Shown here: one piece after another, positions 1 through 35,975 of the stretch | Layout: each line of letters begins with the position of its first letter | How positions within the stretch are numbered: the first letter of the stretch is position 1 | IMG/VR virus record: IMGVR_UViG_3300020219_000037 | Location: 1 to 35,975 of that record | DNA length: 35,975 nt | Origin: a virus | Strand: one strand, 5' to 3' | The notes under the pieces: model-generated | What the model saw: the letters and a program-made list of their open reading frames with translations, nothing else | Told to the model about the DNA's origin: nothing | Databases searched by the model: none | Made by a program: the position numbers and the translations under genes

Positions 1-204
1 GGGGTTATCGGATGGTCGCGACGTTCCTTCGGTTGGTGCCTGCAGCGGAGCGACCTGGGCGGCGTAGGCGAGGGTGCGGGGTGGGGTGAGATTCTGCCGG
101 ACATGGGAGTACTGTTCGTTGCGGAAATGATCGAGGTGATGGAAACATGAGCGACCCTGTACGAGTTCATCAGTATCGGAACGGCAGCGACACGCACGCG
201 TCCT
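1..204 (-). other. Edge region with an open minus frame, no clear start
   Basis: This stretch has no confidently assignable gene. A minus-strand frame is open from just after a TGA at 205-207 to the left edge. Its translation has ordinary composition (for example NEQYSHVRQNLTPP, then TLAYAAQVAPLQ), but it contains no ATG, GTG or TTG in frame. The opposite plus frame with the same codon boundaries is open to a TGA at 148-150, so one of the two is a shadow of the other. If the two window edges are joined, the minus frame continues into the right edge and stops in a GTGA that overlaps the start of the HNH gene there. That fits the coupling style of this genome and hints at a circularly closed or circularly permuted sequence. 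Confidence 0.2.
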
Positions 205-305
205 TCAGTATCCGAGCGGTCGAGACCGAACCATCCGACGCTGCGCCGAACTGCGATTCCGCAGATAAAGCGGAGGTCCAGGGGGGCGCTCGGAAGCAAG
301 CTTGA
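147..305 (+). CDS. Possible 52-residue protein, unknown
   Basis: A short plus-strand frame starts at an ATG whose last two bases and following A form the stop of an upstream frame open to the left edge. GAGGTG lies 8 bases upstream as a possible ribosome site. The product is polar and acidic, with no recognisable domain, membrane segment or cysteine pattern. By eye, about two thirds of its third codon positions are G or C, which is compatible with coding but not decisive. It runs against the direction of the operon that ends at 332, and its end overlaps a strong inverted repeat. It could equally be chance. Confidence 0.22.
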   Translation: MSDPVRVHQYRNGSDTHASFSIRAVETEPSDAAPNCDSADKAEVQGGARKQA

Positions 306-314
306 CCCTGGACC
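275..314 (-). terminator. Inverted repeat after the early operon, possible terminator
   Basis: GGTCCAGGG at 275-283 and CCCTGGACC at 306-314 are perfect 9-bp complementary arms around a 22-base loop. The loop has its own small complementarity around AAGCTT. The repeat begins 18 bases past the last stop codon of the minus-strand operon, where a terminator is expected. No U-tract follows, so an intrinsic terminator is uncertain. A second small hairpin (TCCGC-AGATAAA-GCGGA, 258-274) abuts it. The pair could also belong to a packaging or terminal region, since the terminase genes lie at the opposite edge. Confidence 0.4.
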
Positions 315-331
315 CCAACCCTCTCCCCCCT

Positions 332-508
332 TTATAGCCGATCCTCGGGGGCAATGCTGACTGACGCGGGTGGGTTCGCCGGATCGGCGCCGCCGTGGAC
401 GATGTAGGTCTGCTTGATCTCGTCGCCGTAGGTGTGGCGGAGCCGCTTGCGGGTGAGGTCGACTGCGATGTCGATGGCGTCTCTGCTGAGGAACCGTGCG
501 GTGCTCAT
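332..508 (-). CDS. 58-residue protein of unknown function, last gene of early operon
   Basis: The ATG is chosen because it overlaps the stop of the preceding gene (ATGA), the rule in this operon. The product starts MSTARFLSRDAIDIAVDLTRKR, so only its first few residues resemble the Ala-rich family. The rest is a short amphipathic basic helix followed by a Pro/Ala-rich tail. I recognise no domain. It ends in TAA rather than the TGA used by nearly all neighbours, consistent with being the end of the translational chain. An inverted repeat follows. Confidence 0.6.
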   Translation of the reverse strand: MSTARFLSRDAIDIAVDLTRKRLRHTYGDEIKQTYIVHGGADPANPPASVSIAPEDRL

Positions 509-681
509 GCTGGGTGGTCTTTGTTGATGCGGGCGAGGGTCGCGTGGTAGGTGGCGTCTGCCGCGTTGATGGCGGCGCCGTAGGCGTCGATGCCGGCGTT
601 GCGGGCTGCGGCGAAGGCGTCGTTGATGGTGGCGGCGTGGACACGCAGCGCTTCTGCGATCTGGTCGTCCCGTTCGGTCAC
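505..681 (-). CDS. Ala-rich helical repeat-family protein (58 aa), GTG start
   Basis: This is a member of the small Ala-rich family of this phage. It begins MTERDDQIAEALRVHAA, has a central Ala/Asn/Asp-rich helical stretch with regularly spaced Tyr, and ends TLARINKDHPA. The GTG start overlaps the preceding stop (GTGA), with AAGGA placed upstream inside the preceding reading frame. The final codons (AAA-GAC-CAC-CCA-GCA-TGA) carry a weak version of the Shine-Dalgarno-plus-start cassette for the last gene. A single long amphipathic helix or coiled coil is the likely fold. The function is unknown. Confidence 0.8.
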   Translation of the reverse strand: MTERDDQIAEALRVHAATINDAFAAARNAGIDAYGAAINAADATYHATLARINKDHPA

Positions 682-1307
682 TGTCGGGTTCCTTCCAACA
701 TGGTCCGCCCCGCCGTGGGGAGCGGATGGTATTTAGCAATCAGGGTGTCCGTAACTTTTCGCCCATCCGCGTGGCGGCGAACAAGCTCGGTGTGCGGGTA
801 GATCGGCTGACCTTCGGCGTTCAATCCGAGACGTTGTGAGAGCCGCCAACACCAGTCGCAGAGCGACCGTGCGTAAACAACGTTGCTCGAGCCGATGAGG
901 GCACAAAGTTTGCAGTAGTCGAGGTCGAGGGTTTTCGCTGCGGTGGGTTTCGTGGTGGTGGCAGCGTCTACGAGTTTGCGGAGACGGCCGATCGCGTCGA
1001 TAGCGGTCAGTGTTTGTTTGACGAGTTCGCGATGGTCGAGTGCCGCCCGGTCGAGGGTGGCGCTGCGACCGGCGTCGAGGGCTGCGACGACACTTTCTGC
1101 TAGCGGGTCGTGAGATCCGCCTCCGCCGGCACCGACCATTTGGGAGCGGCCAGACATCCCTTTTTTTGCCCAGTCGGAGAGGTTGGCGTTTGCTCTGGTG
1201 AACGGTGAGCGGATGCTTCTGTCTGCGGTGTTGAGGCCGATGATGTGGGCGAGGTCGCTGGCGGCGATGTTGAGGGCATGTTCGTAGTCGCGTGCGGTCG
1301 CCATCAT
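678..1307 (-). CDS. Phage protein with paired CxxC motifs, unknown function (209 aa)
   Basis: The start is one of two adjacent ATG codons after GAGGAG. The second ATG (at 1304) has the better spacing of 5 bases, while the first overlaps the upstream minigene stop. The N-terminal third is helical (ARDYEHALNIAASDLAHIIGL), followed by a Gly-rich linker (GAGGGG) near residue 70. The C-terminal half has CKLC and CDWC about 23 residues apart, a pattern that could bind one zinc ion. The last codons (EGTRQ) contain AAGGA and the GTGA overlap that starts the next gene. I recognise no named family. It follows the RecA-fold ATPase, so a role in replication is possible but unproven. Confidence 0.85.
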   Translation of the reverse strand: MMATARDYEHALNIAASDLAHIIGLNTADRSIRSPFTRANANLSDWAKKGMSGRSQMVGAGGGGSHDPLAESVVAALDAGRSATLDRAALDHRELVKQTLTAIDAIGRLRKLVDAATTTKPTAAKTLDLDYCKLCALIGSSNVVYARSLCDWCWRLSQRLGLNAEGQPIYPHTELVRRHADGRKVTDTLIAKYHPLPTAGRTMLEGTRQ

Positions 1308-1348
1308 GTCTCCTCTGTGTGTGTGAGAGTGTTGGGGTGCCGGTTCAT
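1304..1348 (-). CDS. Coupling minigene, 14 codons
   Basis: The frame encodes MNRHPNTLTHTEET. Its ATG overlaps the stop of the ATPase gene (ATGA), and its TGA overlaps the start of the next gene (ATGA), so it bridges the gap exactly. Its last codons (GAG-GAG-ACA) are the Shine-Dalgarno sequence for the following gene. The peptide may have no function of its own; the likely role is to deliver ribosomes to the next start. A chance open frame in a 37-base gap is the alternative. Confidence 0.45.
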   Translation of the reverse strand: MNRHPNTLTHTEET

Positions 1349-2493
1349 GTGGTGCCCGCCCTGATTTCGGTGAGGACCCGGTCGTACTGGTCGCGGTTGA
1401 CGTCGATGGCACGGGAGATCGTGGAGTGGTGGCCTCCGAGCAGGGTCGAGAGTTCTCGTGCTGAGAGTTCGCGTCGGGCGGCGCGTGTCTCGTCGAGGAT
1501 GCGGGCGAACGTGATGCCGCGCTGATCGGTGACGACGGTCCAGGGCCATTCGCCTCCGCGTTGGAGTGCTGCGGGCCAGGCCCGTTCGTCTCGTGCGCCC
1601 CGCCATGGTCTTAGCTGGCCGTCGTCTGCGAGATGTAACCCGAATTCGGGCCATCGGGACCAGAGCGACGCACCGTAGGGCCGTTCGGCTCGGCGGGCGC
1701 CGGGGGTCGCCGCGTACGGCTGGTGGGCTTCGAGGAGGAGAGCGAAGCCGTGGGTGACGCGCAAGCCGTCGATGATCGATGTGACTTGCCGGGCGTGTTC
1801 CTCGGTGGTGGGGTCACCACCCGCGAGTTTGTATGACGGTCCGGTGATGAGCAGGTCGGGGCGGATCGTTTCGACGAGTTCGATGAGACGAATTTCGTCT
1901 GCGGGGTCGCGAAGGTCGAGACCTTCGGACCAGATGACGGGGGTAAAAAACCCGCGTGTGAGTCGGTCGCCGGCGGAGAGTCGCATGGGGTGGAGTGCCC
2001 GGCGGACGAGACGGCGCGGGTTTTCGAGGTCGAGGTGTAGGACGCGTGCGGGGGTGATCGGGTCGAGGGTGAAGGGGTGGATGCCCGACGCGATTTGGAT
2101 GCCGATTTGGCGGAGGAGTGTGCTTTTTCCTTTGCCTTCTTGGCCGGTGAGGATGAGCCGGTCGCCTTTCTCGAGGAGGCCGGGGACGAGCCAGTCGTAG
2201 TCGGGTTCGGGTTCGTTCAGAAAGTCGTCGAGGTCTGGGTATCCGGCGGCGGCGTGTTGTTCGGCGCGCCAAGCCCCGACTTCTTCGCGGATGGTGAGGG
2301 TGGCGGTGCGATCACCGGCAGTTGTGGGGTGTCCGAGCCGGGTGAGGTCGCTGATATGGGCGGCGGCGGCTTGTTCGTCGAGTTCGGCTGCATCTTGTGT
2401 ACGTCCAGCCTCGATTTCTTCGGCGGTGGGCCAGTAGCTGTCGTCGTCGTGGATGGCGTCGAGCCATGCGGGTTCTTCTGGTTGGTCGGTCAT
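1345..2493 (-). CDS. RecA-fold AAA ATPase (RepA/DnaB-like) with C-terminal HTH
   Basis: The first 95 residues are acidic and probably flexible. The ATPase core has Walker A GQEGKGKST at 117-125, a hydrophobic strand ending in Asp near 155 (VLHLDLE), a Walker B-like PDLLITGP at 212-219, and a third strand ALLLEAHQP near 251-259. This is the layout of the AAA_25/RepA-like phage ATPases, related to hexameric replicative helicases. Near residues 345-370, ELSARELSTLLGGHHSTIS looks like a winged helix or HTH. A role in loading or unwinding at phage replication is inferred, supported by the sliding clamp encoded just upstream. Its stop forms ATGA with the following minigene. Confidence 0.93.
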   Translation of the reverse strand: MTDQPEEPAWLDAIHDDDSYWPTAEEIEAGRTQDAAELDEQAAAAHISDLTRLGHPTTAGDRTATLTIREEVGAWRAEQHAAAGYPDLDDFLNEPEPDYDWLVPGLLEKGDRLILTGQEGKGKSTLLRQIGIQIASGIHPFTLDPITPARVLHLDLENPRRLVRRALHPMRLSAGDRLTRGFFTPVIWSEGLDLRDPADEIRLIELVETIRPDLLITGPSYKLAGGDPTTEEHARQVTSIIDGLRVTHGFALLLEAHQPYAATPGARRAERPYGASLWSRWPEFGLHLADDGQLRPWRGARDERAWPAALQRGGEWPWTVVTDQRGITFARILDETRAARRELSARELSTLLGGHHSTISRAIDVNRDQYDRVLTEIRAGTT

Positions 2494-2531
2494 GCGGCGT
2501 CAGGGGTTTTCGGCGTGTGGTACTCGATCAT
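2490..2531 (-). CDS. Coupling minigene, 13 codons
   Basis: The frame encodes MIEYHTPKTPDAA. It starts shortly after the sliding-clamp stop, and its TGA overlaps the ATG of the ATPase gene. No good ribosome site precedes it. Its first 13 bases (ATGATCGAGTACC) are identical to the start of the first plus-strand gene near 14461, which is curious for so short a frame. It may be a translational bridge or the leftover 5' end of a former gene. Confidence 0.33.
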   Translation of the reverse strand: MIEYHTPKTPDAA

Positions 2532-2538
2532 GCACACG

Positions 2539-3216
2539 TCAGTGCACTACCAGCATCGGCATTACGAGGTGGGTCATGCCCGGTTGGCGGACCATCATCG
2601 GGGCCGACACCCCCCCGCATTCGAGGTGGATTGTTTCGGTCGTACACGCGCGGATCAGGTCTCGGAGGTAGTAGGCGTTGAAATAGGTTGTCTGGGTGGG
2701 GCCGACCGTTTCGAGGGTGATGCCGCGGTGGTCCCACGGGTCTGGGTGCTCCATCCTGTCGTGGAGGTCGCTGGTCGACAGTTCTCCCGTCGCGGTGATC
2801 CGAGCTGTGACGGTCTGGCCGCGCTTCTGTGCGGGCAACGCGTCGAAGAACGTGGTGAGGGTGTCCCTGTCTGCGACGTACGAGTATTCCCACCGGGCGT
2901 CGCGCAGCAGCTTCTCCCACCTGGGGTATTGCCATTCGGGGGGGCAGCGGGTGAGGTAATTTTCGCTGAGTGTCCATGCCCCTGTCCGGGGGAGCGACTT
3001 CTCGAGTTGTGTTGCGCCGAGAAGTACGTGCGGGATCGGGTCTCCGTCGAAGTATGCGATGGCGAGCCTGTAGCTGTCTGTGGTGACGGCGGTGTGTCCG
3101 CCGATACTCGCGGCGCTGAGGACCGGACGGGTCGGAGCGTTGCTGGCGGCGTAGAGGCAGCGGCGGAGTAGGGCGACCGCCGGCGCGTCGAAGATGTGCG
3201 GGGCACGTTCGTTCAT
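2539..3216 (-). CDS. Short DNA sliding clamp (DnaN/beta-like), 225 aa
   Basis: The C-terminal third resembles the last domain of bacterial beta clamps: FNAYYLRDLIRACT, then TIHLECGG, then MVRQPGMTHLVMPM. These match the family's FNxxYLxDxL strand and helix and its final LLMPV strand. The N-terminal part has the family-like TDSYRLAI followed by LGATQLEKSL. At 225 residues it is well below the usual 365 or so, suggesting two domains instead of three, as in other reduced phage clamps. It would tether the host polymerase to phage DNA. The ATG overlaps the stop of an Ala-rich family gene, whose AAGGAG serves as its ribosome site. Alternative: a divergent clamp-like protein without polymerase binding. 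Confidence 0.8.
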   Translation of the reverse strand: MNERAPHIFDAPAVALLRRCLYAASNAPTRPVLSAASIGGHTAVTTDSYRLAIAYFDGDPIPHVLLGATQLEKSLPRTGAWTLSENYLTRCPPEWQYPRWEKLLRDARWEYSYVADRDTLTTFFDALPAQKRGQTVTARITATGELSTSDLHDRMEHPDPWDHRGITLETVGPTQTTYFNAYYLRDLIRACTTETIHLECGGVSAPMMVRQPGMTHLVMPMLVVH

Positions 3217-3380
3217 GCGGGGTACTCCTTGTCGATGCGGTCGAGGGTCGCGACGTAGGTGGCCCATACGGCGTCGCGAGCGGCGTCGTAGGAGACGTTG
3301 ACTGCGGTGTGGAGGTCGGCGCCCGCGGCGGTGTAGACCCGCCGTGCTTCTGCGATCTGTTCGTCACGTTCGGTGCTCAT
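3213..3380 (-). CDS. Ala-rich helical repeat-family protein (55 aa)
   Basis: The shortest clear full-length family member, with consensus ends: MSTERDEQIAEARRVYTAA at the start and ATLDRIDKEYPA at the end. The middle (about residues 20-40) has Asp/His/Val substitutions in the Ala background. The start is preceded by AAGGAG from a 12-codon relic of another copy. Its own last codons provide AAGGAG-N8-ATG for the sliding clamp gene. The function is unknown; a helical protein is predicted from composition. Confidence 0.85.
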   Translation of the reverse strand: MSTERDEQIAEARRVYTAAGADLHTAVNVSYDAARDAVWATYVATLDRIDKEYPA

Positions 3381-3415
3381 TCGGGGTTCTCCTTGTCGAT
3401 GCGGTCGATGGTCAT
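3377..3415 (-). pseudogene. Relic of an Ala-rich family gene, 12-codon bridge
   Basis: The frame encodes MTIDRIDKENPE, which is the C-terminal signature of the family (TLDRIDKEYPE) directly behind a start codon. It looks like a copy that lost its body and kept only the stop-start cassette. The ATG overlaps the stop of the upstream gene, and the TGA overlaps the start of the next one. AAGGAG is retained at the normal distance. This supports the view that the cassette, rather than the protein body, is what has been kept here. Confidence 0.55.
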
Positions 3416-3648
3416 GACTCACCATCTTTCGGGTTGGGAACCGCAGCCAGGACGGCACGGCGAGCAATGCCGCGGCGGTCCGAATTTGAGCCTGCGGTCG
3501 GACTAGCAATCAACCTCAGCGCGTCGAGGGCTTCGTCTGCTCGGCGGGCCTGTACCACGATCCCGTCCACCGCCCGATAGTGCGCCGCACGGAGAGCCGT
3601 GTCGTGGTCAACCAGCGGCGTCCACGCGTCGGGTGTCAAGTCACTCAT
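3412..3648 (-). CDS. 78-residue protein, unknown function
   Basis: It starts MSDLTPDAWTPLVDHDTAL and continues with a helical segment rich in Ala and Arg (ALRAAHYRAVDGIVVQARRADEAL is split over two helical turns). The tail is basic. It lacks the family N- and C-terminal signatures. ATGA overlaps occur at both ends. I recognise no domain. It lies between an 88-residue protein with a family-like N-terminus and the relic cassette, so it may have entered the array by insertion between cassettes. Confidence 0.75.
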   Translation of the reverse strand: MSDLTPDAWTPLVDHDTALRAAHYRAVDGIVVQARRADEALDALRLIASPTAGSNSDRRGIARRAVLAAVPNPKDGES

Positions 3649-3911
3649 CGCTCGACCTCTCCGAACACGCGTGCCGCAGCGACCAGCAACGTCGTGTCGT
3701 ACATGGTCAGCATGTTCACCACATACTCAGCGGCCTTACGGGGATCTTCGACGGTCCGACCCGAGTCCGCCGCCGAAGTCACCGACCGTTGTACCGCCTC
3801 GGTCAAGGCTTGGCGTACCTCTTGTCGCCTACTGAGAGCCATGAGCGCGAGTTCTTTATCCGTCAACGGTTTGTCACGGGTGGCAATCTGCTGGTCACGT
3901 TCGGGGCTCAT
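3645..3911 (-). CDS. 88-residue protein with family-like N-terminus only
   Basis: The first ten residues (MSPERDQQIA) match the Ala-rich family start, after which the sequence changes completely (DKPLTDKELALMALSRRQEV, then a helical C-terminus ending VFGEVER). There is no EYPA-type ending. The start is preceded by GGACAACCCCGC, a variant of the usual cassette supplied by the HTH protein gene. The composition suggests an all-helical protein. It looks like a chimera in which the 5' end of a family gene has been joined to an unrelated body. The function is unknown. Confidence 0.78.
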   Translation of the reverse strand: MSPERDQQIATRDKPLTDKELALMALSRRQEVRQALTEAVQRSVTSAADSGRTVEDPRKAAEYVVNMLTMYDTTLLVAAARVFGEVER

Positions 3912-4633
3912 GCGGGGTTGTCCTTTCCGGGGCGTCCGGGTGTGCGGATCGCGACACCCGTCTCGATAAGACGATGCCGTACGGTCTGAGGGGAACACCC
4001 GTAGTTCGCACCTAGATCCTCGATCGACCAGCCGATCTCGTAACGCAACACCAGTTCGCGCACAGGTAAGGCAACGCGCTTGGGGCGGATCGCGACCCCG
4101 TGGGTGCGGAGATGGCGGGTGATCGTTGTCGTCGCGACGTGGTGGCGGGCGGCGAGGACCGCGATGGTGTCCCCGGCGAGGTAGCGGGCGACGATTTCGT
4201 CGTCGGGGAGGCGTTTGGTTCGGTCGCCTCGACGTCGGAGTGTGATGCCTGCGTCGACGAGACGGCGGCGGATCGTGCTAGGTCTGACCCCGAGGCGGAC
4301 GCCGATCGAGGTGGAACCTTCGCCGGCTTGGTATGCGGCGATGATCTCACCGTCGGGGAGTACCTTCTTGCGCGGTTCGCGCGGGGGTCGTTGCTTCGCG
4401 ACCTTCCGGGGGCGTAGGGGCCGCGCCGGTCGCGGTTCGCGACGGGCGCGTTCCGGCTTGGCGTGGAGCGTCACTGTTTGGGTGGCACGTCGGGCGAGCG
4501 GGGCGGGGCGGGCAAGTAGTTCTGTTTCGCGGTCTTGTCGGGTGGCACGTTCGGGGTGATCGCACCAGCATGTGCATGACGGCCGGGCGCAGTCTGTGTG
4601 GTCGTAGCTCGAGCATGCGAGTGACACGCTCAT
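3908..4633 (-). CDS. Triple helix-turn-helix DNA-binding protein (241 aa)
   Basis: The N-terminus has a cysteine cluster (CSSYDHTDC, then CTCWCDH) that could bind zinc. A long basic Arg/Pro linker follows (residues about 45-95). Three similar units of about 45 residues come next, each starting LPDxEI or LPVREL, then A-Y/R-Y-x-A-G, an HTH (for example IGVRLGVRPSTIRRRL) and a conserved DAGITLR / THGVAIR / ETGVAIR ending. These resemble the HTH of resolvases and transposases, here as three tandem DNA readers without a catalytic domain. It is likely a regulator or DNA-organising protein. The final residues GKDNPA encode a variant of the stop-start cassette used by the next gene. Confidence 0.9.
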   Translation of the reverse strand: MSVSLACSSYDHTDCARPSCTCWCDHPERATRQDRETELLARPAPLARRATQTVTLHAKPERARREPRPARPLRPRKVAKQRPPREPRKKVLPDGEIIAAYQAGEGSTSIGVRLGVRPSTIRRRLVDAGITLRRRGDRTKRLPDDEIVARYLAGDTIAVLAARHHVATTTITRHLRTHGVAIRPKRVALPVRELVLRYEIGWSIEDLGANYGCSPQTVRHRLIETGVAIRTPGRPGKDNPA

Positions 4634-4827
4634 CGGGGCTGGGCACTGTCGGTGCGGTCGACGTCGAGCGCCGCGACGTAGGTGTCCCATGCGGCGGTGC
4701 TTGCGGCGCGGAGTGCGGTGCGGAGCGCCTCGTGGGAGACCATGACGTCCCTGTCTGTTGTCCCATGTCGCGCTGAGCCTGTGTCCAGCCATGCGGCCAT
4801 CTTCGCCTCGCTGAGAATCTCGCTCAT
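4630..4827 (-). CDS. Degenerate Ala-rich family protein (65 aa)
   Basis: It begins MSEILSEAKMAAWLDTG, unlike the family, but has ALRAASTAAWDTYVAALD near its end. The last eight of these (WDTYVAAL) are also present in the plus-strand family gene near 14700. The usual DRIDKEYPA ending has become VDRTDSAQPR, and no good Shine-Dalgarno precedes the overlapping start of the HTH gene. It appears to be an eroding or recombined family member. The start is set by the ATGA overlap with the preceding KEYPA cassette. Confidence 0.75.
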   Translation of the reverse strand: MSEILSEAKMAAWLDTGSARHGTTDRDVMVSHEALRTALRAASTAAWDTYVAALDVDRTDSAQPR

Positions 4828-5132
4828 GCTGGGTACTCCTTGTTGATGCGGTCGAGGGCCTTCTTGTAGGTGGCATAGGCGTCAGCGTCGGCGTCGTATG
4901 CGGCGGCGACGCCAGCGGCGTAGACTCGCTTTGCTTCTGCCATCTGCTTGTCACGTTCTATGCCAGAATTTGGAACAAATTCCTTGTCAGAATTTGGAAC
5001 AAATTCCTTGTTCCTGTGGGGGTACTCCTTGTCGATGCGGGCGAGGGCTGCGTCGTAGGTGGCGTCGGCGGTGGCGCGTGTCGTCTGCTTGTCACCTTCT
5101 ATGCCAGAATTTGGAACAAATTCCTTGCTCAT
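4824..5132 (-). CDS. Fused double Ala-rich protein with KEFVPNS inserts (102 aa)
   Basis: Two family units lie in one frame. The first is MSKEFVPNSGIEGDKQ..., ending ALARIDKEYP. The second starts after HRN with KEFVPNSDKEFVPNSGIERDK, then AEAKRVYAA, and ends ALDRINKEYPA. The junction has CCCCC (plus-strand GGGGG at 5018-5022) where separate genes have CCCC, so the stop is passed; the internal ATG has also been lost. The KEFVPNS peptide is encoded by a 17-base AT-rich inverted repeat that occurs three times here and nowhere else I noticed. The family N-terminus MSTERDEQIAEA is replaced by this insert. The function is unknown. Confidence 0.82.
   Translation of the reverse strand: MSKEFVPNSGIEGDKQTTRATADATYDAALARIDKEYPHRNKEFVPNSDKEFVPNSGIERDKQMAEAKRVYAAGVAAAYDADADAYATYKKALDRINKEYPA
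4960..5127. repeat. Three copies of a 17-base inverted repeat, GAATTTGGAACAAATTC
   Basis: The element is 7 bp of perfect complementarity (GAATTTG / CAAATTC) around GAA. Copies lie at 4966-4982, 4990-5006 and 5107-5123. The outer copies share a longer flank (ttctatgccag on one side, cttg on the other). The sequence is strikingly AT-rich in a GC-rich genome and lies inside a reading frame without breaking it. It may be a tiny dispersed repeat, an operator or an RNA hairpin. Confidence 0.8.
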
Positions 5133-6040
5133 GCGGGGTACTCCATGTTGAGGGTGGCGAGGGTCGCGCCGATCCATTTGGCGACCGGTACGGTCACTGC
5201 GTTGCCGAGCATCCGGTACCGTGCCGAGTCGGAAAGCTGGTCACCCTGGGCGTCACAGCGGGTGTGATCGTCGGGGAATCCCTGGAGCCGTTCGCATTCG
5301 AGTGGGGTGAGTCGCCGGACTCCACTCGAAGTCTGTACGACGATCAGATGTCCGGCCTGCGCGTGGTTGTCGTCCACGCCGCCCTTACCTAGATGTGCTG
5401 TGAGCGTGCCAACTGTCGTAACGCCTGCTCGAGTTGCACTGGTAGACGCCGGCCCCGTCGTTGCGCCCGGTTGAGGATGCCGTTGGCAGCTCGCGGCGAC
5501 AGAAAATAGCGGGTCTGCGGGTTCGGCTCGAGGATCGAACCAAGCTGCGATGAACATGCGCCGCCGACGTTGGGGCACCCCGAAATGTTGCGAGTCCAAC
5601 ATTGCCCACTCGATTCCCACCGCCCCGACGCCGGCCAACGCGTCGAGGCACCGGCCCATAGCAGCGCCTCGGTCGGCGGTGAGGAGCCCAGGGACGTTTT
5701 CAGCGACAACCCAAGTTGGGTGACGTCCTCCGCTGGCATCGCGCATCTCCCCGATAATTCTGGTGGCTTCGAAAAACAGGTTGGATCGGGTGCCGTCGAG
5801 CCCGGCGCGTTCCCCTGCGACGGAGAGGTCTTGGCAGGGGAACCCGAAGGTTACGACGTCGACAGGTTCGAGGTTGTGTGCGTCGCGTACGTCTGTGTGG
5901 CGGGGGACGTCGGGCCAATGGTGGGCGAGTACCCGCCGGCAGTTGTTGTCGGATTCGACTTGCCATGCGCATTCCCACCCGGACTGTTCGAAGCCGAGGT
6001 CGAATCCTCCGATGCCGGCGAACAGCGACCCGATCTTCAT
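5129..6040 (-). CDS. dcm: C5 cytosine DNA methyltransferase
   Basis: The motifs of the family are in order: motif I LFAGIGGFDLG (residues 6-16), motif IV with catalytic Cys69 in GFPCQDLS, motif VI ENV (114-116), motif VIII QRRRR (157-161), motif IX RLTPLECERLQGFP (243-256) and motif X RYRMLGNAV (274-282). The target-recognition region between about 165 and 240 is short. It would methylate cytosine C5 in an unknown sequence, presumably to protect phage DNA from host restriction; no cognate nuclease is adjacent. The protein ends ATLNMEYPA, the ending of the unrelated Ala-rich family, and these codons supply GGAG and the overlapping ATG for the next gene. The start overlaps a family-gene stop. 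Confidence 0.97.
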   Translation of the reverse strand: MKIGSLFAGIGGFDLGFEQSGWECAWQVESDNNCRRVLAHHWPDVPRHTDVRDAHNLEPVDVVTFGFPCQDLSVAGERAGLDGTRSNLFFEATRIIGEMRDASGGRHPTWVVAENVPGLLTADRGAAMGRCLDALAGVGAVGIEWAMLDSQHFGVPQRRRRMFIAAWFDPRAEPADPLFSVAASCQRHPQPGATTGPASTSATRAGVTTVGTLTAHLGKGGVDDNHAQAGHLIVVQTSSGVRRLTPLECERLQGFPDDHTRCDAQGDQLSDSARYRMLGNAVTVPVAKWIGATLATLNMEYPA

Positions 6041-6237
6041 GCGGGGTGGTCCCTGTCGATGCGGTCGAGGGTCGCGCGGTAGGTCGCGGCGGCGGCGTTG
6101 CGGGCGGCGGTGAAGGCGGCTCCGCGGACGGCATCGCTCCTGGCGTCGCCGGCGGTGTAGGCGTCGCAGGCGAAGCTGTAGGCGACATCGTGTACCCGCC
6201 GTGCTTCTTCGATCTGCTCGGCCCGTTCGGTGCTCAT
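6037..6237 (-). CDS. Ala-rich helical repeat-family protein (66 aa), duplicate of the one near 13700
   Basis: It begins MSTERAEQIEEARRVHDVAY and ends ATLDRIDRDHPA. It is nearly identical over most of its length to the family protein at 13564-13761 (shared CDAYTAGDARSDAVRGAA-type core with Cys/Val and Ser/Gly changes). The DNA identity over 147 bp is broken by only four mismatches. In place of GAG-TAC its end has GAC-CAC, giving AGGGAC as ribosome site for the methyltransferase gene. The function is unknown. Confidence 0.87.
   Translation of the reverse strand: MSTERAEQIEEARRVHDVAYSFACDAYTAGDARSDAVRGAAFTAARNAAAATYRATLDRIDRDHPA
6055..6201. repeat. 147-bp duplication shared with 13582-13728
   Basis: Read side by side, 6055-6201 and 13582-13728 align without gaps and with four mismatches. 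The repeat covers the body of two Ala-rich family genes about 7.5 kb apart in the same operon and orientation. It is the most recent duplication visible in the array, and as a direct repeat it could recombine to delete the genes between. Confidence 0.85.
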
Positions 6238-6626
6238 GCGGGGTACTCCTGGTTGATGCGGTCGAGGGTCGCGACGTAGGCGGCGTCGGCCGCTGCGAGT
6301 GCGGCGTTGTAGGTGGCGCCGCGTCGGGCTTCGACTGCGTCGTAGGTGGCGTCGGCTGCTGCTTCGTCCGCGATGTAGGTGGCGACGTATCGGGCTTCGT
6401 CCGCGACGTAGGTGGCGCCGGCCGCGTCGTATGCGGCGAGGCGCACCCGCCGGGCCGCGGCGATCTGCTCGTCCCGGCCGGCGGTCATGCGGGGGTACTC
6501 CCGGTCGATGCGGGCAAGGGCTGCGTCGTAGGTGGCGTCGGCGTCGGCGGCGGCGTAGATGGCGGCGTCCCATGCGGCGTCGCACACCCGTCGCGCCTCT
6601 GCGACATGTTCTGCGCGTTCGCTCAT
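6234..6626 (-). CDS. Fused double Ala-rich family protein (130 aa)
   Basis: Residues 1-46 form one unit (MSERAEHVAEARRVCDAA ... ALARIDREYPR). Met47 begins a second unit (MTAGRDEQIAAARRVRLAA ... ATLDRINQEYPA) containing several ATYVADEAR / ATYIADEA repeats. The linker codons are GAG-TAC-CCC-CGC-ATG: one C more than in the separate genes, so the stop that would overlap the ATG is out of frame and the units are joined. The internal ATG still has GGGAG upstream, so the second unit could also be made alone. The direct repeats ATYVADEA suggest internal slippage growth. The function is unknown. Confidence 0.87.
   Translation of the reverse strand: MSERAEHVAEARRVCDAAWDAAIYAAADADATYDAALARIDREYPRMTAGRDEQIAAARRVRLAAYDAAGATYVADEARYVATYIADEAAADATYDAVEARRGATYNAALAAADAAYVATLDRINQEYPA
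6235..6271 (-). repeat. Type copy of the stop-start cassette (SD, overlapping TGA/ATG) repeated through the operon
   Basis: On the minus strand the cassette reads as codons for RIDKEYPA followed by TGA, with AAGGAG, 8 bases, then ATG overlapping the TGA. Clear copies set the starts at 508, 3216, 3380, 3911, 4827, 5132, 6040, 6237, 6626, 6820, 13122, 13385, 13567 and 13761, and at 14742 on the plus strand. In-frame (fused) relics lie near 5020 and 6490. The flanks usually also contain the family start, CGTGACGAGCAGATCGCAGA-like. This copy has CAGGAG (RINQEYPA). Confidence 0.85.
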
Positions 6627-6820
6627 GCTGGGTACTCCTTGTCGATGGGTTCGACGATTGCGAGGTAGGCGGCGTCGGCTGCGGTGAGGGCGGCGTAGGC
6701 GGCGTCGGCGTCGGCGTCGCTGTGGGCGGCGTTGGCAACTGCGAGGGCTTCGTAGGCGGCGTCGATGGCGGCGTGGTGGACCCGCCCTGCTTCTTCGATC
6801 TGCTGGGCACGGTCCGTCAT
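6623..6820 (-). CDS. Ala-rich helical repeat-family protein (65 aa)
   Basis: It begins MTDRAQQIEEAGRVHHAA and ends AIVEPIDKEYPA. The interior is almost wholly Ala with Asp, Thr and Tyr (AAYEALAVANAAHSDADADAA), typical of a long helix. The C-terminal signature is partly degraded (VEPIDKEYPA for TLDRIDKEYPA), yet the AAGGAG-N8-ATG part is intact, so the nucleotide signal is better kept than the protein sequence. ATGA overlaps occur at both ends. Confidence 0.85.
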   Translation of the reverse strand: MTDRAQQIEEAGRVHHAAIDAAYEALAVANAAHSDADADAAYAALTAADAAYLAIVEPIDKEYPA

Positions 6821-7044
6821 GCTGGGTACTCCCGGTAGATGCGGGCAAGGGTCGCGACGTAGGTCGCGTCGGCAATGCTGAGGACGGCGTGGGCTGCGCT
6901 GCGGGCGTCGATGTTGGCGGTTCTGGCGGCGGCGTGCATGGCGTCGCAGGTGGCGTCGGCTGCGTCGTAAGCGGCGTAGGCGACGTCGACGGCGGCGGCG
7001 TGGACTCGCTTTGCTTCTGCAATCTGCTTCTCACGTTTGCTCAT
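6817..7044 (-). CDS. Ala-rich helical repeat-family protein (75 aa)
   Basis: The first gene of the second family block. It begins MSKREKQIAEAKRVHAAA and ends ATYVATLARIYREYPA, with CGG-GAG as the embedded ribosome site. Its start overlaps the stop of an unrelated 78-residue gene, so it is entered without the usual upstream cassette. One Cys, two Met and many Ala are present. The function is unknown. Confidence 0.85.
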   Translation of the reverse strand: MSKREKQIAEAKRVHAAAVDVAYAAYDAADATCDAMHAAARTANIDARSAAHAVLSIADATYVATLARIYREYPA

Positions 7045-7277
7045 GTGGAGCTCACAGTGACGCGCGAAATGTAGACGTGGCGGATGCGTGTCCCATCCCA
7101 TATCCCTGCGGTGTGGGGGATGCCGTCGCACAGGTCTACGGATTGGAGCGTCCCAGTGAAGGATGGGTCTTGCTCGTTGGGGAGTGTGGGTCGGGGGGCA
7201 CGTGCGACGCGGACGGGGGTGCCTCTGGGCACGATCGTGTGGCCAAGGTCGAGGAGCACAGCGGCAGGGACAGTCAT
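7041..7277 (-). CDS. 78-residue beta-rich protein, unknown function
   Basis: It starts MTVPAAVLLDLGHTIVPRG and continues with alternating hydrophobic strands and Pro/Gly turns; near the end is GTRIRHVYISRVTVSS. This is a small beta protein, unlike the neighbouring helical family. Its start overlaps the stop of the Mom-like gene, whose first residues (MTVPAQLSAV) resemble its own (MTVPAAVLL), another sign of shared gene starts in this operon. No domain is recognised; a partner or accessory of the DNA modification enzyme is a guess from position only. Confidence 0.75.
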   Translation of the reverse strand: MTVPAAVLLDLGHTIVPRGTPVRVARAPRPTLPNEQDPSFTGTLQSVDLCDGIPHTAGIWDGTRIRHVYISRVTVSST

Positions 7278-7924
7278 GCGACGGCCCGATGCACGAAACG
7301 AAGTTTGGGGAAGGACGGAGCCAGCGAGAACCCACGTGCCAGCATTTCGGGGACGCTCAGATTGTGTGGCCCGCGTTTACGTCCACGCTGCTCCCCGTTC
7401 GGCCCGATCCACACATCTCCAGCGGGGGTGGAGCGATCGAACGTCCACCCGTCAGCGCGGTAGATCGCACCAGTGTGTCCGAGTCGCGTATCGGCATAAC
7501 TCACCAGGACGGGCCACCGTGCCCGGTCTATCTGCCGGCGCGAATGGGCGAGCAAAAACGAAGCGGCGTTCTTCGGTGCGTTGGGATCGACACACAGCCG
7601 AGAACAGGCGAGGACTCCACCCCACGAATCGCCAGCGACAGACTTGCTCGCTCCGGGTGACATGAGTCCCCACACGGAGGTCCCCCACCGCATGAGCGGG
7701 TTATCTCGACGTTCTAGGCCGAACCTATAGACGGAGGTGTTGCTCGCCGAACGCGAGTAGTGCCATGCGACTGTCAACGCGACGGCTTCTGCGTGGGGGA
7801 TCGGCACTACCCACCACTCCGACGATTGGAGCCGTGGGGTCGGATTTGCACCGCCATCTCCCGCGAGGTTTCGCGGGCGAGCTACTTGCTCCACCACGGC
7901 AGAAAGTTGGGCGGGGACAGTCAT
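7274..7924 (-). CDS. mom: Mom-like DNA modification protein (GNAT-fold), anti-restriction
   Basis: The protein has the features of the phage Mu Mom family (adenine methylcarbamoylation, acetyltransferase fold). An N-terminal WHYSRS motif follows AVALTVA. Then comes RWGTSVWGLMSPGA, a strand giving LACSRLCVDPNAPKNAASFLL with the family's R-L-x-V-P/D-x-x-APKNxAS signature, then VLVSYADTRLGHTGAIYRAD, very like the family's SYAD-x-GHxGxIYxA motif, and WTFDRS. Family members modify adenines in phage DNA and block many restriction enzymes. A C5 methyltransferase sits about 1.2 kb downstream in the same operon. The length (216) fits the family. Alternative: another GNAT enzyme acting on a different substrate. 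Confidence 0.82.
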   Translation of the reverse strand: MTVPAQLSAVVEQVARPRNLAGDGGANPTPRLQSSEWWVVPIPHAEAVALTVAWHYSRSASNTSVYRFGLERRDNPLMRWGTSVWGLMSPGASKSVAGDSWGGVLACSRLCVDPNAPKNAASFLLAHSRRQIDRARWPVLVSYADTRLGHTGAIYRADGWTFDRSTPAGDVWIGPNGEQRGRKRGPHNLSVPEMLARGFSLAPSFPKLRFVHRAVA

Positions 7925-8193
7925 GCGACGTCGTCCTCGTCAGGGTCGACCGTGAACCCGCCCCACTCGATATCAGGCCACCCGTCATCATCCCCATACC
8001 GCGCCCAATGAGCCTCGCGGGCAGCCCGCGTACGATCCACAAGACGAGGGCCGACAACAACACCGGAGTACGGGTCGACCGGCACGAGCGCGTCGGGGAC
8101 ACGCAACGGCCCGGACTGCGCGCCCATCGCGGCCCGCAAACAATCGCCGACCGTCGGGGGACGCCGAAAAAACCGGCGAAAACGACGGCCCAT
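7921..8193 (-). CDS. 90-residue protein, basic N-terminus and acidic C-terminus
   Basis: It starts MGRRFRRFFRRPPTVGDCL and ends FTVDPDEDDVA, so the charge runs from strongly basic to strongly acidic. A GTG one codon upstream is an alternative start. The centre (LVPVDPYSGVVVGPRLVDRT, then EAHWARYGDDDGWPDI) has no recognised motif. It lies immediately after the Rpf-like gene, with one or two bases between stop and start, and overlaps the Mom-like gene by ATGA. The function is unknown. Confidence 0.75.
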   Translation of the reverse strand: MGRRFRRFFRRPPTVGDCLRAAMGAQSGPLRVPDALVPVDPYSGVVVGPRLVDRTRAAREAHWARYGDDDGWPDIEWGGFTVDPDEDDVA

Positions 8194-8196
8194 CAC

Positions 8197-8805
8197 TCAC
8201 CCACCCCACGGTGCGAGATTCGTCCCGCCGCTGGAAAGACGTCGCGCACATTCGTCTTGCTCCGCGGGGATTGTCCACGTGAGGTCAGAACATCCGCCGC
8301 CGTTCCAGTGGAACCCGGCGATCTGGTAGAGGCCGTAGCAGCCAGTCCCCGAGCAGAACCCTGGCGGCGAGACGGCGTCATAGTTGCATCCGGATTCGCG
8401 TGCGATGATGTACCCGGGGATGACGTGCCCCTCACACTCCGTACGGCTAGTTCCTGGGCGAGCCACTGCGACGATTGGAGTGCGGAGAGTTGCTGCCAGG
8501 CGCTCCGCTTCCTGAGCTCGAGCATGTGTGTCCTCTGCGTCTCGGATGCCTGCGTACCAGGCGGCTTGCTGGTCGATGATCGGTTGGGGGTGGTCACCTC
8601 CCACTGCTGAGAGGGGGAGGGGTGCGGTTTGGGCGGCGACAGGCCGCCCCGGCCGGTCGGGTTTCACATGTTCGGGGTCGGTGAGGATTTGTTGTCCGGC
8701 GATGGCGCCGATCACGGTGATGTAGATCGCGCAGATCACGGCGATGGTCGCGGCGGCGATTGCGAGGATCGTGCCGATCGCGGTGAGGATCGGGTGGCGG
8801 GTCAT
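8197..8805 (-). CDS. Membrane-anchored Rpf/transglycosylase-like cell wall enzyme
   Basis: Near the N-terminus is one long hydrophobic helix (AIGTILAIAAATIAVICAIY plus more), followed by a linker and a helical stalk (DAEDTHARAQEAERLAATL). The C-terminal domain is lysozyme-like: IPGYIIARESGCNYDAVS with the probable catalytic Glu in ARESG, then GCYGLYQIAGFHW, then a segment with two cysteines (CSDLTW...DECARRL). The pattern E-S-G/N-x-x-A, then G-xY-Q matches lytic transglycosylases and resuscitation-promoting factors. It is encoded in the early operon, far from the lysis cassette. It could remodel the host wall, assist entry or exclude other phages. The cysteines suggest a disulphide outside the membrane. 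Confidence 0.8.
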   Translation of the reverse strand: MTRHPILTAIGTILAIAAATIAVICAIYITVIGAIAGQQILTDPEHVKPDRPGRPVAAQTAPLPLSAVGGDHPQPIIDQQAAWYAGIRDAEDTHARAQEAERLAATLRTPIVAVARPGTSRTECEGHVIPGYIIARESGCNYDAVSPPGFCSGTGCYGLYQIAGFHWNGGGCSDLTWTIPAEQDECARRLSSGGTNLAPWGG

Positions 8806-8978
8806 CGGGTGCAGTCCAGGCGCACGGATGCGACGATGGCGGTCGTTCCTCCGTGCCAGCCGCATGCACATCGGGCGAGCGGCCATGCTTCGTAGTCGTT
8901 GGTGATGAGGAGGATCGCGTGGCAGTTGGGGCAGTGGCCGACGATGACCCGATGCGCGTCGACGGTGTGAGCGGTCAC
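8802..8978 (-). CDS. Small zinc-ribbon protein (58 aa), GTG start
   Basis: The GTG overlaps the preceding stop (GTGA). The product starts MTAHTVDAHRVIVGHCPNCHAI and has CPNC and CACGW about 18 residues apart, a typical four-Cys zinc ribbon. The segment YEAWPLARCACGW resembles zinc ribbons that read nucleic acid or stabilise small proteins. The stop overlaps the ATG of the Rpf-like gene. The function is unknown. Confidence 0.78.
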   Translation of the reverse strand: MTAHTVDAHRVIVGHCPNCHAILLITNDYEAWPLARCACGWHGGTTAIVASVRLDCTR

Positions 8979-9733
8979 AGTTCTGTCCCGGCGTCGATGA
9001 GCTGGTCGAGGAGCGCGAAGGCTGAGGTTTGGAGCCTGTGTGCGACCGGTTGGAGCGCAGCCGCCGACGCCGAGCACGCCGCCGAGCGCGCAGCCGAGTA
9101 CGCAGCCGAGAGCGCAGCCGAGCGCGCAGCCGAGCGCGCAGCCGAGTCCGCAGCCGAGTCCGCAGCCGAGTCCGCAGCCGAGCACGCCGCCGAGCGCGCA
9201 GCCGAGCACGCCGCCGAGCGCGCAGCCGAGAGCGCAGCCGAGCGCGCAGCCGAGCGCGCAGCCGAGTCCGCAGCCGAGTCCGCAGCCGAGCGCGCAGCCG
9301 AGACCGCCGCCGAGACGATCGGGGTTACCCTCTCGCTGATCTCACCCGCAGACATGCGGGACGTGTCACCCAACCCTTCGAGCGCAGCCGCATCCTCGAC
9401 CATGCCGGCCAGTCGCAACCATGCGGGCGTGAACGTTCGGATCAGCCAGTCGGAGCAGAGGCGCCCCCGACGAGTTTCAACCGCGACGCTAGAACGTGTC
9501 CCGACGAGACGCGAGATATACGGGACCAACCGTTGCCGGTCTGCGTCGTTGAGAGAATCATTCCATGCGGTCGTGAACTCTGTGATGACCGGGCAGGCAC
9601 ACTCTGGATGGTCCGACCACGGTTCGCCCGCCACATAGGCGACGGCCTCCATGACGCACATCGCATCGTGATCCTGGTGGGAACCGCTAGCGAGATGGTC
9701 AATCTCGGCGAGTCGCACATAGTTGACGGTCAT
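8975..9733 (-). CDS. Phage protein with SHQDHDAMCVMEAVAY motif and SAAx repeat tail
   Basis: Residues 1-115 form a conserved actinophage domain of unknown function, with GSHQDHDAMCVMEAVAYVAG, then EPWSDHPECACPVI and TAWNDSL...RLVPYISRLVGT. After about residue 140 the protein becomes roughly 20 tetrapeptides of SAAx (x = R, D, L, C, Y or V), encoded by near-perfect 12-bp repeats, ending in a short helical cap. The repeat should form a long helix with the variable residue moving round its surface. The stop overlaps a GTG. I recall this N-terminal domain from many actinophages, always without known activity. Confidence 0.9.
   Translation of the reverse strand: MTVNYVRLAEIDHLASGSHQDHDAMCVMEAVAYVAGEPWSDHPECACPVITEFTTAWNDSLNDADRQRLVPYISRLVGTRSSVAVETRRGRLCSDWLIRTFTPAWLRLAGMVEDAAALEGLGDTSRMSAGEISERVTPIVSAAVSAARSAADSAADSAARSAARSAALSAARSAACSAARSAACSAADSAADSAADSAARSAARSAALSAAYSAARSAACSASAAALQPVAHRLQTSAFALLDQLIDAGTEL
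9061..9318. repeat. 12-bp tandem repeat array (about 20 units)
   Basis: The units read GAGCGCGCAGCC on the plus strand, with changes mostly in the codon for the variable fourth residue of the SAAx peptide. The array is in frame and pure enough to expand and contract by slippage. Larger segments are themselves repeated (the blocks around 9115-9160 and 9235-9280 are nearly the same). Confidence 0.9.
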
Positions 9734-9987
9734 GGGGTGGTCCTTCCGATAGCAGCCTCGATCTCGTCGAGGACCTGATCAATGTCGTCAAGCGGCACCC
9801 GTCCGTGCGCGGCGAGCACCACACGCAACCGATTACGCAACGCACCCCGCGCGTCGAACCACGCACCCCGCGCGTCGAACCACGCACTCCAACCGGTACC
9901 GTGCCCACCGGCCCGCACACAACCCCCATCCCACGGGGATGGCTCAGTCCCGCAACCACCGCAATCGGGACACGCCAGGCCACTCAT
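9730..9987 (-). CDS. 85-residue protein with CxxCxxC and a duplicated heptapeptide
   Basis: It begins MSGLACPDCGGCGTEPSP, a zinc-binding or redox-like cysteine cluster. Residues about 35-48 are two exact copies of AWFDARG, encoded by a 21-bp tandem repeat. The C-terminal half (RLRVVLAAHGRVPLDDIDQVLDEIEAAIG) looks like a helical hairpin. It is coupled by ATGA at both ends. The function is unknown. Confidence 0.8.
   Translation of the reverse strand: MSGLACPDCGGCGTEPSPWDGGCVRAGGHGTGWSAWFDARGAWFDARGALRNRLRVVLAAHGRVPLDDIDQVLDEIEAAIGRTTP
9839..9880. repeat. 21-bp direct tandem repeat, two copies
   Basis: The unit cgcaccccgcgcgtcgaacc plus one base occurs twice in a row and partly a third time. 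It lies in frame inside the CxxCxxC protein gene and duplicates seven residues. A recent slippage event is likely. Confidence 0.8.
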
Positions 9988-10142
9988 CCGACCGGGTCTC
10001 CCAAGTCGACAAGTTCACGCCAGGGTCCACCCCGCATCGTGTGGTCATGTCTGTTGCGACGTTCGGCACGACGCAGACGTGCGCCAACCCATAGGAGACG
10101 AGCGGCAGGAGCCCACAGGTGTGCTACTCGAGGGTCGATCAT
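9984..10142 (-). CDS. 52-residue Arg-rich protein, unknown function
   Basis: The start is the ATG that overlaps the stop of the 33-residue membrane peptide gene; a longer frame exists but would run through that gene. The product MIDPRVAHLWAPAARLLWVG then ARLRRAERRNRHDH is a hydrophobic helix followed by a basic stretch, possibly membrane- or nucleic-acid-associated. The stop overlaps the next ATG. The function is unknown. Confidence 0.6.
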   Translation of the reverse strand: MIDPRVAHLWAPAARLLWVGARLRRAERRNRHDHTMRGGPWRELVDLGDPVG

Positions 10143-10240
10143 CGGGGGCCATCTCCGAGCCACCCGGCGATCGTGCCGAGCGTCGCACACGCCGCGAAGA
10201 TGAGGCCGACACGAACGGCGACGGGACGCCAGTAGCTCAC
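10139..10240 (-). CDS. 33-residue single-pass membrane peptide, GTG start
   Basis: GTG overlaps the resolvase stop (GTGA), and the TGA overlaps the next ATG. The sequence MSYWRPVAVRVGLIFAACAT followed by LGTIAGWLGDGPR is one hydrophobic helix with a basic N-terminal side, so the N-terminus is probably inside the cell. It fills the gap between two genes exactly. A small membrane peptide fits, but the function is unknown. Confidence 0.6.
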   Translation of the reverse strand: MSYWRPVAVRVGLIFAACATLGTIAGWLGDGPR

Positions 10241-10581
10241 GCCAACGTCTCCCGTTCCACCAGGAGCCGGACGAGCTGCTCTAGTTCCATGACGACATAC
10301 GCACGGCGGACGGGTTGCCCTCGCCGTTTCGCTATCACGACGCCGTACTGGGCGCGGGCGTTAGCCTGTTCGCGCCGTAGTTCGTCGACCCACCCAGCCC
10401 AGTCGTGAGTTTTCTGGTTTTTCAGCTCGAAACACCAGGCGGGGAGACCATCGAGGTCTCCGACGTCATCGGGACGGCCGGCACCGTAGGCACGCTCAAC
10501 GTTGGGGAGCCCGTGCCCGCGCATGTATTCGGCGACGTCACGTTCGAACTGGGAGCCTTTGCGGGCGGCGGCACTCGTCAT
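10237..10581 (-). CDS. Holliday junction resolvase-like PD-(D/E)xK nuclease
   Basis: The protein (114 aa) begins TSAAARKGSQFERDVAEYMR, where the Glu in FERDV corresponds to the first acidic residue of the fold. GRPDDVGDLDG gives the central Asp, and WCFELKNQK the E-x-K, followed by a helix with Gln and a VVIAKRR strand. This is the order seen in Hjc-like and phage PD-(D/E)xK resolvases. It would cut branched recombination or replication intermediates before packaging, matching the nearby Cas4/RecB-like nuclease. ATGA and GTGA overlaps couple it to both neighbours. Confidence 0.87.
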   Translation of the reverse strand: MTSAAARKGSQFERDVAEYMRGHGLPNVERAYGAGRPDDVGDLDGLPAWCFELKNQKTHDWAGWVDELRREQANARAQYGVVIAKRRGQPVRRAYVVMELEQLVRLLVERETLA

Positions 10582-10718
10582 CGCTGCACCTCAACCCACC
10601 GGCCAGCCTGACAGTCACCGACATGCCCGGCGGCAAGTGTGCACGTCTGGGAGTACCGATACCCGTGGTCATCTGCTTGGCGTAGCACTTGCCCGCATGC
10701 GACGGGGAACAGAGTCAC
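10578..10718 (-). CDS. 46-residue Cys-containing protein, GTG start
   Basis: GTG overlaps the stop of the RDF-like gene, and TGA overlaps the resolvase ATG. The sequence starts MTLFPVACGQVLRQADDHGY and later has CTLAAGHVGDCQAGRWVEV, giving three Cys and two His that could hold a metal. It ends in QR. The exact double overlap supports it as a gene. The function is unknown. Confidence 0.65.
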   Translation of the reverse strand: MTLFPVACGQVLRQADDHGYRYSQTCTLAAGHVGDCQAGRWVEVQR

Positions 10719-12229
10719 GGCGTCTCAACCCATTCGCGTACGGCCGCAGAGATACGCCCGTCAGTCCATTCTGCGAACGCGGCGGGTGCTTCGACTCCGA
10801 GTTGTTCGGCGGTCGCACGTGCGTATCGCAACGCGCCAACCTGTGTCTTCCCGTGTTCCTTGATAAACGTCTTCCACCTGTCTGGCTGCCAGTACGCCTC
10901 GTCGTCGGATGTCGCCCCTGCCGTCGGGGTGTCGACCTCGTCGAGGCGCATCGCACCGTCGATGCCGTACACCAGCCGCAACGTCCCGGCGGCGAGCCGG
11001 TGGAGCACGACATGGACGCGGGCGAAGTCCTCGTCGTTGAGGTTCTTCCCCGAATGGGCGCGTCCCTCCGTCACCAAGCCGATGAACGCGTGGCGGTGCT
11101 CGTCGGTTGTGATCCCAACGTCTCGGGCTCGCATCGCAACATGCTTCGCCCGTGCAATCGCGGCGGGTGAAGCACCCGGAGGGGAGACCGCGTCGGAGTC
11201 TGCGCCGTTCGGCACGACACCATCGACGTCCACGATTGCGCCAGCATCGTGCTCCCCTCCGGGTACACCAGGCGGAGTGCCAGTGGGCGGACCACCCGGC
11301 ACTGGCACTCCACCAGCCGACGGAGCAGCCGTGCTGCCATCAGCGATTTGCGCGGCCGAACGTGGCCGCCGTCCCGTCGCAGGGATTGGCTGTGCCGACC
11401 CCTTACGTTGGGCACGTACTTCCTGGCCGACCCCCGCCACCTGCTCGGCGACTGTCCCCACCGGGCCGGCGGGCAACTCGCCCACCGGAGTCAACCCGCG
11501 CGCCACGACGACGGCTTCATCAGGTGAGACTGGCGCCGCCCCCAACGTTGGGCGACCAACCGCGCTGAGCGTGTCCAGCGCCTCATCGACCGTCATATCG
11601 ATGTCGAGAACAGGCACCACGAAGTTATGCGTTTCGAGCGTCACTTGGTCGATCGACGTCCGCTGGTCGAGACGCAACCGGGCGCGCACCGGCCGGTTCG
11701 TTGCGGTCAACAGCTCGAGCATTTCCACTCCGCCGATCAGCTCCCCCGCAGCGATTTCTCCTCGCGTGTCGAGCCGCCACATGCCGATCCCTGGGACGCG
11801 CCGCAACATCACGGAGAGACGTGTGGTGCGCTTACAAACGTCCTTGCCTGTGGCAACACAAACACAGGGGCGATCTCCACGAAGTTCGGTTCGTCCGTCG
11901 CACCGGAGCAGGCAGACAACAGGGTTCGGTTTATGGCCCTTCGGGTGGCGTTGCCCCCAATGCTCGAAGTACTGCGAAAGCACCTGGCCGGGGACAACAG
12001 CAATGTCGAGCGCGTCGACCTCTGTGGTCAACTGGTACTGGTCTTCCCATGCGGTCACCTTGCCGCCGTACACCGTGGCGGCAGCTTCGAGGCGGGTCCG
12101 GTCACTGGAGGTGAGCCGCCACGTTGAGAGCGTCGCCGGATACTGCTTGCCCGACTGTGCTGTGCGCTTCTCACCCATGCGGATGCGGCCGACTTCGACG
12201 AGGCGGCGTTGCTGATCAATGATCGGCAT
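10715..12229 (-). CDS. phiC31 gp3-like recombination directionality factor family protein
   Basis: The N-terminal half fits the actinophage Gp3-like family: PIIDQQRRLVEVGRIRMGEK, then WRLTSSDRTRLEAAATVYGG and WEDQYQLTTEVDALDIAVVPG, and a cysteine-bearing segment (VVCLLRCDGRTEL...CVCVATGKDVCKRTT) typical of this group. The second half has a long Pro/Gly-rich linker (residues about 290-350) and a helical C-terminus. In phiC31 the homologue switches serine integrase from integration to excision. Here no integrase is found, so it may serve a foreign or host-encoded integrase or have a different role; in many lytic actinophages similar proteins are simply part of the replication operon. TGATG couples it to the nuclease gene upstream. 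Confidence 0.8.
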   Translation of the reverse strand: MPIIDQQRRLVEVGRIRMGEKRTAQSGKQYPATLSTWRLTSSDRTRLEAAATVYGGKVTAWEDQYQLTTEVDALDIAVVPGQVLSQYFEHWGQRHPKGHKPNPVVCLLRCDGRTELRGDRPCVCVATGKDVCKRTTRLSVMLRRVPGIGMWRLDTRGEIAAGELIGGVEMLELLTATNRPVRARLRLDQRTSIDQVTLETHNFVVPVLDIDMTVDEALDTLSAVGRPTLGAAPVSPDEAVVVARGLTPVGELPAGPVGTVAEQVAGVGQEVRAQRKGSAQPIPATGRRPRSAAQIADGSTAAPSAGGVPVPGGPPTGTPPGVPGGEHDAGAIVDVDGVVPNGADSDAVSPPGASPAAIARAKHVAMRARDVGITTDEHRHAFIGLVTEGRAHSGKNLNDEDFARVHVVLHRLAAGTLRLVYGIDGAMRLDEVDTPTAGATSDDEAYWQPDRWKTFIKEHGKTQVGALRYARATAEQLGVEAPAAFAEWTDGRISAAVREWVETP

Positions 12230-13122
12230 CAGGTCACTTCCCTCGGTGAGACCAGGGGCTCCCCGATGACTGTCTTAGACAGTTCGAATGCCCAACGGGC
12301 CGTCTCTAGGACGTAAAGAAATGCGCCGAAGATCTCTTCGTCACACTGGACTGGGTATGCGGTGCAATGCTCCGGTGTCACCTTGATGCCGATACCACCG
12401 GCGACCGTCGGTACGGGGACGCCTTGCTGCTGCTCATCGTGCGAGAGGAGGTAGTAGCGGCGCCGAAACTTTTCGAACCGTCGAGCGCGCCACACGGCTG
12501 CAACCTCGGCGTACCTGTATCCGGCGAGTTGCAATGCGATCTCCGGGTAGAGGCCGGTCGGCTTCCCTTTCCCATCGCGACTTTTCTTCGAGCTCTTGTA
12601 GTCGGCGATGAGCGGCGTCCCGTCGATGGTCATGAAACAGTCGCACGTCCCGGCGTACCCGTATGTGGCGTTGTAAACGGTGACTTCTGTCGCCAGGTAT
12701 TCGGGTTGGTGTTCGTGTGCCCACGCGTCGAACTGGTCGAGACATGCTGCCGCGGCGTCGAGATCATTTTTGAACGTCTCGCGGGTGGGGGTCGGCTTGA
12801 TTCCGGTGAGGGTGTACTCCTCGAGAAGCACGTGGATTTGTGTCCCAAATTCTGCGTCTGTAAGGGAGTCTTTGGGTTGGCGGAATCGTGCGTCGCGCAG
12901 CCATTTCCATGTTTCGTCGCGGCCGCGGCTGGTGAGCATTTGTTGGACGAATGGGATGTCGGAGAGTGTGGCGTCGGCGGTGAGGCCGGCAGCCCAGTGG
13001 AGGAGGGCGGGCTTGTCGAGGACGCCGATGAGTGTGGTGACGGACCACAGTTTGAGGTCGTCGGGTTCGGGTTTTGTGACGTCGAGGGGTTGGGGTCCGG
13101 CCCGGTCGAGTTGTGTGGTCAT
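12229..13122 (-). CDS. Cas4/RecB-like PD-(D/E)xK exonuclease
   Basis: The start is the ATG overlapping a family-gene stop. After a helical N-terminal region with a FGTQIHVLLEEY segment (the family's G-x-x-H motif), the nuclease core shows TEVTVYNATYGYAGTCDCFM (motif II Asp), PLIADYKSSKKS (D-x-K) and LQLAGYRYAE (the Q-x-x-x-Y motif). This order is diagnostic of RecB/AddB/Cas4 nucleases. Length is 297 residues. Cas4 proteins have four conserved Cys; I see no such cluster, so a RecB-like phage exonuclease is more likely. It would process DNA ends in recombination together with the resolvase. The stop overlaps the RDF-like ATG by one base. Confidence 0.88.
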   Translation of the reverse strand: MTTQLDRAGPQPLDVTKPEPDDLKLWSVTTLIGVLDKPALLHWAAGLTADATLSDIPFVQQMLTSRGRDETWKWLRDARFRQPKDSLTDAEFGTQIHVLLEEYTLTGIKPTPTRETFKNDLDAAAACLDQFDAWAHEHQPEYLATEVTVYNATYGYAGTCDCFMTIDGTPLIADYKSSKKSRDGKGKPTGLYPEIALQLAGYRYAEVAAVWRARRFEKFRRRYYLLSHDEQQQGVPVPTVAGGIGIKVTPEHCTAYPVQCDEEIFGAFLYVLETARWAFELSKTVIGEPLVSPREVT

Positions 13123-13385
13123 GCGGGGTACTCCAGGTTGATGCGGGCGAGGGTCGCCGCGTGGGTGGCGGCTGCCGCGTTGATGGCGGCGTTGGCCGCG
13201 TCGATGGCGGCGTTGCGGGCGGCGTCGCGGACGATGCTGGCGGCTTCGCGTGCGGTGATGCGGGCGATGTCGGCGGCGTCGTCGGCGGCGTTGATGGCAA
13301 TGCTGGCGGTGGCTTCGGCGGCGTCCCATGCGGCGCTGCAAGCCCGGTCCGCTTCTGCGATCTGCTCGTCGCGGTCTGCGCTCAT
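13119..13385 (-). CDS. Ala-rich helical repeat-family protein (88 aa)
   Basis: The longest unfused family member: MSADRDEQIAEADRACSAA at the start and ATLARINLEYPA at the end. The interior has repeated DAADIAR / DAARNAAIDAANAAINAAAA segments, mostly Ala, Asp, Ile and Asn, consistent with a coiled coil with Ile on one face. CTG-GAG supplies the embedded ribosome site for the nuclease gene. The function is unknown. Confidence 0.87.
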   Translation of the reverse strand: MSADRDEQIAEADRACSAAWDAAEATASIAINAADDAADIARITAREAASIVRDAARNAAIDAANAAINAAAATHAATLARINLEYPA

Positions 13386-13567
13386 TCGGGGTACTCCAGG
13401 TCGATGCGGGCAAGGGTCGCGTTGTATGTCGCGTCGGCGGCTGCGAGGGTGGCGCTGTAGGCCTCGGTGTAGGCCGCATAGTCGGGATAGTCGGCGTAGG
13501 CGACGCGGTAGGCGACATCGCGTACCCGCCGCGCTTCTGCGAGATGCTCGGCCCGTTCGGCGCTCAT
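13382..13567 (-). CDS. Ala-rich helical repeat-family protein (61 aa), Tyr-rich
   Basis: It begins MSAERAEHLAEARRVRDVAY and ends ATLARIDLEYPE. The middle (VAYADYPDYAAYTEAYSAT) contains six tyrosines at 2-4-residue spacing, the most Tyr-rich copy. It ends in Glu instead of Ala because GAATGA replaces GCATGA at the overlap. It is coupled at both ends by the cassette. Confidence 0.86.
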   Translation of the reverse strand: MSAERAEHLAEARRVRDVAYRVAYADYPDYAAYTEAYSATLAAADATYNATLARIDLEYPE

Positions 13568-13761
13568 GCGGGGTACTCCTTGTCGATGCGGTCGAGGGTC
13601 GCGCGGTAGGTCGCGGCGGCGGCGTTGCGGGCGGCGGTGAAGGCGGCTCCGCGGACAGCATCGCTCCTGGCGTCGCCGGCGGTGTAGGCGTCGACGGCGA
13701 AGCCGTAGGCGACATCGTGTACCCGCCGCGCTTCGGCTATCTGCTGGTCACGTTCGGTCAT
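13564..13761 (-). CDS. Ala-rich helical repeat-family protein (65 aa), duplicate of the one near 6130
   Basis: It begins MTERDQQIAEARRVHDVAYG and ends ATYRATLDRIDKEYPA. The body shares 147 bp with only four mismatches with the family gene at 6037-6237, about 7.5 kb away, yet the end carries the full AAGGAG-TAC cassette while the other copy has the AGGGAC variant. The function is unknown. Confidence 0.87.
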   Translation of the reverse strand: MTERDQQIAEARRVHDVAYGFAVDAYTAGDARSDAVRGAAFTAARNAAAATYRATLDRIDKEYPA

Positions 13762-13958
13762 GTTGGGTACTCCAGGTCGATGCGGGCAAGGGTCGTCTGG
13801 TAGGCCGCCCATGCGGTGTCGTATGCGTCGTATGCGGCTTGGTAGGCGGCTTGATTGGTGGCGTTGATGGCAACGCAGGCGGCGACGACGGCGGCGTCGC
13901 AAGCGCTGGTGCGCACCCGCAGCGCCGCGGCGATCTGCTCGGCCCGTTCGGTGCTCAT
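13758..13958 (-). CDS. Ala-rich helical repeat-family protein (66 aa), first in the operon
   Basis: It begins MSTERAEQIAAALRVRTSAC and ends TTLARIDLEYPT. It has Cys pairs at 20 and 28 (CDAAVVAAC) and a Gln/Tyr-rich middle (QAAYQAAYDAYDTAWAAYQT). The start is set by the ATGA overlap with the membrane protein gene; a longer frame upstream is out of character. CTG-GAG is the embedded ribosome site. The function is unknown. Confidence 0.84.
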   Translation of the reverse strand: MSTERAEQIAAALRVRTSACDAAVVAACVAINATNQAAYQAAYDAYDTAWAAYQTTLARIDLEYPT

Positions 13959-14143
13959 CGGGTGCGATCCCGCTGGTCCGCACGCCGAATCGACGTGGTC
14001 CCAACGGCCGCACAAACGAGAGCAACAGCGAGCAGTACCCAGCAGATCACTTCACCAACGCGCGCACCCGTGACATAGGCGCCGGTGACGACGGCGAGAG
14101 TGAGCGTGGAGATGGTGCCGACGATGTCCCATGCCCGTCTCAT
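13955..14143 (-). CDS. 62-residue two-helix membrane protein
   Basis: Two predicted transmembrane helices (IVGTISTLTLAVVTGAYV and VICWVLLAVALVCAAVG) are separated by a short loop, with a basic tail (IRRADQRDRTR) that would face the cytoplasm. ATGA overlaps occur on both sides. It is the second gene of the early operon, so it is made soon after infection. A role in superinfection exclusion or membrane attachment is possible, but the sequence alone does not say. Confidence 0.82.
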   Translation of the reverse strand: MRRAWDIVGTISTLTLAVVTGAYVTGARVGEVICWVLLAVALVCAAVGTTSIRRADQRDRTR

Positions 14144-14322
14144 GCTGCGGCCTCCGGGTCGAGGAGTTCCTCGACGTCTGACCGGCGGAACCGCCGATGC
14201 CCGGACGGGAGTCGAAACGATCGGAGTGCGCCGCTATCGGCGTAGGTGACGATCGTGGACCGGCTCACTCCGAGGATTTGGGCTGCCTGGTGGGTGGTGA
14301 GGGGACGTTCGTCGTGGGCCAT
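14140..14322 (-). CDS. Excisionase/MerR-like HTH protein, first gene of early operon
   Basis: A 60-residue winged-helix protein of the Xis/AlpA/BldC type: LTTHQAAQILGVSRSTIVTY (HTH with recognition helix), then LRSFRLPSGHRRFRRSDVEELL (the wing and final helix). Such proteins act as small regulators or excision factors that bend DNA. The ATG lies only two bases beyond the predicted transcription start, so the message is probably leaderless and no ribosome site is present. It may repress or shape its own divergent promoter region. The stop overlaps the membrane protein gene by ATGA. Confidence 0.92.
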   Translation of the reverse strand: MAHDERPLTTHQAAQILGVSRSTIVTYADSGALRSFRLPSGHRRFRRSDVEELLDPEAAA

Positions 14323-14330
14323 GACCGGCG

Positions 14331-14359
14331 ATATTAGGGACTCTGCGCGGGTCTGTCAA
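14331..14359 (-). promoter_or_regulatory. Near-consensus promoter for the early operon (leaderless)
   Basis: On the minus strand TTGACA (14359-14354), 17 bases, TAATAT (14336-14331). The predicted start of transcription is at 14324-14322, on or just before the ATG of the excisionase-like gene. This is the best sigma70-type match I saw in the window and would drive the 14-kb chain of coupled genes. Confidence 0.85.
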
Positions 14360-14393
14360 GCACCATGATATCTGGAGCTTCTGACGGTTTCTG

Positions 14394-14420
14394 TTGACAT
14401 CCCCGCTAGATGGGTATACT
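14394..14420 (+). promoter_or_regulatory. Divergent plus-strand promoter
   Basis: TTGACA (14394-14399) and TATACT (14415-14420) are separated by 15 bases, shorter than the usual 17, so it may be weaker or need an activator. The -35 boxes of the two divergent promoters are 34 bases apart and are inverted copies of each other. A leader of about 34 bases with AGGAG, 8 bases before the ATG at 14461, follows. Confidence 0.65.
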
Positions 14421-14460
14421 GTTGACTCATCGACCACCCGACCACACAGGAGCAACCACC

Positions 14461-14745
14461 ATGATCGAGTACCGGACCGAGACCATGAGCGCCGCAGAGT
14501 ACGCAGCCCCGATGAGCGAACGTGCCGACAAGATTTCAGTAGCGGAACGGGTGTACTCCGCCGCCATTGACGCCTGCGACGCAGCCCGGGCCGCCCGCCG
14601 AGTCGTCGAAGCCGGCAGCAACGCGACCTACGACGACCTGCACGCCGCCAAAGCCGCCCACCGGGCAGCCATCTCCGCCCGCAACGCCGGATGGGATACC
14701 TACGTCGCGGCCCTCGACCGCATCGACAAGGAGTACCCAGAATGA
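14461..14745 (+). CDS. Ala-rich helical repeat-family protein on the plus strand (94 aa)
   Basis: The start is the ATG 8 bases after AGGAG. After MIEYRTETMSAAEYAAP comes a family start (MSERADKISVAERVYSAA), then the Ala/Arg-rich body (two Thr-Tyr-Asp-Asp-Leu-His segments) and the ending WDTYVAALDRIDKEYPE. It is the only complete family member on the plus strand, and it carries the AAGGAG-N8-ATG cassette, leading into a 14-codon relic. The family therefore sits on both sides of the divergent promoter. Confidence 0.86.
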   Translation: MIEYRTETMSAAEYAAPMSERADKISVAERVYSAAIDACDAARAARRVVEAGSNATYDDLHAAKAAHRAAISARNAGWDTYVAALDRIDKEYPE

Positions 14746-14786
14746 CAGAACGTGAGAAGCAGACAGCCGCTGCCATCCCGGCGTGA
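14742..14786 (+). pseudogene. Relic of an Ala-rich family gene (14 codons)
   Basis: The frame encodes MTEREKQTAAAIPA. The first eight residues match family starts (MSKREKQIAEA), then it stops. It begins at the ATGA overlap of the preceding gene with a good AAGGAG. It looks like a family gene cut off after its start, the mirror image of the relic near 3400, which keeps only the end. The following 80 bases hold no gene that I can support. Confidence 0.55.
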
Positions 14787-14868
14787 GCACGCGGCGATCC
14801 TGTCGGCCCCTGGGCTGGCATGGTCGCCGGGCTGCTCGAGCCCACCGACACAACAAGAAGGGGCACTA

Positions 14869-15192
14869 ATGGACAACCCGACCGCACACGATCTCGCCGC
14901 CGCAGACAAGGTCTGGAGAGACACCGTCGACCGCGGCATCAGCGCTGCCAACAACGCGCATAGCGTCGCGTACCGCATCGCCCACGCCGAACGCGACCGG
15001 ATGAGCTCAGACCTGTGGGATCGGCTGACGGATGCCATCGACGCTGCAGAATCGACTGCCATCGACGCGGCGTACGAAGCAGCCGACGCGGCGGAGCGAG
15101 CGGCAACGGCCCTCGCTGCCGGCTTCGACGACGCTGCGGATGGCTGCCCGGAATGCGGTCCCGGTGCTGGCTGCGGGAACACTGCCACATGA
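14869..15192 (+). CDS. Ala-rich helical protein with CysxxCys tail (107 aa)
   Basis: The start is the ATG after GAAGGGG, about 6 bases away. The protein is predicted to be largely helical, Ala/Asp-rich (AIDAAYEAADAAERAATALA), with an early AADKVWRDTVDRGISAANNA. It resembles the family in composition but lacks its end signature. The C-terminus CPECGPGAGCGNTAT has three cysteines that could bind metal. The stop overlaps the next gene (ATGATG). The function is unknown. Confidence 0.8.
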   Translation: MDNPTAHDLAAADKVWRDTVDRGISAANNAHSVAYRIAHAERDRMSSDLWDRLTDAIDAAESTAIDAAYEAADAAERAATALAAGFDDAADGCPECGPGAGCGNTAT

Positions 15193-15329
15193 TGTGCGCC
15201 GACTGTCAGTCAGCACTCCGTCCGACGGGGAAGCGAGGACGGCCCCCCCTCCGGTGTGTCCCGTGTGCGCAGCAACATCGGCGCGACTACCTGCGCGACG
15301 CGAAACGTCGCGAACGAGCGAAGCCGTGA
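15189..15329 (+). CDS. 46-residue zinc-ribbon protein, strongly basic
   Basis: MMCADCQSALRPTGKRGRPP is followed by LRCVPCAQQHRRDYLRDAKR. The CxxC...CxxC arrangement is a zinc ribbon, and GKRGRPP resembles an AT-hook core (RGRPP). The tail is basic. The start overlaps the stop of the upstream gene. A DNA- or RNA-polymerase-binding role is plausible for a small phage zinc ribbon, but nothing here proves it. Confidence 0.78.
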   Translation: MMCADCQSALRPTGKRGRPPLRCVPCAQQHRRDYLRDAKRRERAKP

Positions 15330-15334
15330 ACCAC

Positions 15335-15370
15335 ATGAGCCCGTGCATCGACATCCCATGGAAGGTCTGA
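15335..15370 (+). CDS. Possible 11-codon bridging minigene
   Basis: The frame encodes MSPCIDIPWKV. It starts 5 bases after the zinc-ribbon stop and ends one base before the next ATG, and its final codons contain the GGAAGG ribosome site of that gene. It follows the pattern of coupling minigenes seen on the minus strand, but lacks overlap with the upstream stop. It could be chance. Confidence 0.3.
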   Translation: MSPCIDIPWKV

Positions 15371-15371
15371 C

Positions 15372-15725
15372 ATGAAAAAGCGGAAAGCAGCGGGTCCCTA
15401 CGCCACCGAGTACAGGTGTGGAGCATGCAGATCGTGGGTCGGATATCTGCTCGCACCATCCCGCCATCCCGGCTACGGGTTCGGCGCACTCCAAACCGCC
15501 GAACTGCTCAGGCTGGACAGATCCGGGCCGCGAACGATCGAAGTCCACGACGACACGGTCCGGCCGCTCCCCGACATCGAGTTCTCTGCCGATGGGGAAG
15601 CCATCATCTTTTGCCCCAAATGCCGGCGCGGTTGTGCGCTCAGGCGAGCCGGCGCTGCTGCGGACATCGCCCGATGGAGAATAGAGTGGCGTGGCACCGT
15701 CAGGACACTCGGCCCGCCAGCCTGA
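15372..15725 (+). CDS. 117-residue zinc-ribbon protein
   Basis: It begins MKKRKAAGPYATEYRCGACRSW, then a helical middle (LQTAELLRLDRSG), an acidic DIEFSADGEAI strand, and CPKCRRGCAL. CGAC and CPKC, about 65 residues apart, could form a split zinc site, and the end is basic. GGAAGG precedes the ATG by 7 bases. It is the last gene of the plus-strand operon, followed by a strong hairpin. I recognise no named family. Confidence 0.82.
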   Translation: MKKRKAAGPYATEYRCGACRSWVGYLLAPSRHPGYGFGALQTAELLRLDRSGPRTIEVHDDTVRPLPDIEFSADGEAIIFCPKCRRGCALRRAGAAADIARWRIEWRGTVRTLGPPA

Positions 15726-15804
15726 CGCACGCTCCAACCAAGGCCCGCCGCTGAGCGGCGAACAGAACCGCCCGGAGTGAGGCCGCCGGCGACCAGCAAC
15801 GCGA

Positions 15805-15842
15805 AGAACGTCCCCTCCCCGGCGACGGGGAGGGGACGTTCT
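15805..15842. terminator. Bidirectional terminator hairpin between converging operons
   Basis: A perfect 16-bp stem (A-GAACGTCCCCTCCCC and its exact complement) surrounds a 6-base loop GGCGAC. It lies 80 bases past the plus-strand operon's last stop and 43 bases past the last stop of the late operon on the minus strand. T-tracts are short, but the stem is strong enough to work both ways. Confidence 0.85.
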
Positions 15843-15884
15843 CGGTGCAGCAACCCGACGCAGGGGAAGGGTCGGATGCGCGCT

Positions 15885-16226
15885 CTAGGTGACGTCGAGG
15901 TCGAGGTGGGCGAACACCCGGCCGAACCTGACTTCGTCCGCCAAGAGATGCTCGGCCTGCTGACGTTGCATCGTCTGCTGCCCAGCTTTGAGCTCACCCG
16001 CGGCGGCGGTCAGACCGACGACGGCCTTGCGAATCTCGTACACCGCGTTCGCCGTCGACTCCCCGTTCGGGGACTTCGTCTCCACCTCGGTGCGCTGCGC
16101 CGAGTGCTTCGCTTTGCGGGCGTCACGCCATGCGAGGGCGGCGACGAACGCAGCGATGGTGGAGGGGATACCGACGACGAGAGCCACACCGAGGTCGTAC
16201 CCGTTGGCCGCCGCGAGCACGCTCAT
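15885..16226 (-). CDS. DUF2746-like membrane protein with coiled coil (113 aa)
   Basis: Near the N-terminus is one transmembrane helix (LGVALVVGIPSTIAAFVAAL), followed by a basic cytoplasmic turn (WRDARKAKHSAQ). A long helical region with heptad-like spacing follows (VYEIRKAVVGLTAAAGELKA). This architecture fits DUF2746 proteins found near the tail and lysis genes of actinophages, sometimes proposed as holin-like; the family role is not established. The ATG overlaps the preceding gene's stop. It is the last gene of the late operon before the hairpin. Confidence 0.75.
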   Translation of the reverse strand: MSVLAAANGYDLGVALVVGIPSTIAAFVAALAWRDARKAKHSAQRTEVETKSPNGESTANAVYEIRKAVVGLTAAAGELKAGQQTMQRQQAEHLLADEVRFGRVFAHLDLDVT

Positions 16227-16432
16227 GGGGCTGGTTCCTCCACCTGATCTAGGGGCACGTCTACATGGCCGTGCCGCTCGAGGAGCTGGCCTATCCGTTC
16301 CCGGTGGGTGAGCCAGTCGCGACACTGGTCGGCGAGCGTCTGATCCACACCGAACGATGCGATGGGCACGGCAGTACCGCCGGTGACGTGGATGATTGTC
16401 CATCCGTATGGGCCGTGCATCGTCGCGTACAT
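16223..16432 (-). CDS. 69-residue protein, unknown function
   Basis: The ATG overlaps the preceding stop by one base (TGATG). It reads MYATMHGPYGWTIIHVTGG and has a short helical segment (DQTLADQCRDWLTHRERI). It ends in an acidic and Pro-rich tail. It could be a small beta-plus-helix protein. Neighbours are tail fibre-type genes, but no domain is recognised. Confidence 0.78.
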   Translation of the reverse strand: MYATMHGPYGWTIIHVTGGTAVPIASFGVDQTLADQCRDWLTHRERIGQLLERHGHVDVPLDQVEEPAP

Positions 16433-16782
16433 CAGATGAGGGGGAGGATCGTGATTTGGGAGCGGAAGGTCCGTGTTTTGGAGTCTGCTGTGCGGGTGGC
16501 GACGAGGCGTAACGGGTAGGTGCCTGGGGTGGTGATGGTCGACAGTTCGCCGGTGGTAGCCCAGGCGATGGTGACGTTCGGGGTGTTGGGTGTTGCGGTG
16601 AGCGAGCCTGCCGCCCCGGTGATGCCCGTGGTTTTCGTGAACCATGTGGCACCGGTGCCGTCATAGATCTTGAGCGCGTACGTGTAGCCGGTGGATAGGT
16701 CGACGAGGGGGCCGTTGGGGCTGTCCCTCCAGAAGAACCCTGCGTCTCCGAGCTCGTCGTTCAGGCTGTATTCGAGGGGCAT
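16432..16782 (-). CDS. Tail fibre/baseplate-like beta protein (116 aa)
   Basis: GGGAG, 7 bases before the ATG, sets the start. The sequence shows alternating strands (LVDLSTGYTYALKIYDG, then TWFTKTTGITG, then GTYPLRLVATR, then RTFRSQITILPLI), a single immunoglobulin-like beta sandwich. The layout is like BppU-type upper baseplate or fibre domains of siphophages. It probably belongs to the receptor-binding complex. It is upstream of the small C-terminal genes of the late operon. Confidence 0.75.
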   Translation of the reverse strand: MPLEYSLNDELGDAGFFWRDSPNGPLVDLSTGYTYALKIYDGTGATWFTKTTGITGAAGSLTATPNTPNVTIAWATTGELSTITTPGTYPLRLVATRTADSKTRTFRSQITILPLI

Positions 16783-16786
16783 CGGC

Positions 16787-17146
16787 TCACTCCCGGTGGG
16801 TGGCGGTCGCGTGTTCGGCCCAGTGGGCGTCGGTCTGTTCGTGGTATTCGGCGGTCGCGTGTTCGTACCAGTGTGCGTACTGGGTGACGATGATCGTGGC
16901 GGTGACAGCAACGTCGATAGTCCCTGCACCGAGGGTCAACGACCCGGGGAGGAGAGCAAGCGCGACTGTCCCGCCAGCACCGGTGATAGTCCCTGCACCG
17001 AGGGTCAACGACCCGGGGAGGAGAGCAAGCGCGACTGTCCCGCCAGCACCGGTGATAGTCCCTGCACCGAGGGTCAACGACCCGGGAGGCAAGGTCAGCG
17101 TGATCTCCGCCGCAGTAACAGGACCGAACCACCGCAGGACTCTCAC
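16787..17146 (-). CDS. Tail-associated protein with 23-residue tandem repeats, GTG start
   Basis: The GTG overlaps the lectin-like gene's stop (GTGA). About three copies of a Gly/Leu-rich unit (PGSLTLGAGTITGAGGTVAL and a few more) follow, encoded by a 69-bp tandem repeat. The C-terminal part has another duplication, AHWYEHATAEYHEQTD followed by AHWAEHATATHRE. The structure suggests a stacked beta repeat with a His-rich tail (possible metal or trimer contacts). A fibre or adhesin role is inferred from position; no family is recognised. Confidence 0.72.
   Translation of the reverse strand: MRVLRWFGPVTAAEITLTLPPGSLTLGAGTITGAGGTVALALLPGSLTLGAGTITGAGGTVALALLPGSLTLGAGTIDVAVTATIIVTQYAHWYEHATAEYHEQTDAHWAEHATATHRE
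16916..17086. repeat. 69-bp tandem repeat, about 2.5 copies
   Basis: Units start at 16916, 16985 and 17054 (the last partial). The first two are identical by eye, and the third is the same until its end. The length is a multiple of three, so copy-number change keeps the frame and alters a surface protein of the tail. Confidence 0.92.
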
Positions 17147-17880
17147 GCGAACACCAACGGAGGGCTACATGCCCCCCCCACTGCCAGCGGGATTCCCCAC
17201 TTCGCCGACAAATACCGTTCTACGGTCCCACGCCCAACCGCACCCAGAGACCCAGACCAGACCGTCGACTCGTATATCTCGCCAGGCATACCAAGGAACC
17301 CATCGGTACGATACGCACCGAGCACCAAGTAGGCCATCGCCGTAGTAGCGAAACTCGCCGGCGTCCCGACTTGGCCGTCCGTATAGATTTCCGACGTTGC
17401 CCCGCTGAACTGCGCGCTGATGATGTGCGCCCGCGTGTCCGTGGACCCACCATTCGCAGACGCGCCGCCCACACCGGACTTGAAGATGGAGGCGCTTCCA
17501 TCAGAGTAAATCTGTGGGCCTGCGCCGCCCGAACCTTGCATGTAAAAGTCGCCCGCCGATGACAGTCGAAACGCTATAACGACCGTGATCGGTTGTGCCT
17601 TGTTAACAGTCGCACCCGATATTGCTTGCGACCCGCTGAACGCCAGGCACGTTTTCCCCGCACGTGCTCCACTCGACGTCGGTTGTTTCGCACTCGTCGC
17701 CTGGGTCAGATGCACACCGTTTCCAGACTTGTCGCGCCACGTTGCGATTTGTGCGCCAGCCGCTCCCGCATCGAACGTCGTCGTATCCGCCGCGTCGTGC
17801 CATGTGTACAGCGAGGGACCTACCCCACCGTCCGCGGGAGTCCACGGGCGGGCACCCCCACCCGGACCGAGCGCCGGCAT
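17143..17880 (-). CDS. Concanavalin/LamG-like lectin-fold receptor-binding protein
   Basis: After a Gly/Pro-rich start (MPALGPGGGARPWTP) the protein shows the lectin pattern found in phage fibres. LYTWHDAADTTTFDA is followed by ATWRDKSGNGVHLTQ (the W-x-D-K-S-G-N-G-x-x-L/H motif of the fold). Strands follow (PITVVIAFRLSSAGDFY, TRAHIISAQFSGATS), and then LVLGAYRTDGFLGMPGEIYE with the closing GEIYExxVW motif. It likely binds carbohydrate on the host surface. TAATG and GTGA overlaps connect it to both neighbours. The exact target is unknown. Confidence 0.85.
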   Translation of the reverse strand: MPALGPGGGARPWTPADGGVGPSLYTWHDAADTTTFDAGAAGAQIATWRDKSGNGVHLTQATSAKQPTSSGARAGKTCLAFSGSQAISGATVNKAQPITVVIAFRLSSAGDFYMQGSGGAGPQIYSDGSASIFKSGVGGASANGGSTDTRAHIISAQFSGATSEIYTDGQVGTPASFATTAMAYLVLGAYRTDGFLGMPGEIYESTVWSGSLGAVGRGTVERYLSAKWGIPLAVGGACSPPLVFA

Positions 17881-18374
17881 TAGGCCGTATCAGCAGTAAT
17901 AGCCTGATACCGCGCCGAATTCGTCGACGCAGCAATCGCTTGCCCCGACCCGTTATGAACCACCAACGACCATTGAGGCGGCACCAAACCGAACACAGAC
18001 GCAACCGACAACAACGAGGCTGCGGCAGTCACCTTGTTTTGCAACACAGGGACCGTTCCCGCAAAACGCAAACACGTCGGCGAACCAATCGTTATCGTCT
18101 GGTCTGTCCCATCCGGCGCGTCTCCATACCCGTCATCAGACCACGCATTCCCATCGTACGACGCGTAGAAACACGTCAGATAAGCGACAGTCGGCGCGCT
18201 GTTCGGGTATGTGACAGTGAGCGACACGTTGTAATCGAGAGCCAGCGTCGCCGTATTCGTCACCGCAACCGAACACGCGACCAGCAACCCCACTGCTGTA
18301 TCCGACGCAAGGCTATTCAGCGAGGTGATCGCCAGACTGGTACTGGTCCCATAGGTGATCTTGGTCGCAGCCAT
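17880..18374 (-). CDS. Virion surface/tail protein, beta-rich (164 aa)
   Basis: It opens with MAATKITYGTSTSLAITSLN and continues in Thr/Ser/Ala-rich beta strands (DYNVSLTVTYPNS, YLTCFYASYDG, TITIGSPTCLRFAG). The alternation is typical of small virion-surface or fibre-tip proteins of actinophages. It lies directly between the lectin-like protein and another beta-rich protein. The start is the ATG overlapping a minigene's stop. The function beyond tail structure cannot be assigned. Confidence 0.78.
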   Translation of the reverse strand: MAATKITYGTSTSLAITSLNSLASDTAVGLLVACSVAVTNTATLALDYNVSLTVTYPNSAPTVAYLTCFYASYDGNAWSDDGYGDAPDGTDQTITIGSPTCLRFAGTVPVLQNKVTAAASLLSVASVFGLVPPQWSLVVHNGSGQAIAASTNSARYQAITADTA

Positions 18375-18430
18375 CAGCCGGCCACCTTGATCCGGGCCTC
18401 ATCCTCTGCACCCGAAAACTTGTAGATCAT
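18374..18430 (-). CDS. Coupling minigene, 18 codons
   Basis: The frame encodes MIYKFSGAEDEARIKVAG. Its ATG overlaps the upstream stop (ATGA), and its TGA overlaps the next ATG (TGATG). AAGGTGG lies in its last codons as ribosome site of the following gene. It fills the 52-base gap exactly, like the minigenes of the early operon. Confidence 0.5.
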   Translation of the reverse strand: MIYKFSGAEDEARIKVAG

Positions 18431-18858
18431 GTGATCCTCGCGAAATCTGCGACTGTCACCGTGACAGTCGAACCGTTCGTCGGTGTTGAAGTCAAATCGT
18501 AAATTCCGATCAGCGACGCCGTGGCATCCGAACCGGTATGCACAAAAATGAACGCTCCGATGATCGTCTCACCCGCAGAAATCGCAGAGAACGAGACGTT
18601 ATCCGAGTCGATGTTCACCCGGTCGTTCACGTCGTCTTCTGTCGCGGCTTCGCCCGTCTGTGCGACCCGCCCATACCCAGACGCAGTCAGCTCGGCAAAA
18701 TCAGCGTGGGCTTCCATGCCTGCGACCGTATCGAGGTCGGGGACGTTCGTATGGGCTGCGAGAGTTTTTAGGAGACCCATCCGCAAGTCTGTGGTACCAG
18801 GGACGATCGCACCCGTCGCGAACAGATACTTCGCCTTGTTGGTAAATGTGACCGCCAT
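18427..18858 (-). CDS. Minor tail/fibre protein, beta-rich (143 aa)
   Basis: GGAGG lies 6 bases before the ATG, which also overlaps the preceding stop. The N-terminal MAVTFTNKAKYLFATGAI, then LRMGLLKT is a conserved pattern in small phage tail proteins, and GETIIGAFIFVHTGSDATA followed by LIGIYDLTSTP forms alternating strands. The protein resembles tail-tip fibre components encoded next to endolysins in actinophages. No catalytic motif is seen. Confidence 0.8.
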   Translation of the reverse strand: MAVTFTNKAKYLFATGAIVPGTTDLRMGLLKTLAAHTNVPDLDTVAGMEAHADFAELTASGYGRVAQTGEAATEDDVNDRVNIDSDNVSFSAISAGETIIGAFIFVHTGSDATASLIGIYDLTSTPTNGSTVTVTVADFARIT

Positions 18859-19028
18859 CAGGTTCCTCCCTTGAAATGGTCCGAAAGTCCCTCGTCATGG
18901 AACTGCTCGACGATCTGGCGGGCCACCCAGCCGAGGGCACCACCAACAATCGCGGAGACAGTGACGACAACAACACCAGCTCGAGCAATATCACGCTCGA
19001 GCCTGTTCATGTGCGGCCACGCGTCCAT
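18858..19028 (-). CDS. Small membrane protein of the lysis cassette (holin candidate, 56 aa)
   Basis: A single membrane helix (AGVVVVTVSAIVGGALGWVA) is flanked by a basic N-terminus (MNRLERDIAR) and a charged tail (HDEGLSDHFKGG). The ATG overlaps the amidase stop by one base. Lying right after the endolysin, it may be a holin, an antiholin or a spanin-like accessory. Its small size and single pass fit a class III holin or antiholin. Confidence 0.68.
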   Translation of the reverse strand: MDAWPHMNRLERDIARAGVVVVTVSAIVGGALGWVARQIVEQFHDEGLSDHFKGGT

Positions 19029-19708
19029 CAGGGGGTCGCCGTCCCAGTCAACGAGACCTTCAAGACCGCCGGGATACCCGCCGTGCCCTTCGGGATGAGC
19101 GCGACTACGGACCCGACGAACGCGTCGACGTACGCTGCGGGCATCGCCCCGGTGGGGATCCCTGCCGCCGCGTAGTGCCACACTCTGTCCCCAGAGATGT
19201 TGCGTTCCGCACCGAACGGGGTGATGAGCACCCACTCTGCGGTTTCTTGCACGTTGATGAGTCGCATCAGATCCTCCGTAGCTGCTGCCGGTGTCGTCTG
19301 TCCCGCCGGCGCTTGGGCGCCCGCCGCAATCCATTCGCGGAGCGGGTCGCCGCAACACGCCGTCGCGAAATGGGCGGAGTGCGGGTCGATCCGATCGCGT
19401 CCAGTCGGTTCGAACATGGTGAGGTCGTACGCCGCCTGCTGGGCGGCGCGAGTGACGGGCGTCCCGACCGTCGCGAGGTAACACCAGGCATGCAAATTCA
19501 AGTTTGCCCAGGTGCTGCCGGTCGCCTGGTTCGGTCCCGTATAGGAGACCCACGTTGCGCCGTGCTGACAGAAATGGCCGTTGTACGCGCCGCCTGTCCG
19601 GTACCCGAGCCGTTCGTGCATCGCGATGATCCCGACACGTTGGCCTTCGCAACGAGCGTGATCATCCTCGGGTTCGACCACGGCATAGTGGAAGACGGTG
19701 CCGAGCAT
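19028..19708 (-). CDS. Endolysin, N-acetylmuramoyl-L-alanine amidase-like
   Basis: The N-terminal part (GIIAMHERLGYRTGGAYNGH, then ATWVSYTGPNQATGSTWANL) and the later DPHSAHFATACCGDPLREWI fit an amidase_2-type peptidoglycan hydrolase, where His and the A-T-x-C-P/G-x-x-L segment hold the catalytic zinc. The double Cys (ACC) in place of the usual single Cys is noted. The C-terminal 75 residues may bind the cell wall. The gene sits between two small membrane proteins, the standard lysis arrangement. The match is moderate because the first zinc ligand is not obvious. Confidence 0.72.
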   Translation of the reverse strand: MLGTVFHYAVVEPEDDHARCEGQRVGIIAMHERLGYRTGGAYNGHFCQHGATWVSYTGPNQATGSTWANLNLHAWCYLATVGTPVTRAAQQAAYDLTMFEPTGRDRIDPHSAHFATACCGDPLREWIAAGAQAPAGQTTPAAATEDLMRLINVQETAEWVLITPFGAERNISGDRVWHYAAAGIPTGAMPAAYVDAFVGSVVALIPKGTAGIPAVLKVSLTGTATP

Positions 19709-19959
19709 CAGACGGGCGGGCCCGGCGGGACGTCACAGGGGGGGAGCAGCCGGGCGTCAGCGACTGTCTGTGGACCGTAGGTCTGCCGGCGGGTCCACAC
19801 TGCACCTACCGCAACGATCGCGGTGAGAAGCCCGAAGATCGCCCCTGTTTGTGCTTCGGTTGGGGACCACACGCCGAACGCGGCGAGTGCCCCGAGGATC
19901 GCTGTGACGACTCCGATGGTCGCACCGTTGACGGCGACCGGCTCGTTTTTCATGGTCAT
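19708..19959 (-). CDS. Holin-like membrane protein (83 aa)
   Basis: Starting MTMKNEPVAVNGATIGVVTA, it has two hydrophobic helices (about residues 10-28 and 40-58) with a short loop carrying TEAQTGAI, then a basic segment (TRRQTYG) and a Pro-rich tail. This is the layout of small holin-like proteins that precede the amidase in actinophages. The start could be either ATG (two in frame); the first has GGGGG four bases upstream. The stop overlaps the amidase ATG by one base. Confidence 0.8.
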   Translation of the reverse strand: MTMKNEPVAVNGATIGVVTAILGALAAFGVWSPTEAQTGAIFGLLTAIVAVGAVWTRRQTYGPQTVADARLLPPCDVPPGPPV

Positions 19960-20024
19960 GGTGCCCCCTGAGGGTTAGTAGTCCTAGACGTGGCCGGGAT
20001 ACGAGCTCGGCCGTCACTCGTCAT
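19956..20024 (-). CDS. Possible 22-residue minigene before the holin-like gene
   Basis: The frame MTSDGRARIPATSRTTNPQG plus two residues begins 11 bases before the stop of the 27-residue frame upstream and ends at a TGA overlapping the holin-like ATG (ATGA). Its last codons include CAGGGGGCA, the ribosome site of that gene. It fits the bridging pattern; no independent function is visible. Confidence 0.3.
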   Translation of the reverse strand: MTSDGRARIPATSRTTNPQGAP

Positions 20025-20097
20025 CGGGTTCGGACGGCGCGGCCGGCAGCGGCGGCAACTCGAAAACGTGAAACGGAACCTGACGCTCATCGCTCAT
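20014..20097 (-). CDS. 27-residue acidic peptide, unknown
   Basis: The ATG overlaps the stop of a 6-codon frame (MMGNPR, 20094-20114) that itself starts on the stop of the minor tail gene, so three short frames lead from the tail gene to the holin-like gene. The peptide MSDERQVPFHVFELPPLPAA then PSEPDDE is Pro-rich and acidic. It may be a real small lysis or tail peptide, or only a bridge. No family is recognised. Confidence 0.42.
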   Translation of the reverse strand: MSDERQVPFHVFELPPLPAAPSEPDDE

Positions 20098-20110
20098 CGC
20101 GGGTTTCCCA

Positions 20111-20740
20111 TCATCCGTAGTTCACTGGGTGGGCGAGGACACCGAGCCCGGCGTTAGCTACACCCGCCGTCCGCCGTCCCTCAATCTGGATGCGCACCAC
20201 CGTGCCCGGCGCATTCTGGGGGAGTGCGACATCTACGACACGCGTGGTCCCCGCGACGAGCCCGGTCACCTCGTCGAGCGTGATCCACGCGCTGGCGATG
20301 TACGCGCGCACCCGAACATCGAACGTCCCCGCGGTGTAAGAGAGCCCCCATGTCAGCCGGACGTTGGATGCCACGATGTAGTCGTCCACATACCAGACGC
20401 CGTCCGTCCCGTAGACAGGGTCAGCCAGCGCGATGGTCGTGAAACTCCCGGTACTTCCCATCGGCATCGAACGCCACGGCAACCGCTGCCCCGCGTTATC
20501 GACCACGAATACGATGCGGCCGTAAGCGTCGTTAACCCTGAGCCCAAACTGGGTGCTCGATACTTGGCCGAGGCGCACACGTTCCTGCCCGTTCGCGTCG
20601 ACGACGACGAGCGCCCAGAGACCATCGTCGGCGAGGCGACCCAAGCGAAGGACATCATGCCCTTCAGAATCTTGGATCACGATGCGACGCTCGCGCATGA
20701 TTGCTTGAAGCCCACCGATCGAATACCACGGGCTCTCCAC
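20111..20740 (-). CDS. Minor tail protein, fibre-like (209 aa), GTG start
   Basis: The GTG overlaps the preceding TAG by one base (TAGTG). The first part (MRERRIVIQDSEGHDVLRLG and ALVVVDANGQERVRLGQV) consists of two similar beta repeats, typical of the phage tail proteins that stack along the fibre. Later come SFTTIALADPVYGTDGVWYV and VVRIQIEGRRT, which resemble a jelly-roll-type domain. No enzyme motif is seen. Position between the distal tail and lysis genes fits a side fibre or tip protein. Confidence 0.8.
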   Translation of the reverse strand: MESPWYSIGGLQAIMRERRIVIQDSEGHDVLRLGRLADDGLWALVVVDANGQERVRLGQVSSTQFGLRVNDAYGRIVFVVDNAGQRLPWRSMPMGSTGSFTTIALADPVYGTDGVWYVDDYIVASNVRLTWGLSYTAGTFDVRVRAYIASAWITLDEVTGLVAGTTRVVDVALPQNAPGTVVRIQIEGRRTAGVANAGLGVLAHPVNYG

Positions 20741-21339
20741 TACGGGATACCAATCACCATGATCGTCCGGTCAGACCACGTAACACCGGTACCCGTGTTT
20801 TCTGTCATGTACCGCGCGGTGAACACGTTCGAACCGGCAGTCAACGACGCGTAGTAGATCGTTTTCTCTGTCGATTCCGGCCACCCCACACCACTCGACG
20901 TCACCGACACAGCAGCCCGGGCGTTAGCCGCGGCGAGCGTCGTAGCACCCGACACGACGAACCCCATCCGCGAGATACAAGCCGTCCCGATAGCGCCGAC
21001 GACGGCACCCACCACGATCACAGCTTTCGTTCCCGTTTCCACCGTCACAGCAGGACCCGCCGTCGCCAACGCAGCAAACGCCACGTTCTGCGCCTGCGTT
21101 TCCGCCGTCGCCACCAACGCACCGACAGGCGTAATCGTCACCCACGCAGACCCGTTATACACCTGGACAACGTCGTCCCCCCGGTTATAACAGATCATCC
21201 CCTCAACCGGAGACGTGATCGCCGAGTTGCGCGCAGCAGCAGTAGCAAACTGAGAAACCACCTGATCGCGCACAAACTCATTGTGTTTCGCAGCGGTAAT
21301 TGACGTCGCCGCCACCACAGTGCTGTAACCACCTGGCAT
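20740..21339 (-). CDS. Tail fibre/tip protein (199 aa)
   Basis: The N-terminal helical part (TAAKHNEFVRDQVVSQFATA) is followed by SPVEGMICYNRGDDVVQVYN and GSAWVTI, the short beta-hairpin motif widely found at the junction of fibre shaft and tip in phages. The C-terminal half is Val/Ala/Thr-rich, ending with TARYMTENTGTGVTWSDRTI. This is a common arrangement of small actinophage fibres. Weak AGGGG precedes the ATG. Confidence 0.83.
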   Translation of the reverse strand: MPGGYSTVVAATSITAAKHNEFVRDQVVSQFATAAARNSAITSPVEGMICYNRGDDVVQVYNGSAWVTITPVGALVATAETQAQNVAFAALATAGPAVTVETGTKAVIVVGAVVGAIGTACISRMGFVVSGATTLAAANARAAVSVTSSGVGWPESTEKTIYYASLTAGSNVFTARYMTENTGTGVTWSDRTIMVIGIP

Positions 21340-21348
21340 CTGATACCC

Positions 21349-22629
21349 CTAAATCTCCGGCGCCCACACGGCGCCATCCCACACGCTCGAATCCCACACG
21401 CCGAACGTACCTACGGTCGGATATCCGACCGTCGACGCCAAACGGATGACCGTAACCCAATCCGTGCTATCTGCCGCGTGTCCGATCCCATCGACAAAAC
21501 AGTCGTGGGTGATTGTCGTCCCTGCCGTCGCATGACGTTTCACAACTTGGACCCGATCCCAACGTTTCGCACCAAGAACGACAGGCCACAACTCCGGGTA
21601 GATCTGTGGGCGAAGCACAATCTCTCGAGGTCGCCGAGAAGGATCCGCACGACGCAACAATGCCAACTTGACGAGCGTTTCAACGTCGATGTCCGACTGG
21701 CAGATCAGGTCGTTGCGACCCCAACGGCGCACCGTCCGCCCATAGAGAGCCCGGGCCGCAAGATCCGTGTCGACGATAACGGTGCCACCAGCCCGGGCGA
21801 GCGCAACCTGCGTGACAAGCATATCCATCCCGTTACGCAACGCCAACGATTCGTAACGCAACGCTCCGGGCGTATCGGCGTCCGTAAATGTCCACTGCAC
21901 CGAGTTCGAACGAGTGTTCCGCAACGGAGCTTCCCGGTCTGCGAACCTGAACGTGTTGTCGGGTTCGACCCATGCGTCGCCACCCGCAGAATCCGCTGAC
22001 AGGAGTACTTCTGTCCATGCGGCCTGCGCCAACGTTGTCCCTTGCAACGCGGTTTTACCGATGTCGATATTGCGTGAGGAATCCCACTCGGCATTATCGA
22101 GGATCCGATGCATCCGAACGCCGACGAGCTCGCCCGCACCGGCGTCGGGTTGCTCGTACCCGTCTGTACCGGCGAGATCGGCGATGCCATCCACCCATGC
22201 GAAGGTGATAGTCGGGGCACGCGAATCGAGAGCCTCGTCCCAGTCGTCGATCGACCCGTAGAACAGCGGGAACTCGACCTGATCTGAGTCGCGTACCGCA
22301 TACCCGCGAATTGGGCGACCTGGCCGTACCCCTGTCACCCCGCCGGTCACATATGCGCCCGACAAGTTTTCGGGTGTGTACGCCCCCGAGGTGCTGTCGA
22401 GCGTCACCCCACCCGTAGCAGCAGTGCAATGACCATCTTCACGATTCCGGCCGAGATTCGAACTCCACAAGAACGTGTCGAGGGTGACGTCGGACCAGAC
22501 TCGGTCTGGCCCCCACGTCCCCGTGTCCCACAAAGAGACCTCCCATACCCCGGAGTCTCCCGTCGCAGCAGAGAACGCCACCTCGACGTGCAGCGTGTAC
22601 CCGGAATCCCACAAGGCCCGGCCACTCAT
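21349..22629 (-). CDS. Distal tail/minor tail protein (426 aa)
   Basis: The first gene after the tape measure protein, in the position of distal tail and hub proteins. It starts WDSGYTLHVEVAFSAATGDS and shows repeated V-W-x-W-x-x-G-x-W strands at both ends (VWEVSLWDTGTWGPDRVW at the start, TFGVWDSSVWDGAVWAPEI at the end). The central region (YGSIDDWDEALDSRAPTITF) resembles the beta-barrel region of tail hub proteins. It probably begins the tail tip and may bind the first fibre. ATGA overlaps the tape measure stop. Confidence 0.87.
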   Translation of the reverse strand: MSGRALWDSGYTLHVEVAFSAATGDSGVWEVSLWDTGTWGPDRVWSDVTLDTFLWSSNLGRNREDGHCTAATGGVTLDSTSGAYTPENLSGAYVTGGVTGVRPGRPIRGYAVRDSDQVEFPLFYGSIDDWDEALDSRAPTITFAWVDGIADLAGTDGYEQPDAGAGELVGVRMHRILDNAEWDSSRNIDIGKTALQGTTLAQAAWTEVLLSADSAGGDAWVEPDNTFRFADREAPLRNTRSNSVQWTFTDADTPGALRYESLALRNGMDMLVTQVALARAGGTVIVDTDLAARALYGRTVRRWGRNDLICQSDIDVETLVKLALLRRADPSRRPREIVLRPQIYPELWPVVLGAKRWDRVQVVKRHATAGTTITHDCFVDGIGHAADSTDWVTVIRLASTVGYPTVGTFGVWDSSVWDGAVWAPEI

Positions 22630-24293
22630 CGTCGGCCGTTGTGCCGTTCGTGGCGGGCCAAGGCCGTATAGACCACCTCGTCAAGTTGGCGGTCGGTGAT
22701 CACCGACCCGGCGACGTTGATCACCAGGCTGGCACCCCCACCCCCGAGGGCATGGTTCGGGACGATCTGCCCGGACATGCCAGGGACGAACAGCTCGGGT
22801 CCGCGTTCCCCGACGATGTACGGCGACCCGCCAGACACTGGGCCACCCGACGCCCTGAACAGGTCGCCGACAGGACCGGAGAACCCGAACCCTCCAGGAC
22901 TCAGGTCGGGGAGAGCATCGATGCCTCGCTTGACGAGCTTCGCTGCCGCCACGATATCTTCGAGCCGGTTCAGCAACCATCCCAACGGACCGTCGACGAT
23001 TCCCCACATCTTCTTTACCGCGTCAGAGAACGCCCCGAACCATTCGGCAGCATGTTCCCCCAACCACTGGGCTTCGGCGGACACCCCAAGAATGACCTTG
23101 TCTAGCGTGTCGAGGATCGGTTCGATGATCTTCCACACCGTTCGGAGTGTGTCCTCAATCGCCGGCCAGATCGTCCCCCAATGCTCTTGAAGGAACCTGA
23201 TCGCGGCGACAAGCAGAAAGATGGGGATGGTTACCGGCCCGGTGATCATCGCGATGATCACCGCTAGCGCAGGATGGTCGCGTATCCAACCCCACACTTC
23301 ATCCCACTTCAACCACAGGAGCACCGCAGCGGCGACGACCAGCCCGATCGCCGCGACGACCGCTAGAAGCGGCAACGAAACCGCAGCGGCTATCGTGACC
23401 AACGTCCCGAGAATGGCGGCGAGCGGCCCGATCGCAGCGACAGCAATCGCCGCGTACACCGCGAACTTCTGGACCGTTGGGCTCAATCCCGAGAACCATG
23501 CGGCGACCTTCGACACCACCTCTGCGACCTGCAAGAAGATCGGGATCAACACCTTCCCGAGCTTCGCTGCCGTGTCCTGAAACTGGGCAGTCAAGATCCT
23601 CTGCTGGCCCGCCGCACCCCCCGAAGTATTACCGAAGTCGCCTTGCGCCAGCACCGTATCTTCCAAGATGATCGCATACGCCGCCTGGGTTTTCGCCGCG
23701 TCGGAAACAGACCCGTCGAGATCCACCAACCCGAGCTCCAAAACTTTCGCGCCGACTCGAGCTGCGGAAAGCGACACACCGAACTTGCGGAGCGGTTCCG
23801 CCTCGCCGACAAGACCTGACCGCAACGCGAGAAGTACATCCTCGGGGTTCGCGTTGTTAAACGACGCGAGGTCCGCAGCGAGACCCACCAGGCTCTTACT
23901 CATCTCCGTAGCCGGGTCGAGACCAACACCCAACGCACGAAACAAGTTGCCGAACGTCCCAGCAGCTTCAAGCGCCGATTGGCGGGAGACACCGAACGCC
24001 TCGGCAGAAGTTTTCGACCAGCGGAGAATATCCCTAGCGTTGTCGTCGAATACGACACCAACCTTACTCAACGACTCGTTCAGGTCCGACGCCGCCGAGA
24101 ACGCCACCTTGCCGAGCAACGCGAGAGGCAACGTCACCCCGAGGGTCATGCGCGTCCCGAACCGTTGCAACGACTCGCCAGTATCCGCCAGCTTCGTTGA
24201 CAACGAATCTGCGCCGGCTTCAACATCGCCGAAGGCTTGGCGGGCCGAGCGTGAGTCGCCGGTGATCGTCACAGACAACGATCGGCTCGACAT
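22626..24293 (-). CDS. Tape measure protein (555 aa)
   Basis: A long protein with helical N-terminal region (SLSVTITGDSRSARQAFGDV, and the typical GESLQRFGTRMTLGVTLPL) and extended hydrophobic segments between about 275 and 380 (AVYAAIAVAAIGPLAAILGT, IGLVVAAAVLLWL, AVIIAMITGPVTIPIFLLVA). The C-terminal tail has FRASGGPVSGGSPYIVGERG and ELFVPGMSGQIVPNH, the conserved G-G-P-V and E-x-G-P-E motif of tape measure proteins. Its length sets the tail length; at 555 residues a fairly short tail is expected. GGAGG, 6 bases before the ATG, is a strong ribosome site. Confidence 0.97.
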   Translation of the reverse strand: MSSRSLSVTITGDSRSARQAFGDVEAGADSLSTKLADTGESLQRFGTRMTLGVTLPLALLGKVAFSAASDLNESLSKVGVVFDDNARDILRWSKTSAEAFGVSRQSALEAAGTFGNLFRALGVGLDPATEMSKSLVGLAADLASFNNANPEDVLLALRSGLVGEAEPLRKFGVSLSAARVGAKVLELGLVDLDGSVSDAAKTQAAYAIILEDTVLAQGDFGNTSGGAAGQQRILTAQFQDTAAKLGKVLIPIFLQVAEVVSKVAAWFSGLSPTVQKFAVYAAIAVAAIGPLAAILGTLVTIAAAVSLPLLAVVAAIGLVVAAAVLLWLKWDEVWGWIRDHPALAVIIAMITGPVTIPIFLLVAAIRFLQEHWGTIWPAIEDTLRTVWKIIEPILDTLDKVILGVSAEAQWLGEHAAEWFGAFSDAVKKMWGIVDGPLGWLLNRLEDIVAAAKLVKRGIDALPDLSPGGFGFSGPVGDLFRASGGPVSGGSPYIVGERGPELFVPGMSGQIVPNHALGGGGASLVINVAGSVITDRQLDEVVYTALARHERHNGRR

Positions 24294-24296
24294 AGC

Positions 24297-24437
24297 TCAC
24301 CTCCCCCCACTGTTGAACTGCCCGAGTGCCGTCAGAAACTCGGCGAGTTCAACAAACGACAAGCGTTCAATTTCCCACGGGCGAATCCCGAAGTAATGGG
24401 CTAGGCCCGGCTGCGCAGCCAGAAGCCCAGCCCTCAC
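24297..24437 (-). CDS. Second tail assembly chaperone frame (46 aa), GTG start
   Basis: The product (VRAGLLAAQPGLAHYFGIRP, WEIERLSFVELAEFL) has the HYFGIRPWEIERL motif of the downstream (T-part) chaperones of siphophages, normally made by a programmed shift from the first chaperone gene. Here GTG overlaps the stop of the first gene (GTGA), and I find no canonical slippery heptamer in the last 90 bases of it, so separate initiation is as likely as a frameshift. The overlapping -1 frame is open over the same region. It ends in a strong GGAGG that serves the tape measure gene. Confidence 0.82.
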   Translation of the reverse strand: MRAGLLAAQPGLAHYFGIRPWEIERLSFVELAEFLTALGQFNSGGR

Positions 24438-24796
24438 ACTTCCGGGTCGTCGCCCAATCCGTCGTCGACACGAACGTCGATATCACCCTGCTCGAAGTTC
24501 GCGGCTTCCCACTCGTCGAGGATCTGTTCCCATGTGATCGCTTCCCCCCCATTGAGGCGGGAAATGAACCACAGGCCGCACAGGGCTACATCTCCCGACG
24601 CCGCACGTTCGGGTGCTAGGTACCACTCGACGGCCCGGCCGGTCTCCCCCATGAACCTGTCCTTGATGCGAATCCCGATGTTGTTCGCCGCGATGGTGAA
24701 CTGATGGTCTCTCAACCGGACGTGCAACGTGCGGCCCGCAGCCGCTCGAGACTCGACCTGTTTTCCAACACCCGGCGTCGGCGCTGATGCGCTCAT
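24434..24796 (-). CDS. Tail assembly chaperone (G-part, 120 aa)
   Basis: Located between the tail tube gene and the tape measure gene, the standard position. It starts MSASAPTPGVGKQVESRAAA and has a beta/helix core (TLHVRLRDHQFTIAANNIGI, then GEAITWEQILDEWEAANFEQ). The acidic end (VDDGLGDDPEV) is typical of these chaperones. It is thought to coat the tape measure protein during tail assembly. ATGA overlaps the preceding stop. See the second chaperone frame for the expected -1 product. Confidence 0.88.
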   Translation of the reverse strand: MSASAPTPGVGKQVESRAAAGRTLHVRLRDHQFTIAANNIGIRIKDRFMGETGRAVEWYLAPERAASGDVALCGLWFISRLNGGEAITWEQILDEWEAANFEQGDIDVRVDDGLGDDPEV

Positions 24797-25284
24797 CTCG
24801 CACTCCCCTCGGGGAACGCCGCACGGGCGATCCCCATGATTGCTTCCAAATACTCGTCGAGTAGTTCGTCGTCATGGGCGGCAAGCGCCGCGTTAATCGC
24901 GTAGGGGCCTTGCCCGGCGACCATCGGCGTCCACGAATTCCCCACCCACGGAGGATGCTGCGCCGTACTCCGCGCGTAACGAGCGTTCCGATACCAACCG
25001 GTACGTTTCTTCGCACCCCAAAACGCGATGTTTGCCATCTTGTCGATCGACGACGGGAGTACCGCAACAGACGCTGACGTACTCGTGTGCCGTTCACCGA
25101 TCGCCGATGCGGCTTTGGCTTGGACGCCACCCATCGCTCGCGCCGCCGCACGAGAGTACGCCGCACCGCGTGAAGCAATTCGCTGATGGGCGAGACTCAT
25201 CGCCGACATCCAGTTACCGTCGAGCGCAGCGAGTTCCCTACGAAACTCGCGCAACCCGACGATCTGGACGTTATCGACAGGCAT
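24793..25284 (-). CDS. Minor tail assembly/HK97 gp10-like protein (163 aa)
   Basis: Directly upstream of the chaperones and next to the tail tube gene, it fits the tail-terminator or gp10-type slot. It starts MPVDNVQIVGLREFRRELAA, typical of HK97 gp10-like proteins (an NxxIxGLxEFxRxL helix), followed by basic helical segments and FWGAKKRTGWYRN then ARYARSTAQHPPWVG. The family function (tail-completion or head-tail joining) is inferred. TGATG overlaps both neighbours. Confidence 0.78.
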   Translation of the reverse strand: MPVDNVQIVGLREFRRELAALDGNWMSAMSLAHQRIASRGAAYSRAAARAMGGVQAKAASAIGERHTSTSASVAVLPSSIDKMANIAFWGAKKRTGWYRNARYARSTAQHPPWVGNSWTPMVAGQGPYAINAALAAHDDELLDEYLEAIMGIARAAFPEGSAR

Positions 25285-26405
25285 CAGGCGGTCGACACAA
25301 CCGCAGTGATCGCAGACGCATCCGTCGATGATGCCTTACAAGTAAACGGGATGCTCTGCTGAATTAGCCCGAGATCGGCTTTCGGCTTCGACCCGTCGTG
25401 ACGGACGTTCGCGGTGACCACCACCGAATTTGTGCCGTTCGAAATTGTGATCACGAGTGCAGCTTCGGTGCCGTTCACGAACCGCTTGTACGCCGTCATG
25501 TTGTTGAACTCTGCCATCAGCTCGCCGGTGTAAACCTTTTTCTTCTCGGCAAGCGGTTCGTCGGTCGTACGTTGCCCACAGAACCGCCGTTCGGCGAACC
25601 CGTTGTTACCCTTGATCTTCGCCGACTTCACCTTAAACGCAGACCCCGCAACAGACAACGTCGAATGGACGTAGTGCAGTGGGGTGAGAGCCGACGTGTA
25701 CGACGCAGTAGCGAGGGCAATCCCAATCGTGAACGTCACACTGGTAGCGGTAGCCGTCGCCGCCGCCGAAATTGTCGCAGCAGTAGCCGACTGCACAGAC
25801 GCAATGGTTGCCGCCGAAGGAATCCCAGACCCAGAGATCGGCTTCCCAACATCGTCGGCACCAAACACCGCGGTCGCCGAAGTGACCGCCGTAGTCGAGT
25901 TCGTCACACCGTCCGCAACGGTCCGCACATCCCATGCGTTCATCGCCAAAATGTCGAGACCCAACGTCGCAATCTGACCCTCATCTACAGCAATCTCCCA
26001 TTCGGAGATCTTGCAACCGGTGAACGTCCACGGTTGCACCGTCCCAGCCAAGTCGGGGATACCTTCCTGCAAGGTGAGCGCGAGCCCAGCAAGATCGCCA
26101 GGCGTGTACGTGTACGGCCCCGACCCGGATTCTGCCCCAAACATGTTCTTGAACAAGAACCTCAAGTTCTTGTTGTACAACTCGAAACCGACCGGGCCAC
26201 CACACTTGATCGCGCCGAGCGCCCACATATCCGACGTGTCGGTTTCCCGTCCGGCGATGATCGCATCCGACTCTAGGAAATCGATCGTCTTATCGAGGCC
26301 ACCCGTCGCCAACGGAAGGAACGTCATCCCTGCGGTAACAGCCGTACCCGGTGTCACCTCGGACACATAGCCGATCTGCGTAGCAATACCAGTCTTCTGA
26401 GCCAT
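25284..26405 (-). CDS. Major tail tube protein with an inserted immunoglobulin-like domain
   Basis: It starts MAQKTGIATQIGYVSEVTPG, a common start of siphophage tail tubes, and the core (PLATGGLDKTIDFLESDAII, RETDTSDMWALGAI, GPYTYTPGDL, SEWEIAVDEGQIATLGL) follows the fold. Residues about 165-225 (VTNSTTAVTSATAVFGADDV, GKPISGSGIPSAATIASV) form a separate beta domain, likely displayed on the outside of the tail. A similar domain occurs in the connector gene. AGGA precedes the ATG by 7 bases. Confidence 0.92.
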   Translation of the reverse strand: MAQKTGIATQIGYVSEVTPGTAVTAGMTFLPLATGGLDKTIDFLESDAIIAGRETDTSDMWALGAIKCGGPVGFELYNKNLRFLFKNMFGAESGSGPYTYTPGDLAGLALTLQEGIPDLAGTVQPWTFTGCKISEWEIAVDEGQIATLGLDILAMNAWDVRTVADGVTNSTTAVTSATAVFGADDVGKPISGSGIPSAATIASVQSATAATISAAATATATSVTFTIGIALATASYTSALTPLHYVHSTLSVAGSAFKVKSAKIKGNNGFAERRFCGQRTTDEPLAEKKKVYTGELMAEFNNMTAYKRFVNGTEAALVITISNGTNSVVVTANVRHDGSKPKADLGLIQQSIPFTCKASSTDASAITAVVSTA

Positions 26406-26414
26406 GGGGTCGTC

Positions 26415-26615
26415 CTACTCCTCTATCGGCGCCGCGAGAGGCGCGACGAACTCTGGGGTCATCTGGCGGTTAGCCGACTTACTTTTCCCTGGGCGCCAAC
26501 CCTGCTCGCAAAGCATGGCGGCAACATCGCCGGAAACGGTAAACGCCTCACCCTTCGCAGCCGGCGAACCGAGAACGGTGACGTAAGAAAAATCGTCGGG
26601 AGACACAACCAACAC
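26415..26615 (-). CDS. 66-residue small tail-region protein, GTG start
   Basis: AGGAG, 8 bases before a GTG, sets the start, since a longer frame upstream has no ribosome site. The product MLVVSPDDFSYVTVLGSPAA then KGEAFTVSGDVAAMLCEQGW and a Lys-rich tail resembles small beta-type proteins encoded between connector genes and the tail tube gene of actinophages. No domain is recognised. Confidence 0.75.
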   Translation of the reverse strand: MLVVSPDDFSYVTVLGSPAAKGEAFTVSGDVAAMLCEQGWRPGKSKSANRQMTPEFVAPLAAPIEE

Positions 26616-26626
26616 CAGTGGGACTC

Positions 26627-27064
26627 CTACTCGTATCGGGCGTGAAACGACGCCGTACCCATAGCGAAAACAACCCACCCGGTGCTCTTAACCTCACTGC
26701 GATCAGATGGCCCCTGCGAAAACTCGGCGACTAGAAGCCCCGCAAAATTGTCGAGGGTTGGGTCGTCAGCAAACACGTCTTCGAACGCGCCGACCATCTC
26801 ATCGATCTTTGTCGTCGCCGCGCCGAGGTCTGTGCCAATCGACCGGAAATGCCAGTCGATCGTAAAAAGATCATCCCGATATTTTCGGCCTGCAGACATC
26901 AACGAGATGGACACCTCACCGTCGATCTCGCCGGCCCACACCATGTCGGCTTCGGCTTCGTCGCCCGGCCAACCCGGAGCGACTTGCACCCCACCAATCT
27001 TCCGGCCGACCAGTCGGATCACCTGCTCGAGGATCGCCCAACGAATCGAATTCGTCGCGCCCAT
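26627..27064 (-). CDS. Tail terminator/connector-like protein (145 aa)
   Basis: It starts MGATNSIRWAILEQVIRLVG and shows a beta core (EIDGEVSISLMSAGRKYRDD then FTIDWHFRSIGTD), followed by a helix and strands to the end (VKSTGWVVFAMGTASFHARY). This topology is typical of tail-terminator or head-completion proteins. It is located between the connector and small tail genes, as expected. TGATG overlaps the preceding stop. Confidence 0.8.
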   Translation of the reverse strand: MGATNSIRWAILEQVIRLVGRKIGGVQVAPGWPGDEAEADMVWAGEIDGEVSISLMSAGRKYRDDLFTIDWHFRSIGTDLGAATTKIDEMVGAFEDVFADDPTLDNFAGLLVAEFSQGPSDRSEVKSTGWVVFAMGTASFHARYE

Positions 27065-27864
27065 CAGGCGAACGGGACGCGATAGTCGGTCAACGAGCTG
27101 AGCAGCCGATCTACGTCCACGTAACCAGTGGGGCGACCCGCATCAACGTCCGGCGTCGAAAAGCGTGTCGACACACCCTCAACACTTTGCGAAATCACAT
27201 CGCGAGAAACACCCGACTGGGACGCCAACGCGCTCGCCCGAACGTACTCGCGGCACGCTCGAGCCAACGCCGGGTCAACAATCGAAACGGTTAGCCCGGT
27301 GCCCGACGCCGTAGCGACCGCCGAAATGTCTATCGACGTCGCCGAGTTGAGTGCGACGATACGAGCCCCACCAGGAATTCCCACCCCCGAGATTGGGACA
27401 CCAACGTCGGACACGGTGAACGCCCCCGACGCAGAGGTGATAGTCGCACTACCCGACGTGCTCACACCGTCGACAAGTACCCGGTATCCGAGCCCATGCG
27501 TATAGGTGATCACACCCTTCGCCGCAGAAGCGAACCCGCCCGGATAGGACAACACCCCGAGCTCCGCATCGTGCGTGTACTCGGTTGACACGATCGTCTC
27601 GACGGTGCCAGCAACCGCAGGGGTGGTAACAACAACAGATGTGACCGACCGGACGTTCCGCCACCTGAGTCGCAGCATCGTCGTCGCCACCCGAAAAATC
27701 GTCGTTTCCACCTCGGTGCGCGTACCAAACGCCACACCCCGATAATGCGAAGCGATCCCTTCGAACTCGGTGACGAGATCATGCAACGCCGAATCAGAAA
27801 ACTTCTCGGTGTCTGCCAGACGGTCGTACGCGTCGCGTATCTGCGTCGCGGTGACGTAGGACAC
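27064..27864 (-). CDS. Head-tail connector (Gp6-like) with inserted beta domain, GTG start
   Basis: The first 90 residues (VTATQIRDAYDRLADTEKFS, then FEGIASHYRGVAFG and TTMLRLRWRNVRSVTSV) fit a Gp6/adaptor-like head-tail connector. Residues about 130-195 (GVSTSGSATITSASGAFTVS, DVGVPISGVGIPGGARIVAL) form the same kind of inserted beta domain as in the tail tube gene. The C-terminus (ALARACREYVRASALASQSG) is helical. The ring probably joins the portal. A GTG four bases past the upstream stop is used. Confidence 0.83.
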   Translation of the reverse strand: MSYVTATQIRDAYDRLADTEKFSDSALHDLVTEFEGIASHYRGVAFGTRTEVETTIFRVATTMLRLRWRNVRSVTSVVVTTPAVAGTVETIVSTEYTHDAELGVLSYPGGFASAAKGVITYTHGLGYRVLVDGVSTSGSATITSASGAFTVSDVGVPISGVGIPGGARIVALNSATSIDISAVATASGTGLTVSIVDPALARACREYVRASALASQSGVSRDVISQSVEGVSTRFSTPDVDAGRPTGYVDVDRLLSSLTDYRVPFA

Positions 27865-27867
27865 GGT

Positions 27868-28218
27868 TCAGACGGCCTTCCGAGGTGCACGCACTCTCCG
27901 CGGCACAGGATCCACCTCGACTGGAATAGGGGCGTCAACATGCTCGGCGAACCCGAGTACATCAACGTCCTTCGCGGTGAACTGCGTACCGTCAGACCAG
28001 CCGGCCGGAACACCATCGGCATCCTTCACCACCTGCCGGGACGGTGCCGGCACGTCCGCCGGATCCCGGAAGTGTGTCGACGCCGCATGGAGTTGCGCCG
28101 CAACATCATCGGACACCTCGAGCTCGTCGCCGGGTGGGATCGTCAACTCCACCTTCGTCGCCTGAGCCGAATCGTGCGTCAACCGGTGAAGTCCACCGGT
28201 AATGGGGTTGAGTGCCAT
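27868..28218 (-). CDS. Small head-region protein, unknown function (116 aa)
   Basis: GGAGGG, 5 bases before the ATG, sets the start, overlapping the end of the upstream gene by about 40 bases. It reads MALNPITGGLHRLTHDSAQA, then an acidic beta stretch (ELTIPPGDELEVSDDVAAQL) and an Arg-rich end (PVPRRVRAPRKAV). It lies in the head-tail joining region but has no recognised domain. Confidence 0.7.
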   Translation of the reverse strand: MALNPITGGLHRLTHDSAQATKVELTIPPGDELEVSDDVAAQLHAASTHFRDPADVPAPSRQVVKDADGVPAGWSDGTQFTAKDVDVLGFAEHVDAPIPVEVDPVPRRVRAPRKAV

Positions 28219-28535
28219 GGGGTTCCCTCCCAACGCTCCACCGCTGCGTACGGCGAGCCTTCGTCCTGGTGATATGGCATGAATGGCCGGTGACCCTCAA
28301 CCGCAAGGAATTCGCCGACTTCGTGTGTTTCCACGACGATCAGACAGTCGCGCACCCATCTGATCCATTCGCGGTCGGAAACCCCGACCGGCATTTCGAA
28401 CTGATGTTGTGTACAACGGGTACGGCCCTGCGCATTCGAATCTGTGGTCGTCGCGAAGATACACAGGTACCGATTGCGCGGGCCGGCCCGCTTGAATGAC
28501 CAACCTGGCTTGTATCGCAGGCTGGTGACGTCCAC
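28179..28535 (-). CDS. 118-residue protein, unknown function, GTG start
   Basis: The GTG starts four bases after the upstream stop; no strong ribosome site is present. The product (VDVTSLRYKPGWSFKRAGPR, NRYLCIFATTTDSNAQGRT, EWIRWVRDCLIVVETHEVGE) has mixed strands and helices and many aromatic residues. It overlaps the following gene by 40 bases. A head-tail or capsid-associated role is likely from position alone. Confidence 0.72.
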   Translation of the reverse strand: MDVTSLRYKPGWSFKRAGPRNRYLCIFATTTDSNAQGRTRCTQHQFEMPVGVSDREWIRWVRDCLIVVETHEVGEFLAVEGHRPFMPYHQDEGSPYAAVERWEGTPWHSTPLPVDFTG

Positions 28536-28539
28536 CGGA

Positions 28540-28962
28540 TCAGACGTTGTCAGCCGCAGTGAGGAAGAACATTTCGGTCCACTGGGTTTCGGCGGCGTCG
28601 TAGCGGAGGAGGAGACATCCGCCAGGGGCGATAGCCCGTGTCGCCGCAGCGAGGTTGATCGTCGCGTCGTCGACGGTAATCGTGTCGGTCGACTTGGCGA
28701 TGAGTAGGACGAGGTCGCCGTCGCCAGCACTCGCGAGTGTCAGCGTGTCGAGCTGGTCTGTGGTCCCAGACTCGGAGATGAGCAGAACGAACCCGGTGGT
28801 GATCGTCGCGACGCCAGATGCGATCGTAACGCTGGTTGGTGCACCCAACCGAAGTAGGGCACCTTCCACAAAAACGCTCGACGCGTTGAAGTGTGTGTCG
28901 CCATCTACGTCGACGTAAACGGCGGTTGCGGTCGGGTCGTCTCCAGCAATGGTACGAGCCAT
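28540..28962 (-). CDS. Capsid decoration-like beta protein (140 aa)
   Basis: AGGAG, 8 bases before the ATG. The sequence is dominated by short beta strands with Thr, Ala and Val (VYVDVDGDTHFNASSVFVEG, SGVATITTGFVLLISESGTT, DGDLVLLIAKSTDTITVDDA). Such proteins often decorate actinophage capsids, and this position just after the capsid gene fits. No motif proves it. The capsid gene is separated from it by a hairpin and the HNH gene. Confidence 0.78.
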   Translation of the reverse strand: MARTIAGDDPTATAVYVDVDGDTHFNASSVFVEGALLRLGAPTSVTIASGVATITTGFVLLISESGTTDQLDTLTLASAGDGDLVLLIAKSTDTITVDDATINLAAATRAIAPGGCLLLRYDAAETQWTEMFFLTAADNV

Positions 28963-29001
28963 GATGTTTACTCCTAGGTTGAGGCCGACACTCGGTCGGG
29001 A

Positions 29002-29724
29002 TTAAACGAGTCGTAATTGTGATGTGCCGCGGCGCCCCTTAGCCGAGTTGCAACCTTTGTGGGCGAGAGCGACGTTTGGCCAGGTGTGTGTACCACCTTC
29101 GCACAACGGGATGACATGGTCGATCGATGCGGATTTCCTTGTCCTGCCGCTGCGCACCACGACCTTTTTGTGGCAGATAGAGCAGATCCAACCGTCACGC
29201 TCGCCGAGCACTGCGAGCGTTATATCGTCGCCATTCCGTATGATGTCGGCTCGGAGGAGATGGTTCTCTGTATAGCGTTGTGCCAGGCATTCGTCGCACA
29301 CCCACCGCCCGTTGGTGCCCGTGCCGAGAGACGCGCCGCAACGTCCACAAAGATCGTCGAACGAACCGTGATCACGAAACCGCTTCCCGTGCGTTTCACA
29401 CCACCCAGGCTGCACCGTCTCCGCCGTGTTAGTACACCCGTCGACATTGCACACACGGCCGGCGAGACTGTGCTTCTGACACAACCCATGCTGCGCCGAC
29501 ACGGCCAGTCGGGTACACCCGTCGGCCTTGCACACACGGCCGGCGAGACTGTGCTTGCGACACAACCCAGGCTGCGCCGACACGGCCAGTCGGGTACACC
29601 CGTCGGCCTTGCACACACGGCCGGCATTCCGGTGCCTCTGCCCGCACGCGGGGCTACACCACTTGTGCTGCTTCCCCGACAACACCTTGCCACAACCAAC
29701 ACACAACCGCGTACCATTAACCAC
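29002..29724 (-). CDS. HNH endonuclease with zinc-finger repeats, GTG start
   Basis: AGGAGGT, 7 bases before a GTG, sets the start. The N-terminus has CVGCGKVLSGKQHKWCSPAC (zinc ribbon), then three CxxxxC...CxxH fingers (GRVCKADGCTRLAVSAQPGL and two more). The first two are nearly identical because of an 81-bp tandem repeat. A fourth zinc site (CGRCGASLG...CDEC) follows, then the HNH core: ICSICHKKVVVRSGRTRKSA, DHVIPLCEGGTHTWPNVALA, HKGCNSAKG (the H-x-N-x-x-K signature). It is inserted between the capsid gene and the decoration gene, behind a terminator, as a mobile homing-type gene. Repeats may set DNA-target specificity. Confidence 0.93.
   Translation of the reverse strand: MVNGTRLCVGCGKVLSGKQHKWCSPACGQRHRNAGRVCKADGCTRLAVSAQPGLCRKHSLAGRVCKADGCTRLAVSAQHGLCQKHSLAGRVCNVDGCTNTAETVQPGWCETHGKRFRDHGSFDDLCGRCGASLGTGTNGRWVCDECLAQRYTENHLLRADIIRNGDDITLAVLGERDGWICSICHKKVVVRSGRTRKSASIDHVIPLCEGGTHTWPNVALAHKGCNSAKGRRGTSQLRLV
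29450..29611. repeat. 81-bp tandem repeat (two near-identical copies)
   Basis: Copies at 29450-29530 and 29531-29611 differ at about three bases; a third, more diverged version follows in the protein. The repeat encodes one zinc-finger unit of 27 residues, so copy-number changes add or remove whole fingers. Confidence 0.92.
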
Positions 29725-29754
29725 GTCGAACACCTCCTACAGGGTGATCGGCAA

Positions 29755-29784
29755 GAGGCCCCGGTGCACCAGCACCGGGGCCTC
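29755..29784 (-). terminator. Hairpin after the capsid gene
   Basis: GAGGCCCCGGTGC and its exact complement form a 13-bp stem with loop ACCA. It lies 13 bases past the major capsid stop and before the HNH gene. The T-run is short. It probably limits transcription of downstream genes relative to capsid, or stabilises the capsid message. Confidence 0.8.
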
Positions 29785-29797
29785 AACCAACAGATCC

Positions 29798-31354
29798 TTA
29801 CACGGTCAAATTGTAGGCGATGGCCGTATCCTCATCCGTCGCCGCACTAGCAATGGACTGGAAGTCCTCGCGCATGAAGGCTACCCCAACACGCTGGAAC
29901 GTTTCCCGGTAGATACTCTCATCCACCTCGACGTCGAGAGCCATCCGCTGGCCCATCGCCCACTGGTTGCGGTTCACGCACAACGCGTAGGTCTTCGTCG
30001 TGGTAATCGCGTCGTACACGCCCGAAACGTTCAGGTTCTCGCGGACGTGCTCCGATGCGACGATCGGAATGCCGAGAATCGAGCCGACCTGACCGTTCAG
30101 GATTGTGGCGTTCGGCCCGAACTTGTCGACCGTAAGCACCTCTGCGAGGTTCAGCACGTTGTGCATCGACGACACGCCGACGATGAACACTAGGTCCGCA
30201 GGGTTCAGACCCCACTTGCCCATACCCTTACGAATCGCACCGAGGTTCGCGGTGCTGATCGTCGTCGCGGTCACGACCGTCTGCGCGATTGCCTTCTTGC
30301 GCAGTCCGTCCCATGCCCAACGGGCGTCGGTCGCACCGGCGGTATTCGCGTCACTGTCCTGGTGCGTACCGTCTGTGTCACCGTCGAGGATGGCTTTCTC
30401 CTCGGCGTCAACGAACGCTTGAACCAGCTTGCGAGTCACGTACGGCAGGATCGCCAACGCCGAATCGGCTTCCAACGACCGCGAGAACAACGTACGAGCA
30501 CCGAAAATCTCGGCATCGAACGTCGCCGCGACAGTCCCAGGAGTCGACGCAGTCATCTTCGACTCCGTGTCACCCGTCGGCTCGCCAACCCGGTAAGCAG
30601 TCGCGTCGCCACCCTCGATCGGCCACTTCCACGGGTTGGTCGGAATGTCAATCCGCTGGAACAGGGGGGCCACACGACCAGCCGCACGAACCTTCTCGTG
30701 CAAATTCGCACCAATTCCGGTCGGCACCCACTCGGTACCTTCGGCCGCGGTATCAGTGTCAAGCGCACGCTTGATCTGCGCCCACTCGTCACGGAACAGC
30801 TTGTGTGACCGGCCAATCTCGAAACCTTCCGCAGCCTTATCGCCTTTCTTCCCGCCGTAAAGCAGTCCGAACATCGCGGCGCGAGCAACGAAATCTTGTA
30901 GGTGACGGACAGTCTCGCGGTGCTCCGGTCGGAACGCCGAAATGCGCGGCGCAACGAACCCAGAGTCGTTACTGTCGGCACGGACGATGACCTGCTCCAC
31001 AGGGTTGAACGCCCCATGGCCGGAAGCTCGCACCGTGTCGCTGGTCGCCCACAGAAGCTCGTCCAGGTTCGAACGGTCTTCCATCGGAGTGGAAGCCACA
31101 CCGATCAGGGGCACAACCGGAACAACCTGGGTCCGGAGCACATGACGTTCGAAACGGATGGCGTCACCGTCGACAACTTCCGCCCGGGCAATCTCGCCTT
31201 CCAGCCGGCCGATCTCGAGCTCGTAAAGATCGTGGTCGTTACGCTCCTCGTCGGTCAGTTCGGTGCGCCCCTCTGAACGGACAGTCCCGAGGATGTCGTC
31301 AATACCGGTGAGTGCACGCGCTCGAGCGTCGCGCAGATCTTGGGTGGTACTCAT
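29798..31354 (-). CDS. Major capsid protein, HK97-fold with N-terminal coiled coil (518 aa)
   Basis: AAGGA precedes the ATG by 7 bases. Residues 1-60 (TTQDLRDARARALTGIDDIL, then LYELEIGRLEGEIARAE) form a helical coiled coil corresponding to the scaffold-like delta domain removed by the prohead protease. The rest shows HK97-type features (NLDELLWATSDTVRASGH, FNPVEQVIVRADSNDSG, VTRKLVQAFVDAEEKAILDG, LVFIVGVSSMHNVLNLAEVL). The gene sits after the protease, as in HK97. It forms the capsid lattice. Confidence 0.94.
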   Translation of the reverse strand: MSTTQDLRDARARALTGIDDILGTVRSEGRTELTDEERNDHDLYELEIGRLEGEIARAEVVDGDAIRFERHVLRTQVVPVVPLIGVASTPMEDRSNLDELLWATSDTVRASGHGAFNPVEQVIVRADSNDSGFVAPRISAFRPEHRETVRHLQDFVARAAMFGLLYGGKKGDKAAEGFEIGRSHKLFRDEWAQIKRALDTDTAAEGTEWVPTGIGANLHEKVRAAGRVAPLFQRIDIPTNPWKWPIEGGDATAYRVGEPTGDTESKMTASTPGTVAATFDAEIFGARTLFSRSLEADSALAILPYVTRKLVQAFVDAEEKAILDGDTDGTHQDSDANTAGATDARWAWDGLRKKAIAQTVVTATTISTANLGAIRKGMGKWGLNPADLVFIVGVSSMHNVLNLAEVLTVDKFGPNATILNGQVGSILGIPIVASEHVRENLNVSGVYDAITTTKTYALCVNRNQWAMGQRMALDVEVDESIYRETFQRVGVAFMREDFQSIASAATDEDTAIAYNLTV

Positions 31355-31382
31355 CAGATGTTCCTTCCGAATCAAGAAAAGG

Positions 31383-32138
31383 TCAGGTGCGGCGGTGCCG
31401 CTGATCCTGAGAAAGTTGAAGGGTTTCAAGTGACGGGCCTACCGGAGGCGTCGCTACGACGGGCTCCGGGGGGGCGTCGGTACCACTGGTGGGCTCTACC
31501 GGGGCGTCTGGGGTGACGGGCCCGGCGGAGGCACCAGAGAAATGGGCGAACAGTTCGCCACGTTCCTCGTCGCTGAGGTCGGCGATCTGATCGAGCAGAA
31601 CAGTTTGGGAACGCACCCCAACGATTTCGGCGCCGGGATTCACCGCGAATGCGGTCGGCCCGTAGTCGCGAATCCCGAGGCGCATCCGTTCGATGACCCG
31701 CACACCATCGCGACTACCCGCGGCACGAGACGCGTGGATGGGCCCACGAAACGACTGGGAACGGATCGCCCCAGCGTTGATCAACTCGAGCACTTCATCT
31801 GCTAGCGGGGTGTTCGCGTAGCGGGTGACTGTCAACAACCCGCGGCCATCCGCCCGAATTTCTTCGGGGGTACCGAGCGGCATACCGAACCGATCCGACG
31901 GTGACATCGTCCCCGTCATCATCCCGTGATTGAACAGGCAGACGGCAGGCGTATCGTTTTTCATCGCCTGATCGAACGACCGTGCATGGAGACGTTCGAA
32001 GTAGTGGCCTTCGTAGTCGCGCACCTCGTACTCACGATCGAACTCGGCACAGTATGCGACGACGGTACGGCCGGTCCCATCTGCACGAATCGCAATATCG
32101 TCTAGGGGAAACGACCGTTCGATAATCTGCATGTTCAC
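31383..32138 (-). CDS. Prohead protease (HK97 family), GTG start
   Basis: GGAGGT, 5 bases before a GTG (GTGA overlap with the portal stop), is better than the in-frame ATG six bases later. The product has MQIIERSFPLDDIAIRADGT, then CLFNHGMMTGTMSPSDRFGM (catalytic His in FNHG) and GAIRSQSFRGPIHASRAAGS (catalytic Ser in SQSF), and GIRDYGPTAFAVNPGAEIVG. This is the HK97-type serine protease order. The C-terminal 60 residues are Pro-rich, possibly a self-cleavable tail that binds capsid protein. It cleaves the capsid protein N-terminal domain. Confidence 0.94.
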   Translation of the reverse strand: MNMQIIERSFPLDDIAIRADGTGRTVVAYCAEFDREYEVRDYEGHYFERLHARSFDQAMKNDTPAVCLFNHGMMTGTMSPSDRFGMPLGTPEEIRADGRGLLTVTRYANTPLADEVLELINAGAIRSQSFRGPIHASRAAGSRDGVRVIERMRLGIRDYGPTAFAVNPGAEIVGVRSQTVLLDQIADLSDEERGELFAHFSGASAGPVTPDAPVEPTSGTDAPPEPVVATPPVGPSLETLQLSQDQRHRRT

Positions 32139-33346
32139 TGTCCACCTCCCGTAGGTGCGGTCGCTGCCGTCATGTTCAGCGGGGCAAGAACCTCGTCGAG
32201 GCCCCCCAGGGGCGGGAGGTTTTCTAGGCGGCGGGCTTCGTTGCCAGACATCCACGGCCCGCCGATCGCCTTGTTATACGCCTCATATCGTGTGGCGGTA
32301 TCACCGCGAAGCAACCCCTCGATCTGGAACTCGAGGAAGTTCCCGTCGCGCATAAGGTCCACATCGAAGTTAATGAACGCTTCGATGCGAATCGCCCACG
32401 GGACAATCCCGTCTTGGACCGCTTCGATCGCCTGATGTTCGATATTCGAATAGGTTGCGTGTTCCAAGTCGTAGAGCTTGTGTGGCACAACCCCAAGAAT
32501 CCGTGCGATCTCCGTCACGTTATACTTACGAGTTTCGAGTAGTTGTGTTTGCTGCGGGTCGAGCGACACGGTCTTATATTCGGCGCCGCTACCCAACACA
32601 CCGAACGACGAGGCGTTAGCCATCCCCGAATGGAACAGCTCCCAATGGGCCTTTAGCGCGTCGGCTTCAGTGGTCGACAACTTCTGGGGGAGGCTGATAT
32701 ACGCGCGGAGGTGTGACCCTTGCCCGAAGTGTCGGGCGGCGTACTCGTCGGCGGCTTTAACCAAGCCGAGCGTTTCGGCATGAGCTTGAATCGGGTTCAG
32801 TCCGACAATCCCGTCATACGAGAACCCGGGGATGTGCAAAATCTCGCGGCTCGTATACCCGTGGTCTCGGTCCTGATCGACCATGAACACCTTCGTATTG
32901 TCGGACGCCCGGCCAGGTCGAACACGGTCAGGATGCAACGAGCGCAGACCAGATACGCGGCCTTGCTCGTCGCGCAACTTGTACGCGTACGCGTTGCCTT
33001 TGTGAAGTAGCGACATCATCCATTGCTCGAGCAGTGCGAACCATGGGGTTTCGATGTCGGGACGATCCCGCCACACCGGGTTAACCCGACGCGACCGCAT
33101 ACCCGCCCGATCGCTAAACGTGTGTGCGGGCAGACCCGCGATGGTTTCGGTCAGATACCGGGTGCCTCTCCACCAAGCCGAGATACCCATGGCCCCTTGC
33201 GGACCCACCGAAATACCAGCCTTCGTGCGGACCGTGTTCCCACGCCCCTGACCGAGGAGATATCCGAACTCTTCCAGTGACACGGGATCTGAGCGGCTGA
33301 TCTCACGCGAGGCGCGCCGAACCTCAACCCGATCTACGATCGCCAT
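32135..33346 (-). CDS. Portal protein (HK97 family)
   Basis: Family features in order: GISAWWRGTRYLTETIAGLP at the start of the fold, then LEQWMMSLLHKGNAYAYKLR, then RSLHPDRVRPGRASDNTKVF, then GYTSREILHIPGFSYDGIVG and NPIQAHAETLGLVKAADEYA, QLLETRKYNVTEIARILGVV and PHKLYDLEHATYSNIEHQAI. The length of 403 fits. It forms the dodecameric DNA channel. Its ATG overlaps the upstream stop by one base (TGATG), and its stop overlaps the protease GTG. Confidence 0.96.
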   Translation of the reverse strand: MAIVDRVEVRRASREISRSDPVSLEEFGYLLGQGRGNTVRTKAGISVGPQGAMGISAWWRGTRYLTETIAGLPAHTFSDRAGMRSRRVNPVWRDRPDIETPWFALLEQWMMSLLHKGNAYAYKLRDEQGRVSGLRSLHPDRVRPGRASDNTKVFMVDQDRDHGYTSREILHIPGFSYDGIVGLNPIQAHAETLGLVKAADEYAARHFGQGSHLRAYISLPQKLSTTEADALKAHWELFHSGMANASSFGVLGSGAEYKTVSLDPQQTQLLETRKYNVTEIARILGVVPHKLYDLEHATYSNIEHQAIEAVQDGIVPWAIRIEAFINFDVDLMRDGNFLEFQIEGLLRGDTATRYEAYNKAIGGPWMSGNEARRLENLPPLGGLDEVLAPLNMTAATAPTGGGQ

Positions 33347-33546
33347 CAGCCGTCACCGAACGTCGATCGCCCCCGCGCATCGTCGAACCCGACCATGACA
33401 GCACCCCCGATGAAACGCACCGCCACCCACACGGAGCCGAACAACCAGCCGAGCAACCACAGAGGCCAGGCAAGCACCTCTAGTGCGGCGCGCCCCGGAC
33501 GGATCGTGGTTGCTCGTACCTGGATACGGTCCACAGTTGCAGTCAT
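33346..33546 (-). CDS. Small membrane protein between terminase and portal (66 aa)
   Basis: A hydrophobic stretch, rich in Trp and Leu (VLAWPLWLLGWLFGSVWVAV), lies at about residues 26-46, followed by an acidic C-terminus. The ATG was chosen six bases after the terminase stop; a GTG further upstream in the same frame overlaps the terminase end. Small membrane proteins at this site occur in actinophages, but the function is unknown. Confidence 0.72.
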   Translation of the reverse strand: MTATVDRIQVRATTIRPGRAALEVLAWPLWLLGWLFGSVWVAVRFIGGAVMVGFDDARGRSTFGDG

Positions 33547-33551
33547 CGTCG

Positions 33552-35150
33552 TCAACCGCACCAGTTCCCAATCACCATGGCGATCACCTCGTCCTCGAGC
33601 TCAGGTTGCACCGTCGCGGCGGCTTCCTCTGCGAGGACCGCACCAACGCCAGCATCGATTTTCCCGGTACCCGACTTCACGTACACGAACCGTTGCCGGC
33701 CATCGTCGAGCTCGTCCGCCGACCGGACCGGCTTCTTCGCCATGTTCAGCACGTGGCGCGTCAACACAGGATCACCGTCATGGGATCCCGTACCTTCGGC
33801 AATCGACGTAGCGAACCGGTCGCATGCGGGAGCGAACCGCCGAGTGCTATTCGTGTCGAACGCTACGACGACGTCACCGTGCTCGCTTTGCCAACCTTCG
33901 ATTTCTGTCCACCACTTAGCCGGGTCGCACAACATTAGGCCGACGTCCCACCGGTCGAACGTCCGCGCCACCTCGTCATGTACCTCGCGTCGAGGGACCC
34001 GCCAATCGTGCAATGGTCGCCCATCCGGGCCGGCCGGCCGCTCCCAAATCTTGATGACGAACTTGTGTAGCTCCGGACCTAGAGTGCATCCAATCAGCGC
34101 GGTTGAGTCGTCCGAGATCGACCCGTCGAAACCGACTCCGATGCGTTCGCGCGGCGCCGGCACGAAACCCAAGATCTTGAGGGTGTCCCACTGCTTCGGG
34201 TCGACCGCCCTGCCCGTGCCCTTCACGATCAGGTTCAGGAACCATCTCAACGCATCGGACGGTTCCATCGACGGGTCTTGGATGTCGTCGATCAGCCGTT
34301 CGATGTCACCACCACCGGCCCACTCGAGCGAATCGCCGTACGCCTCCCGCAACGCCACCCGCACCTGCTCACGGTCGTGGAGATCCACGTCCGGGTTAGA
34401 AGGCTCCCGCGAGTCGTAGAGCACCCCAGCCGCACCTTTCAGATAGGCCAGGTGTGACGCCTCGGCAACCGACCCGTCACCGGGCGCATGCGCGTTCGGC
34501 GTCTCAATCGTGCGGCCACCCATTTTCGTGGCGTTGCGACGCAACACTGCGGCGAGACGCACACCGCCATTACCACGCTTCCAAGTCTCCGTCTGGTCGA
34601 GCACAGCGGCAGTGACCGGCTGCCCCTCACGCGAACCATCCGAGCTCGTCACCGGCTCAATCCGTGACCCCGGATGGCCTGTCTTAAAAATCCGGGTCAC
34701 CCCGAGATCCAGACCGAAGTCATCAACCGCACCAGAGCCGACCAACATCTCGTACAAGGCAACGAAAGTATTATCGGTCTGATCCTCAGAGACTGCTGCC
34801 ACCTGAATCCACGGGGTTGGCCACGGCCGGCCGACCGGCTCCCCACTCCCATCCCACCCGTCGAACACCACGTCGCCAACAAACTCAACAAACGCGAACG
34901 GCGCCGCGATCCCCGGCGACTTACCCCAACCCTTCGGCCGGCGGATCACCGACCGCCGATACAAAAACCGGCCGGTCACAGGATCGAGCGCATACCAACG
35001 AAGAAAAAATAGGGCCTGCTCGTCGGTCAACCGCAGCGGCTCCCCAGCCTTCGGCCCCGACGGCACCCGCAAATACTCGGCAACCAAACCGAGAGCGTGA
35101 TACCCCAACGTGGGGAACGCACCGTCGTACGCCGGACCACACCACGGCAT
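33552..35150 (-). CDS. terL: Terminase large subunit
   Basis: Residues 70-78 (RRPKGWGKS) are the Walker A-like ATPase motif and 185-188 (DQTE) the Walker B/acid motif. The C-terminal nuclease has GVGFDGSISDDSTALIG (the RNase H-like Asp), and further acidic residues follow (VGLMLCDPAKWWTEIEGW and VYVKSGTGKIDAG). Length 532 fits. It packages DNA into the prohead and cuts concatemers. The ATG directly follows the TerS stop. Confidence 0.97.
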   Translation of the reverse strand: MPWCGPAYDGAFPTLGYHALGLVAEYLRVPSGPKAGEPLRLTDEQALFFLRWYALDPVTGRFLYRRSVIRRPKGWGKSPGIAAPFAFVEFVGDVVFDGWDGSGEPVGRPWPTPWIQVAAVSEDQTDNTFVALYEMLVGSGAVDDFGLDLGVTRIFKTGHPGSRIEPVTSSDGSREGQPVTAAVLDQTETWKRGNGGVRLAAVLRRNATKMGGRTIETPNAHAPGDGSVAEASHLAYLKGAAGVLYDSREPSNPDVDLHDREQVRVALREAYGDSLEWAGGGDIERLIDDIQDPSMEPSDALRWFLNLIVKGTGRAVDPKQWDTLKILGFVPAPRERIGVGFDGSISDDSTALIGCTLGPELHKFVIKIWERPAGPDGRPLHDWRVPRREVHDEVARTFDRWDVGLMLCDPAKWWTEIEGWQSEHGDVVVAFDTNSTRRFAPACDRFATSIAEGTGSHDGDPVLTRHVLNMAKKPVRSADELDDGRQRFVYVKSGTGKIDAGVGAVLAEEAAATVQPELEDEVIAMVIGNWCG

Positions 35151-35603
35151 CTACAACACCGGATGCAAATGCCCATAGTCGCGCGTCGGGATCTTCGCCC
35201 CCGCCCGGCGCGACACCGCAGGCATCGGCTCATCGACCACGACCCGCAACCGGCGGTCCTGCTTCCCCTTCGGCGACAAGCCCAGGGCCTCAGACCGCAT
35301 CCGAATCTCCGCCGCGAGAGACGCCGGCCCCAACTCGACCCACCCAGCATGCACGTAAATCAGCTCGACCGCCGCGGCCAAGTCACCCGGACCCCACACT
35401 GTCGTGGCCGGATCCTGACGCCACGACTCCCACACCGCCTTAGATCGAGCCGGCCACCCGCCACTAGGGGCAGGCGCAGCCTTCGCCAACGTCGGAATCA
35501 CCGGCTTCGCCGGAGCGCGCACCTCAGTCCACTCGCCGCGCGTCGGCGTATTCGTCCGGCGCCGCTGCGACGCATCCTTCGGTGCGGGACCTCGACCAGG
35601 CAT
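35151..35603 (-). CDS. terS: Terminase small subunit (P27-like)
   Basis: GGAGG precedes the ATG of MPGRGPAPKDASQRRRTNTP, a typical actinophage TerS start, with the charged N-terminus followed by a helical core (GPGDLAAAVELIYVHAGWVE, SLAAEIRMRSEALGLSPKGK and DRRLRVVVDEP). It should bind the packaging site and recruit TerL. A longer TTG-initiated version is possible. It stops one base before TerL. Confidence 0.87.
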   Translation of the reverse strand: MPGRGPAPKDASQRRRTNTPTRGEWTEVRAPAKPVIPTLAKAAPAPSGGWPARSKAVWESWRQDPATTVWGPGDLAAAVELIYVHAGWVELGPASLAAEIRMRSEALGLSPKGKQDRRLRVVVDEPMPAVSRRAGAKIPTRDYGHLHPVL

Positions 35604-35616
35604 CAACCCCTCCAAC

Positions 35617-35919
35617 CTACGGCTCGCGACGCCCGCCAGCCCGCTCGTTGCACTCGCCGTGCGACGGCTCCCAACCCCAAGGACGCCGATCGGAATGCCA
35701 TCGGGACGCGGGGTCTATCGACTCGTGGCACCTCGAGCAGACAGCAGCCCCGGAGGCGACCAGCGGAGAGAGGAGCGCCCGGGCCCGGTGGTGCTCTGCG
35801 CGGTGATCACCACGATCTGCGTTCTTAGCGCTTTGGCGGGAGCGCTCGTGCTCGACGCAACGAGACTTGGACGTCCGGTTCGCACATCCTGGCTCGAGGC
35901 AGAGGCGAATGAGCGTCAC
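35617..35919 (-). CDS. HNH endonuclease next to the terminase genes (100 aa), GTG start
   Basis: It starts MTLIRLCLEPGCANRTSKSR and has zinc-type cysteines, then VCSRCHESIDPASRWHSDRR and GWEPSHGECNERAGG, which is a CxxC...H...H-x-x-C-N variant of the HNH fold. Small HNH proteins next to terminase are needed in some phages for cos cleavage by TerL, so a packaging accessory role fits. The usual Asp/His pair around WHSDRR is somewhat unusual. It is the first gene of the late operon in this window; the promoter must lie beyond the right edge or in the 56 bases before it. Confidence 0.85.
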   Translation of the reverse strand: MTLIRLCLEPGCANRTSKSRCVEHERSRQSAKNADRGDHRAEHHRARALLSPLVASGAAVCSRCHESIDPASRWHSDRRPWGWEPSHGECNERAGGRREP

Positions 35920-35975
35920 GAGGCCACCAATCGGGGTCCGGACCGGCCAATATGTCGCAACCTAGAGACTCGTAG
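35920..35975. other. Right edge, no gene seen; 10-bp palindrome
   Basis: Upstream of the HNH start there is a perfect palindrome GGTCCGGACC at 35935-35944. No clear promoter is visible. A minus frame is open from the edge to a TGA overlapping the HNH GTG, and joins in phase with the open minus frame at the left edge if the ends are joined. This may be the cos/pac region of the genome. Confidence 0.3.

Follow-up and report, generated by a model that had tools for sequence, protein, structure and literature searches.

The left arm of an uncultured, actinobacterium-type phage is organized as a chain of coding cassettes bounded by ATGA, and with a probability of about 0.62 we take this chain to be translated largely by termination–reinitiation, with minigenes bridging the gaps between the larger genes. 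The sequence is the complete virus record IMGVR_UViG_3300020219_000037 of IMG/VR with 35,975 bases, all of which lie inside the window, as we call the whole stretch of 35,975 nucleotides that was analysed. It encodes an HK97-type tailed phage with terminase, portal, protease, capsid and tail tube, the terminase being about 40% identical to those of Streptomyces, Curtobacterium and Arthrobacter phages. The genes are arranged in two minus-strand blocks, a structural one at about 35.6–15.9 kb and the left arm at 14.3–0.3 kb, which are separated by a short plus-strand block at 14.4–15.7 kb. Genes for a RepA/DnaB-like helicase, a sliding-clamp-like protein, a C5-cytosine methyltransferase and a PD-(D/E)XK nuclease are located in the left arm. 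Among 50,697 phage records no near match to the window was found, and neither megablast and tblastn searches in phages nor protein and pattern scans of viral contigs or a pattern scan of genome contigs yielded a close relative for a frame-conservation test, the best matches being 35–43% identical for the helicase and 49% for the terminase. L089, which gave the single match to 18427–18858, was rejected as not syntenic, and the Gordonia phages VanLee and Schmidt have helicase neighbourhoods different from that of the window. Some genes contain internal repeats, with about 20 units of 12 nt (GCGCAGCCGAGT-type) at 9017–9364 within the minus-strand gene 8975–9733 and three tandem 69-nt repeats with an identity of up to 96% at 16906–17112 within gene 16787–17146.

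For the analysis of the junctions we used a curated set of 69 genes, none of them shorter than 30 codons. Over the whole window 34 of 66 same-strand junctions show a 4-nt overlap (-4) and 10 of 66 a 1-nt overlap (-1), and a large part of the former belongs to the left arm:

332–14322, minus strand: left-arm operon of 35 genes with 34 junctions, 29 of them with a 4-nt ATGA/GTGA overlap

The remaining left-arm junctions are one at -1, one at +3 and three gaps longer than 3 nt, which measure 31, 45 and 40 nt and each hold an exactly fitting frame of 12–14 codons. In the left arm up to 12 junctions at -4 follow each other without interruption, or 15 if the minigenes are counted, compared with 2–4 in four named control actinophages. 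Of the frames in the structural block 4 of 30 are cassettes of the type [AG]TGA...TGA, compared with 33 of 38 in the left arm, and thus cassettes can join or leave the left arm with the coupling intact. The first-pass annotation had described the chain as otherwise gapless; this is correct for the left arm, whereas in the structural block gaps of 28, 73 and 39 nt are unbridged.

All short frames cited there could be recovered, and all lie on the minus strand:

1304–1348, minus strand: m1, 14 codons, MNRHPNTLTHTEET and stop
2490–2531, minus strand: m2, 13 codons, MIEYHTPKTPDAA and stop
3377–3415, minus strand: m3, 12 codons, MTIDRIDKENPE and stop, with ATGA at each end; a lone tail of the repeat family described below
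18374–18430, minus strand: m4, 18 codons, MIYKFSGAEDEARIKVAG and stop, with an ATGA start and a TGATG stop
19956–20114, minus strand: trio of small frames at 20094–20114 (6 codons), 20014–20097 (27 codons) and 19956–20024 (22 codons)

Further bridging frames, which the first-pass annotation did not contain, are the following:

14742–14786, plus strand: minigene, MTEREKQTAAAIPA and stop, a family head collapsed to 14 codons, with ATGA on the paralogue 14461–14745
14783–14869, plus strand: 28-codon GTG frame with a GTGA start and a TAATG stop
15326–15370, plus strand: minigene, VNHMSPCIDIPWKV and stop, with a GTGA start and its stop 1 nt before the next ATG
24297–24437, minus strand: GTG frame of 46 codons, a bridge over the gap to the tape-measure-like gene 22626–24293

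Most minigenes had been said to start on the previous stop, and this is the case for m1, m3 and m4, which show the -4 overlap at their start (for m1 an ATGA on the helicase stop), but not for m2, which begins 7 nt past the stop of its true upstream gene, the clamp-like gene 2539–3216 (PHROG 947, E 4e-13). An ATGA start of 2490–2531 on a previous stop was discarded, that stop belonging to a shadow frame at 2528–3367. The claim that the stops of all minigenes coincide with the next start or immediately precede it was correct for m1, m3 and m4, which end at -4 or -1 (m1 with a TGATG on the start at 1304), and for m2, which ends at -4 with an ATGA on the helicase start at 2493. Within the trio the first two frames are linked by ATGA and the third ends with ATGA on the holin-like gene 19708–19959; frames two and three overlap by 11 nt, so that the trio was rejected as a strict -4/-1 chain and its gap of 151 nt was scored as unbridged. 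On the plus strand, 14783–14869 completes a strict two-step bridge from 14742–14786 to gene 14869–15192, a multi-step arrangement found in 0 of 300 shuffles, and 15326–15370 bridges a gap of 42 nt. The frame 24297–24437 could be a second tail-assembly-chaperone frame; together with 24434–24796 it lies before the tape-measure-like gene and the pair resembles the two frames of tail assembly chaperones.

In order to compare bridging with chance, all gaps of 25–80 nt in the window were counted, beyond those cited before, and a frame was accepted as a bridge if its start lies at -4, -1 or 0 to +10 relative to the upstream stop and the end of its stop at -4, -1 or 0 to +3 relative to the next start. 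By this definition five of eight gaps are bridged, three of them with strict -4/-1 at both ends, versus 1.8 expected from dinucleotide shuffles in which the flanking genes were kept (joint p = 0.003), so that the comparison with shuffled sequence, proposed as a check in the first-pass annotation, came out in favour of an excess. In control phage contigs processed with the same caller, 7 of 161 gaps are bridged against 9.4 expected by shuffling, showing that phages have no general bridging excess, and in four high-GC actinophages the count is 0 of 35. The difference between the window and the 161 control gaps is significant with p = 4e-5 for the curated genes and 0.002 for automatic calls (Fisher's test). 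Bridging therefore exceeds both chance and the controls, in a sample of only eight gaps, and it is not obligatory, as three gaps of 28–73 nt are unbridged. An operon rich in GC and ATGA might simply have many short gaps that are open and in frame, and indeed shuffles with kept flanks bridge the individual bridged gaps in 12–22% of cases and the 31-nt gap every time; against this stand the joint shuffle result, the controls without excess from which the window clearly differs, and the gene-like in-frame codon usage of the minigenes. Chance is thus disfavoured and in our opinion very improbable as an explanation.

The codon usage was scored with log-odds learned from the long genes of the phage itself, with open, dinucleotide-shuffled versions of the minigenes as null. 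Pooled, the four single minigenes cited before reach 0.27 per codon versus a shuffle mean of -0.17 (p < 0.0003), and the set outside the repeat family (1304, 2490, 18374 and 15326) gives p < 0.0003 as well. Scored one by one, m4 (p < 0.0005), m3 (p = 0.0015) and m2 (p = 0.02) stand above m1 (p = 0.07), and the scores of the trio are weak (p 0.85, 0.11 and 0.32). Such gene-like usage would fit present translation and, equally well, recent descent from genes. No unusual RNA fold was detected in the minigene regions, and structured leaders were rejected; likewise, these regions and the cited gaps contain no promoter-like match.

SD energies were computed for all gene starts. The helicase start at 2493 has no SD (-0.6 kcal/mol) and lies 45 nt from the clamp stop, yet is located exactly with its ATGA on the stop of m2. 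SD-poor starts as a rule coincide with an upstream stop or are a few nt away from one, the only exceptions being 14322, the first gene of the arm, and the helicase start itself. This makes m2 the minigene that most needs a function. In reporters with native gene pairs a distance of about 20–38 nt nearly abolishes reinitiation, -4/-1 overlaps support coupling, and the last 15 nt of the upstream frame are sufficient for reinitiation (PMC10666635). As reinitiation nearly disappears at about 20–38 nt, a gap of 31–45 nt would break the chain unless it is bridged. The genes starting at 1304, 3380 and 18374 have good SDs which, as the first-pass annotation had pointed out for several minigenes, are located inside the minigenes (GAGGAG in m1), and these genes might initiate without them; a downstream start that is weak without its minigene is found for the helicase and not for these three genes. 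An SD in the last codons is by itself weak evidence for bridging, since an SD is to be expected in any gap that precedes a gene.

According to the reinitiation model, ribosomes finishing one gene would reinitiate at the overlapping start of the next one, and the loss, shortening or insertion of a gene would leave its neighbours without overlap. The flow would then be maintained only by remnants whose start still lies close to one stop and whose end coincides with the following start, and a minigene would prevent ribosomes that have terminated from ending up too far from the next gene to reinitiate; the peptide it encodes is probably unimportant. From the excess of bridged gaps, the codon usage and the helicase start on the m2 stop we infer that the minigenes are translated, that ribosomes reinitiate behind them and that bridging is under selection, and for the left arm this is the best reading. 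The first-pass annotation had extended it to a ribosome travelling the whole message, which is not supported in view of the at least three strand blocks, with a plus-strand block between minus-strand ones, of the unbridged gaps and of a strong hairpin:

29755–29784, minus strand: 13-bp GC-rich hairpin, -39.8 kcal/mol, z -5.9

This hairpin separates the capsid gene from an HNH-like gene, lying in the 73-nt gap that is left unbridged there, and argues against a single uninterrupted message. The start at 29724 has AGGAGGTG 6 nt upstream, and the HNH-like gene (29002–29724) carries three 81-nt Cys-rich repeats at 29389–29640.

A closer look into the origin of the minigenes leads to an orphan family of about 14 small genes in the left arm and the beginning of the plus-strand block, with the pattern M(S/T)xERxEQIAEA...ATLDRIDKEYPA and stop. 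The protein is alanine-rich and predicted to form a two-helix hairpin (pLDDT 91), and no match was obtained in any library or collection searched, apart from a weak match between the fused copy 6234–6626 and a PHROG (E 0.0095). Members of the family and related features are:

505–681, minus strand: repeat-family member, VTERDDQIAEALRVH...RINKDHPA and stop
3213–3380, minus strand: repeat-family member directly after m3 and before the clamp gene
6037–7044, minus strand: four tandem repeat-family genes (6817–7044, 6623–6820, 6234–6626 and 6037–6237)
13119–13958, minus strand: four tandem repeat-family genes joined by ATGA
14461–14745, plus strand: repeat-family member, ...DRIDKEYPE and stop
3217–3252, minus strand: consensus-like example of the 36-nt tail cassette, CGCGACCCTCGACCGCATCGACAAGGAGTACCCCGC, followed by ATGA
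5133–5168, minus strand: tail cassette with which the gene for the C5-cytosine methyltransferase (5129–6040) ends at its 3' side, 41.5 bits
3645–3911, minus strand: non-family gene with a family head (MSPERDQQIA), head PWM 27.0 versus a null maximum of 10.5

The 36-nt tail occurs in 16 copies in the window with 37–58 bits each, whereas the null maximum over 72,000 shuffled positions is 1.2. It encodes an SD and the ATGA within the codons of ...RIDKEYPA and stop, and 14 of the 16 copies end exactly at an ATGA junction, the frame of the other two continuing into a fused gene. The genes that it precedes include those for the clamp, the methyltransferase and the nuclease, and the methyltransferase gene, which itself ends in a tail, is no paralogue of the family (Pfam PF00145, E 4e-56); gene 3645–3911 is also unrelated to the family apart from its head. 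The eighth codon of the tail is variable in its first two bases (K, L, R, Q, M), but 13 of 14 copies have G as the third base, completing GGAG, which is the reverse of normal codon conservation. Since GGAG is kept despite the changing amino acid, it seems to be the SD and not the peptide that is under selection at this position. The genes 13564–13761 and 6037–6237 share 93% DNA identity despite a separation of 7 kb, which suggests recent duplication or gene conversion, and the chimeric family gene 4824–5132 contains three copies of a repeat of about 25 nt (GCCAGAATTTGGAACAAATTCCTTG) at 4938–5127 that is AT-rich, unlike its surroundings.

Two minigenes at least can be assigned to this family by sequence. 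m3 corresponds to the tail alone in its ancestral frame (PWM 39.3 versus a null maximum of 1.2; best blastn E to other tails 4e-10), and removal of its 35 nt restores a perfect ATGA junction between the neighbours. 14742–14786 corresponds to a family head closed after 14 codons (PWM 21.8 versus a null maximum of 10.5; blastn match with the head at 13761, E 9e-5), and both are thus collapsed family copies. For m1, m2 and m4 a repeat origin was rejected, as they have no significant self-match in the window, and together with 15326–15370 they have no detectable parent within it; a 13-nt match between the starts of m2 and gene 14461 is suggestive only. The minigenes could accordingly be mere debris of duplicated or decayed genes, functionless and with a fit inherited from ATGA-bounded ancestors, the downstream genes using their own SD. 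The two collapsed copies and the good SDs at 1304, 3380 and 18374 agree with this, and gene fragments would be expected to show gene-like codon usage, but the helicase start has no SD, four minigenes (m1, m2, m4 and 15326) are without a parent in the window, and neutral decay should have broken most frames, yet five of eight gaps fit. We therefore regard debris as rather unlikely.

The fused gene 6234–6626 bears on another possibility. It consists of two copies joined in frame, the internal tail TACCCCCGCATGA having one C more than the usual TACCCCGCATGA and having lost the stop, so that at 6490 a one-base difference turns coupled paralogues into a fusion protein. Some minigenes might similarly be ends of neighbouring genes split off by real or assembly frameshifts, for example 18374–18430 as the lost C-terminus of 18427–18858, or might reflect programmed frameshifting at 24437. 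Besides the difference at 6490, the origin of the sequence from a metagenomic assembly and the match of 18427–18858 to PHROG 644, which ends at position 135 of 174, speak for this, but the exact ATGA/TGATG fit at both ends at several sites is unexpected from random indels and m3 and 14742–14786 are left unexplained, which makes such splits improbable.

On the favoured reading of bridging by reinitiation, the repeat family has spread along the left arm by duplication, and any copy, either whole or collapsed to its tail or head as in m3 and 14742, would still hand the ribosome on. As a more tentative extension, which is possible but which we do not consider probable, the 36-nt tail may be a self-propagating coupling cassette that is selected for ribosome hand-over as much as for protein, has been grafted onto unrelated genes and survives alone as a 12-codon gene that only bridges.

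Coupling through ATGA overlaps is common, and to our knowledge evidence for operons kept gapless by bridges of 12–18 codons is scarce. Several known systems are nevertheless similar in parts. Mycobacterial interspersed repetitive units (MIRUs) insert at gene starts with a -4 spacing (Supply et al. 1997, as summarized in Brown and Wade 2025, PMC12548453); like them, m3 is a short repeated DNA with a small ORF at a gene start, has -4 spacing and keeps the flanking genes coupled, and of the minigenes m3 alone is a dispersed repeat whose small ORF overlaps both the stop and the start of its neighbours, with an intact ATGA empty site as in the MIRU layout. The likeness is one of layout; the phage repeat is the 3' tail of full-length small-protein genes, most copies being whole genes and only m3 free-standing. 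Another similar system is that of uORFs and other short ORFs, which through translational coupling 'deliver' ribosomes to the next gene (Shell et al. 2015, as cited in PMC12548453; Huber et al. 2019 and 2023, PMC6728339, PMC10666635). As in uORFs, the short frame ends at -4/-1 on a gene start and the proposed role is ribosome delivery and not the peptide, but the phage minigenes are intra-operonic, lie between coupled genes, bridge both ends and occur several times per genome. The start-associated sequences (SAS/ESAS) of cluster K mycobacteriophages are start-linked SD repeats, the SAS being the 13-bp GGGATAGGAGCCC (Pope et al. 2011, PMC3203893). They share with the tail at least a dozen SD-containing repeats directly upstream of starts, almost all of them in one orientation, in the non-structural half and before unrelated genes, whereas the phage tail is a 36-nt coding element with a fixed frame and another sequence; it was rejected as a cluster K SAS, as it reads ...GACAAGGAGTACCCCGC ATGA and lacks the consensus GGGATAGGAGCCC 3–7 nt before the start. 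In axe-txe a minigene immediately before a gene, as here, raises translation of that gene in cis and the distance from minigene to start matters (PMC8708949), but this minigene has two codons, belongs to a toxin–antitoxin leader and is 15 nt from the next start. A degenerate tail pattern gave two matches in 84,980 genomes; the bacteria concerned are unrelated, and this number is close to the chance estimate.

Ribosome-delivering ORFs and MIRUs were thus already known, and new here are bridging minigenes together with a coding-tail coupling cassette in a phage. Frames of 12–18 codons are missed by annotation, and the helicase without SD on m2 offers a simple test case for bridging minigenes. 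The repeat tail suggests how gene turnover could proceed in a coupled phage operon without breaking the chain, and if the idea of a self-propagating cassette is true, it would let genes come and go while the chain remains intact.
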